64,000 nucleotides of DNA, taken from contig NZ_JAFFZS010000006.1 of NCBI RefSeq assembly GCF_016921115.1, forward strand, positions 62,001 through 126,000, written 5' to 3'. The first letter of the stretch is position 1. The number at the start of each line of letters is the position of its first letter. The notes under the pieces were generated by a model that had not been told where the DNA came from, did no database searches, and worked only from the letters and a program-made list of their open reading frames with translations. The translations under genes were made by a program, and so were the position numbers. Positions 1 to 64,000 of this stretch are shown here, in pieces. The stretch is from Streptomyces actuosus (GTDB lineage: Bacteria; Actinomycetota; Actinomycetes; Streptomycetales; Streptomycetaceae).

Positions 1-932
1 CCGGCCTCCTCGAACCTGCGCAGCCGGGTCTGGGCGGCCCGGTAGCGGGACGCCAGGTCGGCGCTGTTCTCCGCGGCCTGGCGGAGGTTCAGCACCAGCT
101 TCTTCAGCTGGGCGTGCTTCTCGTCCCAGCGCCTGCGCAACTCCTCGAAGCGGGCGAAGCGTTCGCGGCGCGCCTCGTGGAAGGTGGCGAAGCCGCCGCC
201 GTGCACCCAGGCGTCGGCGCCGGCCGGGCCGGGCTCGACGGAGACGATCCTGTCCGCGGCGCGGGCGAGGAGTTCGCGGTCGTGGGAGACGAACAGGACG
301 GTCTTGCGGGTCTCCTTCAGCCGCTCCTCCAGCCAGCGCTTCCCGGGCACGTCGAGGTAGTTGTCGGGCTCGTCGAGGAGGAGCACCTCGTCGGTGCCGC
401 GCAGCAGCGCCTCCAGGACGAGCCGTTTCTGCTCGCCGCCGGACAGCGTGCTCACCTGCCGCCACTGGGCCTTCTCGTAGGGCGTGCCCAGGGCTGCGGT
501 GGTGCACATGTCCCACAGGGTCTCGGCCTCGTAGCCGCGGGCCTCGGCCCAGTCGGCGAGTGCCTGCGCGTACCCGAGCTGTGCGGCCTCGTCGTCGACG
601 GTCATGACGGCGTGCTCGGCGGCGTCGACGGCGCGCGCGGCCTCGCGGATGCGCGGCGGGGCGACGGAGACGAGCAGGTCGCGCACGGTCGTGTCGTCGC
701 GTACGGAGCCCACGAACTGGCGCATCACACCGAGTCCGCCGCTGACGGTGACGCTGCCGCCGTGCGGCTTCAGCTCGCCGGAGATGAGCCTCAGGAGGGT
801 GGTCTTGCCGGCGCCGTTGGGCCCGACGAGGGCGACGGCGGCGCCGTCGCCGACCCGGAAGGAGACGTCGCCGAGGAGAGCCCTCCCGTCGGGAAGGTAG
901 TACTCCAGGTGCGCTGCTTCCAGGTGTCCCAT
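1..932 (-). CDS. ABC-F family ATPase, 3' end outside window
   Basis: The N-terminal 310 residues of a soluble ABC-F ATPase are visible; the rest lies beyond the left edge. Walker A GPNGAGKTT is at residues 37-45, the signature LSGGEQKR near 160 and Walker B LLLDEPDNYLD near 180. An Arg/Glu-rich, probably coiled-coil linker (RRERFARFEELRRRWDEK) follows the first ABC domain, where the second domain would start in a usual 530-550 residue protein. There is no membrane segment. ABC-F proteins act at the ribosome, either giving antibiotic resistance by ribosome protection or assisting translation. Nothing visible decides which. The ATG at 932 has no clear Shine-Dalgarno. Confidence 0.9.
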   Translation of the reverse strand, partial: MGHLEAAHLEYYLPDGRALLGDVSFRVGDGAAVALVGPNGAGKTTLLRLISGELKPHGGSVTVSGGLGVMRQFVGSVRDDTTVRDLLVSVAPPRIREAARAVDAAEHAVMTVDDEAAQLGYAQALADWAEARGYEAETLWDMCTTAALGTPYEKAQWRQVSTLSGGEQKRLVLEALLRGTDEVLLLDEPDNYLDVPGKRWLEERLKETRKTVLFVSHDRELLARAADRIVSVEPGPAGADAWVHGGGFATFHEARRERFARFEELRRRWDEKHAQLKKLVLNLRQAAENSADLASRYRAAQTRLRRFEEA

Positions 933-1138
933 GAGGTCGCATTCTGCGGGCGGGCCGCGCGCCCGGGCAAACGCTTATCCGCCGCGCCCGTGCCGCTCCC
1001 CGCACCACTCGTCCCGCCGTGTCCCGGCGGGCCGGTGGCCGAGCCCGTTCCACAGGGCGCGCAAAGGACCGTCCGGCCGCGCGCGGGACCGGGCCGCCCC
1101 GTCCGTCCGGCGCACCGAGCGTGCTTCCGTGCCGGAGG

Positions 1139-1792
1139 TCAGGGGCCGGCCACCGGGTGGCCGGTCGGGCCCGCCGCCCCGGACGGGGTCACCGTCTCGC
1201 CCGCCCATGTCAGGGCCTTCCACCCGTCGGACGGGGAGCCCTCCAGGACGACCACGCCGGTGTTCCTCAACGGGTGCGTGGCGGCGAACGGGACGTCGAC
1301 GTTGTCGACACGGGCGGCGGTCCACATGCGGATCGCGGCGCCGTGACTGACGAGGGCGACCGTGCCCGCCTGGAGAGCCGCGGCCTCGGCGACCACGGCG
1401 TCGTAGCGGCGCAGCGCCTCGTCGCCGTTCTCTCCGCCCGGGATGCGCAGCGCGGTCCGCCCGGACGACCAGGCGAACACCGTCCTCATGTAGAGCTCCC
1501 CCCGCTCGGAGTCGCCGCGCAGCATCTCCAGGTCGCCCGCGGAGATCTCGCGGATGCCGTCGCGGACGGTGACCTCCAGGCCGCGGGCCACGGCCAGCGG
1601 GGCGGCGGTGAGCTGGGTGCGGACGAGCGTGGAGGCGAACACGGCGCCGATGTCCTCGTGGGCGAGGGCCGTGGGAAGGGCGGCGGCCTGCCGCTCGCCG
1701 AGGTCGGTCAGACCTGGTCCGGGGACGCCGGTGTCGAGGACGTACTCCAGGTTGGAGGGGGTCTCGCCGTGGCGGATGAGGAGCAGGCGCAT
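1139..1792 (-). CDS. Histidine phosphatase family protein (phosphoglycerate-mutase-like)
   Basis: A 217-residue protein of the histidine phosphatase superfamily. The phospho-acceptor signature LIRHGET is at residues 5-11 and the second catalytic histidine lies in ALVSHGAAIR near residue 170. A GGAGGA Shine-Dalgarno sits 7-8 bases before the ATG. The family hydrolyses phosphomonoesters through a phosphohistidine intermediate, and the substrate cannot be told from sequence. It is divergent from the PAP2-kinase fusion that starts 66 bp away, so the two promoters share the short gap. Confidence 0.88.
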   Translation of the reverse strand: MRLLLIRHGETPSNLEYVLDTGVPGPGLTDLGERQAAALPTALAHEDIGAVFASTLVRTQLTAAPLAVARGLEVTVRDGIREISAGDLEMLRGDSERGELYMRTVFAWSSGRTALRIPGGENGDEALRRYDAVVAEAAALQAGTVALVSHGAAIRMWTAARVDNVDVPFAATHPLRNTGVVVLEGSPSDGWKALTWAGETVTPSGAAGPTGHPVAGP

Positions 1793-1858
1793 GCAGGGTT
1801 CCTCCGGGCGGGCGATCCGCCGGTCGGGAAACGGCCACTTCAGGGTACCCGGGGCGGT

Positions 1859-3352
1859 ATGAGCCCTGATGTCGACCTCACCACGCCCCTGTCCGCCCGT
1901 CACCGGCTGCGCGAGAAGTTGCTGGCCCTCGACTCCCGGCTGTTCGAGTTCGCCGCCGAACGGCACTGGCCCGCCGCCGGGCCGGTGCTGCCGCGGCTGA
2001 GCAGGAGTGCCAACCACGGGGTGCTGTGGTTCGCGACGGCCGCGGCGATCGCGGTGAGCGGTACCCCGCGGGCCCGCCGTGCCGCCGCCCGGGGAGCGGC
2101 GTCCCTCGCTCTGGCGTCGCTGGCCGTCAACACGCTCGGCAAGCGCTCGGTGCGCCGCCCCCGCCCGGTCCTGGACCCGGTTCCGCTGGTGCGGCGGCTG
2201 AAGCGGCAGCCGATCACCACGTCGTTCCCGTCGGGGCACGCTGCGTCGGCTGCCGCGTTCGCGACCGGGGTGGCGCTGGAGTCGCCGGGGTGGGGCGCGG
2301 CGGTCGCCCCGCTGGCGCTGTCGGTGGTGATGTCCCGCGTGTACACGGGCGTCCACTTCCCGAGCGATGTGCTGGCCGGTGCGGTGCTGGGCATGGGCGC
2401 CGCGTACGCCGGCCGGGCGCTGGTTCCGACACGGGCTCAGCTCGGCCCGCCGGCCCGGCCCCGCGCCACGGCACCCGTGCTGCCCGACGGAGAGGGGCTG
2501 GTGCTGGTCGCCAACACGGCGGCGGGCACCGCGGAACGGGTGCGGGCCCTGGTGTCCCAGCTGCCCGCCGCGCAACTCGTGGAGTGCGAACCGGGTGTTG
2601 TGGCTGCCGAGTTGGAGAAGGCCGCGACCCGGGCCCAGGTCCTCGGGGTGTGCGGCGGCGACGGCACGGTCAACACGGCGGCCGAGGTCGCCCTGCGGCA
2701 CGGGCTGCCGCTGGCCGTCCTGCCGGGCGGCACCCTCAACCACTTCGCCTACGACCTCGGTGTCGAGGGTTCCCGGGACCTGGCGGAGGCGCTGACCCGG
2801 GGCGAGGCGGTCCATGTGGACGTGGGCCGCTTCACCTCGGGCGAGCGGCGCGGCATCTTCCTCAACACCCTGAGCCTGGGCGTGTATCCGGAGCTGGTGC
2901 AGGTGCGGGAGCAGTGGTCGGACCGGATCGGCGGCTGGCCGGCCGGGGTGCTCGCGGCGCTCCGCGTGCTCCGCGCCGACCGGCATCCGCTGCACACGGA
3001 GCTCCGCGGACGGAGGCACCCGCTGTGGCTGCTGTTCGCCGGCAACGGCACCTACCACCGCATGGGGCTCGCCGCGGGCCGCCGGCTGGACCTGGCGGAC
3101 GGGCGGCTCGACGTGCGGGTCGTGCACGGGGGCCGCTGGCCGGCGCTGCGTCTGCTGGCCGCGGCGGTGGCGGGCCCGCTGACCCGCTCCCCCGTGCACG
3201 CCGCCGTCCAGGTGCCCCGGATCCGCCTGGACGGCGTCGCGCCGGGGACGCTGCTCGCCTACGACGGTGAGGTCGCCGAGGCGGCGGACGAGGTGACGGT
3301 GGACAAGCTGCCGCAGGCGCTCGTCGTCTACCGGCCGATCCCGCAGAACTGA
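1859..3352 (+). CDS. PAP2 phosphatase fused to diacylglycerol-kinase-like lipid kinase
   Basis: A 497-residue fusion. The N-terminal half is a membrane PAP2-type phosphatase with its three motifs: KRSVRRPRP near residue 94, PSGH near 123 and SRVYTGVHFPSD near 159-170. From about residue 212 it becomes a DAGK catalytic domain with the nucleotide-binding GGDGTVN near 264 and LPGGTLNHFA near 285. The fusion pairs a lipid phosphate phosphatase with a lipid kinase in one chain, so it may recycle lipid phosphates such as phosphatidate or undecaprenyl phosphate at the membrane; that role is inferred. The ATG at 1859 was chosen because the PAP2 fold begins just after it, although the ribosome site is weak. 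Confidence 0.88.
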   Translation: MSPDVDLTTPLSARHRLREKLLALDSRLFEFAAERHWPAAGPVLPRLSRSANHGVLWFATAAAIAVSGTPRARRAAARGAASLALASLAVNTLGKRSVRRPRPVLDPVPLVRRLKRQPITTSFPSGHAASAAAFATGVALESPGWGAAVAPLALSVVMSRVYTGVHFPSDVLAGAVLGMGAAYAGRALVPTRAQLGPPARPRATAPVLPDGEGLVLVANTAAGTAERVRALVSQLPAAQLVECEPGVVAAELEKAATRAQVLGVCGGDGTVNTAAEVALRHGLPLAVLPGGTLNHFAYDLGVEGSRDLAEALTRGEAVHVDVGRFTSGERRGIFLNTLSLGVYPELVQVREQWSDRIGGWPAGVLAALRVLRADRHPLHTELRGRRHPLWLLFAGNGTYHRMGLAAGRRLDLADGRLDVRVVHGGRWPALRLLAAAVAGPLTRSPVHAAVQVPRIRLDGVAPGTLLAYDGEVAEAADEVTVDKLPQALVVYRPIPQN

Positions 3353-3446
3353 CCCTGGAACCGCCGCTGGGTCGACCCCCCGGCGGCTCACATCGTGGAC
3401 CTTACGTCTCACCATGCGGCCACAACGCGTACGGTGTCGCCCATCG

Positions 3447-3472
3447 CCCCGCCGGGTCGAACCCCGGCGGGG
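3447..3472. other. Perfect 10-bp hairpin before methyltransferase gene
   Basis: The arms at 3447-3456 and 3463-3472 are perfect complements around a six-base TCGAAC loop. It lies 25 bp before the methyltransferase start with no T-tract after it. It could be a terminator for the upstream fusion gene or a 5'-leader structure. Confidence 0.5.
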
Positions 3473-3497
3473 GCCGGCGCGAGCAGAGGGGCACACC

Positions 3498-4319
3498 ATG
3501 ACGCAACCGCGGGAGACGGCCGTCTACACGCACGGGCACCACGAGTCCGTGCTCCGGTCGCACACCTGGCGCACCGCCGCCAACTCGGCGGCGTACCTGC
3601 TCGGCGTCCTCCGGCCCCGCACGCGGATCCTGGACATCGGCTGCGGTCCGGGCACGATCACCGCCGACCTGGCCGCGCTGGTCCCCGACGGGCAGGTCGT
3701 CGGGGTCGACCGGGCACCGCGGATCCTGGACCGGGCACGGGCCACGGCCGCCGCGCGCGGCGTACGGAACGTCGGCTTCGCGGTCGGCGACGCGCACGCC
3801 CTCGCGCACCCCGACGACGTGTTCGGGGTCGTCCACGCCCACCAGGTGCTGCAGCACGTGGGCGACCCGGTGCAGGTACTGCGGGAGATGAGGCGGGTGA
3901 CCGCGCCGGGCGGGTTCGTCGCGGCGCGCGACGCCGACTACGCGGCCATGACCTGGTATCCGCAGGTGCCCGGGCTGGACGACTGGCTGGCACTGTACCG
4001 GCGGGTGGCCCGTGCCGGCGGCGGCGAGCCGGACGCCGGGCGCCGTCTGAGGGCGTGGGCGCTCCGGGCGGGCTTCACCGACGTCACCGCCACCTCCGGC
4101 ACCTGGACGTACGCCTCACCCGAGGAGCGCCGCTGGTGGAGCGAACTGTGGGCGGATCGCACGGTGGCCTCCTCCTACGCCGGGCTGGCGGTCGACGGGG
4201 GGCACGCCACCGCGGCCGAGCTGCGCGCGGTGGCGGACGCCTGGCGGGAGTGGGGGCGACAGGAGGAGGGCTGGTTCGCCGTGCTCCACGGAGAGATTCT
4301 GTGCCGGAAGGATCCGTGA
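3498..4319 (+). CDS. Class I SAM-dependent methyltransferase
   Basis: A 273-residue Rossmann-fold methyltransferase. The AdoMet motif I is ILDIGCGPG near residue 38-46, followed by VGVDRAP (motif II acidic strand) and the post-I segment GDAHALAHPDDVF. HQVLQHVGDPVQVLREM is the usual motif of the UbiE/methyltransferase-11 type. AGAGGGG precedes the chosen ATG by about 7 bases. The acceptor substrate is unknown. It stands alone between the PAP2-kinase fusion and a tiny membrane protein gene. Confidence 0.88.
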   Translation: MTQPRETAVYTHGHHESVLRSHTWRTAANSAAYLLGVLRPRTRILDIGCGPGTITADLAALVPDGQVVGVDRAPRILDRARATAAARGVRNVGFAVGDAHALAHPDDVFGVVHAHQVLQHVGDPVQVLREMRRVTAPGGFVAARDADYAAMTWYPQVPGLDDWLALYRRVARAGGGEPDAGRRLRAWALRAGFTDVTATSGTWTYASPEERRWWSELWADRTVASSYAGLAVDGGHATAAELRAVADAWREWGRQEEGWFAVLHGEILCRKDP

Positions 4320-4392
4320 CGTTCCATCGGATCCGGTCCCCCTGTTTTCCGGGCCGTTTTCGGGACACACGGAATGACAGGAGGTTGACATC

Positions 4393-4563
4393 ATGGTTCC
4401 CATTCTGCTGGTACTACTGCTGGCGGCAATCCTGTTCGGTCTCGGCTTTGCGGTGAAAGTGCTCTGGTGGATCGCACTCATCGTTCTCGTCGTATGGCTG
4501 CTGGGATTCCTGATGCGTGGCACGTCCGCGAGCGGGGGCAGGGGCCGCTGGTACCGGTGGTGA
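4393..4563 (+). CDS. Small hydrophobic membrane protein (DUF5670-like)
   Basis: A 56-residue protein that is hydrophobic over residues 1-42, including FAVKVLWWIALIVLVVWLLG, with a short Gly/Arg tail ending in WYRW. It probably has two packed transmembrane segments. A strong AGGAGGT lies 6 bases before the ATG. Proteins of this size and pattern are common in Streptomyces and are annotated as DUF5670 or hydrophobic protein; the function is unknown. Confidence 0.75.
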   Translation: MVPILLVLLLAAILFGLGFAVKVLWWIALIVLVVWLLGFLMRGTSASGGRGRWYRW

Positions 4564-4630
4564 GGCGCCCGGGGCGGGGTGCGCGCCGGGCCACCTCCCC
4601 GGGGCGCACCGGCCGACCGGCCCAGGGGCG

Positions 4631-4701
4631 CCGCAGCAGGCCCCGGGTCGGCGCCGCATGACGCCGGGCCACCGGCGGCGCCGACCCGGGGCCTGCTGCG
4701 G
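4631..4701. terminator. Very long perfect hairpin, bidirectional terminator
   Basis: Two 27-base arms, 4631-4657 and 4675-4701, are exact reverse complements around a 17-base loop. The element sits between the ends of the convergent DUF5670-like and GvpL/F genes, the classic place for a shared terminator. There is no U-tract, as is usual in Streptomyces. Confidence 0.75.
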
Positions 4702-4758
4702 GGCACGCCTCCCCTCCCGGGACCGCCGCCGCACCACGCGCCCGGCGGGCGCCGGCGG

Positions 4759-5466
4759 TCACTCGTACTCGTCCTCCACGAAGGAATACGCAGCCCACGG
4801 ACCGGTGAGTTCCACCCGGATTCCCGGAGCCACGCCCTTGGCGCGGTCCACGGCTTCCACGAATTCCTCGCAACGGATTCGCGGGACGAGATAGGCGGCA
4901 TTGAGGACAGGGCGCCCGAATGTTTCCGACTCGTCGGACGGCGCAGCATTCTCCGGTGGGTTGATCCGGGAATCCTCCGCGTACCCGGAAAGTTCCGCGT
5001 GCAGCCGCCCGGCGAATTGTTCCGCCGCCTGCCGCTCGTTCTCCCCGGGGCCCGCGTCCTGTTCCACCCCGGTTTCGGCGTACACCTGCACACCCCATTC
5101 CACCCGCCCCTCCAGCCGGTCCAGGGTGCGGTTCAGGACGTCCTCCCGTTCCTCGATCATCGTGCGGACGCCGCTGTCGTCCCGGAAGACGGTGCCCGGC
5201 CGCAGGGGCAGCGGGGTCGTCACGACGGTGAGCGCGTCGACGACGCCCTGATGGGCGCGGGCGGTCGCGGTCAGCCAGTCGGGGTCCTCCAGGCGGGCCC
5301 GCAGCGGCTCCTCGGCGAAGTCGCTCGCCGGGACCTCGCTGAACACGGCGACGAGGCCGTGATGGACGAGCCGCCGGGGCGGGGCACCGGCCACCCCCGT
5401 CAGCTGTGTCTGCAGCGGCGCGCCGAAGGGCCGGCAGACGGCGTACACGTACCGCAGCCCGGTCAT
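4759..5466 (-). CDS. Gas vesicle protein GvpL/GvpF family
   Basis: A 235-residue GvpL/F family protein. The opening YVYAVCRP, the central AVFSEVPASDF, the VVTTPLPLRPGTVF segment and the C-terminal LTGPWAAYSFVEDE are all family hallmarks. GvpF and GvpL are minor gas-vesicle proteins with an alpha/beta fold that assist assembly of the GvpA shell. GGAGGA lies about 7 bases before the ATG at 5466. No gvpA, gvpO, gvpJ or gvpK is near, so this copy is isolated from a full gas-vesicle cluster and may have another role. Confidence 0.88.
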   Translation of the reverse strand: MTGLRYVYAVCRPFGAPLQTQLTGVAGAPPRRLVHHGLVAVFSEVPASDFAEEPLRARLEDPDWLTATARAHQGVVDALTVVTTPLPLRPGTVFRDDSGVRTMIEEREDVLNRTLDRLEGRVEWGVQVYAETGVEQDAGPGENERQAAEQFAGRLHAELSGYAEDSRINPPENAAPSDESETFGRPVLNAAYLVPRIRCEEFVEAVDRAKGVAPGIRVELTGPWAAYSFVEDEYE

Positions 5467-6092
5467 GGGTCTCCTCCCTGCGACGGACGGACGACGACGG
5501 CTCGTGGACCGCCGGCAGCCTCCGCCCGCTCCCGTCCGGGGCGGGTTCGCCGCGCCGGCAAGCCACGGGGGACGCTCCCGGATCGTCCTGCCACCAGTCG
5601 ACGCCCCTCTCCTCGGCCTTGTCCACAAAGGCGGCGACGGGCCGCCCGGGGTAGGCGACGGGAGGTGCTGGGACCGGGACGCGTCCGTGCCGCCCGTGCC
5701 GCCCTCGGCCTCCCTCTCGTCGCCGCGGACGGCGTCGCCGTCGCGAGGATCACGCCACCGGTCTCCGCCCGGCCTCCCCCTTCAGGGTGACAAGGCGAGC
5801 GGAATTCGTCAGGTCGAGCGGACTCGCCCGTCCCGGGCATGCCCGGGCACGGCACCACCGGCCGCACCCGGCACGGCTCGCACAGGGCTGCCGGACGCAC
5901 CGGATCCGGCTCACGCGGCACGAGGGAGCCCACGAAATCCGGCTCGTACCCCGGCGCCGGGCGCACGGGATCCGGCACCGCGGGGCGCCGACGCGGCGCG
6001 GTGCGGGTGTCCGTCCGGGGCGGGCACCGGGTCCGTGCGGTGGGTTCCGGTGCATCGGCGCCCGGCCGGCGGGGTGCGCGCGCCGGTCGCGT
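5467..6092. other. 626-bp stretch with no confident gene
   Basis: This gap lies between gvpL/F and the transketolase gene. Open frames here have arginine- and proline-rich translations typical of shadow frames. Between 5895 and 5990 a short imperfect unit around GGATCCGGC recurs two to three times. Nothing else is supported. Confidence 0.5.
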
Positions 6093-7940
6093 TCACGGCG
6101 CGATCGCCTCTTCGACCAGCAGCTTGCCGGCCGCGGCGATCGACTCCGCGTCGATACCGGCGGCGCGCAGTTGCTCGGCGGGGCTCGCCGAACCGGGCAT
6201 CGTGCGCACCGCGAGCCGGGCCGTGCGCGGCTGCGGGCGTCCGTCGCAGAACGCCTCGGCCACGGCGTCGCCGAGGCCGCCCTCGGGACGATGGTCCTCG
6301 ACGGTGAGCAGGCAGCCCGTCTCCTGCGCGGCCAGCCGCAGGGTGGGACGGTCGACGGGCTTGACCGAGTACAGGTCGATCACCCGGACCGGGATGCCGT
6401 CGCCGGCGAGCGCGTCGGCCGCGGCGAGCGCCTCCGGAACGGTGATCCCGGCGGCGACGACCGTCAGCCGGTCCCGGTCGGAGGAGCGCAGCACCTTGCT
6501 GCCGCCGACGGGGAACTCCTCGTCGGGGCCGTAGATCACCGGCGTCCCGCCGCGCAGGGTGCGCAGGTAGCGGATGCCGTCCAGGCCGGCCATGGCGGCC
6601 ACGAGCCGGGCGGTCTGGTTGGCGTCGCAGGGGTGCAGCACGGTCGAGCCGTGCACCGCCCGCATCATCGCCAGGTCCTCCAGGCCCATCTGGCTCGGTC
6701 CGTCCTGCCCGATGGAGACCCCGGCGTGCGAGCCGACCAGATTGAGGCTCGCGCCACTGACGGAGGCCATGCGCACGAAGTCGTGGGCACGGGTGAGGAA
6801 GGCCGCGAACGTGGCGGCGTACGGCACCCGGCCGCGTGCCGCCAGGCCGACCGCGGCGGCCACCATCTGCTGTTCGGCGATGTAGCACTCGAAGTAGCGG
6901 TCGGGATGCTCCTTGGCGAAGAACTCGGTGCGCGTGGAGTCGCCCACCTCCCCGTCCAGGGCCACGACGTCGTCGCGCGCGGTTCCGAGGGCGGCGAGCG
7001 CGCGGCCGTAGGCGTCCCGGGTGGGCACCTCGTCGCCCGGGTCCCAGCGGGGCAGCTCGACGGGGGCGGTGGACACGGAGTGCAGCGCCCGCGCGGCGGG
7101 CGGCTGGTGGACCTCGACCCGCAGCGCGCGCGGTCCGCCGAGTTCCCGGATCGCCTCGTCGGCGTCCGGCAACGGCTTGCCGTGCAGGCCCTCGCGGTCC
7201 TGGACGCCCTCGACCCCTTTGCCCTTGAGGGTGCGGGCGAGGATCACGGTCGGCTGCCCCCGGGTGGACAGCGCCTCGCCGTAGGCGCGGTCGATCGCAT
7301 CCACGTCGTGTCCGTCGATCTCGACGGTGTGCCAGCCGAAGGCCTGGAAGCGGCGGGCGTAGGCGTCGAGGTCGTGGCCGTGCCGGGTCGGACCGCGCTG
7401 GCCGAGCCGGTTGACGTCGACGACGGCGACGAGGTTGTCCAGATGCTCGTAGGCCGCGTGTTCGGCGGCCTCCCACACAGATCCCTCGGCGAGTTCGCTG
7501 TCACCGGTCAGCACCCACACCCGGTAGCCGGTGTGGTCCAGCCGCTTCCCGGACAGCGCGATGCCGACGCCGACCGGCAGCCCCTGCCCGAGGGAGCCGG
7601 TGGCCGTCTCCACCCACGGCAGCCGCTGCGGGGTGGGGTGCCCTTCCAGGCGGCTGCCGAGTTCGCGGAAGGTGAGGAGTGCGTCGTCGTCGAGGGCGCC
7701 GGCCGCCCTGTAGGCGGCGTACAGCAGCGGCGAGGCGTGCCCCTTGGACAGGACGAAGCGGTCGTTGCCGGGGTGGGCGGGGCGGTCGAAGTCGTAGCGG
7801 AGGTGGTGGGCGAGGAGGACGGCCATCAGGTCCGCCGCGGACATCGACGACGTCGGGTGCCCGGATCCCGCAGCGTCCGCGGCGCGCACGCTGTCCACCC
7901 GCAACTGCTGTCCCAGCTCCAGGAGTTCGCCGGTGTTCAT
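6093..7940 (-). CDS. Transketolase
   Basis: A 615-residue thiamine-diphosphate enzyme moving two-carbon units between ketose and aldose phosphates in the non-oxidative pentose phosphate pathway. Residues 26-33 (GSGHPTSS) and FVLSKGHASPLLY are transketolase N-domain signatures. The ThDP motif starts at GDSELAEG near 147 and ends at VVDVN. The pyrimidine-binding and C-terminal domains follow (ECYIAEQQMV, GPSQMGLED). It is shorter than the usual 660-700 residue enzyme. GGAAGGAG precedes the ATG at 7940. That ATG overlaps the stop of the upstream flavoprotein gene by 4 bp, so the two are co-transcribed and probably translationally coupled. Confidence 0.93.
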   Translation of the reverse strand: MNTGELLELGQQLRVDSVRAADAAGSGHPTSSMSAADLMAVLLAHHLRYDFDRPAHPGNDRFVLSKGHASPLLYAAYRAAGALDDDALLTFRELGSRLEGHPTPQRLPWVETATGSLGQGLPVGVGIALSGKRLDHTGYRVWVLTGDSELAEGSVWEAAEHAAYEHLDNLVAVVDVNRLGQRGPTRHGHDLDAYARRFQAFGWHTVEIDGHDVDAIDRAYGEALSTRGQPTVILARTLKGKGVEGVQDREGLHGKPLPDADEAIRELGGPRALRVEVHQPPAARALHSVSTAPVELPRWDPGDEVPTRDAYGRALAALGTARDDVVALDGEVGDSTRTEFFAKEHPDRYFECYIAEQQMVAAAVGLAARGRVPYAATFAAFLTRAHDFVRMASVSGASLNLVGSHAGVSIGQDGPSQMGLEDLAMMRAVHGSTVLHPCDANQTARLVAAMAGLDGIRYLRTLRGGTPVIYGPDEEFPVGGSKVLRSSDRDRLTVVAAGITVPEALAAADALAGDGIPVRVIDLYSVKPVDRPTLRLAAQETGCLLTVEDHRPEGGLGDAVAEAFCDGRPQPRTARLAVRTMPGSASPAEQLRAAGIDAESIAAAGKLLVEEAIAP

Positions 7941-9568
7941 CGGTCTCCTTCCCTGTGGTCGGGAGCATCGGTGCGCCGGACCGGTCCGGGAGCGGGATGC
8001 TCCTCGAAGAGCGTGTCGGGCGCGGGCTGGTTCCTGGCGGGCTCACCGCCGGGCTGGTTCTTCGCCGGCTCACCGCCCGGCTGGTTCTTCGCCGGCTCAC
8101 CGCCCGGCTGGTTCTTCGCCGGCTCACCGCCCGGTTGGTTCCGGGCCGGTTCCGCGGTCGTGTCCCGCTCGGTGGCCGCACCGGGCCCCGAGCCCGCGCC
8201 GGACGTCGTCCCCGCGGCGGATCCGGCTGCCGGGGCGCCGGGCGTGCCGGCCTGCCCGTCCGCCCGGCCCGGCACGCGCGCCAGTTCCGGCGACGCCGTG
8301 TCCAAAGGCACCGACCAGGACCGGACGAGCCCCAACTGGACGGCCTGGCGCGGCAGTACGGCGTCCAGCAGCCAGTCCGCGGCGACCCGGACGCGATTGC
8401 CGGGCATGGCCGCGAGATGGTAGCCGCGGGTGACCGCGCCGGCCACCGGACCGGCCAGCGGCACACCCAGCGGGTTGGCCGCGGCCTTGACGCCGCCGAG
8501 GTCGACGACGAAGCCCTTGTCCCGGTGCCGGTACGGGTGCAGCTCGCCGCCGTTCAGCGAGGCCGCGACATTGCGGCCGGCCGACCTGCCCTGGCGCCAG
8601 GCGTGCTGCGCGGTCGGCGGCGTGTACTCACCCGGGTTCTCCAGGTCGGGCACGGCCGCGGCGTCGCCGCACGCGAACACCTCCGGCCTGCCCGGGACAC
8701 GCAGCGTGGGCTCGACGAGGAGCCGACCGCGCTCCATCGGCAGCCCGAGGGAGTCCGCCAGCGGGTCGGGGCGCACGCCGACGCACCACACGAGGGTCCG
8801 GGTGTCGACGAACTCGCCGTCGGTGAGCAGGACACCGTCGTGCGTGGCCTCCTTCACCGACGTGCCCATGCGCACGTCGACACCCCGCTCGCGCAGTACC
8901 CGGTCGGCGGTGCGCGACATCCGCCCGTCCAGCTCCGGCAGGACCCGGTCGGCGATGTCCAGCAGCATCCAGCGCGGTCGCACGGCCTGACGCAGGGGGT
9001 GTCTGCGCACCAGCGCGTCGGTGAAGAGCTTGCCCTGTGCGGCGACCTCGGTGCCGGTGTATCCGGCGCCGACCACGACGAAGGTGCAGCGCGCCCGGCA
9101 GTCGGCCGGGTCCTCGGCGGCGGCTGCGAGTTCGACCTGCCGGGTGACATGGTCCCGCAGGTAGAGCGCCTCTGGCAGGCCGCGGAAGCCGTGCGCGTGC
9201 TCGGCGACGCCGGGAATGGGCAGCAGCTTGTTGACGCTGCCGGCGGCGAGCACCAGCCGGTCGTAGCCGAGACTGCCGGCCCCGCCCTCGGGGTCGGTGT
9301 AGTGCACCGTACGGGCGTCCAGGTCGATGCGGTCGGCCTCGCCGAGCGCCAGCCGCACGTGCGGCAGGGTGCCGGACAGGGACACGGTGACGCGGCGCGG
9401 TTCGAGGATGCCTGCGGCCACCTGGGGCAGCAGCGGCAGGTAGAGGAAGTAGTCGGTCGGGTTGAGCACGGTGATGTCGGCCCTGCCCCGGGCGAGCCCG
9501 GCCAGGGTGCGGGCCGTGCGGTATCCGGCGAAGCCGGCACCGACGATCACGATGCTGGGTCGACTCAC
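7937..9568 (-). CDS. NDH-2-like NAD(P)/FAD-dependent oxidoreductase with repeat tail
   Basis: A 543-residue flavoprotein. The FAD dinucleotide fold VIVGAGFAG is at residues 7-15, a second fold VVVGAGYTGTEVA near 165, and the late FAD motif VFACGDAAAVPD near 300. This is the architecture of type II NADH dehydrogenases and related quinone reductases. After about residue 440 the chain changes to low complexity. Five copies of PAxNQPGGE (residues about 470-515) are encoded by 27-bp repeats at 8026-8160. The start is GTG with GGAGGC before it. The 4-bp overlap with transketolase suggests one operon. The tail is unusual for the family. Confidence 0.87.
   Translation of the reverse strand: MSRPSIVIVGAGFAGYRTARTLAGLARGRADITVLNPTDYFLYLPLLPQVAAGILEPRRVTVSLSGTLPHVRLALGEADRIDLDARTVHYTDPEGGAGSLGYDRLVLAAGSVNKLLPIPGVAEHAHGFRGLPEALYLRDHVTRQVELAAAAEDPADCRARCTFVVVGAGYTGTEVAAQGKLFTDALVRRHPLRQAVRPRWMLLDIADRVLPELDGRMSRTADRVLRERGVDVRMGTSVKEATHDGVLLTDGEFVDTRTLVWCVGVRPDPLADSLGLPMERGRLLVEPTLRVPGRPEVFACGDAAAVPDLENPGEYTPPTAQHAWRQGRSAGRNVAASLNGGELHPYRHRDKGFVVDLGGVKAAANPLGVPLAGPVAGAVTRGYHLAAMPGNRVRVAADWLLDAVLPRQAVQLGLVRSWSVPLDTASPELARVPGRADGQAGTPGAPAAGSAAGTTSGAGSGPGAATERDTTAEPARNQPGGEPAKNQPGGEPAKNQPGGEPAKNQPGGEPARNQPAPDTLFEEHPAPGPVRRTDAPDHREGDR
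8026..8160. repeat. Five tandem 27-bp coding repeats
   Basis: Units begin at 8026, 8053, 8080, 8107 and 8134. The middle three are identical and the outer two diverge. Each encodes nine residues of the type PGGEPAKNQ in the flavoprotein tail. There are no spacers, so this is a coding tandem repeat, prone to slippage, and not a CRISPR array. Confidence 0.95.
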
Positions 9569-9883
9569 GGTTCGCCTCCGGCGTCATGGGTCTCGAAACG
9601 AGAGTGTCCGCGTTTCCCCCGCCCGGGGCGTCAAACGTGCCCCGGCTCGACGAGGTCCGGCCAAAGGGCGTGCGCGCCCGTCCCCCGGGCACTTGGCGGG
9701 CGGCCTCACCCCTCGTCGCGGGGTCACCCCCTGCGCGAGCACCACCGCGAGGTGCTCCTGCCCGCCGCGCCGCGGTTCCGCCGCGGTCGCGGCGGCCTTG
9801 ACGGTCCGGGCGCGGGGCGCCCGTGTGCGGACGGATCCCGTGAAGCGATCACTCGCCACGACGGGTCCCACTAGGCTCGCGGC

Positions 9884-10249
9884 ATGGAGATCCTGGGTGC
9901 CACCCTCCGCGTCTGCGTCGCCGACCTCGAGGCCGCGATCCCCTTCTACGAGCGTCTGGCGGGCGGCAGAGCCCTCCGTTTCGGGCGCGGCGGTGTGCAG
10001 GTGGCCGCGGTCGGCTGTTTTCTGCTGATGAGCGGTCCCGAGGCGGAGTTGGAGTTGTTGCGGAAGGTGGCGGCCACGATCGCCGTGACCGATGTCGACG
10101 AGGCCCACGCGGTGCTCACCGCGAGCGGAGCGGACGTCATCGCCGGCCCGTTGCCGACTCCGGCGGGCCGCACCCTGATCGCCCGGCATCCGGACGGCAC
10201 GGTCTACGAGTACGCCGATCGCCGCGGGGCTCCCGCGGAAACCGCGTAG
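9884..10249 (+). CDS. VOC (glyoxalase/bleomycin resistance) family protein
   Basis: A 121-residue protein with the beta-alpha-beta-beta-beta pattern of the vicinal oxygen chelate fold. It opens MEILGATLRVCVADLEAAIPFYERL and ends with the usual HPDGTVYEYADR. The family includes metal-dependent lyases and antibiotic-binding proteins; no substrate is suggested here. No Shine-Dalgarno is seen, but TAGGCT about 12 bases before the ATG would fit a leaderless transcript. Confidence 0.83.
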   Translation: MEILGATLRVCVADLEAAIPFYERLAGGRALRFGRGGVQVAAVGCFLLMSGPEAELELLRKVAATIAVTDVDEAHAVLTASGADVIAGPLPTPAGRTLIARHPDGTVYEYADRRGAPAETA

Positions 10250-10741
10250 GCCCGCCCCGGCCGAGGCCCAGGCCGTCCTTCCGCGCCCGGGACGAGCACC
10301 GCCCCGGTTTCCCGCCCCTCGCTCCCCGCCCCTCGCTCCCCGGCCCGAGCGGCACGTGGTGCGACGCAACCCGGTGTCGCGTCCGGAGGAGGTCACCGGA
10401 TTCCGCACGGCGCCCTCGGCCTGCGGTTGCGGGCGACCTCGGGCATGCGGGCGCCGAGGCGGGGATCACCTCCGCCCCGAGGGCACGGCGGGGGCCGTGC
10501 GTACCGCTCCGGCCGCCCGGAACCGCAGCCCGGACCCGACTCGGCCGCCTGCTGGGCGGTCGGCCCGATGCCGGCGTCCTGCGTGCCGAGCTCACGCCCG
10601 CGCGGGACCGACCGGCCGGGGCCGCTGCGGACCGGCAGGCCGGCAGGCCGGCAGGGGCGCGACGGTAATCCGTGTGCGCCCCGGCGGCACCGACCGTAGA
10701 GTCGGGCCCCTGCCGACCCGAACGAAGGAGCGCACCAGCCG
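10250..10741. other. 492-bp non-coding stretch with short tandem repeats
   Basis: No gene is supported. A 15-bp unit CCCGCCCCTCGCTCC occurs twice in tandem around 10311-10341, and a GGCAGGCC unit repeats about three times near 10631-10655. The last 60 bp carry TAGAGT, a possible -10, and AAGGAG for the next gene. Confidence 0.45.
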
Positions 10742-11089
10742 ATGAGCGAGCAGCACACCTACCGGGTGATCGTCCGCGGGACCTGGGACGAGCTGACCGA
10801 CGTGGCCCGCACGCGACTGCTCGCGGAGGCCGGCGAGCACGGTCTGGCGAGCATGCGGTTCACCGAGGAGGGGACGCTGAGCTACGAACCGCGCCCGCTG
10901 AAGCACTTCTCGATGCGGTACGTGGTGGTGTCGGACGCAGCCGACGGCGAGGAGATGGCCGGCGCCATCGGTGAGGACCGCGCCGAGCGCACCCTGCGGG
11001 AGCTGGGCTACGGCTTCCGCGAGCTGAGGTCGACGGTCACGGACCTCGACACCATGAAGATCAACCGGAAGCCCGCATCTCGGCGGTGA
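10742..11089 (+). CDS. DUF6204 family protein
   Basis: A 115-residue soluble protein opening with YRVIVRGTWDELTD and containing the conserved SMRYVVVSDAADGEE and GYGFRELRSTVTDLD. This matches the small DUF6204 family of actinobacteria as I know it; its function is unknown. AAGGAG precedes the ATG by about 11 bases. Its last 29 bp overlap the end of the convergent GNAT gene. Confidence 0.75.
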   Translation: MSEQHTYRVIVRGTWDELTDVARTRLLAEAGEHGLASMRFTEEGTLSYEPRPLKHFSMRYVVVSDAADGEEMAGAIGEDRAERTLRELGYGFRELRSTVTDLDTMKINRKPASRR

Positions 11090-11612
11090 GCGCCCAGCGC
11101 TCGTGGTCCCGCCAGGCCCCGTCGATGAAGAGCATCTTCGGTGAGAAGCCCTCCAGGCGGAATCCGCACGAGCGGGCCAGGGCGATGGACGCGGCGTTAC
11201 CGGGCTGCACGTTGATCTCCAGCCGGTGCAGCCGCATCCGCCCGAAGGCGTGGCCGACGACCAGGCCGAGCCCCTCCTTCATCAGCCCGCGTCCGGCGGC
11301 GTGCGCGAAGGCCCCGTAGCCGAGGGCCCCGCACTGGAACGCGCCCGCGACGATGTTGTTGATGTTGATGAAGCCGGCGACGGCGCCCCCGTCCCGCTCG
11401 CACACCAGGAAGCCTGCCTTCGTCGGGTCCTCGATCAGACGGCCCGCGTACGCGGTGTACCCGCCGGCGCTGTCCGGCGGGAACAGCCAGGGGTGGTGCA
11501 GCCCCTTGCTCTCCCTGGCACGGGTGGTGAACTCGGGGCCGTCCTCGTAGGTGAAGTGGCGTATGCCCACGCGGGGGCCCTCGGCGAGATGACGGGACGG
11601 GGTGTGCGGCAT
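11061..11612 (-). CDS. GNAT family N-acetyltransferase (RimJ/RimL-like)
   Basis: A 183-residue acetyltransferase of the ribosomal-protein acetyltransferase type. The typical series is present: FININNIVAGAFQCGALGYG, the acetyl-CoA-binding stretch GRGLMKEGL, and HRLEINVQPGNAASIALARS with the GFRLEGF ending. The acceptor is probably a protein N-terminus or small amine (family knowledge). The chosen ATG has only a weak ribosome site. The tail-to-tail 29-bp overlap with the DUF6204 gene could give antisense pairing of the two mRNAs. Confidence 0.85.
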   Translation of the reverse strand: MPHTPSRHLAEGPRVGIRHFTYEDGPEFTTRARESKGLHHPWLFPPDSAGGYTAYAGRLIEDPTKAGFLVCERDGGAVAGFININNIVAGAFQCGALGYGAFAHAAGRGLMKEGLGLVVGHAFGRMRLHRLEINVQPGNAASIALARSCGFRLEGFSPKMLFIDGAWRDHERWALTAEMRASG

Positions 11613-11746
11613 CCCGCCACCATACGACGGCACCCTGCGGCAGGCCGCCCGGCCGGCGCGGGCCCGGGCAGGCGCCACCGGCACCCCGGCGGGCGCACTG
11701 TCACCGGGGCCCGCGTGCCGACGGGGCGGGCGCCGCACACCGCGTG

Positions 11747-11993
11747 GCCGAGACGCCACCGGTGCCGCGGCAGGCAGCGCTTCCCGTCTCGACGGGGCGA
11801 ACGCGAACGTCGCCTGTCGCGGCCCTGGTGCCGCGGCAGGTGACGTTCGCCCATCAAGGAGCGGCGTCCGGTGCGTGCTCTCGGTGTGCCGGCCGGAAGC
11901 CCTCGTACCGGGATGTACTCGGGCTTTCGTCCGGTGCAGCGAGAGTCCGTGCCGGGCGCCGCGACGGGGCGAACGTCGCCTGCCGCGGCCCTA
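11747..11993. repeat. Cluster of intergenic palindromic repeats
   Basis: A unit of about 26 bp, GGGCGAACGTCGCCTGCCGCGG or a variant, occurs about four times. Copies at about 11798 and 11965 read forward, and copies at about 11832-11852 and 11759-11785 read in reverse. The 11798 and 11852 copies form one large hairpin. A second imperfect palindrome, GGAAGCCCTCGTACC facing GGTGTACTCGGGCTTTC-type sequence, fills 11895-11945. The last copy abuts the stop codon of the LapA-like gene. The pattern suggests a multicopy Streptomyces intergenic element. Confidence 0.7.
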
Positions 11994-12233
11994 GCTTCTG
12001 CGGCGCATGAAGTACGCCCCGCACAGGGCCCCGATCAGGCCGGTCGCCAGCAGGGCCGTCCACAGCGGCACGGTGACCTCGGGGATCAGCAGACGGATCT
12101 TCGTCGAGCGGGTGTTCTCGAAGATGAAGATCACGGCGAGGACTGCGAGCACCAGGACGGTGATCCGGGCGGGCGTCAGCGTCACACCCCGGCGTGTCCG
12201 TGTGCCGGTGCTCTCGGATGTCTTCGAGCTCAT
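11991..12233 (-). CDS. LapA-like (DUF1049) small membrane protein
   Basis: An 80-residue protein with two transmembrane segments: ITVLVLAVLAVIFIFENT (residues about 23-40) and VPLWTALLATGLIGALCGAY (about 55-74). The linking FENTRSTKIRLLIPEVTVPL is the typical DUF1049 core. It ends MRRRS with positive charge inside. In enterobacteria LapA works with LapB in envelope lipid control; here the role is unknown. Confidence 0.85.
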   Translation of the reverse strand: MSSKTSESTGTRTRRGVTLTPARITVLVLAVLAVIFIFENTRSTKIRLLIPEVTVPLWTALLATGLIGALCGAYFMRRRS

Positions 12234-12537
12234 ACCACCAGGGTCGCCCCCCGCGGCCGGTCACGCGCGGTGAGGCCCGGGGAATGTCCGGGGTTCCGGT
12301 GGCGGGCGGCTCCGCACTCCCCGGTGCCGCGGGCCGGGACGCCCCCTGTCCGCGGTGCGCGCCCCGGTGCGCCGGGGGGACGCGGCGTACGCCCCGTTCT
12401 CGACCTGTGCCGGACCCCGGTGGGCGCGCCGGGCCCGCCCCACCGTGCCGCCGGGCAGGGCGGGTGCGGTACGGCAGCCGGCCGGTGCCGCCGACCCGGC
12501 TGCCCGGAAGAGCGGGCGCATGCCCTGGGGCGGCCGG
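12234..12537. other. 304-bp gap, nothing recognised
   Basis: This lies between the LapA-like gene and the end of the peptidase operon. It is very GC-rich with only shadow frames. It should hold the LapA-like promoter and the operon terminator, but no clear hairpin or -10/-35 pair was found. Confidence 0.4.
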
Positions 12538-13461
12538 TCAGGTGAGCGCGGGCGCGTCAAGGGTCACGGTCCCCGCGTCCGCGTCGAGTTCGGCGGCGAC
12601 GCCGAAGGGGATCGTCAGCGCGCCCTCGCAGTGGCCGAACCCGAACTCCTCGGCCACCGGCACCCCGAGCCCGCCGAGCCGGTCCGCGAGCAGGGCCCGC
12701 ACCCGGTCGTGGGGTTCGCACCTCTCCCACGAGCCGAGCAGGACGCCGCGGACGCCGTCCAGCCAGCCCGCGCGCAGCAGCTGGGTGAGGTAGCGGTCGA
12801 GCCGGTAGGTCTCCTCGCCGACGTCCTCCAGACACAGCAGGCCACCTGCCGCGGAGAGACGGGCGTACGGGGTGCCGAGTTCCGCGGCGAGCAGGGCGAG
12901 ACAGCCGCCGAGCAGCACGCCCCGGGCCCGGCCGCCGGTCAGGGCTCGCCCGCGGGAGGCGATCGTGCGGACCGTCTCCGGGGCGAACAGGGTCGCCTTC
13001 AGATGGTCCTGGGCGCGGGCGTTCTTCAGGAAGTCGACGCCGGCCGCCATCGGCCCGTGCAAGGTGGCCAGGCCCAGCCGGGTGGCGAACGCCTCGTGCA
13101 GCGAGGTGATGTCGCTGAAGCCGACGAAGACCTTCGGGCCGGCCGCCCGCATCGCCTCCCAGTCCAGCAGGTCGATCATGCGTTGCACACCGTATCCGCC
13201 ACGGGCGCAGAGCACGGCGTCCACCGCCGGGTCGCACCACGCGGACTCCAGGTCGGCGGCGCGGTCGGCGTCCGTCCCCGCCAGGTAGTCGAACGCGTCG
13301 TGCCGGTCCAGGACGTGGGGGGCCACGACCGGGTCGAGGTCCCAGCCGCGCAGCACGTCGAGCCCGGCCTCCAGCCGCTCCTCGGGCACGGGCCCGCTGG
13401 GCGCCACGACGGCCACACGGGCGCCGGGCGCGAGGCGGGCCGGGCGGGTCAGTTCCCTCAT
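12538..13461 (-). CDS. LD-carboxypeptidase (peptidase S66)
   Basis: A 307-residue S66 serine peptidase. The oxyanion/nucleophile region is GGYGVQR near residue 90 followed by the nucleophile loop GFSDITSLH near 115, with LCLEDVGEETYRLDR in the C-terminal domain. S66 enzymes cut L,D-bonds in murein tetrapeptides (LdcA) or amide bonds in microcin-C-like conjugates (MccF). The start overlaps the stop of the S9 peptidase gene by 4 bp. It is the last gene of a four-gene peptidase operon, which favours turnover of wall-derived or D-amino-acid peptides. Confidence 0.9.
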   Translation of the reverse strand: MRELTRPARLAPGARVAVVAPSGPVPEERLEAGLDVLRGWDLDPVVAPHVLDRHDAFDYLAGTDADRAADLESAWCDPAVDAVLCARGGYGVQRMIDLLDWEAMRAAGPKVFVGFSDITSLHEAFATRLGLATLHGPMAAGVDFLKNARAQDHLKATLFAPETVRTIASRGRALTGGRARGVLLGGCLALLAAELGTPYARLSAAGGLLCLEDVGEETYRLDRYLTQLLRAGWLDGVRGVLLGSWERCEPHDRVRALLADRLGGLGVPVAEEFGFGHCEGALTIPFGVAAELDADAGTVTLDAPALT

Positions 13462-15410
13462 TTGGCGAGCTCCAGCGTCGGGATGCCGGGCACGCTCAGC
13501 CCGAACACCTGGGCATAGAGGGAGAGTTCGGCTTCCAGGGCGCGCACCATGGTGTCCGCGCGGCGGAAGCCGTGCCCCTCCCCCTCGAAGGCGATGTAGG
13601 CATGCGGCACCCGGCGGCCGGCCATGCGGGCCAGGAGCCGCTCGCACTGGGCGGGCGGGCAGATCACGTCGTCCAGGCCCTGCAGCAGCAGGAACGGCGC
13701 GGTGATCCGGTCGGCGTGCTCCACGGGCGAGCGCTCGGCGTACCGCGCGGGCACCTCGGTGAACGCTCCGACCAGCGACTCCAGGTAGCGGGACTCGAAG
13801 TCGTGGGTCTCCCCCGACGCCCAGCCGGTGAGGTCGAGGACCGGGTAGACGATGGTGGCGCAGGCGTAGACGTCGGTGACCGCCAGGGACGCGGCCGCCG
13901 TCCAGCCGCCGGCGCTGCCGCCGCGGATCGCGAGCCGGTCCCGGTCGGCGGTGCCCTCCTCGGCGAGGGCGAGCGCGACGGCCGCGCAGTCCTCGACGTC
14001 GACCACGCCCCACTGCTCGCGCAGCCGGTTGCGGTACGCGCGGCCGTACCCGGTGGAGCCGCCGTAGTTCACCTCGGCGACGCCGATGCCGCGGGAGGTG
14101 AAGTAGGCGATCTCCAGGTCGAGCACGAGGGGCGAGCGCCCCGTGGGGCCGCCGTGGACCCAGACGACGTACGGCGCGGGCCGGTCGCCGGGGGCGACGC
14201 AGGCGGGGTTGTGGGGCGGGTAGACGTGCGCGTGGATGTCACGTCCGTCGGGGCCGGTGAAGGCGCGGATCTGGGGTTCGGGGTAGTGGACGGGGTCGAC
14301 GGCGTCGCTGTGCGCGGCGCCCACCACACGGGCCCGGCCGGTGCCGGTGTCCAGCTCCACCACCTCGTAGGCGCTGCGCGGGCTGGCGCCGACGGCGAGG
14401 ACCCGGTCGCCGTGGACGGCGAGCGTGGGCGCGAACTCCGTCCACGGTCCCGCCGCGTCGACGACCTCGCCGGACTCGGGGTCCAGGATCCCGAGCACGG
14501 TGGCGCCGCGGCCGTGCACGACGGCGATCAGGCCGCTGTCCAGCGGGGCGAACCAGCGGTGGCCGAGCTTCCACAGCGCCCCGCCGAACTCCTCCTCCCG
14601 CGGGGCCAGCGGTGTGCCGTCCCGGTAGAGGTTCCACCAGCCGCTCCGGTCGCTGGCGTACAGCAGGGCGCCGTCGGCGGACCAGTCGGCCTGGGCGATC
14701 GACTCCTCCGGGCCGCCGGCGACGGGACACGCCCCGTGCAGGGTGCCGTCGGCGTGGACGTCGGCGACGATCAGCTCGGTGCCGTCCCAGGGCATCCGCG
14801 GGTGGTCCCAGGCCAGCCAGGCGGCCCGGCGGCCGTCGGGCGAGAGGCGCGGGCCGGTGACGAACCGGTGCCGGTCGTCGGTGAGTTCGCGCACCGCGCC
14901 TCGGTCCTCGGCGGCAGAGCCGTCCAGCGGCACGGCGGCCAGGACCCGGCGCACGTTCCCGGGCCCCTCGCCGGTGAACTCCTCCAGCACGCACCACACC
15001 TCGCCGCGCCCGGCCGGCATCTGCGGCTCCGCCCAGCGCAGCCCGCCGCCCACCGCGGACACCGGCGTGAGCGGGCGGGGCTCGCTGCCGGGCTCCCAGC
15101 GGTACAGGCGCTGGTCGGCGAAGTGGGTGAACACCACGACCGTCCGCCCGTCGACGACGGCGCCGCCCCAGGGCCGGCCGCCGTACTCGATGACGCGGCT
15201 GCGCACGTTCCACGGGGCCGGCAGCACCGATTCCTCGCGGCCGTCCGCGTGCCGCCGCACCAGGGTGCGCCGTCCGCCCTCCTCGGGCCGCGGCTCGGTC
15301 CACCAGGCCTCGTCGCCGACGAAGCCCACGTACTCGGGATGCCCGTCGTGGGCGGCGGCGAGGGCCGCGTCGATGGGCGACGGCCACGCGCCGTACGGCA
15401 GTGTCTGCAC
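13458..15410 (-). CDS. S9 family peptidase (prolyl-oligopeptidase type)
   Basis: A 650-residue protein. The N-terminal 400 residues form a WD/beta-propeller (repeated LSPDGRRAAWLAW, WSADGALLYAS). The C-terminal hydrolase has the nucleophile in RGGSAGGW near 499, the Asp in GLDDVICPP near 581 and the His in EGEGHGF near 612. It has no signal peptide and is therefore cytosolic, cleaving short peptides. The GTG at 15410 is chosen because GGGGGAGAG stands just before it and the M20 stop is only 17 bp upstream. It is the third gene of the peptidase operon. Confidence 0.9.
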   Translation of the reverse strand: MQTLPYGAWPSPIDAALAAAHDGHPEYVGFVGDEAWWTEPRPEEGGRRTLVRRHADGREESVLPAPWNVRSRVIEYGGRPWGGAVVDGRTVVVFTHFADQRLYRWEPGSEPRPLTPVSAVGGGLRWAEPQMPAGRGEVWCVLEEFTGEGPGNVRRVLAAVPLDGSAAEDRGAVRELTDDRHRFVTGPRLSPDGRRAAWLAWDHPRMPWDGTELIVADVHADGTLHGACPVAGGPEESIAQADWSADGALLYASDRSGWWNLYRDGTPLAPREEEFGGALWKLGHRWFAPLDSGLIAVVHGRGATVLGILDPESGEVVDAAGPWTEFAPTLAVHGDRVLAVGASPRSAYEVVELDTGTGRARVVGAAHSDAVDPVHYPEPQIRAFTGPDGRDIHAHVYPPHNPACVAPGDRPAPYVVWVHGGPTGRSPLVLDLEIAYFTSRGIGVAEVNYGGSTGYGRAYRNRLREQWGVVDVEDCAAVALALAEEGTADRDRLAIRGGSAGGWTAAASLAVTDVYACATIVYPVLDLTGWASGETHDFESRYLESLVGAFTEVPARYAERSPVEHADRITAPFLLLQGLDDVICPPAQCERLLARMAGRRVPHAYIAFEGEGHGFRRADTMVRALEAELSLYAQVFGLSVPGIPTLELAK

Positions 15411-15427
15411 GCTCTCCCCCAACTCCC

Positions 15428-16732
15428 CTACGCCGTCCGCAGGAAGCGGTCCAGCACGTTCACCCCGAAGTGCAGTGCCTCGACCGGCACCCGTTCGTCG
15501 ACGCCGTGGAAGAGGGCCTGGTAGTCGAACCCCTCGGGCAGTTTCAGCGGCGCGAAGCCGTAGCCGGTGATGCCCAGCCGGGAGAACTGCTTGGCGTCGG
15601 TGCCTCCGGACATGCAGTACGGCACGACGTGGCCCTCGGGGGCGAACTCCTCGACGGCGGCCCGCATCGCCGCGAAGACCGGCGCGTCGACGGGTGCCTG
15701 GAGGGCGACCTCGCGGTGGTGGAAGGTCCAGTCGACGTCCGGGCCGGTGAGCTCGTCGAGGGTGGCGCGGAACTCGTCCTCGAAACCGGCGAGGTAGCGC
15801 CCGTCGACGTGGGCGTGGGCCTCGCCCGGGATGACGTTGACCTTGTAGCCGGCGTTCAGCACGGTCGGGTTGGCGCTGTTGCGGACGGTGGCCTCGACCA
15901 GCGCGGCGGCCGGGCCGAGCTTGGCCAGCAGCCCGTCCACGTCGTCGAGGTCGGCGTCGAGGCCGTAGAGGGCGGCGAGTTCGGTGAGGGCGGCGCGCAC
16001 GGTCGGGGTGAGCCGGAGCGGCCACTGGTGCTCACCGATGCGGGTGATCGCGGCGGCGAGCCGCGTCACCGCGTTCTCCCGGTTGACCTTGGAGCCGTGC
16101 CCGGCCCGGCCGCGCGTGCTCAGTCTGAGCCATCCTGTTCCGCGCTCGCCCGCGGCGATCGGGTAGATCTGCCGTCCGCTGCCGTCGTGGAAGGTGAACG
16201 CGCCGGACTCGCTGACGCCCTCCGTGCAGCCCTCGAAGAGTTCGGGATGCCGGTCGGCGAGGAAACCGGAACCGTCCTCGGCACTGTCCTCCTCGTCCGC
16301 GGTGAAGGCGACGACGACGTCCCGGCGGGGCCGGAAGCCCTCCCGGGCCCAGCTCCGGACGACGGCGAGGATCATCGCGTCCATGTTCTTCATGTCGACG
16401 GCGCCGCGCCCCCACACGACGCCGTCGCGGATCTCGCCGGAGAACGGGTCGACGCTCCAGTCCGCGGCCTGGGCGGGCACGACGTCGAGGTGGCCGTGGA
16501 CGAGCAGCGCGTCGGCGGCGGGGTCGGTGCCCTCGACGCGGGCGACGACGTTGGTGCGGCCTTCGGTGCGCTCCAGGAGCACCGGCTCCAGGCCCGCTCC
16601 TGCGAGTTGCCCGGCGGCGTACTCGGCGGCCGGCCGCTCCCGGCAGTCGCCGCCGCCCCGGTTGGTGGTGTCGATCCGGATCAGCTCTGACGTGAACCGG
16701 ACCACCTCGTCCAGCGCCTGCTGGTCAGCCAT
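15428..16732 (-). CDS. M20/M25/M40 family metallopeptidase
   Basis: A 434-residue zinc peptidase. The first metal ligands are in LLVHGHLDVVPA, the bridging Asp in GRGAVDMKN, the catalytic Glu in FTADEEDSAEDG, and a late His near HFG close to the end. The dimerisation domain includes GRAGHGSKVNREN. The M20 family removes acyl groups or residues from dipeptides and N-acyl amino acids. TGGAGGAGC precedes the ATG, which overlaps the M55 gene's end by 8 bp. Second gene of the peptidase operon. Confidence 0.92.
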   Translation of the reverse strand: MADQQALDEVVRFTSELIRIDTTNRGGGDCRERPAAEYAAGQLAGAGLEPVLLERTEGRTNVVARVEGTDPAADALLVHGHLDVVPAQAADWSVDPFSGEIRDGVVWGRGAVDMKNMDAMILAVVRSWAREGFRPRRDVVVAFTADEEDSAEDGSGFLADRHPELFEGCTEGVSESGAFTFHDGSGRQIYPIAAGERGTGWLRLSTRGRAGHGSKVNRENAVTRLAAAITRIGEHQWPLRLTPTVRAALTELAALYGLDADLDDVDGLLAKLGPAAALVEATVRNSANPTVLNAGYKVNVIPGEAHAHVDGRYLAGFEDEFRATLDELTGPDVDWTFHHREVALQAPVDAPVFAAMRAAVEEFAPEGHVVPYCMSGGTDAKQFSRLGITGYGFAPLKLPEGFDYQALFHGVDERVPVEALHFGVNVLDRFLRTA

Positions 16733-17558
16733 ACTGCTCCTCCACCGCCGACGAGGCGATCGTGGTGACCGCCTTGAACGTGCGGATGCCTTCGTACATC
16801 GTGCCGCTGGTGTACGCCACCTTCCGCTCCCCGATCCGCGCCACGCCCGGTACCACGGTGGCGGCCATCGCCAGGTGCTCGGCGTCGAACTCGACGGCGA
16901 CTGTGCAGGGTCCCCCGTCGACAGGGTCGCGGCGGACCGCGAGGGAGGCCGCCTCCTTGGCCGCGGCCCGGATGTCGTCGGCCGTGCGGGCCGGTGTGCG
17001 GCACACGGCGGCGTAGCGCGAGACGTGGTCCTTGACCGCGACCTTGAGCGCCCCGGGCGCGTACCCCAGGGCGTCCTCGCAGGCCACGTCGTCCCCGGTG
17101 ACGAGCACGACGGGGACCCCGTACTCGGCCACGACGTGTGCGTTGAGCAGGCCCTCGCTGGCGCGCACGTCGTTCAGCCACACGCCGGTGATCTGGTTGG
17201 CGAGGTAGGTGTGGGCGAGGACGCCCTCCATGCCGGCGCCGGCGTGGTAGCCGACGAAGGCGATCCCGTCGACGTCACCGTGCTGGACGCCCTCCACCAT
17301 GGACAGCGCCTTGTGCCGGCCGGTGAGCATCTGGACCCGGGGGTCGAGCCGCTCCAGGAGCAGGTTGCGCATGGTCGAGTGTGCCTCGTTGACGAGCACC
17401 TCGTCGGCGCCGCCGTCGAGGAAGCCGAGGGCCGCCGCGTTGACGTCCGAGGTGAACAGGGCGCGGCACCGCTCCCACTGGGGGGTGCCCGGCATCACGT
17501 CCGCGGGCCAGGTCACGCCCGTGGCACCCTCCATGTCGGCGCTGATGAGGATCTTCAT
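16725..17558 (-). CDS. M55 family D-aminopeptidase (DppA-like)
   Basis: A 277-residue zinc D-aminopeptidase. It opens MKILISADMEGATGV, whose Asp8 and Glu10 are metal ligands in this family. VNEAHSTMRNL and AFVGYHAGAG carry the conserved histidines and TSGTMYEG is near the C-terminus. Known DppA hydrolyses peptides with N-terminal D-Ala. First gene of the four-peptidase operon. The internal ATG at 17558 fits the family N-terminus, although an upstream in-frame start exists. Confidence 0.92.
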   Translation of the reverse strand: MKILISADMEGATGVTWPADVMPGTPQWERCRALFTSDVNAAALGFLDGGADEVLVNEAHSTMRNLLLERLDPRVQMLTGRHKALSMVEGVQHGDVDGIAFVGYHAGAGMEGVLAHTYLANQITGVWLNDVRASEGLLNAHVVAEYGVPVVLVTGDDVACEDALGYAPGALKVAVKDHVSRYAAVCRTPARTADDIRAAAKEAASLAVRRDPVDGGPCTVAVEFDAEHLAMAATVVPGVARIGERKVAYTSGTMYEGIRTFKAVTTIASSAVEEQYG

Positions 17559-17707
17559 GAGCCCCACGTTACGCACCGGGAAGGGCGTCGGCCAGGGACG
17601 ACGGCGCACCGCTCCGAGGCGTCGCTCGTCGGGCCGTCACGGGCGCCACGGCGGCACCGCGGGCACCAGGGCCCGCGGTGGGCGCGCCGCGCGGTCGTGC
17701 CGTCCGG

Positions 17708-18433
17708 TCAGCCGGCGCGTCCGGCCACCAGCCACCGCGACGGCAGCTGGATCGGTGCCCCGTCGGGCCCCTCCTCGGTGGTCGTCAGCGGCAGCTCGCC
17801 GCTCGCCAGGACGGTCAGTCCGGCCGCGCGCAGATACGCGGGGAGGGCGGCGTCGGTCACCTCGGCGGGCGCGATGCCGTGCCGCAGGACCGGTGCGAGC
17901 TTGGCCGGCGGCCCGGCGGCGCTCGTCGCCATGCTCTGGAGCGCGGCACCGGCGGCTTCGGCGAGCTCGACGACGAAGGCCCGGCCGCGGGTACCGACGA
18001 GGGCGGCGACGGCGTCCGCGAAGGGCTGCCGGTCGTCCGGCTCGCACTGGTGGATGACGCCCCGCAGGTAGACGTTGGCGTCGCCGAGCTCGGTGTGCAG
18101 CGTCCCGGTCTCGGCCTTGTCGGCCGCGTCGAGCTGCCGGTACCGGGCCAGACCGGCCGGGTCGGCGTGCCGTGCGTGCGCCAGCGCCGCCGAGGACAGG
18201 TCCGCGCCGACGACCCGCGGAAAGTGCTCGGCCAGGAAGCGGGTCTGGGTGCCGTTGCCGCAGCCCAGGTCCACCAGTGGCAGCTCCGGGTCGGCCAGGT
18301 GCGGCCGGAACAGCGCGAGATGGAGGCGCGCGGTCACGGCGGGCTCGGCGTCCCAGAGGGCGGCCCCCGGCTCGTCGGGGACCTCCTGCCAGAAGCGCTC
18401 CCAGGCCGCGCGGTACCGACTCGTCACACTCAT
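17708..18433 (-). CDS. Class I SAM-dependent methyltransferase
   Basis: A 241-residue methyltransferase. Motif I is LVDLGCGNGTQTRFLAEHF near residue 53, followed by VVGADLSSAAL, and the product-site segment RGVIHQCEPDDRQPFADAV. The substrate is unknown. AGGGGAG lies 6 bases before the ATG at 18433, which decides it over the TTG two codons upstream. It is monocistronic between the peptidase operon and the PP2C phosphatase. Confidence 0.85.
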   Translation of the reverse strand: MSVTSRYRAAWERFWQEVPDEPGAALWDAEPAVTARLHLALFRPHLADPELPLVDLGCGNGTQTRFLAEHFPRVVGADLSSAALAHARHADPAGLARYRQLDAADKAETGTLHTELGDANVYLRGVIHQCEPDDRQPFADAVAALVGTRGRAFVVELAEAAGAALQSMATSAAGPPAKLAPVLRHGIAPAEVTDAALPAYLRAAGLTVLASGELPLTTTEEGPDGAPIQLPSRWLVAGRAG

Positions 18434-18618
18434 GCCCAACTCCCCTGGGTGCAGCGCCGATCCGTCGTGTCATGACGGGCCACTACGGTCTATCGTCCCC
18501 CGGTCACCACCACAAGCGGGGCATGCGATCGTTCACACCGCGTTCCACCGGCACGGACGGCCGCTTGTGCCGTGCCGGCCGCGCGGCGGCCCGGCCGGCG
18601 GGCTGCGCACCGGCCGGG

Positions 18619-21135
18619 TCAGCCCCGCGGCAGGGTGAGTTCGCACCAGACCGTCTTGCCCGTGGCGGTGCGGCTCGTCCCCCACTCCCGGGCCAGCGTG
18701 CCGACGACGTGCAGGCCGCGCCCGGATTCGTCGGCGGGCCCGGCGTTCAGCAGGGTGGGCAGGTCGTGGGAGTCGTCCTCCACCTCGCACAGCAGGGTGT
18801 CGCCGCACACCAGCCGCAGCTCGACGGGGCGTGCGCGGGAGTGCCGCACGGCGTTGGTGACGAGCTCGCCGACCAGGAGTTCGGCGGTGGGAGCCAGGGC
18901 GGACAGGCCCCAGGTGTGCAGTTGCTCGCGCACCGCCGCGCGGGCGCGGCCCGCCTCGGCGGCATCGAGGGCGAGCCGCCACCGGGCGACCTGGCCCGCG
19001 GCGACGCCGTTGAGGCGGGCCATCAGCAGGGCCACGTCGTCCTTCCGGCCCCCGCGGGCGCCCAGGGCGCGGATGACGGTGTCGCAGGCCGCATCCATGG
19101 ACGCGGCCGGGTGGGCGGCGGACTCGCACAGCGTCGCGAGGCCGACGCCGATGTCCTCGCCGCGCATCTCGACGAGTCCGTCGGTGCACATCACCAGCCG
19201 GTCGCCGGGGCGCACGGGAACGCGCACCGCCTCGAACGGCACCCCGCCGACGCCGATCGGCGCGCCCGTCGGCAGGTCGAGCAGCTCGCTGCGGCCGTCG
19301 GCGGCGCGCACCAGCACCGGCGGGATGTGGCCGGCGTTGGCGAGGTGGAGGTCGCCCGCGACCGGGTCGTAGACGGCGTACAGGCAGGTCGCGAGATAGG
19401 TGTCGCCGAGCCGCTGGGCGAGGTCGTCGAGATTGCGCAGCAGCTGCGAGGGCGGCAGGTCGAGTGCCGCCATGGTCTGCACTGCGGTCCGCAACTGGCC
19501 CATCATGGCGGCGGAGTTGAGGCCGTGCCCCATCACGTCGCCGACGACGAGGGCGGTGCGCGCGCCGGGCAGTTTCACCGCGTCGAACCAGTCGCCGCCG
19601 ACCCGGCCGAGCAGGGTGCCGGGCAGGTAGCGGGTGGCGATGTCGCAGCCCGTCATGTGCGCCGGGATGTGCGGCAGCATGCTGTCCTGGAGCGTCTCGG
19701 CGACGTTCTCCTGGTAGGTGTACATGCGCGCGTTGTCGAGGACGAGGCCCGCGCGGGCGGCGAGTTCGGCGCCGGTGACCCGGTCCATGTCGTTGAAGAC
19801 GGGCCGCTCGGGGTGGCGCAGCAGGATCATGAAGCCGAGGACGACGTTGCGCGCCTTGAGCGGGACGACCAGCATGGAGCGGCCGGTGATCAGCGGCCTG
19901 ATGTCCCGCTTCTCGAACTGCGAGGCGATGGCGTGCCCCATCTCCTCGGTGATGCGCGGCACGAGGACGGGCTCACCGGTGGTCATGCACTGGAAGAACG
20001 GGGTGTGCGCGGGGAACGGCATGGCCTCGCCCACCGGTACGACGTCGTCCCACCGGCCCGGTTCGTCGGTGTGCTCCAGCGCGACCCGGTGCCACATCGT
20101 GGTGGTGTCGGGGACGCCCTCGGGGAATCCCTCGCCGGCAACGACCTGTTCGCGCAGATAGGTGCCGGCGACGTCGGTGAAGCGCGGGACGACGGCGCGG
20201 CTCACCTCGCCGATGGTCTGCGCGAGGTCGAGGGAGGTACCGATCCTCCCGCTGATCTCGTTGAGGAACTCCAGCCGCTCGCGCACGGCGGCGTACTCAA
20301 GGTCCTCGGCGTCCTCGGCGTCCTCCGCCGCCTGCCGGTGGGTGCGGTCCCCCGGTCGCCCCGCGCCGTCGAGCGGGCCCGGCGGCAGCGGACGGCCGGC
20401 TGCCGCGGCGCGGGCGGCCCGCTCGCGGCGCGCCCTGCGCTCGTCGCGTCGCGGCACGCCCCAGTCGGGGGTCACCGGGACCCGGTCGTTCTGACTGAAC
20501 TCCAGGACGGGATAACCGAGTTCGAGCACCTGTGCGACGATGCGGGCGCTCTCCCCGACGCTCATGCTGGGCAGGATCTCGGGCAGGCGGCGGGCCAACT
20601 GATCGGCGCCGGGGAAGTCGGTGTGCAGGGCGAAGCCGGGCGCGATGCGCTCCACGGCCAGGGCGGCGGGGTCCTCCCGGGCGAGGGCGCCGGCGTCGGC
20701 GGCGAGGACGAGCAGCCGCTCACTGCCGGGTCCGACCAGCGGGTAGGCCCACCACAGCACGTCGGTGCGGTCGCGCCCCGGGACGGTCAGGCGTGCGCGG
20801 CCGGCAGCGGGGTAGGACAGATGCCCGTCGAGGGAGGCCTCCAGGTCGGCACCCAGGTCGTCGGAGGAGTCGTACGACGCGTAGGGGTACGGGTCCTCGC
20901 TCTCCGGGAACGCGCCGGAGACGGGCAGCAGGTCGGCCACCGGGCGGCCGATCGCCTCCTCCTTGTCGGTGCCGAAGAGCCGTCGCGCGCCCCGGCTCCA
21001 GTGGGTGACGAGGCCGTCACGGTCGACGACGACCACGGCGAGCGGGATGCGTCCGGCGCCGGTCGGTCCGGCGGGGCTCGCGGCAGGCGCGGCCGTGCTG
21101 CTGAGAGGTGTGTCCCGGTCCGTGCCATGGTCCAT
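18619..21135 (-). CDS. SpoIIE-type PP2C phosphatase with PAS, GAF and HATPase domains
   Basis: An 838-residue multidomain regulator. In order: a PAS-like sensor (about 15-130, GLVTHWSRGARRLFG), a linker with an Arg-rich segment, a GAF domain (about 290-440), a PP2C/SpoIIE phosphatase (about 470-690, with GGDWFDAV, GDVMGHG and DGLVE), and a RsbW-type HATPase (about 710-838, ELVTNAVRHS, ESGRGLHVVG). Such proteins dephosphorylate anti-anti-sigma factors and can also bind sigma factors, linking an input signal to a stress sigma factor. They are very numerous in Streptomyces. The ATG at 21135 is preferred for its AGAGGA; an in-frame start 75 bp upstream is possible. Confidence 0.9.
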   Translation of the reverse strand: MDHGTDRDTPLSSTAAPAASPAGPTGAGRIPLAVVVVDRDGLVTHWSRGARRLFGTDKEEAIGRPVADLLPVSGAFPESEDPYPYASYDSSDDLGADLEASLDGHLSYPAAGRARLTVPGRDRTDVLWWAYPLVGPGSERLLVLAADAGALAREDPAALAVERIAPGFALHTDFPGADQLARRLPEILPSMSVGESARIVAQVLELGYPVLEFSQNDRVPVTPDWGVPRRDERRARRERAARAAAAGRPLPPGPLDGAGRPGDRTHRQAAEDAEDAEDLEYAAVRERLEFLNEISGRIGTSLDLAQTIGEVSRAVVPRFTDVAGTYLREQVVAGEGFPEGVPDTTTMWHRVALEHTDEPGRWDDVVPVGEAMPFPAHTPFFQCMTTGEPVLVPRITEEMGHAIASQFEKRDIRPLITGRSMLVVPLKARNVVLGFMILLRHPERPVFNDMDRVTGAELAARAGLVLDNARMYTYQENVAETLQDSMLPHIPAHMTGCDIATRYLPGTLLGRVGGDWFDAVKLPGARTALVVGDVMGHGLNSAAMMGQLRTAVQTMAALDLPPSQLLRNLDDLAQRLGDTYLATCLYAVYDPVAGDLHLANAGHIPPVLVRAADGRSELLDLPTGAPIGVGGVPFEAVRVPVRPGDRLVMCTDGLVEMRGEDIGVGLATLCESAAHPAASMDAACDTVIRALGARGGRKDDVALLMARLNGVAAGQVARWRLALDAAEAGRARAAVREQLHTWGLSALAPTAELLVGELVTNAVRHSRARPVELRLVCGDTLLCEVEDDSHDLPTLLNAGPADESGRGLHVVGTLAREWGTSRTATGKTVWCELTLPRG

Positions 21136-21187
21136 GGCCCAGGTCCTCTCCCCAGGTGTCGGCAAGATCTCTTCCTCCTTACTCAAC

Positions 21188-21202
21188 GGTACGGCCCGTA
21201 CC
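21188..21202. promoter_or_regulatory. Perfect 7-1-7 palindrome upstream of the SpoIIE-type gene
   Basis: GGTACGG-C-CCGTACC lies 53 bp before the phosphatase start and 60 bp after the exporter stop. It could be an operator or a compact terminator; there is no T-run. Confidence 0.4.
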
Positions 21203-21262
21203 GGCGGCAAGGGGCGGCAATGCCGGAATTGGCCACGGCCGGGTCCCCGGGGCGCCCGTGCG

Positions 21263-23674
21263 TCAGTCCTCGTGCCCGAGTTGGAGGTCGCGTTCGGTGC
21301 GTCCGCCGCCCGCCATCTGCAGCACGGTGGCCACGGGCGGGTATCCGGCGGCGATCACGGTGTACTCGCCGGAGGACAGGTCGACGAACCGGAAGGTCCC
21401 CTCGGGGCCGGTGGTGAGGGTGTCGACGACGTTCCCGGCGGCGTCGAGCAGGGTCACGCGCGCGTCCTCGACGGGTCGGCCGCCACCGGCCCGGACCGTG
21501 CCGCGCAGCATGGCGCCCCCCGCGAGTTCGATGTCCTGCCGGGTCTCCCGGGAGGCCTGGACGGTGACCGGGAGGGCCGCGGGGCGGAAGGCGGGCGCGC
21601 CGGCCGCGAGGGTGTACTCCCCGGCCACGAGGTCGGTGATGACGTAGCCCCCCTCGCGTCCGCTGCGGGTGGCGGCGACGACCTCGCCGTGGACGTCGGT
21701 GAGGGTGACGGTGGCGTCCCGCACGGGGGTGCCGTCGGCGGTGACCACGCTGCCGGCCAGGCGTCCCGCGCCGCCGAGGACGACGTCCAGTTCGACGGGG
21801 CGCTCGCCGACCGTCACGGAGACGGCCTGCGGCTGGTGGCCACCGGCGGCGGCGATGAGCACGTAGGCGCCGGGGCCGGGCGTCGAGAGCGCGTACCGGC
21901 CGTCCGCGCCGCTCGCCCCACGCCCGACCTGGGTTCCGGAGGCGTCGATGAGGGTGAGTGCCGCGCGGGGCACGGAGGTGCCGTCAAGGTGCTGCACCGC
22001 GCCGCAGACGGGGATTCCACCGGCGTGCGGCGGGCGGGGCGTGCCGACGGCCGCCCGGCCGGAGGGGCGCGGCAGCGTCCGCGGGGCGGGGCGGCGGGTC
22101 TGCTCGGTCTCGTCGGTGGCGGCGTGGTGGGACACCAGGGGTTTCTCCTTGAGGAAGAAGGCGATCAGCAGACCGAGGACGAGCACCGGCACGAGGCAGA
22201 GGAAGATCCGCGGCATGGCGTCGGCGTACGCCCGGGCGTAGGCGTCGCGCAGCGCCGGGGGCAGGGCGCGGACCAGCTGCGGGGTGAGGGAATCGGAGTC
22301 CGGCGCGCCGCCGCCCCGGGGGAGTTCGGCGCGGAGCGCGTCGGCGAGCCGGCCGGCGAAGAGGGTGCCGAAGACGGCGGCGCCGACGCTGCCGCCGATC
22401 TGGCGGAAGTAGTTGTTGGCGCTGGTGGCGGTGCCGAGGTCGGAGGGGCGCACGGAGTTCTGCACGGCGAGGATCAGCACCGGCATCACCATGCCGATGC
22501 CCGCGCCGAGGACGGCCATCCAGACGCTGTAGTGCAGCCGGGGGGTGTCGGTCCGGAGCCGGGACAGCAGCCACATCCCGGCGGCCGACAGGGCGCAGCC
22601 GAGGACGGGGTACGGCTTGTAGCGGCCGGTGTGGCTGATGAGCTGACCGGAGACGATCGAGGCGCCGACGATGCCGCCCATCATGGGCAGCATCAGCAGC
22701 CCCGACTCCGTGGCGGAGGCCCCGTCGACCATCTGCAGGAAGGTCGGCAGGTAGCTGGCGGCGCCGAACAGGGCGGCTCCGACGACCAGGCCCACCAGGC
22801 CGGTGACGGTGAAGACGGAGTCCTTGAACAGCCGCAGCGGGATGAGGGGTTCGGCGGCGAAGCGCTCCGCGAGCACGAAGAGGACGGTGGCGAGCGCGGC
22901 GCCGGCGCCCAGTCCGAGGACGACGTGCGAGGTCCAGGCGTATGCGGTGCCGCCCCAACTGGTCAGCAGGACCAGGCAGGTCGAGGCGGCGGCGAGCAGC
23001 AGGGAGCCGAGGACGTCGAAGCGGGGGCGCGCGGTGGGCCGGGGCAGCTTGAGCACGAGGGTGACGACGGCGAGGGTGACCAGTCCGAAGGGGACGTTGA
23101 CGTAGAAGCACCACCGCCAGGTGAGGTGGTCGGTGAAGTAGCCCCCGAGCAGCGGTCCGGCGACCGAGGCGAGACCGAAGGCTGCGCCGATGAGGCCCAT
23201 GAACCGGCCCCGCCGTCGGGGCGGCACGATGTCGGCGATGATCGCCTGGACCCCGATCATGAGTCCGCCCGCGCCGACGCCCTGGACGGCGCGGAAGGCG
23301 ATGAGCTGGTCCATGGTGGCGGCGCGGCCCGCGAGGGCGGAGCCGATCACGAAGACCACGATGGCGAACTGGAAGACGACCTTGCGGCCGAGGAGGTCTC
23401 CGAGCTTGCCGTAGACCGGCAGGCCGACGGTGGAGGTGAGCAGGTAGGCGGTGATCGCCCAGGACATCCGGTCCAGGCCGTGCAACTCGCCGACGATCCT
23501 CGGCAGAGCGGTGGCGACGATCATCTGCTCCAGGGCGGCCAGCAGCAGGGCCAGCAGCAGCGCGACGAAGACCAGCCGCACCCGGCGCGGACCGAGCGCC
23601 CCGGCCGGTGCGGGGGCGGCGGGTCCCGGTGGTGCCACCGCCGGCTCGTCGTGCACCGGAGCGCTCCCGCCCAC
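21263..23674 (-). CDS. DHA2 MFS exporter with carboxypeptidase-regulatory-like tail
   Basis: An 803-residue protein. Residues about 35-520 form a 14-TM DHA2 drug:H+ antiporter, with motif A GKLGDLLGRK and motif C VAGPLLGGYF. The C-terminal 250 residues are three tandem carboxypeptidase-regulatory-like (prealbumin-type) beta-sandwich repeats: VCGAVQHLDGTSVPRAALTL, LAGSVVTADGTPVRDATVTL and LRGTVRAGGGRPVEDARVTL. The exported compound is unknown. GTG at 23674 is chosen because AGGGGAG stands 6 bases before it; an ATG at 23704 lacks a ribosome site. The palindrome at 23702-23716 may be its operator. Confidence 0.88.
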   Translation of the reverse strand: MGGSAPVHDEPAVAPPGPAAPAPAGALGPRRVRLVFVALLLALLLAALEQMIVATALPRIVGELHGLDRMSWAITAYLLTSTVGLPVYGKLGDLLGRKVVFQFAIVVFVIGSALAGRAATMDQLIAFRAVQGVGAGGLMIGVQAIIADIVPPRRRGRFMGLIGAAFGLASVAGPLLGGYFTDHLTWRWCFYVNVPFGLVTLAVVTLVLKLPRPTARPRFDVLGSLLLAAASTCLVLLTSWGGTAYAWTSHVVLGLGAGAALATVLFVLAERFAAEPLIPLRLFKDSVFTVTGLVGLVVGAALFGAASYLPTFLQMVDGASATESGLLMLPMMGGIVGASIVSGQLISHTGRYKPYPVLGCALSAAGMWLLSRLRTDTPRLHYSVWMAVLGAGIGMVMPVLILAVQNSVRPSDLGTATSANNYFRQIGGSVGAAVFGTLFAGRLADALRAELPRGGGAPDSDSLTPQLVRALPPALRDAYARAYADAMPRIFLCLVPVLVLGLLIAFFLKEKPLVSHHAATDETEQTRRPAPRTLPRPSGRAAVGTPRPPHAGGIPVCGAVQHLDGTSVPRAALTLIDASGTQVGRGASGADGRYALSTPGPGAYVLIAAAGGHQPQAVSVTVGERPVELDVVLGGAGRLAGSVVTADGTPVRDATVTLTDVHGEVVAATRSGREGGYVITDLVAGEYTLAAGAPAFRPAALPVTVQASRETRQDIELAGGAMLRGTVRAGGGRPVEDARVTLLDAAGNVVDTLTTGPEGTFRFVDLSSGEYTVIAAGYPPVATVLQMAGGGRTERDLQLGHED

Positions 23675-23701
23675 TGCCGCTCCCCTCGTCACGCCTGTCA
23701 C

Positions 23702-23716
23702 CATTACCGCGTAATG
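23702..23716. promoter_or_regulatory. Candidate operator, 6-3-6 inverted repeat
   Basis: CATTAC-CGC-GTAATG is a perfect inverted repeat 28 bp upstream of the exporter start. The size and AT-rich ends fit a TetR/MarR-type dimer site controlling an efflux gene, but no regulator gene is adjacent. Confidence 0.45.
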
Positions 23717-23825
23717 CGGCAACTGCGGTCAGGCGCGACGGGTTACGGCGCCGCGACGCGTCGAACGGAGATCCACTCGTACCGGTGAAGGGGAGCAACC
23801 CACCTTCACCGGCGGCGACTTGCCG

Positions 23826-24266
23826 TCACTCGACCTCGGCGGCGAGCTTGGCGAGCAGCGCATCGTAGATCCGGCCCAGGCCCTTGGGCGCGAAGGTGCG
23901 CTCGAAGAAGCCGCCGATGCCGCCGGCGCCTTGCCAGGTGGTGGTGACGACCACCCGGGAACGGCCCTCACCGGCCGGGGTGACGGTCCAGGTCGTGACC
24001 ATCGAGGAGTTCCGGTCCTTCTCGACGAGTTGCCCGTCGGTGGGCTCGGTGACGTCCAGGAGGCAGTCGCGGATGCGCTTGCTGGTGGCCTGGAGCTTCC
24101 AGTGCACGAGGGTGCCCTCGCCGTCGCCGCCCTCTTGCACCTCGTACTCGCTGAAGTGCTCGGGCAGCAGCTTCCGGCGGGCGTCGCTGTAGTCGGCGAG
24201 GGTGTCGAACACCTTCTCCGGGTCCGCCGCGACGACCCGCTCCGTAGTGGCCTCGACCTGCGCCAT
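23826..24266 (-). CDS. SRPBCC family protein
   Basis: A 146-residue START/Bet v1-like protein. It begins AQVEATTERVVAADPEKVFDTLADY, the standard SRPBCC opening, with a long C-terminal helix (RIYDALLAKLAAEVE). The fold binds a hydrophobic ligand in a cavity; polyketide cyclases and lipid carriers share it. GGAGGGATCC precedes the ATG. It is divergent from the radical SAM gene, sharing a 181-bp intergenic region that contains a LexA-type box. Confidence 0.85.
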   Translation of the reverse strand: MAQVEATTERVVAADPEKVFDTLADYSDARRKLLPEHFSEYEVQEGGDGEGTLVHWKLQATSKRIRDCLLDVTEPTDGQLVEKDRNSSMVTTWTVTPAGEGRSRVVVTTTWQGAGGIGGFFERTFAPKGLGRIYDALLAKLAAEVE

Positions 24267-24402
24267 TGGATCCCTCCAGGACCTCATGTTCTCGGGGTTG
24301 GGGCAAGCCAACCACCCCGGTCGCCGACCACCCAAATCGAGGTAGCGGAACCGATCGTTCGAGTGTCAGGGACGAACCGAAGATGACGCTCGCACGATCA
24401 TG

Positions 24403-24416
24403 CGAACATGTGTTCT
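24403..24416. promoter_or_regulatory. Probable LexA (SOS) box
   Basis: CGAACATGTGTTCT matches the actinobacterial/Gram-positive SOS box CGAAC-RNNY-GTTCG at all but the last position, with correct four-base spacing. It ends 31 bp before the radical SAM start, where LexA would block transcription. Confidence 0.7.
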
Positions 24417-24447
24417 ATTCTGTGGCCACTGCTACCGAGGAGGCCTC

Positions 24448-25491
24448 ATGCGCTGGGAGAACCTCGCCCTGGACACGGGCGGCCACGAGCGTGCCGCCGG
24501 AACCGCGCTGTTCGGCGCGCACGCGGTGGTGACCCGCACCTTCGACACGCCCGAGTTCGCCGGCGTCACCTTCCACGAGGTCCGGGCCCGCTCCCTCGTC
24601 AACCGCGTGCCGGGCGCCTCCCGCATGCCCTTCGAGTGGACGGTCAACCCCTACCGGGGCTGCACGCACGCGTGCGTCTACTGCTTCGCCAGGAAGACGC
24701 ACAGCTACCTCGACCTCGACACCGGGACCGGCTTCGACAGCCAGATCGTGGTGAAGGTGAACGCCCCCGAGCTGCTGCGCCGCGAGCTCGGCGCGCGCGG
24801 CTGGCGGGGCGAGCACATCGCCATGGGCACCAACGTCGACTGCTACCAGCGGGCAGAGGGCCGCTACCGGTTGATGCCGGGCATCCTGGCCGCCCTGCGG
24901 GACCACGCCAACCCGTTCTCCCTCCTCACCAAGGGCACGCTGATCCTGCGCGACCTGGAGCTGCTGACGCAGGCCGCACAGGTGACCGACGTCGGTCTGT
25001 CCGTCTCGGTCGGCTTCACCGACCCCGAGCTTCTGCGCGCGGTCGAGCCGGGCACCCCGGCACCGCAGCGGCGGCTGGACGTCGTCCGTACGCTGGCCGG
25101 GCACGGCCTCGCCTGCGGGGTGCTGATGGCGCCGGTGATCCCGTTCCTGAGCGACGACCCGGCCCTGCTGCGCGCCACGGTGCGCGCGATCGCGGAGGCC
25201 GGCGCCTGTTCCGTCACGCCGCTGGTGCTCCATCTGCGCCCAGGCGCCCGCGAGTGGTTCATGGCCTGGCTGGGCCGGGAACACCCGCATCTGGTGCGCC
25301 GCTACGAGCGGCTGTACGCGGACGGCGCCTACGCGCCGAAGTGGTACCAGCGCCGGATCACCCGCCAGGTGCACGACCTGGCACGGGAGTACGGCATCGG
25401 GCCGGACGGTGCGGGCACGCCCCGCAGGATCCGGCCGCCGGGGCCGGTGGCGCCCCCGGCGCCCGGGCCGACCCAGCTCTCACTGATCTGA
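24448..25491 (+). CDS. Rv2578c-type radical SAM protein
   Basis: A 347-residue radical SAM enzyme. The [4Fe-4S] cluster motif is Cys72, Cys76 and Cys79 in GCTHACVYCFARKTH. Features of the spore-photoproduct-lyase-like subgroup follow (GTNVDCYQRAEGRY, LLTKGTLILRDLELL, LMAPVIPFLSD). The reaction is not known. GAGGAGG lies 7 bases before the ATG. An SOS box just upstream points to a DNA-damage role. I recall that the mycobacterial homologue Rv2578c is also listed as LexA-controlled; this should be verified. Confidence 0.88.
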   Translation: MRWENLALDTGGHERAAGTALFGAHAVVTRTFDTPEFAGVTFHEVRARSLVNRVPGASRMPFEWTVNPYRGCTHACVYCFARKTHSYLDLDTGTGFDSQIVVKVNAPELLRRELGARGWRGEHIAMGTNVDCYQRAEGRYRLMPGILAALRDHANPFSLLTKGTLILRDLELLTQAAQVTDVGLSVSVGFTDPELLRAVEPGTPAPQRRLDVVRTLAGHGLACGVLMAPVIPFLSDDPALLRATVRAIAEAGACSVTPLVLHLRPGAREWFMAWLGREHPHLVRRYERLYADGAYAPKWYQRRITRQVHDLAREYGIGPDGAGTPRRIRPPGPVAPPAPGPTQLSLI

Positions 25492-25627
25492 GTGCGTTCG
25501 AGCGCATCGGGCGACCCGATCGGGTCAAGTATCGCCAGAACACGTTCTTCCGGGCGTGATCCCCGGGACGATGCGGCCGGGGCCGTGGGCACCGTGCCCC
25601 GCGCCCCTCCGTCCTGGGAGGACCCGC

Positions 25628-27220
25628 ATGAGAAAACGCGCTGCCGTGCTGTGCGCAGCCGCCGTCGTGGCCGGTTCGCTGTCGGCCCTGCCCGCGCGGG
25701 CCGGCACCTCGCCCGCGCCTGCCGCCGCGACAGCGGCCCACGACGGCAGGGGCGCCGGGCTCGACTGGAAGAAGTGCGGCACCACCCGCTATCCGACGCT
25801 GCAGTGCGCGTCCCTGCAGGTGCCGCTGGACCACGCCCGCCCGCGGGGGCGGCAGATCACTCTCGCCCTGTCCCGGGTCCCGCACACCGGGACGACGTAC
25901 CAGGGCCCCCTGCTGGTCAACCCGGGCGGCCCCGGAGGCAGCGGCCTGAAGCTGGCCGGCTTCGTCGCCTCGGCGCTGCCGAAGCGCGTGGCGGAGCAGT
26001 ACGACGTGATCGGCTTCGACCCGCGCGGGGTGGGCAGCAGCGAGCCGGCCCTGGACTGCAGCCCGGACCATTTCGCGCCGCCGCGTCCGGACCCGGTCCC
26101 GAGCACCAGGGCGCTGGAGAAGGCGAACCTCGCGCGCGCGAAGTCCTTCGCGGACGCCTGCGGCAGGAAGTACGCCGACCTGCTGCCCCACCTCGGCACC
26201 GTCAGCGCCGTGCGGGACATGGACGCCATCCGGCGGGCGCTGGACGCCCGGAGGATCAACTACTTCGGCTACTCGTACGGCACCTACCTGGGCGCGGTGT
26301 ACGCCAAGCTCTACCCGCACCGCGTGCGGCGCCTGGTGCTGGACTCCGTCGTCGACCCGACCGGGGCGTGGTACGACGACAACCTCCACCAGGACTACGC
26401 CTTCGACGACCGCCACCGTGCCTTCCTGGCCTGGGTCGCCCAGCACGACGCCGCGTACGGGCTCGGCACCGACGCGGAGAAGGTCGGGGACGCCTGGTAC
26501 GCGATGCGGGCGGCCCTCGGCAGGAAGCCGGCCGACGGCCGGGTCGGTGCCGCGGAGGTGGAGGACACCTTCCTGCCCGGCGGCTACTACAACGGCTACT
26601 GGCCCCACCTCGCCGAGGCGTTCGCCGCGTACGTCGAGGACGGGAACACCGATCCGCTGGTGGCGGCCTACGACACCTTCGGCGCCGTCGACGCCGCCGG
26701 CGACAACGGATACAGCGTCTACACCTCGGTGCAGTGCCGGGACGCCGCCTGGCCGCGCGACTGGCGGCGGTGGCGCGAGGACAACTGGGCGGCGTACGCG
26801 AAGGCACCGTTCCTGACCTGGAACAACGCATGGTACAACGCGCCGTGCGCGTTCTGGCCGACGCCCTCGCTCACCCCGGTGGACGTGACCAACCACGCGC
26901 TGCCTCCGGCGCTGCTGTTCCAGGCGACGAACGACGCGGCCACCCCGTTCGAGGGCGGCCTGACGGTCCATCACCTGCTCGGACGGTCCAGCCTGGTGGT
27001 CGAGCAGGGCGGCGGCAACCACGGCATCACCCTGAGCGGCAACGACTGCCTCGACGGGTATCTGGCCGCGTACCTGACCGACGGGTCGGTGCCGCGCGGC
27101 CACGACGACGTGGATGCCGTGTGCCCGGCGCAGCCCGATCCCGAGCCGCTGGACGCGAAGGCGGCCCGGGGCGTCAGCCGCGGCACGACGCTGCACGGCC
27201 TGGTCGGCTTCCGGAGCTGA
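25628..27220 (+). CDS. Secreted alpha/beta hydrolase, tripeptidyl aminopeptidase family
   Basis: A 530-residue exported hydrolase with a Sec signal peptide (MRKRAAVLCAAAVVAGSLSALPARAG). The oxyanion strand is LLVNPGGPGGSG and the nucleophile elbow is GYSYGTYLG (Ser near residue 219). The acidic residue is in FQATNDAATPF, with the catalytic His in GGGNHG. The layout is that of Streptomyces Tap/SlpD/SlpE tripeptidyl aminopeptidases, with a C-terminal TAP-like domain. It probably removes tripeptides from secreted proteins or extracellular peptides. GGGAGG precedes the ATG. Confidence 0.9.
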   Translation: MRKRAAVLCAAAVVAGSLSALPARAGTSPAPAAATAAHDGRGAGLDWKKCGTTRYPTLQCASLQVPLDHARPRGRQITLALSRVPHTGTTYQGPLLVNPGGPGGSGLKLAGFVASALPKRVAEQYDVIGFDPRGVGSSEPALDCSPDHFAPPRPDPVPSTRALEKANLARAKSFADACGRKYADLLPHLGTVSAVRDMDAIRRALDARRINYFGYSYGTYLGAVYAKLYPHRVRRLVLDSVVDPTGAWYDDNLHQDYAFDDRHRAFLAWVAQHDAAYGLGTDAEKVGDAWYAMRAALGRKPADGRVGAAEVEDTFLPGGYYNGYWPHLAEAFAAYVEDGNTDPLVAAYDTFGAVDAAGDNGYSVYTSVQCRDAAWPRDWRRWREDNWAAYAKAPFLTWNNAWYNAPCAFWPTPSLTPVDVTNHALPPALLFQATNDAATPFEGGLTVHHLLGRSSLVVEQGGGNHGITLSGNDCLDGYLAAYLTDGSVPRGHDDVDAVCPAQPDPEPLDAKAARGVSRGTTLHGLVGFRS

Positions 27221-27311
27221 CGCTCCACAGCCCGGCCCCGGTCGTCGGGCGCACCCGGCCGCGGCGGAAATCCGTTGGGGGCGGGACGGCGCCGTCGGCC
27301 ATGATGACCGT

Positions 27312-27524
27312 ATGAGCCGATCGACCCGCCCCGCCCCCGGCGGGCCCGCCTCCGCCGCCCGGAACGCCCCGGGCGCCGCCCGCACCGTCACGGTGTGCGG
27401 CCGGTGCGAGGCTCTCGCGGTCCGCGCCGGCCGCCCTCGTCCGCCCCGCGCGGGGCGGGTCAGTCGGCCGGGCCGTCCGGCGGACCCGCGGCGGAGCGGA
27501 CCGCTCGCGGCGGTGGCCGAATGA
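27312..27524 (+). CDS. Possible small hypothetical protein (CGRC motif)
   Basis: A 70-codon frame with a CGRC cysteine pair and otherwise Ala/Arg/Pro-rich sequence. It ends in an ATGA overlap with the GNAT gene, which would suit translational coupling. It has no Shine-Dalgarno and weak coding character, so it may be spurious. Confidence 0.3.
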   Translation: MSRSTRPAPGGPASAARNAPGAARTVTVCGRCEALAVRAGRPRPPRAGRVSRPGRPADPRRSGPLAAVAE

Positions 27525-28045
27525 GCGCGCTCAGCGTCCGGGAGATGACCTACGCCGACTGCGACCGTGTCGCCGGGATCCGCGTCCGCGGCTGGCAGAG
27601 CGCCTACCGGGGGCTGATGCCTCAGCCCCACCTCGACGCACTGAGCGTCGCCGTGGACGCCGATCGGCACCGCGGACGGTTCTCCCGGCGCGACGGCGAC
27701 GTGGTGGATCTGGTCGCGGAGCGGGACGGCGAAGTCGTCGGCTGGGCTTGCCACGGCCCTTACCGGGACGGCGACCTGCGCACCGCCGACGCCGAGCTGT
27801 ACGCGCTCTACGTCGACCCGGCCCGCCACGGCATCGGCGCGGGCCGGCTGTTGCTGGCGGAGGCGGTGCGCCGATGCGCGGCAGCGGGACACGCGCGCGT
27901 GCTGCTGTGGGTGCTCAAGGAGAACCTCCGCGCCCGGCGCTTCTACGAACGGTCGGGCTTCGCCCCGGACGGCGCCGAGGAACCGTACGAGGTGGACGGC
28001 GCGGCCGTGCCCGAGGTGCGGTACGTCAAGGACCTGACCGACTGA
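27521..28045 (+). CDS. GNAT family N-acetyltransferase (RimI-like)
   Basis: A 174-residue acetyltransferase. Motif D/A is AELYALYVDPARHGIGAGR, with the acetyl-CoA pyrophosphate loop HGIGAGRLL, then VLLWVLKENLRARRFYERSG. The substrate is unknown. The ATG at 27521 is the family start; no strong ribosome site is present, and coupling to the preceding small frame (ATGA) is possible. Confidence 0.87.
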   Translation: MSALSVREMTYADCDRVAGIRVRGWQSAYRGLMPQPHLDALSVAVDADRHRGRFSRRDGDVVDLVAERDGEVVGWACHGPYRDGDLRTADAELYALYVDPARHGIGAGRLLLAEAVRRCAAAGHARVLLWVLKENLRARRFYERSGFAPDGAEEPYEVDGAAVPEVRYVKDLTD

Positions 28046-28349
28046 CACGGCGCCGGCGCCAGGTTCCCGGCACCGCCTCCGCGGCTGCCGCCGCGGCGCG
28101 CACTCCGGACGCCCGGAGAGCCCTGGCCCCACGCCCCACGCCCCACTCACAGCGTGCTGCGTGCGGTGCAACCGACGGCCGCGCTCTGGCTCCCGGGGAA
28201 CCCTGCCCGCACCGCGCGACGGCCCCTCGCCACTGCAACCGGCCGGTGCGCAAGGCCCCCGAACCGGGCTCGAGCCCTCCGGCCGCCTGCCCCCGGTTCA
28301 CGGAGGCCCGGCCACCCCTGCCCCGCCGCGCGCCCACCCGGTCCTGCGC
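28046..28349. other. 304-bp convergent intergenic, nothing recognised
   Basis: It lies between the ends of the GNAT and HEAT-repeat genes. It is GC-rich with several frames of shadow character. No strong hairpin was identified. Confidence 0.4.
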
Positions 28350-28937
28350 TCACCGCGGCTCCCCGCGCTGCGCGGGGATCCGGGCCAGGGCCCGGACCGC
28401 GGCCTGCGCCAGGGCCGGGTGGGCGAGGGCGTCGTTGAGGACCGGCCGGGCCCGGGGGTCGCCCAGGGTGCCGAGGCCCTCGACGCAGGCCAGCGCCACG
28501 CGCCGGTGGGGATCGTGCGGGTGCAGGCGGCGCCGCAGCGTGGTGATCAGCGCGGGTACGGCCTCGGGCGCGCGCAGTTCGGCCAGCAGCCGCACCGGGT
28601 GCAGGGCGTAGGCGACGCGCAGTTCGTTGGTGGCCAGGGCGGCCGCCGCGCGAGCGGTGCGCGGATCGCCGAGGCGGGCCAGGGCGTACGCGGCGGAGGC
28701 GCAGCGCTGCGGGTCACGGTGGTTGAGCAGGAGGACCAGGGCCTCGAAGGCCCTCCGGTCGCCGGCCAGGCCCAGCCGGAAGGCGGCCAGTTCCCTCGCC
28801 CACAAAGGCCGGCCGGGTGCGGTGAGCACGCCCGCCAGTTCGTCGGGATCGTCGGTGGCCGCCAGCCGGTCGTACTCCGCCGCGCCGTGCGCCTCCCGCC
28901 GTACGCGCTCCGTGAGCGATCGCAACTCTTCGTCCAT
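28350..28937 (-). CDS. HEAT-repeat protein
   Basis: A 195-residue all-helical protein with about four HEAT-like units, for example PLWARELAAFRLGLAGDRRA, CASAAYALARLGDPRTA and RRVALACVEGLGTLGDPRA. Such solenoids are protein-binding scaffolds (for example PBS-lyase-like or adaptor proteins). There is no catalytic motif or signal peptide. It is divergent from the hydroxyacyl-CoA dehydrogenase gene and shares its 376-bp upstream region. Confidence 0.82.
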   Translation of the reverse strand: MDEELRSLTERVRREAHGAAEYDRLAATDDPDELAGVLTAPGRPLWARELAAFRLGLAGDRRAFEALVLLLNHRDPQRCASAAYALARLGDPRTARAAAALATNELRVAYALHPVRLLAELRAPEAVPALITTLRRRLHPHDPHRRVALACVEGLGTLGDPRARPVLNDALAHPALAQAAVRALARIPAQRGEPR

Positions 28938-29313
28938 GACGCCGAAGCGTAGGCGGGCCGTCCGGCCGACGGGACGTACATCACAAACTCCGGGGGCTGG
29001 CGCGCTCGTTACCCACTGGTTAAGCTCAGACGAGCGAGTTACCCCCTCGCGTACTCCTCACGGCGGTCTGGTGACGCGGCCCCGTGGGAGCAGTCGGTTC
29101 GGTACCTGACGTACCGCAGTACGACCCGGCCCCGGGACAGGGCCGGTCGGATCCGCCGTCCTGCCGGGCGTGTGCGCGCCCCGCGACGACGGCACCGGGC
29201 GTGTGCGCTTGCAGCCCGTGACACCCGCATTCCTCAATCACGCGCCCGGTGCGCCGCTTCGGCGACGCACCCGGTCGCGCTTCCCGTCGTCACCCTCACC
29301 CTGGAGTCCCGCG
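28938..29313. promoter_or_regulatory. Divergent promoter region with paired GTTACC repeats
   Basis: Two direct repeats, CGTTACCCACT at 29007-29017 and AGTTACCCCCT at 29037-29047, are exactly 30 bp apart (about three helical turns). The first is also half of an imperfect palindrome, TTACC-cact-GGTTAA, in which TTAAGCT could be a -10. They may bind the TetR regulator of the ethylmalonyl-CoA cluster; this is inference. The remaining sequence to the hbd start shows no gene. Confidence 0.4.
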
Positions 29314-31119
29314 ATGGCCACTCCCCTGACCGACCCCTCCCTGTCCCCCCTCAAGACCATTGCCGTCGTCGGCCTCGGCACGATGGGCACCGGCATCACC
29401 GAGGTCCTCGCGCGCGCCGGTCGCGAGGTGATCGGCATCGACATCAGCGAGGCCCAGGCCGCCCACTGCGTCGCCGCCCTGGAGACCGCCACCGCCCGCG
29501 CCGTGGAGCGCGGTCGCCTGACCGAGCCGGAGCGCGCCGAGGCGCTCGCCCGCGTCCGCACCTCCACCGACCTCTCCGCGGCGGCCGACGCCGACCTGGT
29601 CATCGAGGTCGCTCCGGAGTCGTACGAGGTCAAGCAGCAGATCATCCGGGAACTGGACGGCATCGTGCGGCCCGGCGCGATCCTGGCGACCGGCACCAAC
29701 GCCCTGTCCGTCACCCGCCTGGCCGCCGACTCGGCCCACCCCGAGCGCGTGCTCGGCCTGCACTTCTTCAACCCGGCCCCGGCGATGAAGCTGGTCGAGG
29801 TCGTGTCCTCGGTGCTGACCGCGCCCGCCGCCGTCGCCGCCGTCACCGATCTCGCCGTCGACCTGGGCAAGGAGCCCGTCGCGGTGGGCGACCGGCCCGG
29901 CTTCGTCGCCGACGGGCTGCTGTTCGGTTACCTCAACCAGGCCGCCGCGATGTTCGAGGCGAAGTACGCCTCCCGCGAGGACATCGACGCCGCGATGCGG
30001 CTGGGCTGCGGTCTGCCGATGGGCCCCCTGGCGCTGCTCGACCTGATCGGTGTCGACACCGCGCGCACGGTCCTGGAGGCCATGTACACCGAGTCCGGGG
30101 ACCGGCTGCACGCTCCCGCCCCGATCCTCAAGCAGCTCAGCGAGGCGGGTCTGACCGGCCGCAAGTCCGGGCGCGGCTTCTACACCTACGAGGCCCCCGG
30201 CAGCGCGACCGTCGTGCGGGACGCGCAGACCCCACTGGAGGGCGGCGCCCTGAGCGCCGGCCGTCCGATCCGCTCGGTCGGCGTGGCCGGCTCGGGCACC
30301 ATGGCGTCCGGCATCGCCGAGGTGTTCGCCAAGGCGGGCTACGAGGTCGTCCTGGCGGCCCGGAGCGAGGAGAAGGCGGAGGCCGCCAAGGCCCGGATCG
30401 GCAAGTCGCTGGCCCGCTCCGTCGACAAGGGCCGGCTGACCGCCGAGGCCGCCGCCCAGACGCTGGAGCGGATCACCCCGGCGGGTTCCTACGACGCCTT
30501 CGCCGATGTCGACCTGGCCGTCGAGGCGGTGGCCGAGGACCTGTCGGTCAAGCAGCAGCTGTTCGCCACGCTGGACAAGGTGTGCAAGCCGGGCGCGGTT
30601 CTGGCGACCACGACGTCCTCGCTGCCGGTCGTCGCCTGCGCCCGCGCCACCTCGCGTCCGCAGGACGTGATCGGCATGCACTTCTTCAACCCGGCGCCGG
30701 CGATGAAGCTGGTCGAGGTCGTGCGCACGGTGCTGACGGCGGACGACGTCCACGCGACCGTCCGCGAGGTCTGCGTCAAGATCAAGAAGCACGCCGTGGA
30801 CTGCGGCGACCGGGCCGGATTCATCGTCAACGCCCTGCTGTTCCCCTATCTCAACAACGCGGTCAAGATGGTCCAGGAGCACTACGCGTCCCTGGACGAC
30901 ATCGACGCGGCGATGAGGCTGGGCGGCGGCTACCCGATGGGCCCGTTCGAACTCCTCGACGTCGTCGGCCTGGACGTCTCCCTGGCCATCGAGAAGGTCC
31001 TGCACCGCGAGTTCCGCGACCCGGGTCTGGCCCCGGCCCCGCTGCTGGAGCACCTGGTGGCCGCGGGCTGCCTCGGCCGCAAGACGGGCCGTGGCTTCCG
31101 CGAATATGCCCGGCGCTGA
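29314..31119 (+). CDS. Double-length 3-hydroxybutyryl/3-hydroxyacyl-CoA dehydrogenase
   Basis: A 601-residue protein made of two complete, similar 3HCDH units (about 12-300 and 312-601). Each has an NAD fold (GLGTMGTGI; GSGTMASGI), the catalytic His in HFFNPAPAMKLVEVV and a C-terminal helical domain ending GRKSGRGFYTY or GRKTGRGFREY. It oxidises or reduces 3-hydroxyacyl-CoA with NAD(H); beside ccr it most likely supplies 3-hydroxybutyryl-CoA for crotonyl-CoA. GGAG precedes the ATG. Single-domain enzymes are about 285-310 residues, so this is a tandem fusion. Confidence 0.92.
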   Translation: MATPLTDPSLSPLKTIAVVGLGTMGTGITEVLARAGREVIGIDISEAQAAHCVAALETATARAVERGRLTEPERAEALARVRTSTDLSAAADADLVIEVAPESYEVKQQIIRELDGIVRPGAILATGTNALSVTRLAADSAHPERVLGLHFFNPAPAMKLVEVVSSVLTAPAAVAAVTDLAVDLGKEPVAVGDRPGFVADGLLFGYLNQAAAMFEAKYASREDIDAAMRLGCGLPMGPLALLDLIGVDTARTVLEAMYTESGDRLHAPAPILKQLSEAGLTGRKSGRGFYTYEAPGSATVVRDAQTPLEGGALSAGRPIRSVGVAGSGTMASGIAEVFAKAGYEVVLAARSEEKAEAAKARIGKSLARSVDKGRLTAEAAAQTLERITPAGSYDAFADVDLAVEAVAEDLSVKQQLFATLDKVCKPGAVLATTTSSLPVVACARATSRPQDVIGMHFFNPAPAMKLVEVVRTVLTADDVHATVREVCVKIKKHAVDCGDRAGFIVNALLFPYLNNAVKMVQEHYASLDDIDAAMRLGGGYPMGPFELLDVVGLDVSLAIEKVLHREFRDPGLAPAPLLEHLVAAGCLGRKTGRGFREYARR

Positions 31120-31207
31120 GCGGCCCGGCGACCGGATCACCGGGGGTCGGGACTGGGGCGGACTGCTCGATCCGGCCACGGCACCGCCCCCGGCCCGGCC
31201 CGCCCCT

Positions 31208-31230
31208 CCCCCGCCCGCGGAGGGCGGGGG
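31208..31230. terminator. Hairpin between hbd and tetR
   Basis: CCCCCGCCC (31208-31216) pairs perfectly with GGGCGGGGG (31222-31230) around a 5-base loop, followed by AAA rather than T. It is a likely rho-independent-type stop for the dehydrogenase transcript. Confidence 0.5.
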
Positions 31231-31279
31231 AAACCGCGGACCTGCGCACCGAGCTGCGCACATGCAGTACGTTCGGGTC

Positions 31280-32092
31280 ATGTCCCAGCCCGCCAAGTCC
31301 TCACGTACACCAGCTACGCCAGACGCGCCGGAAAGTACCGCAGGCAGTCGCGCCGCCGCCCAGCGGCTCAAGATGCGCCGGGAACTGGCGGCGGCGGCGA
31401 TGGAGCTCTTCGCGACCAAGGGCTACGAGGCGACCACCGTCGACGAGATCGCGGCGGCCGCCGGCGTGGCCCGCCGCACCTTCTTCCGCCACTTCCGCTC
31501 CAAGGAAGAGGCGATCTTCCCCGACCACGACGACACGCTCGTCCGCGCCGAGGCGGTGCTCAACGCCGCCCCCGCGCACGAGCACCCGCTCGACACGGTG
31601 TGCCGCGGCATCAAGGAGGTCATGAAGATGTACGCGGCGCGGCCGGAGATCTCCGTCGCCCGCTACAAGCTGACCCGCGAGGTGCCCACCCTGCGCGAGG
31701 CGGAGATCGCGTCGGTGGCCCGCTACGAGCGCCTGTTCACCCGCTACCTCCTCGGCCACTTCGACGAGCACGCGCACGACGACGACGCCAACGACGACCC
31801 GCTGCTGGCCGAGGTCGCCGCCTCGGCGGTCGTCACCGCCCACAACCACGTGCTGCGGCGCTGGCTGAGGGCAGGGGCCCAGGGCGACGTGGAGGCCCAG
31901 CTCGACCACGCGTTCGCGATCGTCCGCAAGACGTTCGGGTCGGGCATCATGGCGGGCCGCAGCGCCCCTCCGGCGAAGCCCACCGCGGCGACCACCTCGA
32001 CGCAGGGCGAGGTGCTGGTGACGGTCGCCCGCACCGACGCCCCGCTGGACGAGGTGATGCGGACCATCGAGAAGGCGCTCAAGGAGCGCTGA
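31280..32092 (+). CDS. TetR family transcriptional regulator of the ethylmalonyl-CoA cluster
   Basis: A 270-residue TetR repressor. The helix-turn-helix spans about residues 45-75 (YEATTVDEIAAAAGVARRTFFRHF) after a Ser/Pro-rich N-terminal extension. The C-terminal ligand domain has no close relative that I recognise by eye; its position between hbd and ccr suggests it senses an acyl-CoA of this pathway. No Shine-Dalgarno precedes the ATG. TACGTT 12 bp upstream suggests a leaderless message, and an ATG six codons earlier is possible. A strong terminator follows. Confidence 0.88.
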   Translation: MSQPAKSSRTPATPDAPESTAGSRAAAQRLKMRRELAAAAMELFATKGYEATTVDEIAAAAGVARRTFFRHFRSKEEAIFPDHDDTLVRAEAVLNAAPAHEHPLDTVCRGIKEVMKMYAARPEISVARYKLTREVPTLREAEIASVARYERLFTRYLLGHFDEHAHDDDANDDPLLAEVAASAVVTAHNHVLRRWLRAGAQGDVEAQLDHAFAIVRKTFGSGIMAGRSAPPAKPTAATTSTQGEVLVTVARTDAPLDEVMRTIEKALKER

Positions 32093-32115
32093 TCGGCTCT
32101 GCCCGCGCTGTGACG

Positions 32116-32142
32116 ACGGCCACCCGACCGGGTGGCCGTTTT
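32116..32142 (+). terminator. Rho-independent terminator after tetR
   Basis: A perfect 10-bp stem, ACGGCCACCC (32116-32125) with GGGTGGCCGT (32130-32139), a GACC loop and a TTTT tail. It separates tetR from ccr, so ccr has its own promoter. Confidence 0.9.
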
Positions 32143-32237
32143 GCCATGTCAGGGAGCCTTTTCGCCCACCTCTCCGGCGTCGTTCGATCGATCATCGCTC
32201 ATTTGTTGCGTAAAGATTTCATCTGAGAGCAAGTTCT

Positions 32238-32250
32238 GGCACTCAGTGCC
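32238..32250. promoter_or_regulatory. Palindromic candidate operator upstream of ccr
   Basis: GGCACT-C-AGTGCC is a perfect 6-1-6 inverted repeat that directly abuts the -35 hexamer of the predicted ccr promoter. It is a plausible activator or repressor site; the adjacent TetR is one candidate. Confidence 0.5.
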
Positions 32251-32279
32251 TTGTCACCTGACACGGTGTGCCATACGTT
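32251..32279 (+). promoter_or_regulatory. Predicted vegetative promoter for the ccr operon
   Basis: TTGTCA (32251-32256) and TACGTT (32274-32279) are spaced by 17 bp, close to the primary-sigma consensus. Transcription would start near 32287. Confidence 0.6.
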
Positions 32280-32548
32280 GGAAGTGTCCGGGCGGCCGGC
32301 GTGCAGAGACCATGCGTACGCCGGCTGTCCCCGCAGACCCTTCCCGGGGTCTGTGCGCCCGGCGCCTGCGTCACAGGCAACCTCCCGCGCCACAAAGCGC
32401 TGCCGATCAGCACCACCGCCGAACCGACGGCACTTCCTGGACCCTCAGCAGCACCGACACCACCCTCAGCGCCCCTCCCTCAGGGCGCTTCCCCTCGACC
32501 CTCGGCACCGCCCGAGCAGGGGAGACCCCAACCGCCGGAGGCAACACC
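32280..32548 (+). other. Long 5' leader of the ccr operon
   Basis: About 260 bases lie between the predicted start point and the ccr GTG. The reading frame is open in phase with ccr back to an ATG at 32312, but the Pro/Arg/Ser/Thr-rich translation and the strong GGAGG directly before 32549 favour an untranslated leader. No known riboswitch was recognised. Confidence 0.4.
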
Positions 32549-33892
32549 GTGACCGTGAAGGACATCCTCGCCGCGATCCAGTCGCCCGACTCCACCTCGG
32601 CCGACTTCGCCGCGCTGCCGCTCCCCGAGTCGTACCGCGCGATCACCGTCCACAAGGACGAGACGGAGATGTTCGCGGGCCTGGAGACCCGTGACAAGGA
32701 CCCGCGCAAGTCGATCCACCTGGACGAGGTCCCCGTGCCCGAGCTGGGTCCGGGCGAGGCCCTGGTGGCCGTCATGGCCTCCTCGGTCAACTACAACTCG
32801 GTGTGGACCTCGATCTTCGAGCCGATGTCCACCTTCGGTTTCCTGGAGCGCTACGGCAAGCTCTCCCCGCTGACCAAGCGGCACGACCTGCCGTACCACA
32901 TCATCGGCTCCGACCTCGCGGGCGTCGTGCTGCGCACGGGTCCCGGCGTCAACGCCTGGCGGCCCGGCGACGAGGTCGTCGCGCACTGCCTCAGCGTCGA
33001 GCTGGAGTCCCCCGACGGGCACGACGACACCATGCTCGACCCCGAGCAGCGCATCTGGGGCTTCGAGACCAACTTCGGCGGCCTCGCCGAGATCGCCCTG
33101 GTCAAGACCAACCAGCTGATGCCGAAGCCGAAGCACCTGAGCTGGGAGGAGGCCGCCGCCCCGGGCCTGGTCAACTCGACCGCCTACCGGCAGCTGGTCT
33201 CACGCAACGGCGCCGCGATGAAGCAGGGCGACAACGTCCTGATCTGGGGCGCGTCCGGCGGCCTCGGCTCCTACGCCACCCAGTTCGCCCTGGCCGGCGG
33301 CGCCACCCCGATCTGTGTGGTCTCCTCGCCGGAGAAGGCCGAGATCTGCCGGAAGATGGGCGCCGAGCTGATCATCGACCGCGCCGCCGAGGGCTACCGG
33401 TTCTGGAAGGACGAGAACACCCAGGACCCCAAGGAGTGGAAGCGCTTCGGCAAGCGCATCCGCGAGCTCACCGGCGGCGAGGACGTCGACATCGTCTTCG
33501 AGCACCCCGGCCGCGAGACCTTCGGCGCCTCCGTCTACGTCACCCGCAAGGGCGGCACCATCGTCACCTGCGCCTCCACCTCCGGGTACATGCACCAGTA
33601 CGACAACCGCTACCTGTGGATGTCGCTGAAGCGGATCGTCGGCTCGCACTTCGCGAACTACCGCGAGGCCTACGAGGCCAACCGCCTCATCGCCAAGGGC
33701 AGGATCCACCCCACCCTGTCGAGGGTGTACTCCCTGGAGGACACCGGCCAGGCCGCCTACGACGTGCACCGCAACCTCCACCAGGGCAAGGTCGGCGTGC
33801 TGTGCCTCGCCCCCGAGGAGGGCCTGGGCGTGCGCGACGAGGAGATGCGCGCCCAGCACATCGACGCCATCAACCGCTTCCGGAACATCTGA
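32549..33892 (+). CDS. ccr: Crotonyl-CoA carboxylase/reductase
   Basis: A 447-residue MDR-superfamily enzyme that reduces and carboxylates crotonyl-CoA with NADPH and CO2 to ethylmalonyl-CoA, the committed step of the ethylmalonyl-CoA pathway and a source of polyketide extender units. The opening KDILAAIQS, the substrate region FGFLERYGKLSPLTKRHDLP, the NADPH fold IWGASGGLGSYATQFA and FEHPGRETFGASV match Streptomyces Ccr, also in length. GTG start with GGAGG 8 bases upstream. The product passes to the mutase encoded 9 bp downstream. Confidence 0.96.
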   Translation: MTVKDILAAIQSPDSTSADFAALPLPESYRAITVHKDETEMFAGLETRDKDPRKSIHLDEVPVPELGPGEALVAVMASSVNYNSVWTSIFEPMSTFGFLERYGKLSPLTKRHDLPYHIIGSDLAGVVLRTGPGVNAWRPGDEVVAHCLSVELESPDGHDDTMLDPEQRIWGFETNFGGLAEIALVKTNQLMPKPKHLSWEEAAAPGLVNSTAYRQLVSRNGAAMKQGDNVLIWGASGGLGSYATQFALAGGATPICVVSSPEKAEICRKMGAELIIDRAAEGYRFWKDENTQDPKEWKRFGKRIRELTGGEDVDIVFEHPGRETFGASVYVTRKGGTIVTCASTSGYMHQYDNRYLWMSLKRIVGSHFANYREAYEANRLIAKGRIHPTLSRVYSLEDTGQAAYDVHRNLHQGKVGVLCLAPEEGLGVRDEEMRAQHIDAINRFRNI

Positions 33893-33901
33893 GGTCCGTC
33901 C

Positions 33902-35929
33902 ATGACTGAGCGTCAGAAGGACCGGCCGTGGCTCATGCGGACCTACGCCGGTCACTCCACGGCCGAGGCGTCCAACGAGCTGTACCGGCGCAACCTCGCC
34001 AAGGGCCAGACGGGTCTGTCGGTGGCGTTCGACCTGCCCACGCAGACCGGCTACGACTCCGACCACATCCTCGCCCGCGGCGAGGTCGGCCGGGTCGGCG
34101 TGCCCGTCGCGCACCTCGGTGACATGCGCAGGCTGTTCCAGGACATCCCCCTGGAGCAGATGAACACCTCGATGACGATCAACGCCACGGCCATGTGGCT
34201 GCTGGCGCTCTACCAGGTCGTCGCCGAGGAGCAGGGCGCGGACATCACCAAGCTCCAGGGCACGACCCAGAACGACATCGTCAAGGAGTACCTGTCCCGG
34301 GGGACGCACGTCTTCCCGCCGGGTCCGTCGCTCCGCCTGACGACGGACATGATCGCGTACACGGTCTCCCACATCCCGAAGTGGAACCCGATCAACATCT
34401 GCAGCTACCACCTGCAGGAGGCGGGCGCCACACCGGTGCAGGAGATCGCGTACGCGATGTCCACCGCGATCGCCGTCCTGGACGCCGTGCGCGACTCCGG
34501 ACAGGTGCCGCAGGAGCGCATGGGCGACGTCGTCGCCCGCATCTCCTTCTTCGTCAACGCGGGCGTCCGCTTCGTCGAGGAGATGTGCAAGATGCGCGCC
34601 TTCGGCCGCATCTGGGACAGGATCACACGCGAGCGGTACGGCATCGAGAACCCCAAGCAGCGCCGCTTCCGCTACGGCGTCCAGGTGAACTCCCTCGGCC
34701 TGACCGAGGCGCAGCCGGAGAACAACGTCCAGCGCATCGTGCTGGAGATGCTGGCCGTGACCCTCTCCAAGGACGCCCGCGCGCGGGCCGTGCAGCTGCC
34801 GGCCTGGAACGAGGCACTGGGGCTGCCCCGCCCCTGGGACCAGCAGTGGTCGCTGCGCATCCAGCAGGTTCTCGCCTACGAGAGCGACCTGCTGGAGTAC
34901 GACGACCTCTTCGAAGGCTCCAAGGTCGTCGAGGCGAAGGTGGAGGAGCTGGTCACCGCCTCCCTCGCCGAGATCGAGCGGATCCAGGAGATGGGCGGCG
35001 CGATGGCCGCCGTGGAGTCCGGCTACCTCAAGTCGCAGCTCGTCGCCTCGCACGCCGAGCGCCGCGGGCGGATCGAGTCGGGCCAGGAGAAGATCGTCGG
35101 CGTCAACGTCTTCGAGTCGACCGAGCCCAACCCGCTCACCGCCGACCTCGACACGGCGATCCAGACGGTCGACCCGGCCGTCGAGCAGCGCGTCGTCGAC
35201 GCACTGCAGCACTGGCGCGACACCCGCTACCAGCCGCCCTTCAACCACCCGCGCCCCTGCAAGGCGCTGGAGCGGCTGAAGGAGGCCGCACGCGGCACCG
35301 CCAACCTCATGGAGGCAACCCTGGAGTGCGCCCGAGCCGGCGTGACGACCGGGGAGTGGGCCGGGGCACTGCGCGAGGTGTTCGGCGAGTTCCGCGCTCC
35401 CACGGGCGTGTCGTCCGCGCCCGTCGCGGTGACCGCCGAGGAGGGCACGAAGCTGGCCGAGGTGCGCCGCCGGGTGGACGTGACCGCCCGCGACCTGGGC
35501 GTGGGCAAGCTGCGCTTCCTCGTCGGCAAGCCGGGGCTGGACGGGCACTCCAACGGCGCCGAGCAGATCGCCGTGCGGGCCCGCGACGCCGGGTTCGAAG
35601 TGGTGTACCAGGGTATCCGGCTCACGCCGGAGCAGATCGTGGACGCGGCCCTGGCCGAGGACGTGCACGCGGTGGGCCTGTCCATCCTCTCCGGCTCGCA
35701 CGCCCAGCTGGTGCCGGACGTGCTGGAACGCCTCCGTGTGGCCGGTGCCACAGATATACCCGTGATCGCAGGTGGCATCATCCCGAACGGTGACGCCGAA
35801 GAGCTGCGAGCCGCCGGGGTGGCCGCGGTCTTCACCCCGAAGGACTTCGACATCACGGGCATCATCGGCAGCATCGTCGACGAGATCCGCACAGCGAACA
35901 AGCTCGACCCCCTGGAGGTCCCCGCATGA
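33902..35929 (+). CDS. ecm: Ethylmalonyl-CoA mutase (MeaA-type, B12-dependent)
   Basis: A 675-residue single-chain acyl-CoA mutase. The TIM-barrel catalytic part (FDLPTQTGYDSDHI, TMTINATAMWLLALY-type, FRYGVQVNSLGLTEAQPENN) is followed by a C-terminal cobalamin domain with the DxHxxG signature in GLDGHSNGAEQ near residue 545. It rearranges ethylmalonyl-CoA to methylsuccinyl-CoA. Its place after ccr distinguishes it from methylmalonyl-CoA mutase. The ATG follows the ccr stop by 9 bp, with GAGG across the stop. Its own stop overlaps the lyase ATG. Confidence 0.94.
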   Translation: MTERQKDRPWLMRTYAGHSTAEASNELYRRNLAKGQTGLSVAFDLPTQTGYDSDHILARGEVGRVGVPVAHLGDMRRLFQDIPLEQMNTSMTINATAMWLLALYQVVAEEQGADITKLQGTTQNDIVKEYLSRGTHVFPPGPSLRLTTDMIAYTVSHIPKWNPINICSYHLQEAGATPVQEIAYAMSTAIAVLDAVRDSGQVPQERMGDVVARISFFVNAGVRFVEEMCKMRAFGRIWDRITRERYGIENPKQRRFRYGVQVNSLGLTEAQPENNVQRIVLEMLAVTLSKDARARAVQLPAWNEALGLPRPWDQQWSLRIQQVLAYESDLLEYDDLFEGSKVVEAKVEELVTASLAEIERIQEMGGAMAAVESGYLKSQLVASHAERRGRIESGQEKIVGVNVFESTEPNPLTADLDTAIQTVDPAVEQRVVDALQHWRDTRYQPPFNHPRPCKALERLKEAARGTANLMEATLECARAGVTTGEWAGALREVFGEFRAPTGVSSAPVAVTAEEGTKLAEVRRRVDVTARDLGVGKLRFLVGKPGLDGHSNGAEQIAVRARDAGFEVVYQGIRLTPEQIVDAALAEDVHAVGLSILSGSHAQLVPDVLERLRVAGATDIPVIAGGIIPNGDAEELRAAGVAAVFTPKDFDITGIIGSIVDEIRTANKLDPLEVPA

Positions 35930-36885
35930 CCGTCAACCGCCTTCGCCCGCGCCGCTCCTGCCTGGCGGTCCCGGGAAGCAACCCCCGCTTCCTGGAGAAG
36001 GCGCAGGGCCTCCCCGCCGACCAGGTCTTCCTGGACCTGGAGGACGCGTGCGCGCCGCTGGCCAAGCCCGAGGCGCGGCACACCATCGTCAAGTTCCTCA
36101 ACGAGGGCGACTGGACGGGCAAGACGCGGGTCGTCCGCGTCAACGACTGGACGACGGAGTGGACGTACCGCGATGTCGTGACGGTGGTCGAGGGCGCCGG
36201 CCCGAACCTCGACTGCATCATGCTGCCGAAGGTGCAGAACGCCCAGCAGGTGGTCGCTCTGGACCTGCTGCTGACCCAGATCGAGAAGACCATGGGCTTC
36301 GAGGTCGGTCGCATCGGCATCGAGGCGCAGATCGAGAACGCGCAGGGCCTGAACAACGTCAACGAGATCGCGCAGGCCTCGCCGCGCGTGGAGACGATCA
36401 TCTTCGGCCCGGCCGACTTCATGGCGTCGATCAACATGAAGTCGCTGGTGGTCGGTGAGCAGCCGCCCGGTTACCCGGCGGACGCCTACCACTACATCCT
36501 GATGAAGATCCTGATGGCGGCCCGCGCCAACGACCTCCAGGCGATCGACGGCCCCTACCTGCAGATCCGCAACATCGACGGCTACCGCGCGGTCGCGCAG
36601 CGCGCCGCGGCGCTCGGCTTCGACGGCAAGTGGGTGCTGCACCCGGGCCAGGTCGAGGCGTCGAACGAGATCTTCTCGCCGTCGCAGGAGGACTACGACC
36701 ACGCCGAGCTGATCCTCGACGCGTACGACTACTACACGTCGGAGGCGGGCGGCAAGAAGGGTTCCGCCATGCTCGGCGACGAGATGATCGACGAGGCCAG
36801 CCGCAAGATGGCGCTGGTCATCTCCGGCAAGGGGCGCGCCGCCGGTATGCAGCGCACCAGCAAGTTCGAGATCCCGGAGGCCTGA
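35926..36885 (+). CDS. CitE-like CoA lyase (beta-methylmalyl/malyl-CoA lyase)
   Basis: A 319-residue HpcH/HpaI-CitE family TIM barrel. Signatures are RRSCLAVPGSNPRFLEKA, FLDLEDACAPLAKPEAR, the metal-binding EAQIENAQGLNNVNEIA and IIFGPADFMAS. In this operon it should split beta-methylmalyl-CoA into glyoxylate and propionyl-CoA (Mcl1 role). It overlaps the ecm stop by 4 bp (ATGA), and the hydratase ATG comes 5 bp after it. Confidence 0.92.
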   Translation: MTVNRLRPRRSCLAVPGSNPRFLEKAQGLPADQVFLDLEDACAPLAKPEARHTIVKFLNEGDWTGKTRVVRVNDWTTEWTYRDVVTVVEGAGPNLDCIMLPKVQNAQQVVALDLLLTQIEKTMGFEVGRIGIEAQIENAQGLNNVNEIAQASPRVETIIFGPADFMASINMKSLVVGEQPPGYPADAYHYILMKILMAARANDLQAIDGPYLQIRNIDGYRAVAQRAAALGFDGKWVLHPGQVEASNEIFSPSQEDYDHAELILDAYDYYTSEAGGKKGSAMLGDEMIDEASRKMALVISGKGRAAGMQRTSKFEIPEA

Positions 36886-36890
36886 GCGCG

Positions 36891-37415
36891 ATGCAGTTCG
36901 GACGTACGTACGAGGAGTTCGAGGTCGGGGCGACGTACAAGCACTGGCCCGGCAAGACGGTCACGGAGTACGACGACCACCTGTTCTGCCTCCTCACCAT
37001 GAACCACCACCCGCTCCACATGGACGTGAACTACGCCGAGAAGACGACGGACTTCGGCAAGAACGTGGTGGTCGGCAACTACATCTACTCCCTGCTGCTC
37101 GGCATGAGCGTGCCGGACATCTCGGGCAAGGCGATCGCCAACCTGGAGATCGAGTCGCTCAAGCACGTGGCGCCGACCTTCCACGGCGACACGATCTACG
37201 GCCAGACGACGGTCCTCGACAAGTGGCCGTCGAAGTCGAAGAACGACCGGGGCATCGTCTACGTCGAGACCAAGGGCTACAAGCAGGACGGCACCCTGGT
37301 GTGCGTCTTCCGCCGCAAGGTGATGGTGCCGACCGAGACGTACATCAAGGAGCGCGGCGGCGAGCAGCCGGGCCGCCCGGAACTGAACGCCCCTTCGGAA
37401 AAGACGGAGAAGTAG
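36891..37415 (+). CDS. MaoC family dehydratase (mesaconyl-CoA hydratase)
   Basis: A 174-residue hot-dog-fold hydratase. It opens MQFGRTYEEFEVGATYKHWP, with the catalytic-region TMNHHPLHMDVNYAEKT and TTVLDKWPSKSKNDRG. Its place between the lyase and dehydrogenase genes assigns hydration of mesaconyl-CoA to beta-methylmalyl-CoA. Proteobacterial Mch proteins are about twice as long with two hot-dog units, so this single-domain form presumably acts as a dimer. AGG-type spacing is weak; it is translationally linked to the gene before. Confidence 0.88.
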   Translation: MQFGRTYEEFEVGATYKHWPGKTVTEYDDHLFCLLTMNHHPLHMDVNYAEKTTDFGKNVVVGNYIYSLLLGMSVPDISGKAIANLEIESLKHVAPTFHGDTIYGQTTVLDKWPSKSKNDRGIVYVETKGYKQDGTLVCVFRRKVMVPTETYIKERGGEQPGRPELNAPSEKTEK

Positions 37416-37418
37416 GCC

Positions 37419-38633
37419 ATGGCACGTCTCGCCCAGACCGCCGGTCTGACGGACATCCAGCAGGAGATCCTCGCGACCGTCCGCGACTTCGTGGACAAGG
37501 AGATCATCCCGGTCGCGACCGAGCTGGAGCACCGCGACGAGTACCCGCAGGCGATCGTCGACGGGCTGAAGGAGTTGGGCCTGTTCGGCCTGATGATCCC
37601 CGAGGAGTACGGGGGTCTGGGCGAGTCCCTCCTGACGTACGCGCTGTGCGTGGAGGAGATCGCCCGCGGCTGGATGTCGGTGTCCGGCATCATCAACACG
37701 CACTTCATCGTGGCGTACATGCTCAAGCAGCACGGCACGCAGGAGCAGAAGGACCACTTCCTGCCGAGGATGGCCGCCGGCGACATCCGCGGCGCCTTCT
37801 CGATGTCGGAGCCCGGCCTGGGCTCGGACGTCTCGGCCATCACGTCCAAGGCCGTCAAGGACGGGGACGAGTACGTCCTGAACGGCCAGAAGATGTGGCT
37901 GACGAACGGCGGCACGTCGTCCCTGGTCGCCGTTCTCGTCCGGAGTGACGAAGGACACTCCCCCGAGGAGACGGCCAGGGCCCCGCACAGGTCCATGACG
38001 ACCTTCCTGGTCGAGAAGGAGCCCGGCTTCGGCGAGGTCCGCCCGGGCCTCACCATTCCGGGCAAGATCGACAAGATGGGCTACAAGGGCGTCGACACGA
38101 CCGAGCTCATCATGGACGGCCTGCGCATTCCCGCCGATCGGGTGCTCGGCGGGGTCACCGGCCGAGGTTTTTACCAAATGATGGACGGCGTGGAGGTCGG
38201 CCGCGTCAATGTGGCGGCACGTGGCTGCGGCGTCGCTCAGCGTGCGTTCGAACTCGGCGTCCAGTACGCCCAGCAGCGTCACACTTTCGGCAAGCCGATC
38301 GCCCAGCACCAGGCGATCCAGTTCAAGCTCGCGGAGATGGCTACCAAGGTCGAGGCCGCTCATGCGATGATGGTGAATGCAGCGCGCAAAAAGGACTCCG
38401 GAGAACGAAACGACCTCGAGGCTGGGATGGCGAAGTACCTCGCCTCCGAGTACTGCAAGGAGGTCGTGGAGGATGCCTTCCGGATCCACGGCGGCTACGG
38501 CTTCTCCAAGGAGTACGAGATCGAGCGCCTCTACCGCGAGGCCCCGATGCTGCTCATCGGTGAAGGTACCGCCGAGATCCAGAAAATGATCATCGGGCGC
38601 AGGTTGCTCGAAGAGTATCGATTCCAGGGCTGA
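37419..38633 (+). CDS. Acyl-CoA dehydrogenase (probable methylsuccinyl-CoA dehydrogenase)
   Basis: A 404-residue FAD acyl-CoA dehydrogenase. N-terminal helices (EEYGGLGESLLTYALCVEE) are followed by the FAD strand FSMSEPGLGSDVSAI, the C-terminal helix bundle QRHTFGKPIAQHQAIQFKLA and the ending IHGGYGFSKEYEIERLYREA with GEGTAEIQ. The middle beta-domain has an extra segment, SDEGHSPEETARAPHRS, near residues 176-192. In this operon it should oxidise methylsuccinyl-CoA to mesaconyl-CoA. It starts 3 bp after the hydratase stop. Confidence 0.9.
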   Translation: MARLAQTAGLTDIQQEILATVRDFVDKEIIPVATELEHRDEYPQAIVDGLKELGLFGLMIPEEYGGLGESLLTYALCVEEIARGWMSVSGIINTHFIVAYMLKQHGTQEQKDHFLPRMAAGDIRGAFSMSEPGLGSDVSAITSKAVKDGDEYVLNGQKMWLTNGGTSSLVAVLVRSDEGHSPEETARAPHRSMTTFLVEKEPGFGEVRPGLTIPGKIDKMGYKGVDTTELIMDGLRIPADRVLGGVTGRGFYQMMDGVEVGRVNVAARGCGVAQRAFELGVQYAQQRHTFGKPIAQHQAIQFKLAEMATKVEAAHAMMVNAARKKDSGERNDLEAGMAKYLASEYCKEVVEDAFRIHGGYGFSKEYEIERLYREAPMLLIGEGTAEIQKMIIGRRLLEEYRFQG

Positions 38634-38644
38634 TTGTCCGGATG

Positions 38645-38679
38645 CGGGGTGTTATCTCCGGGAGGAAGATCACACCCCG
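38645..38679 (+). terminator. Probable terminator of the ethylmalonyl-CoA operon
   Basis: CGGGGTGT (38645-38652) pairs with ACACCCCG (38672-38679) across a 19-base loop, starting 12 bp after the dehydrogenase stop. TACGAT at 38740-38745 could be the -10 of the following psd promoter. Confidence 0.45.
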
Positions 38680-38804
38680 TAGGCACTCTTCGCCTGCCGA
38701 CTCGGCTTCCTGGCTTACCCAGTTGTGGCCGTGAACCGCTACGATCGCCGGAAAGCCGCCGTCCCCCTCCTGAAGCGCGGCATCATCCGCTACGAAGGTC
38801 ATCC

Positions 38805-39461
38805 ATGCCCCACAGCCAAACCTCTGCACCACGCGACAGCCGAGTCGGCGTACGCCTCGCGCGCGGAGCATCGCCGTGGCTTCTCCCGACCGTCGCCACC
38901 GCAGCCGTCAGCCTGGTCCGCGCTCGCCGCTCCGGCGCGGCCAAGGCCCTGGCCGTTCCCGCCACCGCGCTCGCGGCGGGAATGCTGTGGTTCTTCCGCG
39001 ACCCCGAGCGCGAGATCGCCCAGGGCCGGGTCATCTCGCCCGCCGACGGTGTGGTGCAGAGCATCATGCCCTGGAAGGACGGCCGCACCCGCGTCGCGAT
39101 CTTCATGAGCCCGCTCAACGTCCACGTCAACCGGGCCCCCCTGTCCGGCACCGTGACGTCGGTCGAGCACATCCCCGGCGGTTTCGTTCCCGCGTTCAAC
39201 AAGGAGAGCGAGAACAACGAGCGCGTCGTCTGGCACTTCGACACCGAGCTCGGTGACATCGAGATGATCCAGATCGCCGGCGCCGTGGCCCGCCGCATCG
39301 TCCCCTACGTGCCCCAGGGCACCAAGGTCGAGCAGGGTGAGCGCATCGGCCTCATCCGCTTCGGCTCGCGCGTCGACATCTACCTGCCCGAGGGCGTGGA
39401 GGTCGCGGTCGAGGTCGGTCAGAAGACGGTGGCTGGGGTGACTCGCATTGACCGTGATTGA
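38805..39461 (+). CDS. psd: Phosphatidylserine decarboxylase (short, archaeal-like type)
   Basis: A 218-residue pyruvoyl enzyme making phosphatidylethanolamine. An N-terminal membrane segment (AKALAVPATALAAGMLWFF) precedes VISPADGVVQSI, MSPLNVHVNRAP and VRRI-type strands. The self-cleavage site is GS in IRFGSRVDIYLPEG near residue 187, giving a small alpha chain with an N-terminal pyruvoyl. GAAGG precedes the ATG. It overlaps pssA by 14 bp, so decarboxylase and synthase are made together. Confidence 0.93.
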   Translation: MPHSQTSAPRDSRVGVRLARGASPWLLPTVATAAVSLVRARRSGAAKALAVPATALAAGMLWFFRDPEREIAQGRVISPADGVVQSIMPWKDGRTRVAIFMSPLNVHVNRAPLSGTVTSVEHIPGGFVPAFNKESENNERVVWHFDTELGDIEMIQIAGAVARRIVPYVPQGTKVEQGERIGLIRFGSRVDIYLPEGVEVAVEVGQKTVAGVTRIDRD

Positions 39462-40302
39462 TCCGGAGACACAGGGCGGCTGGGTGCCCGAGGCGGCCGA
39501 GGCGGAGGAAGAGGAGGAGATGCCCCTCTCGCTCCGCCTCTCGATAGCGGACACCCTGACCCTGGGCAACGCCACGTGCGGCTTCATGGCGGTGTACTTC
39601 ACCACCACCGGGATCCTGATCCCGCACCTGACCGGCAGCCAGGAGACCGGCATGGCCCGCCACAGCGCGGCCACGGCGGTCATCCTGATGCTCTGCGCCG
39701 CGGTCTTCGACCTGTTCGACGGCCTGGTGGCGCGCAAGCTGCGCAGCTCGCCGATGGGTGCGGAGCTGGACAACCTCTCCGACCTGATCAGCTTCGGCCT
39801 GGCACCGGCGTACTTCGTCCTCGTCTACGGCATGGTCGCGGACGACGCACACCAGCGAGTGGCCGCGCTCGGGGCAATCGTGGTGCTCCTGGCCGTGGTC
39901 CTGCGCCTGGCCCGCTTCTCCTGCGTGACCATGAAGGACGGCGTGTTCCAGGGCATGCCGAGCCCCTTCGGCGCACTGACGGTGGTCTCGATCGTCCTGC
40001 TGGAGCTGCCCTTCGTGGCGACGCTCCTCGCCATCCTGGGCACCGCCTGGCTGATGGTGAGCCGTGTGGAGTACCCCAAGCCGCGAGGCCGCCTCGCCGG
40101 CGCGATGCTCTCCTGGATCGTTCTGTCGATGGGCCTTCTGGCGGCCTGGGCCTTCGACGCCCCCAGCGGTCAGCTCCTCCTCCAGACGGGCTGCGCACTG
40201 CAGCTGGTCATGGGCGCGGTCATCCCGCTGTTCGCCACGGCCCGCCGGGTGAACAACTTCCGCGACAACCGGCGCGAGGCACGGGCGGCGCAGTTGCCGT
40301 AG
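39448..40302 (+). CDS. pssA: CDP-diacylglycerol-serine O-phosphatidyltransferase
   Basis: A 284-residue membrane CDP-alcohol phosphatidyltransferase. The signature DxxDGxxAR...G...D...D is seen as DLFDGLVARKLRSSPMGAEL followed by DNLSD, near residue 90-115. It has about seven hydrophobic segments and an acidic N-terminus (EAAEAEEEEE). It makes phosphatidylserine, the substrate of Psd encoded just before it. The start is TTG at 39448 inside psd; GTG at 39454 is an alternative. A strong terminator follows. Confidence 0.93.
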   Translation: MTVIDPETQGGWVPEAAEAEEEEEMPLSLRLSIADTLTLGNATCGFMAVYFTTTGILIPHLTGSQETGMARHSAATAVILMLCAAVFDLFDGLVARKLRSSPMGAELDNLSDLISFGLAPAYFVLVYGMVADDAHQRVAALGAIVVLLAVVLRLARFSCVTMKDGVFQGMPSPFGALTVVSIVLLELPFVATLLAILGTAWLMVSRVEYPKPRGRLAGAMLSWIVLSMGLLAAWAFDAPSGQLLLQTGCALQLVMGAVIPLFATARRVNNFRDNRREARAAQLP

Positions 40303-40330
40303 CGAGCACCAGGTCAGGACGGCACGGTAC

Positions 40331-40370
40331 GAAGGGGCCTCGAACCAGATGACGGTTCGGGGCCCCTTTC
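40331..40370 (+). terminator. Terminator after pssA
   Basis: GAAGGGGCCTCGAACC (40331-40346) pairs with GGTTCGGGGCCCCTTTC (40354-40370) across a 7-base loop, with one G-U pair and a TTT end. It is a strong rho-independent terminator 28 bp after the stop. Confidence 0.85.
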
Positions 40371-41008
40371 GCATGCCCGGACGGCGATGGAGGTACGGGG
40401 ACGAGCTGCGGTGAGCTCGGGCGAGCCCTGAACTCGGGCGAGCGGTGGCCGGAGGGCGGTGGCCTTCAGGGGCGAGGCTCCGGAGGCAGGGGCAGGGATC
40501 CCGGACCGCGGTCACGGGCTGATCAAGGGCCGGGCCCCACCACAGGCCGCGGACCGGCTTGCGGGACGCGCGTGTGCAGGGTGACGTGCGCCGGGGCGGG
40601 GCCGGTGCGGGTGGGGCGGACCGGCGGCGGGGGACGACGAGAGCCCGCCCGGGGCATGAGCCGGCGCAGGGCAGCACTACGGCACGGCGCCGCCGGAGGG
40701 TGTGCGGGCAGGATGGCGCCGGGCTGCGTGACGGGCGTGACCGCGGAGGCCGGCGAGGGTGTCGGTCAGCGGGAAGCCTGCGCCCGCGGTCCGTCCGGCT
40801 GCCCGGCCCGCCCGGGGCCGGAGCGGCATCCCAGGTCCGCTCGGCCCCCGTGAACGGCCCGCGTCCACGGGGCTGCCGGGCTCGGCCGGACCGGCGGGAT
40901 GCGAGGGGGCGCCCCGCGGGACGCGGAGGACAGGACGCCGGCCGGGGAGCGGACGCGATCCGGTCCCCGGCGGCGCGGGCAGACGCTCCCCCTCCGGGGG
41001 AAGCCGGC
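40371..41008. other. 638-bp convergent intergenic, no gene recognised
   Basis: It lies between the pssA terminator and the end of glycerate kinase. Several frames stay open here but have Arg/Gly/Pro-rich shadow composition and no ribosome site. Nothing is supported. Confidence 0.45.
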
Positions 41009-42160
41009 TCAGGCCAGGAAATCCCGTGCGATCCGCGCGGCGACCCGCTCCAGGATCGGTCCCGCCTCCGCGATGCACAGGGCGACGTCCGGCTCCGCCT
41101 CCGTCAGCGCGTAGGCCCGCCGGATACCGGCCCGCCCCAGCTCCTCCGGCGGCAGGGCCAGCCGCCCGCACACCGCGACGACCTCCTTGCCCACCGTTCG
41201 GGCCGCCGCGGCGACGCCCGCCGGCGCCTTGCCGTGGAGGGTCTGCTCGTCCAGGGACCCCTCCCCGGTGATCACCAGGTCGGCCCGGTCCAGCGCCGTA
41301 CCGAAGCCGAGCACGTCGAGCATGACCTCGATGCCGGGCCGGAACCGCGCGCCGATCAGCAGGGCGCCGTAGCCGATGCCGCCCGCGGCCCCCGCTCCCG
41401 GCGACGCGGCGTACTCGGCGGCCGTCGGGCCGACCGCGTCCTCCAGCACCTTCGCGTAGTGGGTGAGCGCGGAATCCAGCGCCGTCACGTCCTCCGGCGA
41501 GGCGCCCTTCTGCGGCCCGTACACCGCGGGCGCGCCCTTCGGGCCGGTCAGCGGGTTGTCGACGTCGCTGGCCAGCACCAGCTCGACCTCCGCCAGGCGC
41601 GGGTCGAGGCAGCTCAGGTCGGCGGACGCCAGCTCGGCCAGCCCGCCGCCGCCCGGCGGCACCGGTTCCCCCGTGTCGTCGAGAAGCCGGGCGCCCAGCG
41701 CGGAGAGCATCCCGGCTCCGCCGTCCGTCGTCGCGCTGCCTCCGACCCCGAAGACGATCGTGCGCGCACCGGCGTCCAGCGCGGCACGCAGCAGTTCGCC
41801 GGAGCCGTACGTGGAGGAGGAGAGCGGCGCGAGCACCCCGGCCGGCAGCCGCTGCAGCCCGCTGGCCTCGGCCATCTCCACCACCGCGGTCTCACCGCGC
41901 ACCGCGAACGCCGCGGTCACCTCGTCACCCAGCGGCCCCGCGACCCGTACCTCGTGCCGCTCGAAACCGGCCGCGACGGCCGCGGCGACGGTGCCGTCAC
42001 CGCCGTCGGCGACGGGCAGCGACTCCACCTCGACATCCGGTACGACCAGCCGGAGCCCGGCCGTCACCCGCTGGGCGACCTGCACCGCCGTCAGCGAGCC
42101 CTTGAACTTGTCCGCGGCAACGAGCACCCGCCGGGTGCCGTGCACAGCAGCGTCCGCCAC
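41009..42160 (-). CDS. Glycerate kinase (GlxK/GarK type)
   Basis: A 383-residue class-II glycerate kinase. The opening VLVAADKFKGSLTAVQVA, SLPVADGGDGTVAA, GVGGSATTDGGAGML and LVITGEGSLDEQTLHGKAP are family signatures. It phosphorylates glycerate for entry to glycolysis, a possible sink for glyoxylate made by the ethylmalonyl-CoA pathway 3 kb away (inference). GTG start with AAGGGG 8 bases upstream. Confidence 0.92.
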   Translation of the reverse strand: MADAAVHGTRRVLVAADKFKGSLTAVQVAQRVTAGLRLVVPDVEVESLPVADGGDGTVAAAVAAGFERHEVRVAGPLGDEVTAAFAVRGETAVVEMAEASGLQRLPAGVLAPLSSSTYGSGELLRAALDAGARTIVFGVGGSATTDGGAGMLSALGARLLDDTGEPVPPGGGGLAELASADLSCLDPRLAEVELVLASDVDNPLTGPKGAPAVYGPQKGASPEDVTALDSALTHYAKVLEDAVGPTAAEYAASPGAGAAGGIGYGALLIGARFRPGIEVMLDVLGFGTALDRADLVITGEGSLDEQTLHGKAPAGVAAAARTVGKEVVAVCGRLALPPEELGRAGIRRAYALTEAEPDVALCIAEAGPILERVAARIARDFLA

Positions 42161-42312
42161 CTTGCAATCCCCTTGCTCTCCGGGCCCGACGCATGTCGGG
42201 GCCAGTCGCGCCGCTGCGACCTTAACCGGAGACCGCCCGTGCCGTCATGCCCCGCCCGAACCGTGGACCCTGGACACGGGCGACGCCGCCGGGAATCGGG
42301 TAGACCGGTGTC

Positions 42313-43398
42313 ATGACGTCTCTCATGACACCGGTGGAGACGAGGCCGGGGCTCGCCGACCGCGTCCTCGGCGGCTGGCTGGGCCGGATCGCGGGCAACA
42401 TGCTCGGCAAGCCGGTCGAGCAGGGCGAGGTGTGGACCCGTGAGCGGATCGACCACTACCTGCGGCAGGCCGGCGCCCTGCCGCTCGACGACTACCTCCC
42501 GGAGCCCCCGGGCGGCGACGGGCTTCCGCCGCTGCGTCCGGAGTGGCGCCAGTGCGTACGCGGACGCATCCACGGCAGCTGCCGCGACGACGACGTCGAC
42601 TACGCGATCCTCGGCCTGGACCTGCTGGAGACGCACGGCTTCCGCTTCACCACCGAGCAGGTCGGCGACCTGTGGCTGCTGCGGCTGCCGTACCGGCAGA
42701 CGTTCACCGCGGAGCGCGCGGCCTACCGCAACCTCGCCAACGGGCTCAGGCCGCCGCTGACCGCGACGTACGACAACCCGTACCAGGACTGGATCGGCGC
42801 CCTGATCCGCGCCGACATCTACGGCTGGACCTGCCCCGGCGACCCGCGCCGCGCCGCAGCCCTGGCCCGACGGGACGCGGTCCTGTCGCACACCGGCAAC
42901 GGGGTGTACGGCGCGATGTTCGCAGCCGCCCTGATCTCGGCCGCGTTCACCGCCCCCGGCGTCCGCGGCGCACTCGACGAGGCGCTCGCCGTCATCCCGG
43001 CGGGCAGCCGCCTGGCGCGTACGGTCCGTCGGGTCGTATCCCTCCACGATTCCCGGATGACCTGGGAGGACACGCTCACCACCCTCGCCGAGGAGACCGC
43101 CGGGCTGGGCTGGATCCACACGGTCCCGAACGCCGCGGTCCTCACGGCGGGCCTGCTGTACGGCGACGGCGACTTCACCCGCACCGTCGCGCTCACCGTC
43201 CGCGGCGGGCTGGACACCGACTCCAACGGCGCGACGGCCGGGTCGGTGGCCGGCGTGCTGACCGGCGCGGCGGCGATCCCCCCGCAGTGGACGGAGCCGC
43301 TGGAGGACACGGTCCGCAGCGCGGTGTTCGGCTTCGACGGGGTCCGCATCAGCGAACTGGCCGAGCGCACACTGCGCCTGGCGGAGTCGGCCCCCTGA
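42313..43398 (+). CDS. ADP-ribosylglycohydrolase family protein
   Basis: A 361-residue DraG/ARH-type hydrolase. It opens VLGGWLGRIAGNMLGKPVEQ. The metal-binding acidic clusters are SCRDDDVDYAIL near residue 95 and GGLDTDSNGATAGSVAG near 300, with HTGNGVYGAMFAAA between them. It should remove ADP-ribose from proteins or small molecules, using Mg2+. No Shine-Dalgarno is present. TAGACC 12 bp upstream suggests a leaderless message; an in-frame ATG at 42325 is an alternative. Confidence 0.9.
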   Translation: MTSLMTPVETRPGLADRVLGGWLGRIAGNMLGKPVEQGEVWTRERIDHYLRQAGALPLDDYLPEPPGGDGLPPLRPEWRQCVRGRIHGSCRDDDVDYAILGLDLLETHGFRFTTEQVGDLWLLRLPYRQTFTAERAAYRNLANGLRPPLTATYDNPYQDWIGALIRADIYGWTCPGDPRRAAALARRDAVLSHTGNGVYGAMFAAALISAAFTAPGVRGALDEALAVIPAGSRLARTVRRVVSLHDSRMTWEDTLTTLAEETAGLGWIHTVPNAAVLTAGLLYGDGDFTRTVALTVRGGLDTDSNGATAGSVAGVLTGAAAIPPQWTEPLEDTVRSAVFGFDGVRISELAERTLRLAESAP

Positions 43399-43706
43399 CC
43401 GACGGTCGGCAGGAGAAGACCGCCGCGTGAGTGCGCCTCCGTGGGCGCAGGCGGATTCCTTCCGCACGCGGACCGAGCGGGACGGCTCGGCTACCCGCTC
43501 GTCCGCACAGGAGACGTGATACTTGAATGCCCGCGTCACGCGGGTGGCCACGATTCACACACTGTTTCGCCGGTTCGTGACTTCCTGGCGGGCCGACGAG
43601 AGGGGACGGCGCATTGCCCCGGCGGCGATGCGCCTTTCCCCGAGCCGCTCCCCAGGCGTCCTGTTCCTCCCCCGTCCGAAGGCGGGGGCTTCCTCGGAGG
43701 TTCCCG
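43399..43706. repeat. Possible IS605-type MITE remnant in a 308-bp gap
   Basis: Two hairpins bracket this stretch. CCCGCG-TCA-CGCGGG is at 43530-43544. At 43669-43688, CCCCCG pairs with CGGGGG inside the wider TTCCTCCCCCG...CGGGGGCTTCC pattern that resembles subterminal hairpins of IS200/IS605 elements. No transposase remains. The right hairpin sits just before the NUDIX ribosome site GGAGG (43696-43700) and could mask it. The assignment is by resemblance only. Confidence 0.35.
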
Positions 43707-44198
43707 ATGACCACTGCCGACTTCGCCGCCTACATCGCCTCGCTCCCCCGCGTGCTGGCCGGGGCCGCGGCCCTGTTCCGGGACGCAGAGGGCCGGGTGC
43801 TGCTCGTCGAGCCCAACTACCGGGAGGGCTGGGCACTGCCGGGCGGCACGATCGAGTCCGACGACGGCGAGACCCCACGGGAAGGGGCGCGCCGGGAGAC
43901 GCTGGAGGAGATCGGCCTGGACCGGCCGCTGGGCCGCCTGCTCGCGGTGGACTGGGTGCGCGGCCCGGGCCGGCCGCCCCTGGTGGCCTACCTGTACGAC
44001 GGCGGCGTCCTGGCCGAGGACGAGCTGAAGTCGATCCGCCTGCAGGAGGAGGAGCTGCTGTCCTGGCGGCTGGTGATGCCAGAGGACCTCACCGCCCACC
44101 TGCAGGGCTCGCTGGGCCGCCGGGTGCTGGCCGCGCTCGACGTCCTGACGGACGGCACCACCACCGCGGAGCTGGAGAACGGCCACCGCGTCGCCTGA
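43707..44198 (+). CDS. NUDIX hydrolase
   Basis: A 163-residue NUDIX protein. The Nudix box is seen as GGTIESDDGETPREGARRET followed by LEEIG (GX5EX7REUXEEXGU form), about residues 46-70. It hydrolyses a nucleoside diphosphate linked to another group, possibly ADP-ribose given the neighbouring ADP-ribosylglycohydrolase and sirtuin genes, though that link is inferred. GGAGG stands 6 bases before the ATG. Confidence 0.9.
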   Translation: MTTADFAAYIASLPRVLAGAAALFRDAEGRVLLVEPNYREGWALPGGTIESDDGETPREGARRETLEEIGLDRPLGRLLAVDWVRGPGRPPLVAYLYDGGVLAEDELKSIRLQEEELLSWRLVMPEDLTAHLQGSLGRRVLAALDVLTDGTTTAELENGHRVA

Positions 44199-44330
44199 CC
44201 CGGGCCGAGCGGTGCCACGCGGCCGCCGCCCGTGCCCTCCGCCCCTCGGCGAACCACCCTCGGTGCCGGTACGAACAGCCGGGACATATCCACTCGCTTG
44301 TGGGCGGGGCCGCGTCCTACCCTCGGCAGC

Positions 44331-44381
44331 ATGACCGAACCCCTCGTCGCCATCCTCAGCGGCGCCGGTGTCTCCACCGAC
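44331..44381 (+). pseudogene. Sirtuin gene, 5' fragment (17 codons)
   Basis: An ATG opens EPLVAILSGAGVSTD, the first half of the sirtuin NAD-binding motif GAGxSxxSGIPDYR. The frame then leaves sirtuin sequence (RGIPSKRPAPCTST) and stops near 44505. The missing remainder begins at 46981. Joined, the two parts give an uninterrupted sirtuin of about 243 residues, the usual size. Residues RGIP after the break still echo SGIP, so the exact joint is uncertain by about 12 bp. TACCCT 12 bp upstream would make the message leaderless. Confidence 0.85.
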
Positions 44382-44731
44382 AGGGGTATTCCGTCAAAGC
44401 GTCCTGCGCCTTGCACGAGCACCAGGAACTACGAGGCAGCTGGGGCCGACGTTCGTGCCTGGGCGTGGGCGGGGTCCAAGTCTTGGGAGAGCCTTCGGCA
44501 CGCATAGGTGCCGGTGGCCACATCACAACTGACGGACCGGGACGCACTGTGCGGCGGCCTGTACGCGCGGCCTGAGCCCGCGACACGTCTCTCTCCCTCC
44601 CCCGTTGCACCCGCCTGAGTTGAGCGGTCTGTCACACAGGTCCGCAACCGGAGTGGCGAGGTTTCGGTACGCCCCTCCCCAGTGACATGATCGATTGACT
44701 GTTCGAGGCAACGAGCTGAAGGGGGAACAGG

Positions 44732-45181
44732 TTGTCATTCGAGGAGGAGTGGGCCCAATTGAAGGCCGACGCCTTGGCGCGTCGGCAGACCGGCATGCAG
44801 ATCGACCAGCTGCCGGCAGACGGGGGCTCGGGGTCAGGCACCCCAGCCTCCGGGTCCCTGGTGGCCAAGGCCGAGTCGATCAATGGCAACGCGAATCTGC
44901 TGATCGAGATCGCGGGCTTCCTTCACGAGGGGCGGCCTGACGCCGAACTGACCACCATGGCCCGCGAACCCCGGACGCCTGAGGAGGTGGCCGAACAGGT
45001 GGCACGGTTCGCTGGATTCGCCGATGACCAGTACCTCGACGCAGTTGCCCTGTTCGCGGCGCTGTCCACCCGCCTGAGGACGACCGGCAGCGACTTCGTG
45101 AAGATCGACGACGACACAGCTCAGCGCTTCCTCGACGACGTCCTTCGCTACGGCCAGTACGTCGCCCCGGAGGCACGATGA
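44732..45181 (+). CDS. Small WXG-like protein of a Streptomyces secretion-associated family
   Basis: A 149-residue soluble helical protein opening SFEEEWAQLKADALARRQT, then a Gly/Ser linker (residues about 30-45) and two amphipathic helical regions. The opening resembles a family of Streptomyces proteins encoded as the first of a pair with a longer WXG-like protein and tentatively linked to type VII-like secretion. The start is TTG with AAGGGGG 7-8 bases before it. Its stop overlaps the next ATG by 4 bp. A role as chaperone or partner of the next protein is inferred. Confidence 0.6.
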   Translation: MSFEEEWAQLKADALARRQTGMQIDQLPADGGSGSGTPASGSLVAKAESINGNANLLIEIAGFLHEGRPDAELTTMAREPRTPEEVAEQVARFAGFADDQYLDAVALFAALSTRLRTTGSDFVKIDDDTAQRFLDDVLRYGQYVAPEAR

Positions 45182-46566
45182 GCATCGGCATCAGCCACCG
45201 CAAGGACGTCGAGTTCCTGGAAAGCTGCAACCCGCCCCTCGTCGAACGGAACGCGGACGAGTACAAGCGCCTGCACGACCTGCTCGTGGCGGTCGCCCCC
45301 TCCGCCGAGCGGGCCGAGAAGCACACGCAGTGGAAGAGTGAGGGCAGTCAGCACTACGAGGCCCGACTCGCCGAGGGGCGCAGACTCATCGCGCAACTGG
45401 CCGAGGGCTACGACAAAGCCGCCAGCGCCCTGCGCAGCTACGCCTGCGCGCTGGAGGTGGCCAAGGCCCACTACTCCAACGGCAAGGCGAACGAGCAGGC
45501 CCTCGCGACACTGATCCACACCAAGGGCACGGCGATCACCCGCGAAGCCCAGGAAGCGGAGCCGATGCGCCAGTGGGAGGACATGCGGGCCACCACCGGT
45601 GTCATGGACTTCTTGGCCGAACTCACCATGGACGTCGACGACATCCGCGATGATGCGAACCGGCTGCACGACGCCGCCGGCGGGGACTTCCACCTGGCGA
45701 AGACCACTGAGCACGAGGCACGGGAGATCTGCGTCCACGAACTCAAGCAGGCCTACGACCTGCTGCCGGACTTTCGCATGGGTTTCATCCAACGCGTCGA
45801 CATCGTCTCCGCGGTCTCGGAGCTGCGGCGGGAAGCGGCCGAGGCGAGCACCAACCCGCTGACGCGGCTGCCCGGCAGCGGCCCCAAGCAGGACTACTAC
45901 CCCATCGCCGGGAACGAGATCGTCTCTCCGACACTGCGCGACATCCGCCTCCAGGTCGCCAGCCTCCCCGGAGCGAAGGACAGTTACTGGAGCCCGCCCT
46001 CCAACGCCCAGGAGCGCGCTGAGTGGATCGCCGCGAACAAGGAGATCATCAAGGCAGCGGCACGGAACTCTGGGCTGCCGCCGGACATGGTCGCCGGCAT
46101 CGCCTGGCAGGAGATCGGTGGCCAGCCCGGCATCCTCGACGACATCACCGACACCATCCGCGAACAGGCGGACTCTCCGTTGAGCCCGATCGCCCCCGAG
46201 AGCCTGCCTTGGCGTCTCGGCGGCGACCCCGACAACACATCCATGGGGCCCATAGCCATCCAAGTGCGACGCGGCGCCGAGGTCCTCGGCTACGACCCCG
46301 ACAACCTCACCGACCAACAGCGCGGCATGGTGGAGGAGGCCCTCCAAGACCCCGGGCAGAACATCTTCATCGCCTCGGAGTACCTGGCCCAGCTCAAGGC
46401 GGAGAGCGAGTTCGCCGACGTACCGCCGGAGGGGATGACAGCGGCCCAATACCAGGAGCTCGCCGCGCGTTACAACGGTGGCCCGTACTGGCAGACCGAT
46501 GACGCCCAGGCCTACGGGCGTGGCTTCACTAACAACCTGGACGAGGCAAGGAACGCACTGCGCTGA
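45178..46566 (+). CDS. WXG-like protein with C-terminal lysozyme/transglycosylase-fold domain
   Basis: A 462-residue protein with no signal peptide. Residues 1-230 are helical and charged (ESCNPPLVERNADEYKRLHD, YDKAASALRSYACALEVAK), like the N-terminal halves of WXG/LXG-type effectors. Residues about 285-462 look like an SLT/lysozyme fold. VAGIAWQEIGG places the likely catalytic Glu at about 312, SMGPIAIQVRRG is a core helix and ARYNGGPYW (about 431) matches the AxYNxGP motif of transglycosylases. It may cut peptidoglycan, either as a secreted effector or as a wall-remodelling factor. It is coupled to both neighbours by overlaps. Confidence 0.65.
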   Translation: MSIGISHRKDVEFLESCNPPLVERNADEYKRLHDLLVAVAPSAERAEKHTQWKSEGSQHYEARLAEGRRLIAQLAEGYDKAASALRSYACALEVAKAHYSNGKANEQALATLIHTKGTAITREAQEAEPMRQWEDMRATTGVMDFLAELTMDVDDIRDDANRLHDAAGGDFHLAKTTEHEAREICVHELKQAYDLLPDFRMGFIQRVDIVSAVSELRREAAEASTNPLTRLPGSGPKQDYYPIAGNEIVSPTLRDIRLQVASLPGAKDSYWSPPSNAQERAEWIAANKEIIKAAARNSGLPPDMVAGIAWQEIGGQPGILDDITDTIREQADSPLSPIAPESLPWRLGGDPDNTSMGPIAIQVRRGAEVLGYDPDNLTDQQRGMVEEALQDPGQNIFIASEYLAQLKAESEFADVPPEGMTAAQYQELAARYNGGPYWQTDDAQAYGRGFTNNLDEARNALR

Positions 46567-46877
46567 TGACCCGCCCTTCCCACCCGGACAACGATCGCGG
46601 CGGCCTTCGCCTGGTCCTCGCCGTACCACTGAGCCTGCTCACCCTCATCGCCGTGTACTTCTGCTGGACCGCCCTGACCATCCGTCCGTCAGGCTCCTGG
46701 GACCACGACGCATACGCCGGCATCGTCCTGTCTTGCGTGCTGACGATCGGGGCTGCCGGTGCGGCGACGGGTTTGTGGCTGCTGCCGTCGGTGCGGCGGG
46801 TCATGGGGTGGGGGTGGGTGGTTCCTGCCGTGGTGCTCGGGGTTGTGGCGGGCGTGCGATGGGGCTTGGGCGGCTAG
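46566..46877 (+). CDS. Three-TM membrane protein, possible immunity/partner
   Basis: A 103-residue protein with three predicted membrane helices (about 14-36, 52-73 and 79-98; for example VLAVPLSLLTLIAVYF and WVVPAVVLGVVAGVRW). It matches no family I recognise. Its start overlaps the preceding stop by one base (TGATG), so it is made together with the lysozyme-fold protein. A membrane protein in this position could be an immunity factor or an anchor; neither is shown. Confidence 0.65.
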   Translation: MTRPSHPDNDRGGLRLVLAVPLSLLTLIAVYFCWTALTIRPSGSWDHDAYAGIVLSCVLTIGAAGAATGLWLLPSVRRVMGWGWVVPAVVLGVVAGVRWGLGG

Positions 46878-46926
46878 GGACCACTACCGCCCCGTTCAGC
46901 GCGTCACGTGATGGCCATCGCCTCCT

Positions 46927-47661
46927 ATGAACGCTCCGCGCCGGAACGACGACATGTTACGTCTGCCAATGCCTTGCGACTCCGGGATCCCTGACTATCG
47001 CGGTCCCAACGGGCTGTGGCGTCGGGATCCCGAGGCGGTGAAGCTCGTCACCTACGAGTACTACATGGCGGATCCGGAGATCCGGCGGCGTTCCTGGCAG
47101 ATGCGGCGGGGGAACCGCACGCTCAAGGCCGAGCCGAACGCGGCGCACCGGGCCGTGGCCGAGCTGGAGCGGACCGGGGGGCCGGTGCGGGTGATCACGC
47201 AGAACGTGGACGGGCTGCACCAGCTCGCCGGGATGCCTGCCCGCAAGGTGCTCGAACTGCACGGCAGCGCCCGGAGCGTGGTGTGTACGAGGTGTCATGA
47301 GCGCGGATCCATGGAGGACGCGCTCGCACGGGTCGAGGCCGGGGAGCCCGATCCGCCGTGCCTGGAGTGCGGCGGGATCCTGAAGTCGGCGACGGTGATG
47401 TTCGGCGAGCGGCTCGACCCGGTGGTGCTGGGCGAGGCCGTCGCGATCAGCAAGGCCTGCCAGGTGTTCTTCGCCGTCGGCAGCAGCCTCCAGGTCCAGC
47501 CGGCCGCGGGGCTGGCCGGGGTCGCCGCCGATCACGGGGCTCGGCTCGTCGTCGTCAACGCCGAGCCGACACCGTACGACGAGCTCGCGGACGAGGTCGT
47601 ACGGGAGCCGATCGGCACCGTACTCCCGAAGCTGCTGAGCGACCTGGATGGTCGGCGCTGA
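46927..47661 (+). pseudogene. Sirtuin (NAD-dependent deacylase), 3' portion of split gene
   Basis: Sirtuin sequence resumes at 46981 with SGIPDYRGPNGLWRRDPEA and continues in frame to the end. It includes the catalytic ITQNVDGLHQLAG and ELHGSA (His), the zinc pairs CTRCHE and CLECGG, and FAVGSSLQVQPAAGL. The first 18 codons from the ATG at 46927 belong to the inserted cassette and replace GAGVSTD of the NAD site. A protein could still be made but lacks half of the Rossmann signature, so deacylase activity is doubtful. Confidence 0.85.
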
Positions 47662-47730
47662 GGACCACGGGGTGGCGGGCCGCCGCCGGCCGGCGGATTC
47701 CGCGCCCGTCACCTCGGCGGTGTGCACGGC

Positions 47731-47762
47731 CGCCCGTACCTGCCGGCGCGCAGGTACGGGCG
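47731..47762. terminator. Bidirectional terminator between sirtuin and DUF1996 genes
   Basis: CGCCCGTACCTGC (47731-47743) and GCAGGTACGGGCG (47750-47762) form a perfect 13-bp stem with a 6-base loop between two convergent genes. Confidence 0.8.
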
Positions 47763-47796
47763 TTCTCGCGCGTGGGCTCTTGCCCGTGACGTCACC

Positions 47797-49902
47797 TCAC
47801 GCGGAGCGCCGCCGCCGTTTGGCGAGCAGAAGCACCGAACCGGCGATCATGAGCGTCCCGCCGACCACGGCGGGCCACAGGGTCGTGCCGGTCTCGGCCA
47901 GATCACCCGCGACCGTCTGCGTTTCGGTCTGCGGCTCCGTGGAGGAAGAACCGCCACCGGGGGGCGACGCGACCGACGACGCCTCGGGCTCGGCCGTCCC
48001 GGTGACCTGGCTGTCGTCCGAGCCGTTCTGGGATGCCTCTGCGGGCTCGTCCTCCTGTCCGCCCGACGAGGGGGCCTTGTCCTGCTGCTCGCCCGACGAA
48101 GGCGCCTTGTCCTGCTGCTCGCCCGACGAAGGCGCCATGTCCTGCTGCTCACCCGACGAAGGCGCCTTGTCCTGCTGGTAGGCCGGGGAGGACGCCTTGT
48201 CCGCCCTGGGGGCCGCGCTCGGGGCGGTGGTCGAGTCGCCGCGCGACGGTTCGGTTGCCCGCGTGCCGGCCGATGCCTGCGGCGGGTTCATGCCCCCGGA
48301 GGTGTCGTGGTTCATGCCGTCCTGGCCGCCCCCGGATGCGGTACCCGCGTCAACGGTCGCCTTCGGTTCAACGGTCGCCGCCGGCTTGTCCTGTGGCTGT
48401 TCATCGACTCCGGTGCCGCACTGCCGGCCGTTGTTGATGCAGTCGACCACCTTGTTCATCAGATCGCCGTCCATGACGCTGATGAAGTCGTCGTGGTCGG
48501 TGATCGCCTTGTGCAGCTCGGCCTGGAACCCGTCGACGGCGAACGGATTCTTCACCTGACCGTTCTCGATGGTCGGCGTCGGAACGTCGTACACCAGCCG
48601 CATCGTCAGCTGCGGAATCGCCTCGAAGCCGTTCTGGCAGTTGCCCTCGGCGTCGGCGAAGGCGACGTGCGAGCGGTGGTTGGCGCTGTCGATGTTCCGG
48701 CCGTCCCAGCAGCTCTGGAAGGCGAACGAGCGGACCACGCCGCTGCCCTGGGGACACAGCGGATACTTGTCCGTCAGCTGCACCTTGTCCTCGAAGCCGG
48801 TGCAGCTCCAGTGCGCGTTGGCATTCGCCGTGCCGTTGCTGAACGCCTTGGCGTCACCGGTGATGATGCGCAGGAACTTCGGCATCGCGACGACCTTGCT
48901 CGTCGGGCTGCCGACATACTTGATCTCGGCCGTCTTCGCCTTGAGGATCCTGCCCGCGTTGCCCTCCGCCCCGCCGCCGAGCTTGTTGTCGTCGAACTCC
49001 TTGTTGCCGTCCTGCAGTCGCAGAACCGGCCAGTAGTAGGCCGACTTGTCGTCCTGTTCGGAGCAGCTGGTGGTGGCGGCGGCCAGGTCCTGGTCCTTGG
49101 AGAAGGCGTTGACGTCCTGGTTGCCCACATAGTCGTGCGTGTGGTGGGCGCCGTTGTTCACACCGGGCGCCACGATCAGGTTGTCGGTGTTGAAGTTGTT
49201 GTTCTCGTTGACACCGCAGGAGACGCTGAACGTGCCGATCGAGGCACTGCCGTTGGGCTGCGGCGCCGGCTGGACGTTGGGCCGGACCTTGGTGATGTCG
49301 ACGAAGTCGTCCGCCACCGGACCGTTGCCGGCCTGCCCGCCGATGTTCTGCTGCCCGCCGTTGTTGTTCTGCCCCTGCTCACCACCCGGCTGCTGGTCGC
49401 CGTTGTTCTGGCCGGCATCGGCCCGCACCTGATCGGCGGCCACTGCAGTGCAGTTCGCGAGTTCCTTCAGCGAGTCGTCGAAGGTGCCGCCGACGCGCTC
49501 GATGTCCATCCTGATCCTGTCGATCACCGCGGACCGCTTGTCCTTCAGCGGACCGAGGATCGCGTTCTGCACGAACGACGTGTCACCTGCCTGTGCCTGG
49601 CGCGTGGACGCCAGCCTCGCGTAGGCCTCGTTGACCTGCTTGTCGAGGTTCGCCAGCTCCATGTCGACGCCGGCCCGTGCCTTGTGCGGCACGTCCGCCA
49701 ACTGCTGGCCGACGTCCGGACACTTGATTGTCGCTATCTGGGCCGCAGCGGCCTTCGTCCGGTTCTGCCCGGAGTCGTTCGTCTCGTGCGCCGAAGCATA
49801 GAAGTTCGCCGCTACGAGCCCCCCTCCGCCCATGATCAGCGCGACCGATGCGAAGGTGGCGCGCCGTGCGCCGGTAGGTCGTCTGCGTGCGTTGCGTCTC
49901 AC
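47797..49902 (-). CDS. DUF1996 protein with LAETG sortase signal
   Basis: A 701-residue surface protein. It has an N-terminal signal segment ([20 protein letters not shown]), a helical region to about 130 and an Asn/Gln-rich linker. The DUF1996 domain (about 190-510) contains [21 protein letters not shown] and NHRSHVAF. Then comes a Ser/Pro/Gln-rich stalk with four ten-residue repeats ([10 protein letters not shown]). It ends LAETG, a hydrophobic stretch and KRRRRSA. LAxTG is the signal of class E sortases, so it is probably linked covalently to the cell wall. The start is GTG with GGAG 8 bases before it. Confidence 0.88.
48061..48180. repeat. Four tandem 30-bp coding repeats
   Basis: Units begin at 48061, 48091, 48121 and 48151 and encode [10 protein letters not shown], with one DM variant, in the stalk of the DUF1996 protein. 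High identity implies recent expansion by slippage. Confidence 0.95.
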
Positions 49903-50311
49903 GAAAATACTCCTACGCGTCGTGCTGCCCCGGAATGACGGTCAAAGTGAAGACCTTCCATGTCCTACGCAGACGACCCCGGCAGCGTTCAAACGCCCCA
50001 CGAATTCATGACGGTTTCGTTGCGCGCGGCGACCGGAGCGCAGCGCGGTGCGGGTGGGACCGGGCGAAGCGGGCGGGCCGACCGGTGGCCGTCCGCGGCG
50101 ACGAAACCGGCATCCCCTCCGCCCACGACGTGTGACTCCGAAGTCCCCGGCGACCGCGGTCTCCGAGCGCCCCGGCGGTGGGACCCGAGGCGGTGCGACT
50201 CCGGACGTACGCGCGCTGCATGGGCCATGCGGAGATGCGCCGACACTCCTGGCGGATCCGATCGGTGGTGACGGTGTACCTGTTCGGTGGCCGACCGGCC
50301 GGCGCTGAGAG
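49903..50311. other. 409-bp gap, no gene recognised
   Basis: It lies between the start of the DUF1996 gene and the end of the INNVxGDQ gene. It should hold the DUF1996 promoter; the first 80 bp are relatively AT-richer. The 50180-50310 stretch has open frames but no ribosome site or recognisable protein. Confidence 0.4.
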
Positions 50312-50698
50312 CTACCCCGCGAGGGCGTGGAGGACGGAGTCGCCGATCGGGCCGAGCCAGGCAGCGAACGAGGACAGCACCCCCGCGAGGGTCCCGCCGG
50401 CGGTGACCACGGCGCCCGCCGTCTTCACCAGCCCGGTGATCCGAGCCAGGCGCTGGGCCACGGTGGGCCGGTCGGGAGACGGGGAACCGAGTTCGGCGTC
50501 GAGGGAGTCGACCTCGTCGTTCACCTGCCTCGCGACATCGGGCGGGAGTCCGAGACGGTCGATCTCCGTGCGCAGCAGGCCGAGCAGGGCCTGCGGATCC
50601 ATGACCGTCGTGAAGTCGCCGTGCTGGCCGCCGTGGATGGTCTGGTCACCGGCGACGTTGTTGATGTTGCCTTGCTGGCTGCCGATGTTGAAGGTCAC
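50312..50698 (-). CDS. Small INNVxGDQ-motif protein with hydrophobic C-terminus
   Basis: A 128-residue protein. Residues 2-25 form a Gly/Asn/Gln motif (FNIGSQQGNINNVAGDQ, then TIHGGQHG). A helical region follows (about 33-85, LGLLRTEIDRLGLPPDVARQ), then a hydrophobic C-terminal stretch (about 90-126, VKTAGAVVTAGGTLAGVLSS). The start is GTG at 50698 with GAGAGGA before it. It lies 20 bp after the FHA gene, which carries a related motif, so the two form an operon. The motif resembles short amyloid or beta-solenoid motifs of bacterial signalling pairs; the function is unknown. Confidence 0.7.
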   Translation of the reverse strand: MTFNIGSQQGNINNVAGDQTIHGGQHGDFTTVMDPQALLGLLRTEIDRLGLPPDVARQVNDEVDSLDAELGSPSPDRPTVAQRLARITGLVKTAGAVVTAGGTLAGVLSSFAAWLGPIGDSVLHALAG

Positions 50699-50718
50699 CG
50701 CAGTTCCTCTCGCGTGCG

Positions 50719-51507
50719 TCAGTGCCGGCGCGCCGCGGCATCGAACGAGCGCCGGCGCGCTGCGGTGACGATGTGCATCACCAGCCCGATCGCCATCAGG
50801 AGAAGGCCGGCGGCCGCGGCTGCCCAACCGATGAGGAACACCGGAATGCCGTTGATGTCCGCGCCGAACATGTCCCCCGGGTCGGGCCACTTGTTGGGGT
50901 CCTGGGGTATGGGATCACCGATGTGGCCCATGAAGCGCAGGATTCCCCAGGCGAAGACGGCGAAGCCGGCCAGGAAGATCACCAGACCGATGAGGATGAG
51001 CCTGCGAGCCCTGGTGCGGGCCGCAGCGATGTGGCGGAGGAAGCTCTCCTGCCGTTGATCGATGTACTGGTCGCCGCCGACGTTGTTGATGCTTGCGCCG
51101 TACTGGCGGCCCACATCGAACCGACGCGTGCCGTGCGCGGCGGGCATCAGAGCCGTGGCCCCCCTCGTCCCTTGCCGGAGTGGGGCGTTGCGGGGCCACT
51201 CGTACCGGAGGCTCACCGTTCCCAAGGTGAGTACGTCTCCGTCGTGGAGCGTCCACGGAGCGCGGACCGGGCGGTCGTTCACCAGGGTGCCGTTGGCGGA
51301 CCCCAGGTCCTCCAGGACCACCTGCGCGCCCGAGCGGTTCAGCACGGCGTGCCTGCCGCTCACATACGGGTCGTCGATCCTCATGTCGCAGCCCGGGTCC
51401 CGGCCCAGGACGGATCGGACGCCGGCCAGATGATGGGGGGCACCCTGGAGATGCGCAGGGTGAATGACCGTCAGCTGGGGATCGGAGCAGTCAGGACGGC
51501 TCGCCAT
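50719..51507 (-). CDS. FHA-domain membrane protein with INNVxGDQ motif
   Basis: A 262-residue protein. The N-terminal FHA phosphothreonine-binding domain (about 10-100) has GRDPGCDMRI, the phosphopeptide loop VSGRHAVL and GSANGTLVND. A short motif YGASINNVGGDQYIDQRQ follows (about 135-150), then two membrane helices (about 165-190, LILIGLVIFLAGFAVFAWG, and about 220-245, LIGWAAAAAGLLLMAIGLVM). FHA domains bind proteins phosphorylated by Ser/Thr kinases. The motif shared with the next gene suggests the two proteins interact. The ATG at 51507 was chosen from the family N-terminus; an upstream in-frame ATG lies at 51561. Confidence 0.83.
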   Translation of the reverse strand: MASRPDCSDPQLTVIHPAHLQGAPHHLAGVRSVLGRDPGCDMRIDDPYVSGRHAVLNRSGAQVVLEDLGSANGTLVNDRPVRAPWTLHDGDVLTLGTVSLRYEWPRNAPLRQGTRGATALMPAAHGTRRFDVGRQYGASINNVGGDQYIDQRQESFLRHIAAARTRARRLILIGLVIFLAGFAVFAWGILRFMGHIGDPIPQDPNKWPDPGDMFGADINGIPVFLIGWAAAAAGLLLMAIGLVMHIVTAARRRSFDAAARRH

Positions 51508-51959
51508 GATCCCACCCCGCCGGGACTGGACGCAAAGGTCGGGTTCGGTCGCGGCGGTCATCGCACGCCCCGCCCTGCACGGGAGCCGGTCCTTCCCGAT
51601 CGCTCACCCCCGGTCGAGGTGAGAAGTCGGGGAATTGCCCCGAGGGCTCCGCTGCTTCCGAGGCGATGCCACCTTGCTCAGGACTTTCTCCTGATACTTC
51701 CGGTTTCAGTCTGGCACACCCGCATGTACCTCGCGACCTCGTCACGCCCCGCCTCCCGCGCCCCGACAGGCTTCGGCAGCGGGGGCCGGGGGTGGTGAGT
51801 CCCCCTGCGGCGGGGCCGGCGGGCGTGGCCGCCGATCGCGGGTCACGACGCGTTCTCCCGCCCGAGCCGACGCCGTACGACGAGAGCGCCGACGGGGAAC
51901 GGGGCCGACCGCGGACACCCGGTGGAACCGGGCGCCGTCGGCCGGGGGCGCCCGGGGCG
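51508..51959. other. 452-bp gap holding a sirtuin relic
   Basis: There is no intact gene. The upstream region of the FHA operon occupies the left part. The right part (from about 51775) contains a degraded copy of the sirtuin 3' end, listed separately. Confidence 0.5.
51775..51912 (+). pseudogene. Degenerate second copy of the sirtuin 3' end
   Basis: The plus strand reads GPAGVAADRGSRRVLPPEPTPYDESAD, matching GLAGVAADHGARLVV and NAEPTPYDELAD at 47509-47600 of the split sirtuin gene. Bases are largely identical over 51809-51890, with weaker similarity to about 51775 and 51912. It has small indels and no start. It is about 4.2 kb from the main copy in the same orientation. Confidence 0.7.
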
Positions 51960-52271
51960 TCAGCCGAGTACGCGGCGCTTCTGGGCCTCGAACTCCTCGT
52001 CGGTGAGGACTCCTTGGGCCTTCAGCTCGCTCAGCTCCTTGAGCTGGGCGATCCGGTCCGCCATGTCGTCCGGGGATCCGTCCGACGGGGCGCGTTGGGC
52101 CTGTGCCTCCGGTGCGGGTGCCGCGGGGGCCTGCTGCTGGTACGCCGTCTGCTGCGCGTAGTCCTGTTGCGCCCACCGGCCGGCCTGGCGTCGCGAGACC
52201 CGGTTCGACACGGCTGTGGCGGTGCCCGCCACGACGGCGGTGCGTGCGACACCGCGGAGCAGTCCAGGCAT
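51960..52271 (-). CDS. SHOCT domain protein
   Basis: A 103-residue protein. The N-terminal region may be a short membrane or targeting helix (LLRGVARTAVVAGTATAV). A Gln/Ala/Pro-rich linker follows, then a C-terminal SHOCT domain (IAQLKELSELKAQGVLTDEE followed by FEAQKRRVLG). SHOCT is a short oligomerisation or binding module of unknown detail. The ATG at 52271 has GGGAGA 8 bases upstream, which decides it over the ATG three codons earlier. Confidence 0.88.
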   Translation of the reverse strand: MPGLLRGVARTAVVAGTATAVSNRVSRRQAGRWAQQDYAQQTAYQQQAPAAPAPEAQAQRAPSDGSPDDMADRIAQLKELSELKAQGVLTDEEFEAQKRRVLG

Positions 52272-52300
52272 GTCTCTCATCTCCCAGTGGTGGTGCGGTG

Positions 52301-52762
52301 TCAGGCGGCGGCGGGACCGCTGCCGGGCGGCGTGGCCTCCGCCGCCTCGAGGGAGGCCAGCAGTGCCTGGACCGGTACACGCCCACCCGCCACGAGCTGG
52401 GCGCCGCTGCGCCGGAGCGCCTGCGCCAGCGGCGCCGCCCAGACGTTCTCGTAGATCACGAGTGCCGCGGAGTTGCCCGGTTCCAGCACGGCTCCCGCCT
52501 CGTCGATGTCCTCCTGCCCCATCAGGCCGGAGGACACGCCGCTGAACACGGAGAGGTCCACCTCTTCCCCGAGGTCCGCGAGCTCCACGACGGAGACCGA
52601 GCCGTCCTCGTCCTTGCGGACGAAGACGAGATCGAGGAGGCGGATGATGCCGCGGTCGACGAGGTCGACGAGCAGCGGCAGCCCCTCTCCCGTCATCCGG
52701 TTGCCGGGGAACTCGACGACCAGGTAGTCGACGGGACCCATTTCTTCCACAGCGTCACTCAT
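52301..52762 (-). CDS. DUF6325 family protein
   Basis: A 153-residue protein with the pattern VDYLVVEFPGNRMTGEGLPL, then LVDRGIIRLLDLVFVRKDED and AALVIYENVWAAPLAQALRR. This family is usually encoded next to a SHOCT protein in actinobacteria, as here (29-bp gap). The function is unknown. AGGAGT precedes the ATG by about 9 bases. Confidence 0.82.
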   Translation of the reverse strand: MSDAVEEMGPVDYLVVEFPGNRMTGEGLPLLVDLVDRGIIRLLDLVFVRKDEDGSVSVVELADLGEEVDLSVFSGVSSGLMGQEDIDEAGAVLEPGNSAALVIYENVWAAPLAQALRRSGAQLVAGGRVPVQALLASLEAAEATPPGSGPAAA

Positions 52763-52926
52763 GTGCTCACTCCTGAGGAGTGGAGGGGACACGACGATCT
52801 CGCCCGACCGCACCGACCGGTGTCCGCGCGGGCGGACGGGCGCGCCGTTTCCGACGTTCGCTTCGTTTCCTTCGTAGGCACCTCAATTCCACCATCGGTG
52901 CCGGGGCCGCGCACGTCGTGTGCGCC

Positions 52927-53454
52927 TCAGCGGGGTTCCGTCCGGTCGTCGCAGCCTGTACGCAGGAGCCCCGGGATCAGGGCCGCCTCCCCTTCGAGGT
53001 CCAGCAGGCGGCGCTTGCGCTCCAGGCCGCCGCCGTAGCCGGTGAGGCTGCCGCCGGCGCCGACGACGCGGTGGCAGGGGACGATGACGCCGATGGGGTT
53101 CCGGCCGTTGGCGAGGCCGACGGCCCGGGACGCGGTGGGGTTGCCGAGGGCCGCGGCGAGGTCGCCGTACGTGCGTGTCCGGCCGTAGGGGATGCCCCTG
53201 AGCAGGTCCCACACGCGGCGCTGGAACGGCGTCCCGTCCATGCGCAGGGGCAGCGTGAACTCGGTCAGCTCCCCCGCGAAGTAGGCCTCCAGCTGTGCCT
53301 TCGCCTCCCCGAAGGGGGTGTCGTCCCGCTCGCCGAACGTCTCCTGTGCGGGGCGGTGCCGTTGGCCGGTCATGTAGAGCCCGCACAGGAGGCCGTCCCG
53401 GGCGACGAGGGTGAGGGGCCCGAGGGGGCTGTCGGTCACGGTGTGCTGCTTCAT
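52927..53454 (-). CDS. ogt: Methylated-DNA-[protein]-cysteine S-methyltransferase
   Basis: A 175-residue suicide repair protein that transfers the methyl group of O6-methylguanine to its own cysteine. The active site is VIVPCHRVVG near residue 130-139, followed by GSLTGYGGGLERKRRLLDLE. The helix-turn-helix minor-groove binder is RTRTYGDLAAALGNPTASRA. GAAGGG precedes the ATG. The start overlaps the stop of the Ada-AlkA gene by 4 bp, giving a coupled alkylation-repair operon. Confidence 0.95.
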   Translation of the reverse strand: MKQHTVTDSPLGPLTLVARDGLLCGLYMTGQRHRPAQETFGERDDTPFGEAKAQLEAYFAGELTEFTLPLRMDGTPFQRRVWDLLRGIPYGRTRTYGDLAAALGNPTASRAVGLANGRNPIGVIVPCHRVVGAGGSLTGYGGGLERKRRLLDLEGEAALIPGLLRTGCDDRTEPR

Positions 53455-55079
53455 GGCTGCCCTTCGATGTCGCGGGTGCTGCGGCCGAGGCCGTTCGGGG
53501 GGTTCGGTGGCACGCGGCGCGGGCCCCCAGGCCGGGCCTGGCCGGGCCGCGGACGGTGCTCCGGCCGCCGCGCCGGGCCGGGGAGGAGGTTGATCGGGTG
53601 GCTGTCGGTGGCCCACAGGTACTGGACCGCGTAGGCCCGCCAGGGGCGCCAGGCAGCCGCGCGGGCGGTCAGTGCCGCCGGGGTGGAGGGCAGACCCAGG
53701 TCCCGGGCGGCACGGCGGATGCCGAGGTCGGTGGGGAGGAAGGCGTCGGGGTCTCCGAGCGCGCGCATCGCGACGACGTCGGCCGTCCAGGGGCCGAAGC
53801 CGGGCAGTTCCAGGAGGCGGGCGCGGGCCTCGGCCCAGTCGCTGTCCGCGCCCAGGCGCAGTGAGCCGTCGGCCAGTCGGCCGGCCAGGGTGGTGAGGGT
53901 GGTGCTCCGGGTCCGCGGCATCGCCAGCGTCCCGGGGTCGACGGCGGCGAGTGCCCCGGGCGTCGGGAAGAGATGGGTGAGGCCGCCCTCGGGGTCGTGG
54001 ACCGGGTCACCGTGCGCGGCGACGAGGCGTGCCGCGTGGGTGCGGGCGGCGGCCGTGGAGACCTGCTGGCCGATCACGGCCCGGACGGCGAACTCGGCCT
54101 CGTCGACGGTACGCGGCACGCGCCGCCCGGGTGCCTTGTCGACCAGCGGCGCGAGCACCGGGTCGGTGCGCAGCTGGTCGTCGACGGCGACGGGGTCGGC
54201 GTCCAGGTCGAGCATGCGACGGCAGCGACTGATGGCGACGGTGAGGTCGCGCAGGTCGCTGAGGGTGAGTCGGCAGGCGATGTGGCCGGGTTCGGGGGTG
54301 AGCGCGACGACGCCGTACCCGTACGGCAGACGCAGCGTGCGCCGGTAGGCGCCGTCCCGCCACTCCTCCACCCCGGGGACGGCGGTGGCGGCGAGGTGCC
54401 CGAAGAGGTTGTCGGGGTGGAGCGGGGCGCGGAAGGGCAGGCGCAGGTTCAGGGCGCCGGGCCCGGTCGCCGGGGCGGTCTCAGGCCGAGGTGCGGCGGC
54501 CTCCTTCGGGGCGCGGGCGCGCAGCTCGCTCGGGCTGAGGGCGAAGACCTGGCGCATGGTGTCGTTGAAGGTGCGGACGGAGGAGAAGCCGGCGGCGAAC
54601 GCGACGTCGGCCATGGGCACCGTGGTCGTCTCGACGAGGAGGCGGGCGGTCCGGGCGCGCTGGGCGCGGGCCAGGGCGAGCGGGCCCGCGCCGAGTTCGG
54701 CCAGAAGCTGGCGTTCGACCTGGCGGGCGCTGTAGCCGAGCCGTGCGGCGAGGCCGGGTACGCCCTCGCGGTCCACGACGCCGTCGGCGATCAGCCGCAT
54801 CGCGCGGGCGGTGAGGTCGGCGCGCTGGTTCCACTGCGGTGAGCCGGGGCTGGTGTCGGGCCGGCAGCGCTTGCAGGCCCGGAAGCCGGCCTGCTGGCAG
54901 GCCGCGGCGCTGGGGTGGAAGACCATGTTGACGGGCTTCGGCGGCACCGCCGGGCAGCTCGGCCGGCAGTAGATGCCGGTGGTCACGACGGCGGTGAAGA
55001 ACCAGCCGTCGAAGCGGGCGTCCTTGGACTGGACGGCGCGCACACAGCGCTCCCGGTCGGTGTGCATCCCGTTCTGCAT
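53451..55079 (-). CDS. Ada-AlkA fusion: methyl sensor, AraC HTH and 3-methyladenine glycosylase
   Basis: A 542-residue fusion. The Ada zinc-thiolate domain has Cys38, Cys42, Cys69 and Cys72 (TTGIYCRPSCPA, CKRCRPD), the same numbering as E. coli Ada. An AraC-type HTH (about 85-190, VAFAAGFSSVRTFNDTMRQV) follows. The AlkA N-domain and HhH-GPD glycosylase come next (LPGFGPWTADVVAMRALG, catalytic Asp in LPTDLGIRR). Methyl transfer to the Ada Cys would turn it into an activator of its own operon, while the glycosylase removes alkylated purines. A second start, MHTD, lies at 55067. The tail after about 495 is Pro/Arg-rich. Confidence 0.93.
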   Translation of the reverse strand: MQNGMHTDRERCVRAVQSKDARFDGWFFTAVVTTGIYCRPSCPAVPPKPVNMVFHPSAAACQQAGFRACKRCRPDTSPGSPQWNQRADLTARAMRLIADGVVDREGVPGLAARLGYSARQVERQLLAELGAGPLALARAQRARTARLLVETTTVPMADVAFAAGFSSVRTFNDTMRQVFALSPSELRARAPKEAAAPRPETAPATGPGALNLRLPFRAPLHPDNLFGHLAATAVPGVEEWRDGAYRRTLRLPYGYGVVALTPEPGHIACRLTLSDLRDLTVAISRCRRMLDLDADPVAVDDQLRTDPVLAPLVDKAPGRRVPRTVDEAEFAVRAVIGQQVSTAAARTHAARLVAAHGDPVHDPEGGLTHLFPTPGALAAVDPGTLAMPRTRSTTLTTLAGRLADGSLRLGADSDWAEARARLLELPGFGPWTADVVAMRALGDPDAFLPTDLGIRRAARDLGLPSTPAALTARAAAWRPWRAYAVQYLWATDSHPINLLPGPARRPEHRPRPGQARPGGPRRVPPNPPNGLGRSTRDIEGQP

Positions 55080-55409
55080 GGGTCAAGCGTGGGGCACGTG
55101 ACCGGGTGGGGCTGGCGGGAATCCGACATCGACGTCGGCCCGCCCGGACCGCTCTCCGCGCCGGCCGGGCAGCGGCTGTCCGCCGGGGCCGACGAGCCCG
55201 GTGGAGCGGTGGTGGCCAAAGACGCCGTACGGGAGCGGCGGCCGTCCGGCGCGGTGCGGAACGTCGCGACCGCCCCGCCGTGCACGGGGCCGCGCGACCG
55301 GGTCGGCCCTGTGGACCCGGCGGAGGCGGCGGCGGGGGCGGGTGCGGTCGCCCGCGCGGCCGGTGGCGCCCCTCCCCCTGCCGCGCGGCACGGTGCACGG
55401 CCCAGGGGC
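55080..55409. other. 330-bp gap, promoter region of the repair operon
   Basis: It lies between the start of the Ada-AlkA gene and the end of dihydrolipoamide dehydrogenase. It should contain the operon promoter and any methylated-Ada binding site; none was recognised. No gene is supported. Confidence 0.4.
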
Positions 55410-56822
55410 TCAGAAGTTGATCATATGTCCGGCCAGTCCGTGGACCGCCTCCTTGACGGCCTCCCCCAGCGTCGGGTGGGCGTGGACGTTGCGGGCGACC
55501 TCGTGGACGGTCAGGTCCCACTGCTGGGCCAGCGTCAGCTCCGGCAGCAGCTCGGTGACGTCGGGGCCGATGAGGTGGCCGCCGATGAGCTCGCCGTGGG
55601 TCGCGTCGCTGATCAGCTTCACGAAGCCGGTGGAGTCGCCGAGTCCGTGCGCCTTGCCGTTGGCGGTGAAGGGGAACTTCGCCACCTTGACGTCGTACCC
55701 GAGGTCGCGGGCCTGCTCCTCGGTGTAGCCGAAGCTGGCGATCTGGGGCTGGCAGTAGGTGGCGCGCGGGATCATGGCGTAGTCGAGCTCCATCGTCTCC
55801 GCGCCCGCGACGGTCTCCGCGGCGACCACGCCCATCGCCTCCGCCGCGTGGGCCAGCATCAGCTTGGCCGTGACATCGCCGATGGCATAGAGGTGCGGGA
55901 CGGAGGTACGGCAGCGGCCGTCGACGTCGATGGCGCCGCGCTCGGTGACGCGCACCCCGGTCTTCTCCAGGCCGTAGCCCTCGACGTTCGGCTGGAACCC
56001 GATCGCCTGGAGCACCTTGTCGGCCTCCAGGACCTGCTGCGAGCCGTCCTCGGCGGTCACGGTCACGCGGACCCGGGGGCCGGACTCGTCGATGCCGTCG
56101 ACCCGGGTGGCGGTGAGCACGTCGATGCCGAGCCTGCGGTACTGCTTGGCGAGCTCGGCGGAGACCTCGGCGTCCTCCAGCGGGGTCATGCGGTCCAGGA
56201 ACTCGACGATCGTCACCTTCACGCCGTAGTTGTGCAGCACGTACCCGAACTCGACGCCGATGGCGCCGGCCCCGGCGATGACGATCGACTCGGGCAGATC
56301 CTCGGCGAGGATCTGCTCCTCGTAGGTGACCACCCGGGAGGTGCGTCGGGTGCCGGGCAGCAGCTTCGGTGTGGCGCCGGTGGCGATGATGCAGTGGTCG
56401 AAGCCGATGGTGCGGGTGTTGCCGTCGTAACCTGCGACCTCCAGGGTGTGCGGGTCGAGGAAGGTGCCGCGGCCGTCCAGCTCCGTGATCTTGTTCTTCT
56501 TCATCAGGTAGTGGACGCCCTTGACCCGGCCGTCGGCGACCTTGCGGCTGCGGCGGAACGCCTCCCCGTAGTCGAATGTCACCTGCCCGTCCACCTTGAT
56601 CCCGAACGTCTTCGCCTCGCGGGTGACGATGTGCGCCAGCTCGGCGTTGCGCAGCAGCGCCTTGGACGGGATGCAGCCCACGTTCAGGCACACACCGCCC
56701 CAGTACTTCTCCTCCACGACGGCGACGCGGCGGCCCAGCTGTGCGGCGCGGATCGCGGCGACGTAGCCGCCGGGGCCCGCACCCAGGACCACGACGTCGA
56801 AGCGATCGTCCTGCTCGGCCAT
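55410..56822 (-). CDS. lpdA: Dihydrolipoamide dehydrogenase
   Basis: A 470-residue flavoprotein disulfide reductase, the E3 subunit of 2-oxoacid dehydrogenase complexes. The FAD fold [14 protein letters not shown] is at residues 9-22, the redox-active pair in [16 protein letters not shown] about 42-57, the NAD fold [14 protein letters not shown] near 180, [15 protein letters not shown] near 310, and the His-Glu pair in the interface segment [14 protein letters not shown] near 450. AAGGTGG precedes the ATG. It is not clustered with E1/E2 genes here. Confidence 0.95.
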
Positions 56823-56977
56823 GGGGGACCACCTTTCGGCACGGTTCAGTCGGCTCGAAGTGATTCTTCCGCCCCGGCCTGCTCCTCGCCACACCGTCCA
56901 CGGACCTCCCACCCTCCGGGCAGGGTCCGGCCGTCAGGTGCGTGTCCCCCGTCGCACGGCGCCGTGCCCGCGCCGGT

Positions 56978-59900
56978 TCAGTCGCCGGGGTCCACGGCCG
57001 TGGGGCGCCTCGACGCCGCCGTCGCCCCGGCCGGGTCCGCGAGGGGCCGCAGCCGGTAGGTGTAGGCGTAGTCGCGGTTCGCGAAGAGCTTGTACGCGTC
57101 GTGGGTCTGGGCCCCCCAGCTGTTGTCGCCGCCGACGCCCATCTGCCGGTGGTTGACCCGGAGGACCACCTCCTCACGGGGGTCGAGCTGGTAGTCGTGG
57201 CGGGCGGCGAGGGAGAGGTCCTCCGGGGTGAAGTGGGAGGCGTTGAACTCGATCAGCGGCTCCCCGCTGACGAGCAGGCCGCTGCCGTCGCCGTCGGTGA
57301 GGGCCAGCCACCTCACGTCCGTCCTGTTGCCGTTCTCCTGGGGGCGGATGTAGGGGGTCCACTGCCCGGAGACGGTGCCGGACCACAGGCCCACGTCGGT
57401 GCCGTCGTTGCGGTCCCGGTAGTTCTCCTCGGGGCCGCGTCCGTAGTAGCGCAGGTGCTCCAGCCGGGCGGGCAGGAACAGCAGGGTGCCGACCTCAGGG
57501 ATGTACGGCAGGCTCGCCGCCCCGGGGTGCAGCGTGTTGTCGACGCGGATCTCGCCGTTGCCGAACACCGTGTAGGTGGTGGTGTACGTCGAGGTGGCGG
57601 TCGTCGGCAGGGTGCCGGTCACCTCGATCCGCACCGCCCGGTCGAGCAGGGCGTGCACGGTGACGGCGGTGACGGTGCGGCGGGTGCCGGCGTCGCGCCA
57701 GGTGCGGTTGCGGGTGTGCTGGCCGTTGCCGTGGTCGTTGTCGGTGGGGGCCCGCCAGAAGTTGGGGGCGGGGCCGGACACGATCAGGTCGCGCCCCAGG
57801 GCCCGGTAGGAGGTGATGACGCCGGTGCGCCGGTCGACGGTGACGTCGAAGTCCCGGCCGGTGACGGTGACGGCGGTGCCGCCGTCCTCGTGGCGGAGCG
57901 CGGGGACGCTCCGCAGCGGTACGGGGGTGACGGCCGGGCCGGCCGCGGCGAGTGGGAGCTGTGCCCGCGCCACCTCGAAGCCCGCCTTCGCCCACGGGGT
58001 GGGCTCGCGGAGGGTGAAGGAGAGGTCGAGGAAGTACTCGGTGCCGGGCGCCGGATCCGCGGGCAGTTGCAGGGGAAGGGTGACGTCCCGTGCGGACAGC
58101 GGGGCCACTTCGAGTTGAGGGCGTGCCAGCTCCCCCCTCTGCAGGGCCTGTCCGTCGGCGACCAGGGTCCAGGCGGCGTCGAAGTCGCGGAGGTCGGTGA
58201 ACAGGTGCTCGTTGGTGACTCGCACGGTACGGTCGTCGCGGGCCGCCCAGGTGACGCCGATCGCCTGGTGGATCCGCTTGATCTGGGCGGCCTTGCCGGT
58301 GTGGCCGCGGTCCGCGGTGACGATGCCGTTGGCGGCGAAGTTGCCGTCGTTGGGATTGTCGCCCCAGTCGCCGCCGTAGGAGAGGAAGGTCTCGTCCCCC
58401 GGCTGCTTTTGGGAGAGGGCCGCGGTGGCCGCGTCGAACCAGAAGCGGACGTCGGCGCCGTCCGGACCGCGGCCGGTGTCGGCCAGTTCGGCGGCGCCGA
58501 GGGCGCGGGCGTACACCCGGGCGCGGCGGACGGTACCGCTGAACTCGCGGGTCATGGTGTCGGCGTCGACGGCGAGGGAGAGCGGGGCGGTGTTGCTGCT
58601 CGGCCGGCTCGTCGTGGTGCGGGTGGCCCTGACCATGCCGTCGACGTACAGCGTCAGGGTGCCCGCGGCGGCGTCGAAGACGCCGGCGACGTGGTGCTCG
58701 GTGCCGGTCCAGTCGTCGGGCAGGGACCAGTTCGCGCTGATCCAGCCGCTGCCGCCGTAGATGAAGAACTCCAGTTTCCGCCCGGTCTGCTTCAGCGCGT
58801 ACTGGGTGTCGCCCTTGGCGATGATCGGCTGGTGGTAGCCGGTGAAGCGCGGGGTGATCCACGCCTCCAGGGTGAGGGAGCCGGTGAGGTCCAGCCGGGG
58901 GTCGCGGGCGAAGACGGTGGCGCCGGACAGGCCCCGTGCACGGTCGAAGGTGCCGGCGGCGGCGAGGATCTCGCCGCGCAGCCGGGCGGGCCCGGACTCG
59001 GTGAGCAGGGTGCGCGCGGGGGTGGGCCGGCGCAGGGACTGGTCGGCGAAGTCCCAGATCCAGCCGCCCTGGAGCACGGCGTGGCGGCGGACGAGGTCCC
59101 AGTACTCCGTGAGGTTGCCGCACGAGTTCCCCATCGCGTGGGCGTACTCGATCATGACGTAGGGCCGGGTGTCGGCGGTGTCCGCGGCGCGCTGCGCCAC
59201 GCGCGCCGGGCTCTCGTACATCGCGGAGCGGATGTCGCTGATGCCGGGGCGGTCGTCGCCCTCGTACTGGATGACGCGGGTGGGGTCGCAGGAGCGGATC
59301 CAGTCGTGCATGGCCACGAAGGTGCTGCCGCCGCCGGCCTCGTTGCCCAGCGACCAGATGACGACCGAGGCGTGGTTCTTGTCGCGGTGGACCATGTTCC
59401 TGGCGCGGGCCAGGCAGGCGGCCGTCCATTCCGGGTGGTCGCCGGGGTACCGGCTGCGGATGCCGTGGGTCTCCAGGTTGGTCTCGTCGACGAGGTACAG
59501 GCCGTACTCGTCGGCGAGTTCCAGCCATTGGGGGTTGTCGGGGTAGTGCGAGGTGCGGACGGAGTTCATGTTCATCCGCTTGATGAGGGTGACGTCCTCG
59601 ACCATGTCGGCACGGGTGAGCGCGGTGCCGCGGTCGGGATGCATCTCGTGCCGGTTGGTGCCGCGGAGGGAGACGGGCCTGCCGTTGATCCGCATCAGGC
59701 CGTCTACGAGGGCGAACTCGCGCAGGCCGACGCGGTGCGAGAGGGTCTCGGTGACCTGGCCGGCGGGGTCGCGCAGTTGGAGGACGGCGGTGTAGAGGTA
59801 GGGGTCCTCCGCCGACCAGAGTCTCGGCGAGGGCACGGCACGGGCGGCCTGCACGGTGCCCTCGCCACCGTCGGGCACGTCGAGCGGCTGCACGAGCGGG

Positions 59901-60883
59901 CGGGGCCAGACGGGGTGCCCGGCGGCGTCGTACAGCATGGTGTCGACGGTGTACCGGCCGCCGGGGCGGTTCCCGTAGGCCCGCACACGGGCGGTGACCG
60001 ACAGCTCGGCGCTGCGGTATCCGTCGCCGAGGGGGGTGACGAGGGTGAAGTCGCGCAGGTGCACCGGTGGGGTGGAGTACAGGTGGACCGAGCGGAAGAT
60101 GCCGCTCAGTCTGATCATGTCCTGGTCCTCCAGCCAGTCGCCGTCGCAGTAGCGGTAGACCTCGACGGCGATCTGGTTGGTGCCCGGTCGCAGGTGGTCG
60201 GTGATGTCGTACTCGGCGGGCGTGTACGAGTCCTCGTGGTAGCCGACCAGCCGGCCGTTGATCCACACGTAGTGGGCGGACTTGACGCCCTCGAAGTGCA
60301 GGAAGGTGCGGCGGCCGGCCCAGTCGTCCGGGACGGTGAAGGTGCGCCGGTACTGGCCGACGGGGTTGTAGCGGGTCGGTGCCGAGGGCGGCTGGGGGTC
60401 CTCGCCGTGGCCGTTGGGCCCCCAGTAGGGGTAGGTGACGTTGACGTAGACGGGGAAGTCGTGGCCGTGCAGCTGCCACACGGACGGGACGGGGACGGTC
60501 TCCCAGCCGCTGTCGTCGAGGTCGGTGCGGTGGAAGTCGGGGTCCCGGTCGGCGGGTCGGTCGGCGTAGGCGAACCTCCAGGCGCCGTCGAGGCCGAGCC
60601 GGTAGGGCGACGCGGTGCGGTCGGCGGCCAGGGCGTGCGCGAGGTCCGGGTACGGCATGAGGGTGGTGTGCGGGGGCTCGGTGCCCAGCTCGAAGACGTC
60701 CATCAGTGCGTTCCACTCCGGCGGCCCGGCCGCCGCGTCCTTCGTGTCGGCCGCGTACGCACGCCCCGGCGGGCCGAAGAGGGCCAGGGCGCCGAGGACG
60801 GCGGCCGACGACTCCAGGAGCCGGCGGCGGCTGAAGGGGGTCCGTCCCGCGGGGGCGGGCCGGGACGCGTGCGGGTGCGGCAT
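56978..60883 (-). CDS. Tat-exported GH2 beta-galactosidase with inserted LamG domain
   Basis: A 1,301-residue glycoside hydrolase family 2 enzyme. A twin-arginine signal (FSRRRLLESSAAVLGALALF) is followed by GH2 jelly-roll and Ig domains and a TIM barrel with acid/base Glu in WSLGNEAGG near 515 and nucleophile Glu in MIEYAHAMGNS near 578. About residues 640-800 are a LamG/concanavalin domain (LDLTGSLTLEAWITPRF, YVDGMVRATRTT). The barrel then resumes with FLSYGGDWGDNPNDGNFAA, so the LamG lies inside the catalytic domain. The C-terminal LacZ-type domains end the protein. GGAAGG precedes the ATG at 60883. Confidence 0.92.
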   Translation of the reverse strand: MPHPHASRPAPAGRTPFSRRRLLESSAAVLGALALFGPPGRAYAADTKDAAAGPPEWNALMDVFELGTEPPHTTLMPYPDLAHALAADRTASPYRLGLDGAWRFAYADRPADRDPDFHRTDLDDSGWETVPVPSVWQLHGHDFPVYVNVTYPYWGPNGHGEDPQPPSAPTRYNPVGQYRRTFTVPDDWAGRRTFLHFEGVKSAHYVWINGRLVGYHEDSYTPAEYDITDHLRPGTNQIAVEVYRYCDGDWLEDQDMIRLSGIFRSVHLYSTPPVHLRDFTLVTPLGDGYRSAELSVTARVRAYGNRPGGRYTVDTMLYDAAGHPVWPRPLVQPLDVPDGGEGTVQAARAVPSPRLWSAEDPYLYTAVLQLRDPAGQVTETLSHRVGLREFALVDGLMRINGRPVSLRGTNRHEMHPDRGTALTRADMVEDVTLIKRMNMNSVRTSHYPDNPQWLELADEYGLYLVDETNLETHGIRSRYPGDHPEWTAACLARARNMVHRDKNHASVVIWSLGNEAGGGSTFVAMHDWIRSCDPTRVIQYEGDDRPGISDIRSAMYESPARVAQRAADTADTRPYVMIEYAHAMGNSCGNLTEYWDLVRRHAVLQGGWIWDFADQSLRRPTPARTLLTESGPARLRGEILAAAGTFDRARGLSGATVFARDPRLDLTGSLTLEAWITPRFTGYHQPIIAKGDTQYALKQTGRKLEFFIYGGSGWISANWSLPDDWTGTEHHVAGVFDAAAGTLTLYVDGMVRATRTTTSRPSSNTAPLSLAVDADTMTREFSGTVRRARVYARALGAAELADTGRGPDGADVRFWFDAATAALSQKQPGDETFLSYGGDWGDNPNDGNFAANGIVTADRGHTGKAAQIKRIHQAIGVTWAARDDRTVRVTNEHLFTDLRDFDAAWTLVADGQALQRGELARPQLEVAPLSARDVTLPLQLPADPAPGTEYFLDLSFTLREPTPWAKAGFEVARAQLPLAAAGPAVTPVPLRSVPALRHEDGGTAVTVTGRDFDVTVDRRTGVITSYRALGRDLIVSGPAPNFWRAPTDNDHGNGQHTRNRTWRDAGTRRTVTAVTVHALLDRAVRIEVTGTLPTTATSTYTTTYTVFGNGEIRVDNTLHPGAASLPYIPEVGTLLFLPARLEHLRYYGRGPEENYRDRNDGTDVGLWSGTVSGQWTPYIRPQENGNRTDVRWLALTDGDGSGLLVSGEPLIEFNASHFTPEDLSLAARHDYQLDPREEVVLRVNHRQMGVGGDNSWGAQTHDAYKLFANRDYAYTYRLRPLADPAGATAASRRPTAVDPGD

Positions 60884-61205
60884 GACCGTGGCCTTCCTCG
60901 TGGCGCCCGTGGGCTGCGGGCTGAGGTGCGTCGGATTGTGTTCAGTGCTGTTTGTATTTCGAAAATGTTGATATTTCGAACGAGAGCACGCACGAGCCGA
61001 ATGGGCGCTCACTGCAGGTGTCGGCACGGCTACTGAGACAGGCACACCCTAGGGCCGAGGCTCACGCAAGGCAATGATCCTGTCGGAGTTTGTGTGTTCC
61101 TGATGATCGATCGCCCACCGGATGCGGGGCGCGGACATCCGCAGTGGGACGGGACGGGTCGCGCCACGGACCGCGACCGCTCCCCCTCCCCGAGGAGGAC
61201 CGGAC
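60884..61205. promoter_or_regulatory. Divergent regulatory region with TATTTCGAA direct repeats
   Basis: TATTTCGAA occurs at 60955-60963 and 60972-60980, 17 bp apart, in an unusually AT-rich patch about 75 bp upstream of the beta-galactosidase start. Each contains palindromic TTCGAA. It is a likely operator for sugar-responsive control. The right part leads to the alpha/beta hydrolase; no gene lies within. Confidence 0.5.
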
Positions 61206-61949
61206 ATGCCCTACTGCACCACGCGCGACGGCATCGAGATCTTCCACAAGGGCTGGGGCACGGGACGGACCGTGGTCTTCCTCCACGGCCGGCCGCTCGA
61301 CGGCGACACCTGCCAGGACCAGATGAAGGCGGTCGCCGACGCCGTTCCGCGCCGTCGCGCACGACCGCCGCGGCCACGGCCGCTCCACTCCGGTGTACGA
61401 CGGCTACGACCTCGCCGACCTCGCCGACTCCTCGGCCTGACCGAGGTGACCCTGGTCGCCCACTCCATGGGTGGCAGCGAACTGGCCCGGTACATCGGCC
61501 GGCACGGCACGTCCCGGCTGAGGTCGGCCGTACTGCTGTCGGCGATCCCTTCCGCTGACGCTCCAGAGCCCGGAGACCCCGAAGGCGTCCCCGACCAGGT
61601 CTTCGACGAGATCAAGGCCGGCATCCTGGCCGATCGGTCCCAGTTCTGGAAGAACACCGCGGTCGGGTTCTTCTCCGCCGGACGCAAGGGCAGCAGGGTC
61701 ACCCAGGGCAACCTGGACGCCCTCTGGTTCATGGCCGTGCACCAGACCGTCCAGGGCGGCTTCGGCTGCCTGGACGCCTTCGGGTGCACGGACTTCCACG
61801 AGGGGATCGACGCCACGGCGCGCAAGAGCGCACGCATCATCCCCGGCGCCACCCTGAAGGTGTACGAGGGCGGCTCGCACGGCATCGCGACGGCCGCCGG
61901 GGACAAGGGGAGGTTCGACGCGGATCTCGTCGAGTTCCTCGAGAGCTGA
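61206..61949 (+). pseudogene. Alpha/beta hydrolase (haloperoxidase-like) with compensated double frameshift
   Basis: A 247-codon open frame. The N-terminus (MPYCTTRDGIEIFHKGWGTG, VFLHGRPLDGDT) and everything after LTEVTLVAHSMGGSELARY (nucleophile Ser) match non-heme haloperoxidase-type hydrolases. Between 61345 and about 61430 the family sequence (FRAVAHDRRGHGRSTPVYDG) is in another frame, which ends in a stop. In the main frame these 29 codons read as Arg/Pro-rich nonsense. A 2-base loss near 61344 and a second indel near 61425 explain it. The ribosome site GAGGAGG is intact. The protein may be made but misfolded; sequencing error is possible. Confidence 0.8.
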
Positions 61950-61956
61950 GCGGGGG

Positions 61957-61979
61957 CGGGCCGGCCGGGAGCCGGCCCG
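61957..61979. terminator. Hairpin between convergent hydrolase and msrA genes
   Basis: CGGGCCGGC (61957-61965) pairs perfectly with GCCGGCCCG (61971-61979) around CGGGA. It fills the 30-bp gap between two stop codons and could serve both genes. Confidence 0.65.
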
Positions 61980-62501
61980 TCACTCCGCAGGCGTGGCGGC
62001 CCGCTTGGGCAGCCTCCAGTTCGGGCGCGGGAAGTGGCAGGTATAGCCGTTCGGATAGCGCTCCAGGTAGTCCTGGTGCTCCGGCTCGGCCTCCCAGAAG
62101 TCACCCACCGGCTCGACCTCGGTGACCACCGTGCCCGGCCACAGCCCGCTCGCCTCCACGTCCGCGATGGTGTCCAGCGCGATCCGGCGCTGCTCGTCGT
62201 CGGTGTAGAAGATGGCGGACCGGTAGCTGCGGCCGATGTCGTTGCCCTGCCGGTCCCGGGTCGTCGGGTCGTGGATCTGGAAGAAGAACTCCAGCACCTC
62301 CCGGTAGCCCGTGGCCGCGGGATCGTAGACGATCTCGATGGCCTCGGCGTGGTCGCCGTGGTCGCGGTACGTGGCGTGGGGGGTGTCTCCCCCGGAGTAG
62401 CCGACGCGGGTGGTCACCACTCCGGGCTGCTTGCGGATCAGGTCCTGCATGCCCCAGAAGCAGCCGCCCGCCAGTACGGCCCGCTCGGTTCGGACTGTCA
62501 T
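61980..62501 (-). CDS. msrA: Peptide-methionine (S)-S-oxide reductase
   Basis: A 173-residue MsrA repairing methionine-S-sulfoxide in proteins with thioredoxin as reductant. The active-site motif is GGCFWGMQD with Cys14, followed by [20 protein letters not shown] and [17 protein letters not shown]. The ending [14 protein letters not shown] carries another Cys that could act in resolution. GGGAGT precedes the ATG. Confidence 0.95.
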
Positions 62502-62689
62502 GTCGCACTCCCTGTCGGCGCTGCGCGGACACCGGCTGTGACGTCCCGGACCCGCGCGCCGCCCTGCTCGGTCATCTTCTCCAGTGTGCAGTGTGCGGCA
62601 CCGGGAACGCGATCACCGTCCCCGGGGCCGGTGACGGCAGCCGGTGACGGCCCCTCCGCCGTCTGCCCGGGAGCCGTCCCCGCCGCCCG

Positions 62690-63628
62690 TCAGGAGGCCT
62701 CCTGCCCGGCGGCATCCAGGAGCAGGCCGGCGATCAGGGCCGCGCCCTCCTCACCGGTGAGCAGCGTGTAGTGGTTGGTGTCCGGGGCGTGGAGCACCGT
62801 CACACGGGCGCCGTCGAGCACCGAGGCCAGGCGGTCCGCGTCGTACAGGCCCTGCGGTTCGTCCAGCAGGCCCCGCTCGGCCAGGACCAGGGTGGCGGGG
62901 GCGGGCAGCCGGTGCACCGCGGCGAGCACGTCGTCGCCGAACAGGCCGGTGCCGTCGGCACGGACGGCCTCCACCCGGCACGAGGACCGCAGCTGCGGCT
63001 CGTGTCCGACCAGGTCGCGCTGGATGTACGCGTCGACCTCCGGCGTCCACCGCCGCGCGAACGCGGGGTGCGCCTGCCAGAAGGCGCGGTAGGAGGCGCG
63101 GTCGGGGAACGTCATCGACAGCCGGTTCATGGCCGGCCCGATGACCGCCGTCAGCAGTTCGTCGGGCGACAGGTGGGTAGGCGCCGGGAAGCCGGCCCCG
63201 CCGTCCACGAGCAGCAGCCGGCCGAAGCGCTGCGGGTGGCGTACGGCGGCCAGCGCGGCCGTGAACGCACCCATCGAGTGCCCGGCCAGCACCGGCCGGT
63301 GCAGCCCGAGCGCCTCGGCGACCGTGGCCGCGTCGTCGGCGTGCACGGCGATGCCGTACGGTCCCGGCAGGTCCGCGCTGCCCGCCCGCCCCCGCAGGTC
63401 GGGGGCGACGAGTGTGGCCCGGCCTGCGAGGCGGCGGGCCACCGGGCCCCAGCTCAGCGCGTTGGCGGTGATCCCGTGCAGGGCGAGCACCGTGGGCGCC
63501 GCGGGGTCGGGCGCGGCCCAGCGCAGCACGGTCAGGTCGCCGCCGGGTACGGGGACCCGGAGTTCCTCGAAGGGCAGCGGCTCGGGGGCGGGGCGGGCGC
63601 CCGCGGGCGCGGTGTCGGAGGGGGTCAC
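62690..63628 (-). CDS. Alpha/beta fold hydrolase
   Basis: A 312-residue cytosolic alpha/beta hydrolase. The oxyanion region is LALHGITANALSWGPVA, the nucleophile elbow is LAGHSMGAFTAAL near residue 118, the acidic residue probably in the VLAERGLLDEPQG region and the catalytic His in APDTNHYTLL. The substrate is unknown. The start is GTG with GGGAAAGGGAA upstream. It overlaps the upstream permease stop by 4 bp (GTGA), so it belongs to that transporter operon and may act on the imported compound (inference). Confidence 0.87.
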   Translation of the reverse strand: MTPSDTAPAGARPAPEPLPFEELRVPVPGGDLTVLRWAAPDPAAPTVLALHGITANALSWGPVARRLAGRATLVAPDLRGRAGSADLPGPYGIAVHADDAATVAEALGLHRPVLAGHSMGAFTAALAAVRHPQRFGRLLLVDGGAGFPAPTHLSPDELLTAVIGPAMNRLSMTFPDRASYRAFWQAHPAFARRWTPEVDAYIQRDLVGHEPQLRSSCRVEAVRADGTGLFGDDVLAAVHRLPAPATLVLAERGLLDEPQGLYDADRLASVLDGARVTVLHAPDTNHYTLLTGEEGAALIAGLLLDAAGQEAS

Positions 63629-64000
63629 GTCGTTTCCCTTTCCCTGTGCTCGGCGTGGGCGGGGGCTTCGGTGCCGGGCGTGGCACGGTCGGCGGGTGTT
63701 CCGGTGCGCCGGTCGGCGGGGTCCGGCCCGGGCCGGGCCGACCGCTGCCCGCGCCGCGCGGCGTCCCGGGTGCCGCGGCGGGCGGCCCGCGCGTTGCGGA
63801 TGCGGCCCGGCAGCACGGCGAGCCCGCCGGGCAGGACGTCGACGACGACCACGAAGAGGACGCCGAGCAGGAACAGTGGCCGGCTGAGCGGGACACGCAG
63901 CACGGCGGGCAGGTCCGCGACGACCGCCGAGTCGGCTACGTCACCGAGGCGCTGGTCGGCCCAGGTGTAGAGGATGCCGCCCAGCATCGGGCCCCAGCGG
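63625..64000 (-). CDS. Branched-chain amino acid ABC transporter permease (LivM-type), C-terminus only
   Basis: Only the last 125 codons lie in the window; the start is beyond the right edge. RWGPMLGGILYTWADQRLGD and LPLFLLGVLFVVVVDVLPGG-like segments (RPLFLLGVLFVVVVDVLPGG) match the final periplasmic loop and last membrane helix of LivM permeases. A Pro/Arg/Ala-rich tail of about 55 residues follows, longer than usual. It would work with LivH, LivG, LivF and a binding protein that should lie to the right. Confidence 0.75.
   Translation of the reverse strand, partial: RWGPMLGGILYTWADQRLGDVADSAVVADLPAVLRVPLSRPLFLLGVLFVVVVDVLPGGLAVLPGRIRNARAARRGTRDAARRGQRSARPGPDPADRRTGTPADRATPGTEAPAHAEHRERETT

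What the first reader, a model, noticed from the sequence alone, without database searches (positions are those of the whole stretch)
44732..46877. Candidate undescribed effector module: WXG-like protein, lysozyme-fold protein, three-TM protein
Three genes overlap by 4 bp and 1 bp and so are translated together. The second combines a WXG/LXG-like helical half with a C-terminal domain showing AWQEIGG and ARYNGGP, the pattern of lytic transglycosylases, but has no signal peptide. The first resembles small partners of type VII-like substrates. The third is a small membrane protein with no recognised family, in the position of an immunity gene. Location inside a broken housekeeping gene supports horizontal spread as a unit.
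Basis: partly seen in the sequence, partly recalled or inferred. Interest (0 to 1): 0.8.

Follow-up and report, generated by a model that had tools for sequence, protein, structure and literature searches.

The report
Mobile Streptomyces cell-wall toxin cassette
A three-gene cassette found at many places in Streptomyces genomes appears to encode a cell-wall-cutting enzyme exported by the type VII secretion system, its export partner and a small membrane protein that protects the producer; a related enzyme, also followed by a small membrane-protein gene, sits beside type VI secretion genes in E. coli and its relatives.

Summary
The finding holds. Genes A (44732-45181), B (45178-46566) and C (46566-46877) overlap by 4 and 1 bp, and recur in that order in 60 of 65 aligned loci with full-length B (nearly all Streptomyces). 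B has a T7SS_signal/PPE-like helical half and a lytic-transglycosylase-fold half (closest folds Tse3, MltC, MltE; Glu312 invariant in 66 of 66). Relatives of A match EspC; its N-terminal motif recurs in small proteins beside EccC in type VII loci, this genome's own included. C is a fast-evolving three-helix membrane protein, tandemly duplicated in five of 80 loci and kept intact in 15 of 17 loci where B is broken (A in 3), with dN/dS 0.16-0.35 in 11 orphans. The same catalytic domain, followed by a three-helix small protein, occurs in 10 of 10 enterobacterial plasmid records found, mostly beside Hcp. In E. coli the enzyme is in 1,253 of 5,426 genomes but its neighbour ygiZ in 4,549, so ygiZ looks like a mostly orphan immunity gene. 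Best reading: it works like a T7SS-exported peptidoglycan-cutting effector with partner and immunity protein. Secretion, catalysis, toxicity and protection are untested. Main contrary fact: five loci of one clade have A and B without C.

The parts
44732..45181 (+). Gene A: EspC/WXG100-like small partner (149 aa, TTG start), probable T7SS targeting partner of B
   Evidence: Adjacent upstream of B in 65 of 65 aligned loci (broken in L063, partial in L077); Pfam EspC in 22 of 75 relatives; N-terminal motif shared with proteins of T7SS loci; helical low-confidence model, pLDDT 57.8
45178..46566 (+). Gene B: 462 aa putative T7SS effector; N half T7SS_signal/PPE-like, C half lytic-transglycosylase fold
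   Evidence: Pfam SLT in 61 of 66 and T7SS_signal in 23 of 66 relatives at E up to 0.1; AF2 model pLDDT 77; VIA matches PPE15, Tse3, MltC, MltE
45178..45780 (+). B residues 1-201, export (T7SS_signal/PPE-like) half
   Evidence: 5xfs_B (PPE15) Z 11.1, rmsd 3.4, 166 aligned; BAR domains score nearly as high, so support is moderate
45961..46563 (+). B residues 262-462, lytic-transglycosylase-like catalytic half
   Evidence: 4m5e (Tse3) Z 10.7, rmsd 4.1, 172 aligned; 4cfo_A (MltC) 10.6; 3t36_D (MltE) 10.5; phrog_11932 E 5e-14 at 281-435
46111..46113 (+). Codon of Glu312, predicted catalytic acid (motif AWQEIGG)
   Evidence: E in 66 of 66 and in the seven-row alignment with enterobacterial relatives
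46471..46482 (+). Codons of Y432 N433 G434 G435, third conserved motif
   Evidence: Invariant in 66 of 66
46566..46877 (+). Gene C: 103 aa, three-TM protein, predicted immunity protein
   Evidence: C in 73 of 80 loci; tandem copies in 5; intact in 15 of 17 loci with broken B; no internal stop and dN/dS 0.16-0.35 in 11 orphan copies
44331..44381 (+). 5' remnant of the SIR2-family deacetylase gene
   Evidence: blastn to intact SIR2 of L036, 44310-44381
46927..47661 (+). Remaining 3' part of the SIR2 gene (homology from 46977)
   Evidence: Pfam SIR2 E 1e-38 from profile position 7; blastn 46977-47637
44382..46976 (.). Stretch carrying the cassette between the two SIR2 parts; CGAC at both borders; no transposase or integrase recognised among its ORFs
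   Evidence: Comparison with intact SIR2 in L036, L041, L042; ORF list, by eye

Best explanation
A-B-C works like a mobile effector-immunity cassette of the actinobacterial type VII (ESX) secretion system. A (EspC-like) pairs with the T7SS_signal/PPE-like N half of B and guides it to the exporter. B's C-terminal lytic-transglycosylase-fold domain cuts peptidoglycan glycan strands of a competing bacterium, or nascent strands at the membrane. C sits in the producer's membrane with a short conserved loop outside and neutralises B there. Shown by sequence: the gene order, the domain families in relatives, the conserved active-site residues, C's membrane topology pattern and its retention after B is lost. 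Inferred: export, pairing, enzymatic activity, the target and protection.
For: Co-occurrence in fixed order. T7SS_signal in 23, EspA_EspE in 6 and SLT in 61 of 66 B relatives, EspC in 22 of 75 A relatives. Fold matches to PPE15 and to Tse3/Mlt enzymes. E312, TSxGP, Q362, YNGG invariant in 66 of 66. A-like proteins with the same N-terminal motif lie in T7SS loci: EccC in 9 and an Esx-like gene in 10 of 15 fetched regions, partly chosen near EccB; the own genome has EccB, EccC, Esx, an A-like protein and a 767 aa WXG-type substrate together. C: tandem copies, intact in 15 of 17 broken-B loci while A is intact in 3, dN/dS 0.16-0.35 in 11 orphans, N-in three-TM pattern. The same catalytic domain is followed by a small protein with three hydrophobic segments in 10 of 10 enterobacterial plasmid records found; Hcp is directly upstream in 6 and nearby on the opposite strand in a seventh. 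In E. coli 1,253 of 5,426 genomes have the Hcp-enzyme-ygiZ stretch and 4,549 have ygiZ. Patchy, partly plasmid-borne, many-site distribution.
Against: Five loci of one clade (L083, L084, L091, L096, L111) keep A and B with all catalytic residues at one chromosomal site without C. C and DUF2645 show no detectable homology (hhalign probability 0.3%), so the parallel is in position, size and helix number only. The window's own A matches no EspC, its B no T7SS_signal, and its SLT match is below the Pfam cut-off (18.2 vs 21.3 bits). A sequence search of the catalytic domain against the PDB gives nothing better than E 0.45. PPE-like scores are within the range the tool warns about for helical bundles, and A's model is poor. 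No direct evidence of secretion.
Confidence: 0.72

Rival explanations
1. B is a wall hydrolase that opens the producer's own peptidoglycan for the T7SS, as EssH does in S. aureus; C is an anchor or regulator, not an immunity protein.
For: EssH is a dedicated T7SSb wall hydrolase (PMC13059805, abstract read); five loci carry A and B without C at one site.
Against: Patchy: 29 of 199 genus genomes have any match while 179 of 199 have EccB; found at many chromosomal sites (77 upstream flanks in 44 clusters) and on plasmids; among broken-B loci C outlives B without A in 12 and A without C in 0.
Confidence: 0.12
2. B is a type VII effector whose target is not mature peptidoglycan but the lipid-linked precursor or nascent strands at the membrane; C protects by occupying the membrane surface.
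For: C is membrane-embedded with a short outside loop, unlike Tsi3, which I recall as periplasmic; three-helix small proteins recur after the enterobacterial enzymes; TelC is a T7SS lipid II phosphatase (PMC6193138, start of abstract in listing).
Against: The fold and motifs are those of glycan-strand lytic transglycosylases; no substrate data.
Confidence: 0.12
3. The cassette is a decayed or passenger gene set with no antagonistic role (for example phage-derived lysis genes).
For: Catalytic domain matches phrog_11932; many broken copies exist.
Against: No match to B in 50,697 phage records (for the Cronobacter relative) and no confirmed relative in the viral contigs; active-site residues invariant in 66 of 66; T7SS-type partner gene and family-level T7SS signal.
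Confidence: 0.04

Closest known systems
Actinobacterial T7SS effector module of AaEAS (Amycolatopsis azurea), PMC12691689
   Same: Gene order targeting factor - effector with T7SS N-terminal domain - small putative immunity ORF (passages read)
   Different: Toxin domain there is an alarmone synthetase; here a lytic-transglycosylase-fold domain and a three-TM partner
LXG effector TelC with immunity TipC (T7SSb, Streptococcus)
   Same: T7SS effector acting on the wall pathway, with an immunity gene that is often multiplied (start of abstract in listing; abstract of PMC9484751)
   Different: TelC is a lipid II phosphatase with an LXG domain in Bacillota; B is T7SS_signal/PPE-like with a transglycosylase fold
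Tse3-Tsi3 (T6SS, Pseudomonas aeruginosa)
   Same: Best structural match for B's C half (Z 10.7, 172 aligned); muramidase effector with immunity protein by entry title
   Different: Different secretion system; C is a three-TM protein. That Tsi3 is periplasmic is recalled, not from a call
PE/PPE and EspC-type substrates of mycobacterial ESX systems
   Same: Small helical partner encoded directly upstream of a PPE-like protein; PPE15 is the top match of B's N half; relatives of A match EspC and PE
   Different: EspG chaperone not sought; C-terminal enzyme and immunity-like gene
Polymorphic toxin catalogue of Zhang et al. 2012 (PMC3482391)
   Same: Lists a lysozyme-like-fold toxin domain, Tox-Glucosaminidase, and other wall-acting toxins (passages)
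   Different: That domain is listed there for T6SS and PVC delivery; 'transglycosylase' does not occur in the held main text
EssH of S. aureus T7SSb
   Same: Cell-wall hydrolase linked to a T7SS (PMC13059805, abstract)
   Different: CHAP-domain enzyme needed for secretion; B is patchy, mobile and paired with C
Hcp - transglycosylase-like protein - DUF2645 (ygiZ) loci of Enterobacterales
   Same: Homologous catalytic domain (27% identity over 153 residues, E 3e-14) followed by a small gene with three hydrophobic segments that is often found alone in E. coli
   Different: T6SS Hcp context, no T7SS N half, no gene A; DUF2645 not detectably homologous to C

Membership tests
Actinobacterial T7SS effector module | N-terminal T7SS substrate domain (WXG100/T7SS_signal/PPE) | tested here: met
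   In relatives: T7SS_signal 23 of 66 (best 9e-7), WXG100 4 of 66 (best 8e-5) at E up to 0.1; not matched by the window protein itself
Actinobacterial T7SS effector module | Small helical partner encoded directly upstream | tested here: met
   A before B in 65 of 65 aligned loci (broken in L063, partial in L077); EspC match in 22 of 75, not in the window's A
Actinobacterial T7SS effector module | T7SS machinery in the same genome | tested here: met
   EccB and an EccC locus in the own genome; all 19 genus genomes with full or near-full B have EccB, but 179 of 199 have it (chance 0.12)
Actinobacterial T7SS effector module | EccC-dependent secretion | not testable with these tools
   needs an experiment
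Lytic transglycosylase fold | Catalytic Glu plus conserved G-x-x-x-Q and YN-x-G motifs | tested here: met
   E312, TSxGP, Q362, YNGG 66 of 66; that these are the family's motifs is recalled
Lytic transglycosylase fold | Fold match | tested here: met
   Tse3, MltC, MltE, MltF, Slt at Z 9.2-10.7 on residues 262-462; moderate Z on a 462-residue model, not on the domain alone
Pfam SLT (PF01464) | Profile score above the curated cut-off in the window protein | tested here: not met
   18.2 against 21.3 bits; best relative E 2.2e-5. Hence described as transglycosylase-like fold, not filed as SLT
Lytic transglycosylase fold | Cleavage of peptidoglycan | not testable with these tools
   needs an assay
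Effector-immunity pair | Immunity gene next to the effector and conserved with it | tested here: met
   59 of 65 by profile plus L106
Effector-immunity pair | Immunity gene retained after effector loss | tested here: met
   15 of 17 broken-B loci keep C; dN/dS 0.16-0.35 in 11 orphans
Effector-immunity pair | No intact effector without an adjacent immunity gene | tested here: not met
   Five of 65 loci, one clade, have A and B without an adjacent C; so the claim is 'works like', not proven membership
Effector-immunity pair | Protection from the effector | not testable with these tools
   needs an experiment
LXG toxin family | LXG domain (Pfam) at the N terminus | tested here: inconclusive
   No LXG family among the 22 Pfam families listed for 66 relatives at E up to 0.1
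DUF2645 (for gene C) | Profile match | tested here: inconclusive
   Not among the 25 of 45 Pfam families shown for 50 C proteins; hhalign probability 0.3%

The most novel reading that the evidence does not exclude
One wall-active enzyme domain is used by two unrelated secretion machines in two phyla: type VII in Streptomyces (with EspC-like partner and PPE-like carrier half) and type VI (Hcp-linked) in Enterobacterales, each time followed by a three-helix membrane immunity protein. E. coli ygiZ (DUF2645) would then be an immunity gene, orphaned in about 72% of the genomes that carry it, and a membrane-embedded immunity protein would point to an attack on lipid-linked or nascent peptidoglycan at the membrane surface.
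Probability: 0.45. Interest if true: 0.78.

Novelty: new variant of a known kind. Interest (0 to 1): 0.64.

Why it matters
From general knowledge, antibacterial type VII effectors are known mainly from Bacillota; an actinobacterial effector with a lytic-transglycosylase-type domain, its own partner and its own immunity gene would give a clear test case for ESX-mediated competition in Streptomyces. The shared catalytic domain also suggests a testable function for ygiZ, an E. coli K-12 gene of a Pfam family still labelled unknown, and for the gene next to Hcp in 1,253 of 5,426 E. coli genomes. In the paper searches made here I saw no listing that describes either; the library holds open-licence papers only and five papers were opened.

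Tried and rejected
LXG membership: no LXG family in the Pfam listing. Goose lysozyme as best fold: the listed rows are lytic transglycosylases and Tse3. A family search for EspC (PF10824) in the own genome found nothing, gene A included. EccB co-occurrence: all 19 genus genomes with full or near-full B have it, but so do 179 of 199; the chance of that is 0.12. The one B-bearing genome without EccB, G196, has only a B fragment. Homology of C to DUF2645: not detected. Phage origin: no match or no confirmed relative. PDB sequence search of the whole B profile returned designed or unrelated helical proteins, and of the C half nothing below E 0.45, with Slt35/MltB-type chains at 1.4. Foldseek alone ranked BAR domains first; the second aligner showed both halves. 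A search with B's N half in the class found weak matches in 11 other genomes; the ten loci read are WXG- or RHS-type or unclear proteins by eye, too weak to claim domain swapping. A phylum-wide sample found the catalytic domain in 2 of 296 genomes, the own genome and one fragment in the same genus. How the cassette moves: no recombinase recognised inside it; CGAC at both borders of the SIR2 insertion is suggestive only; no inverted ends seen by eye.

Choices that affect counts: the 15 T7SS regions were picked from the A-like hits, partly because they lay near EccB, so the EccC and Esx counts are biased upward; L146 and L147 are neighbouring stretches of one genome and L156 is a decayed cassette. 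In one search, 15 of the 80 loci were left out (six broken or truncated, nine with an unclear start). The 17 broken-B loci are 11 and six; L019, cut by a contig end, and a second fragmented copy in G134 were left out. Some loci and one search are the same place (for example L009 and L113). L020-L030 were read with 1.5 kb flanks; the A search in the same genomes lists no intact second A there except in G025. Fragments from either end of B would be found by the search, so retention of C and not A (12 against 0, sign test 2e-4) is not obviously a search bias, but loci are not fully independent. dN/dS compares each orphan C with its nearest intact relative, so part of the change predates the loss. 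'hemB-like', 'WXG-like start' and 'recombinase-like' are readings by eye.
Full report
What is there. The window lies in an 8.4 Mb genome; the closest named relative of B is in Streptomyces sp. 1-11 (97%), and I call the sampled genus Streptomyces on that ground. On their own, A and C match no family convincingly and B matches Pfam SLT below its cut-off (18.2 bits against 21.3) and phrog_11932, of unknown function, at E 5e-14.

Co-occurrence. tblastn with B finds 29 of 199 genomes of the genus sample, the own genome included; 19 have a full or near-full copy and the rest fragments. A scan of GTDB species contigs gave 107 relatives, of which the best 80 loci were kept; 75 are titled Streptomyces and three are Goodfellowiella, Streptoalloteichus and Saccharopolyspora. 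Profiles find A in 77 and C in 73 of the 80. Of 65 loci with full-length B in the alignment, C follows in 59 by profile, and L106 has an unmatched ORF with three hydrophobic segments in the same place. The exceptions, L083, L084, L091, L096 and L111, share one site near a hemB-like gene (by eye): A and B are present with the catalytic residues, C is not. Two Streptomyces plasmids carry three ORFs in the same arrangement; the third ORF is matched by tblastn in one of them.

Gene B. Scanning relatives one by one, SLT is matched in 61 of 66, T7SS_signal in 23, EspA_EspE in 6 and WXG100 in 4 at E up to 0.1. The AlphaFold2 model from a 66-row alignment has mean pLDDT 77 and pTM 0.46. In the VIA second look residues 1-201 match PPE15 (Z 11.1) and other PPE proteins, and residues 262-462 match Tse3 (Z 10.7), MltC, MltE, MltF and Slt. 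BAR-domain proteins score nearly as high on the N half, and the tool warns that Z under about 13 may mean little for helical bundles, so the PPE match is only consistent with the family evidence. For the C half, several lytic transglycosylases agree and the expected motifs are invariant: E312, T354-S355-x-G357-P358, Q362, Y432-N433-G434-G435, each 66 of 66.

Gene A. EspC (PF10824) is matched in 22 of 75 relatives, PE in 3 and WXG100 in 2, but not in the window's A, and a PF10824 search of the own genome is empty. Its model is poor (pLDDT 57.8) but helical. A second line of evidence is stronger. Distant relatives of A in the genus share its N-terminal motif, roughly [SA][FW]xxEWxxLKxxA...MRLN. 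In 12 of the 15 regions read, such a protein stands directly upstream of a 655-801 aa protein with a WXG-like start. EccC is in 9 of the 15 and an Esx-like gene in 10 (regions partly chosen near EccB). The window's own genome has such a locus (L145): EccB, EccC, Esx-like genes, an A-like protein and a 767 aa substrate. The order targeting factor - effector - small immunity ORF is described for AaEAS of Amycolatopsis (PMC12691689, passages).

Gene C. Of 70 first copies, 66 have three hydrophobic segments; positive charge lies in the N terminus and loop 2, and loop 1 is negative, giving an N-in pattern with loop 1 outside. C is the fastest changing part: median identity over 1,653 pairs is 0.28 against 0.49 for A, 0.44 for B's N half and 0.59 for its C half. 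Tandem second copies occur in L056, L060, L062, L104 and L113 and in L008. In 17 loci where B is broken or truncated, C is an intact ORF in 15 and absent in L027 and L114; A is intact in L070 and L104 and in the G025 copy split by an insertion. So 12 of these loci keep C without an intact A and none keeps A without C (sign test 2e-4). Eleven orphan C genes have no internal stop and dN/dS of 0.16-0.35 to the nearest intact relative. These are the marks of an immunity gene kept after the effector is gone. Multiplied immunity genes are documented for EsaG, TsaI and TipC (PMC9484751, abstract).

Mobility. By translated similarity 77 upstream flanks fall into 44 clusters and 79 downstream flanks into 48, so the cassette sits at many sites. 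At the SIR2 site, the window and L035 have the cassette inside the gene with CGAC at both borders; L036, L041 and L042 have an intact SIR2 upstream; L040 keeps a 3' remnant; L021 has SIR2, a B fragment, C and a SIR2 fragment. No recombinase was recognised in the cassette; the means of movement is unknown.

A parallel in other bacteria. The plasmid search with B returned its catalytic domain alone in Rahnella, Serratia and Cronobacter, and at the end of a 1,491 aa Nostoc protein. With the Cronobacter protein as query, 13 plasmid records match, 10 of them enterobacterial. In all 10 the next annotated gene is a small protein of 98-113 aa with three hydrophobic segments by the measure used for C: DUF2645 by annotation in Serratia (3), Rahnella (3) and E. 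coli (1), and unassigned in Cronobacter (3). Hcp is directly upstream in 6 and on the opposite strand beyond DUF2645 in one Serratia; in the three Cronobacter records no Hcp is annotated in the stretch read. Pfam confirms DUF2645 and Hcp in the two loci tested. The E. coli enzyme shares 27% identity over 153 residues with the window domain (E 3e-14, single comparison), and a seven-row alignment keeps the Glu, the Gln and the YNxG motif. C itself shows no detectable homology to the DUF2645 set, so the second gene is a parallel in position, size and helix number, not a shown relative.

In 5,426 complete E. coli genomes the enzyme gene covers at least 80% in 1,253, ygiZ in 4,549, and the whole Hcp-enzyme-ygiZ stretch in 1,253. 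A K-12 MG1655 derivative has ygiZ alone between mdaB and qseC, where Nissle 1917 has Hcp, enzyme and ygiZ. This resembles the orphan C genes. No paper in the library holds the word DUF2645; 11 hold ygiZ, none with a title on type VI secretion (listing only).

Conclusion. The best-supported reading is a T7SS-exported, peptidoglycan-cutting effector with an EspC-like partner and a three-TM immunity protein, spread as a cassette. The chief alternative, a wall hydrolase serving the cell's own T7SS, is weakened by the patchy and many-site distribution and by C's survival without B, but the clade without C leaves it open. How a small membrane protein would block a wall enzyme is unknown; a membrane-surface target such as lipid-linked or nascent peptidoglycan is one answer.

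Noticed in passing
L181 2492-4023; L184, L185: E. coli Hcp - transglycosylase-like protein - ygiZ: whole stretch in 1,253 of 5,426 genomes, ygiZ in 4,549; ygiZ looks like a mostly orphan immunity gene. One listed copy of the enzyme gene carries an IS1 element.
   Followed up: partly
L174 (G025:C1:3718300-3731500), reverse complement 1308-10620: A roughly 9.3 kb insertion splits a B gene near residue 99; its first ORF (395 aa) looks by eye like a recombinase. A and C lie on either side.
   Followed up: no
L083, L084, L091, L096, L111: A and B without C at one conserved chromosomal site near a hemB-like gene (by eye); a possibly domesticated version.
   Followed up: partly
42313-47661: ADP-ribosylglycohydrolase, Nudix and SIR2 genes lie together, an NAD/ADP-ribose-type neighbourhood; the cassette breaks the SIR2 member.
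   Followed up: no
47797-49902 (-): 701 aa protein ending in LAETG, a hydrophobic stretch and basic residues, like a sortase-anchored wall protein (by eye).
   Followed up: no
L034 1101-5576: A Nostoc plasmid protein of 1,491 aa ends in a relative of B's catalytic domain, so the domain also occurs in large proteins.
   Followed up: no
L031 14125-14922: The Streptomyces plasmid with a copy of the cassette also carries, a few kb away, a polymorphic toxin type 28 protein and a CDI-type immunity protein by annotation.
   Followed up: no
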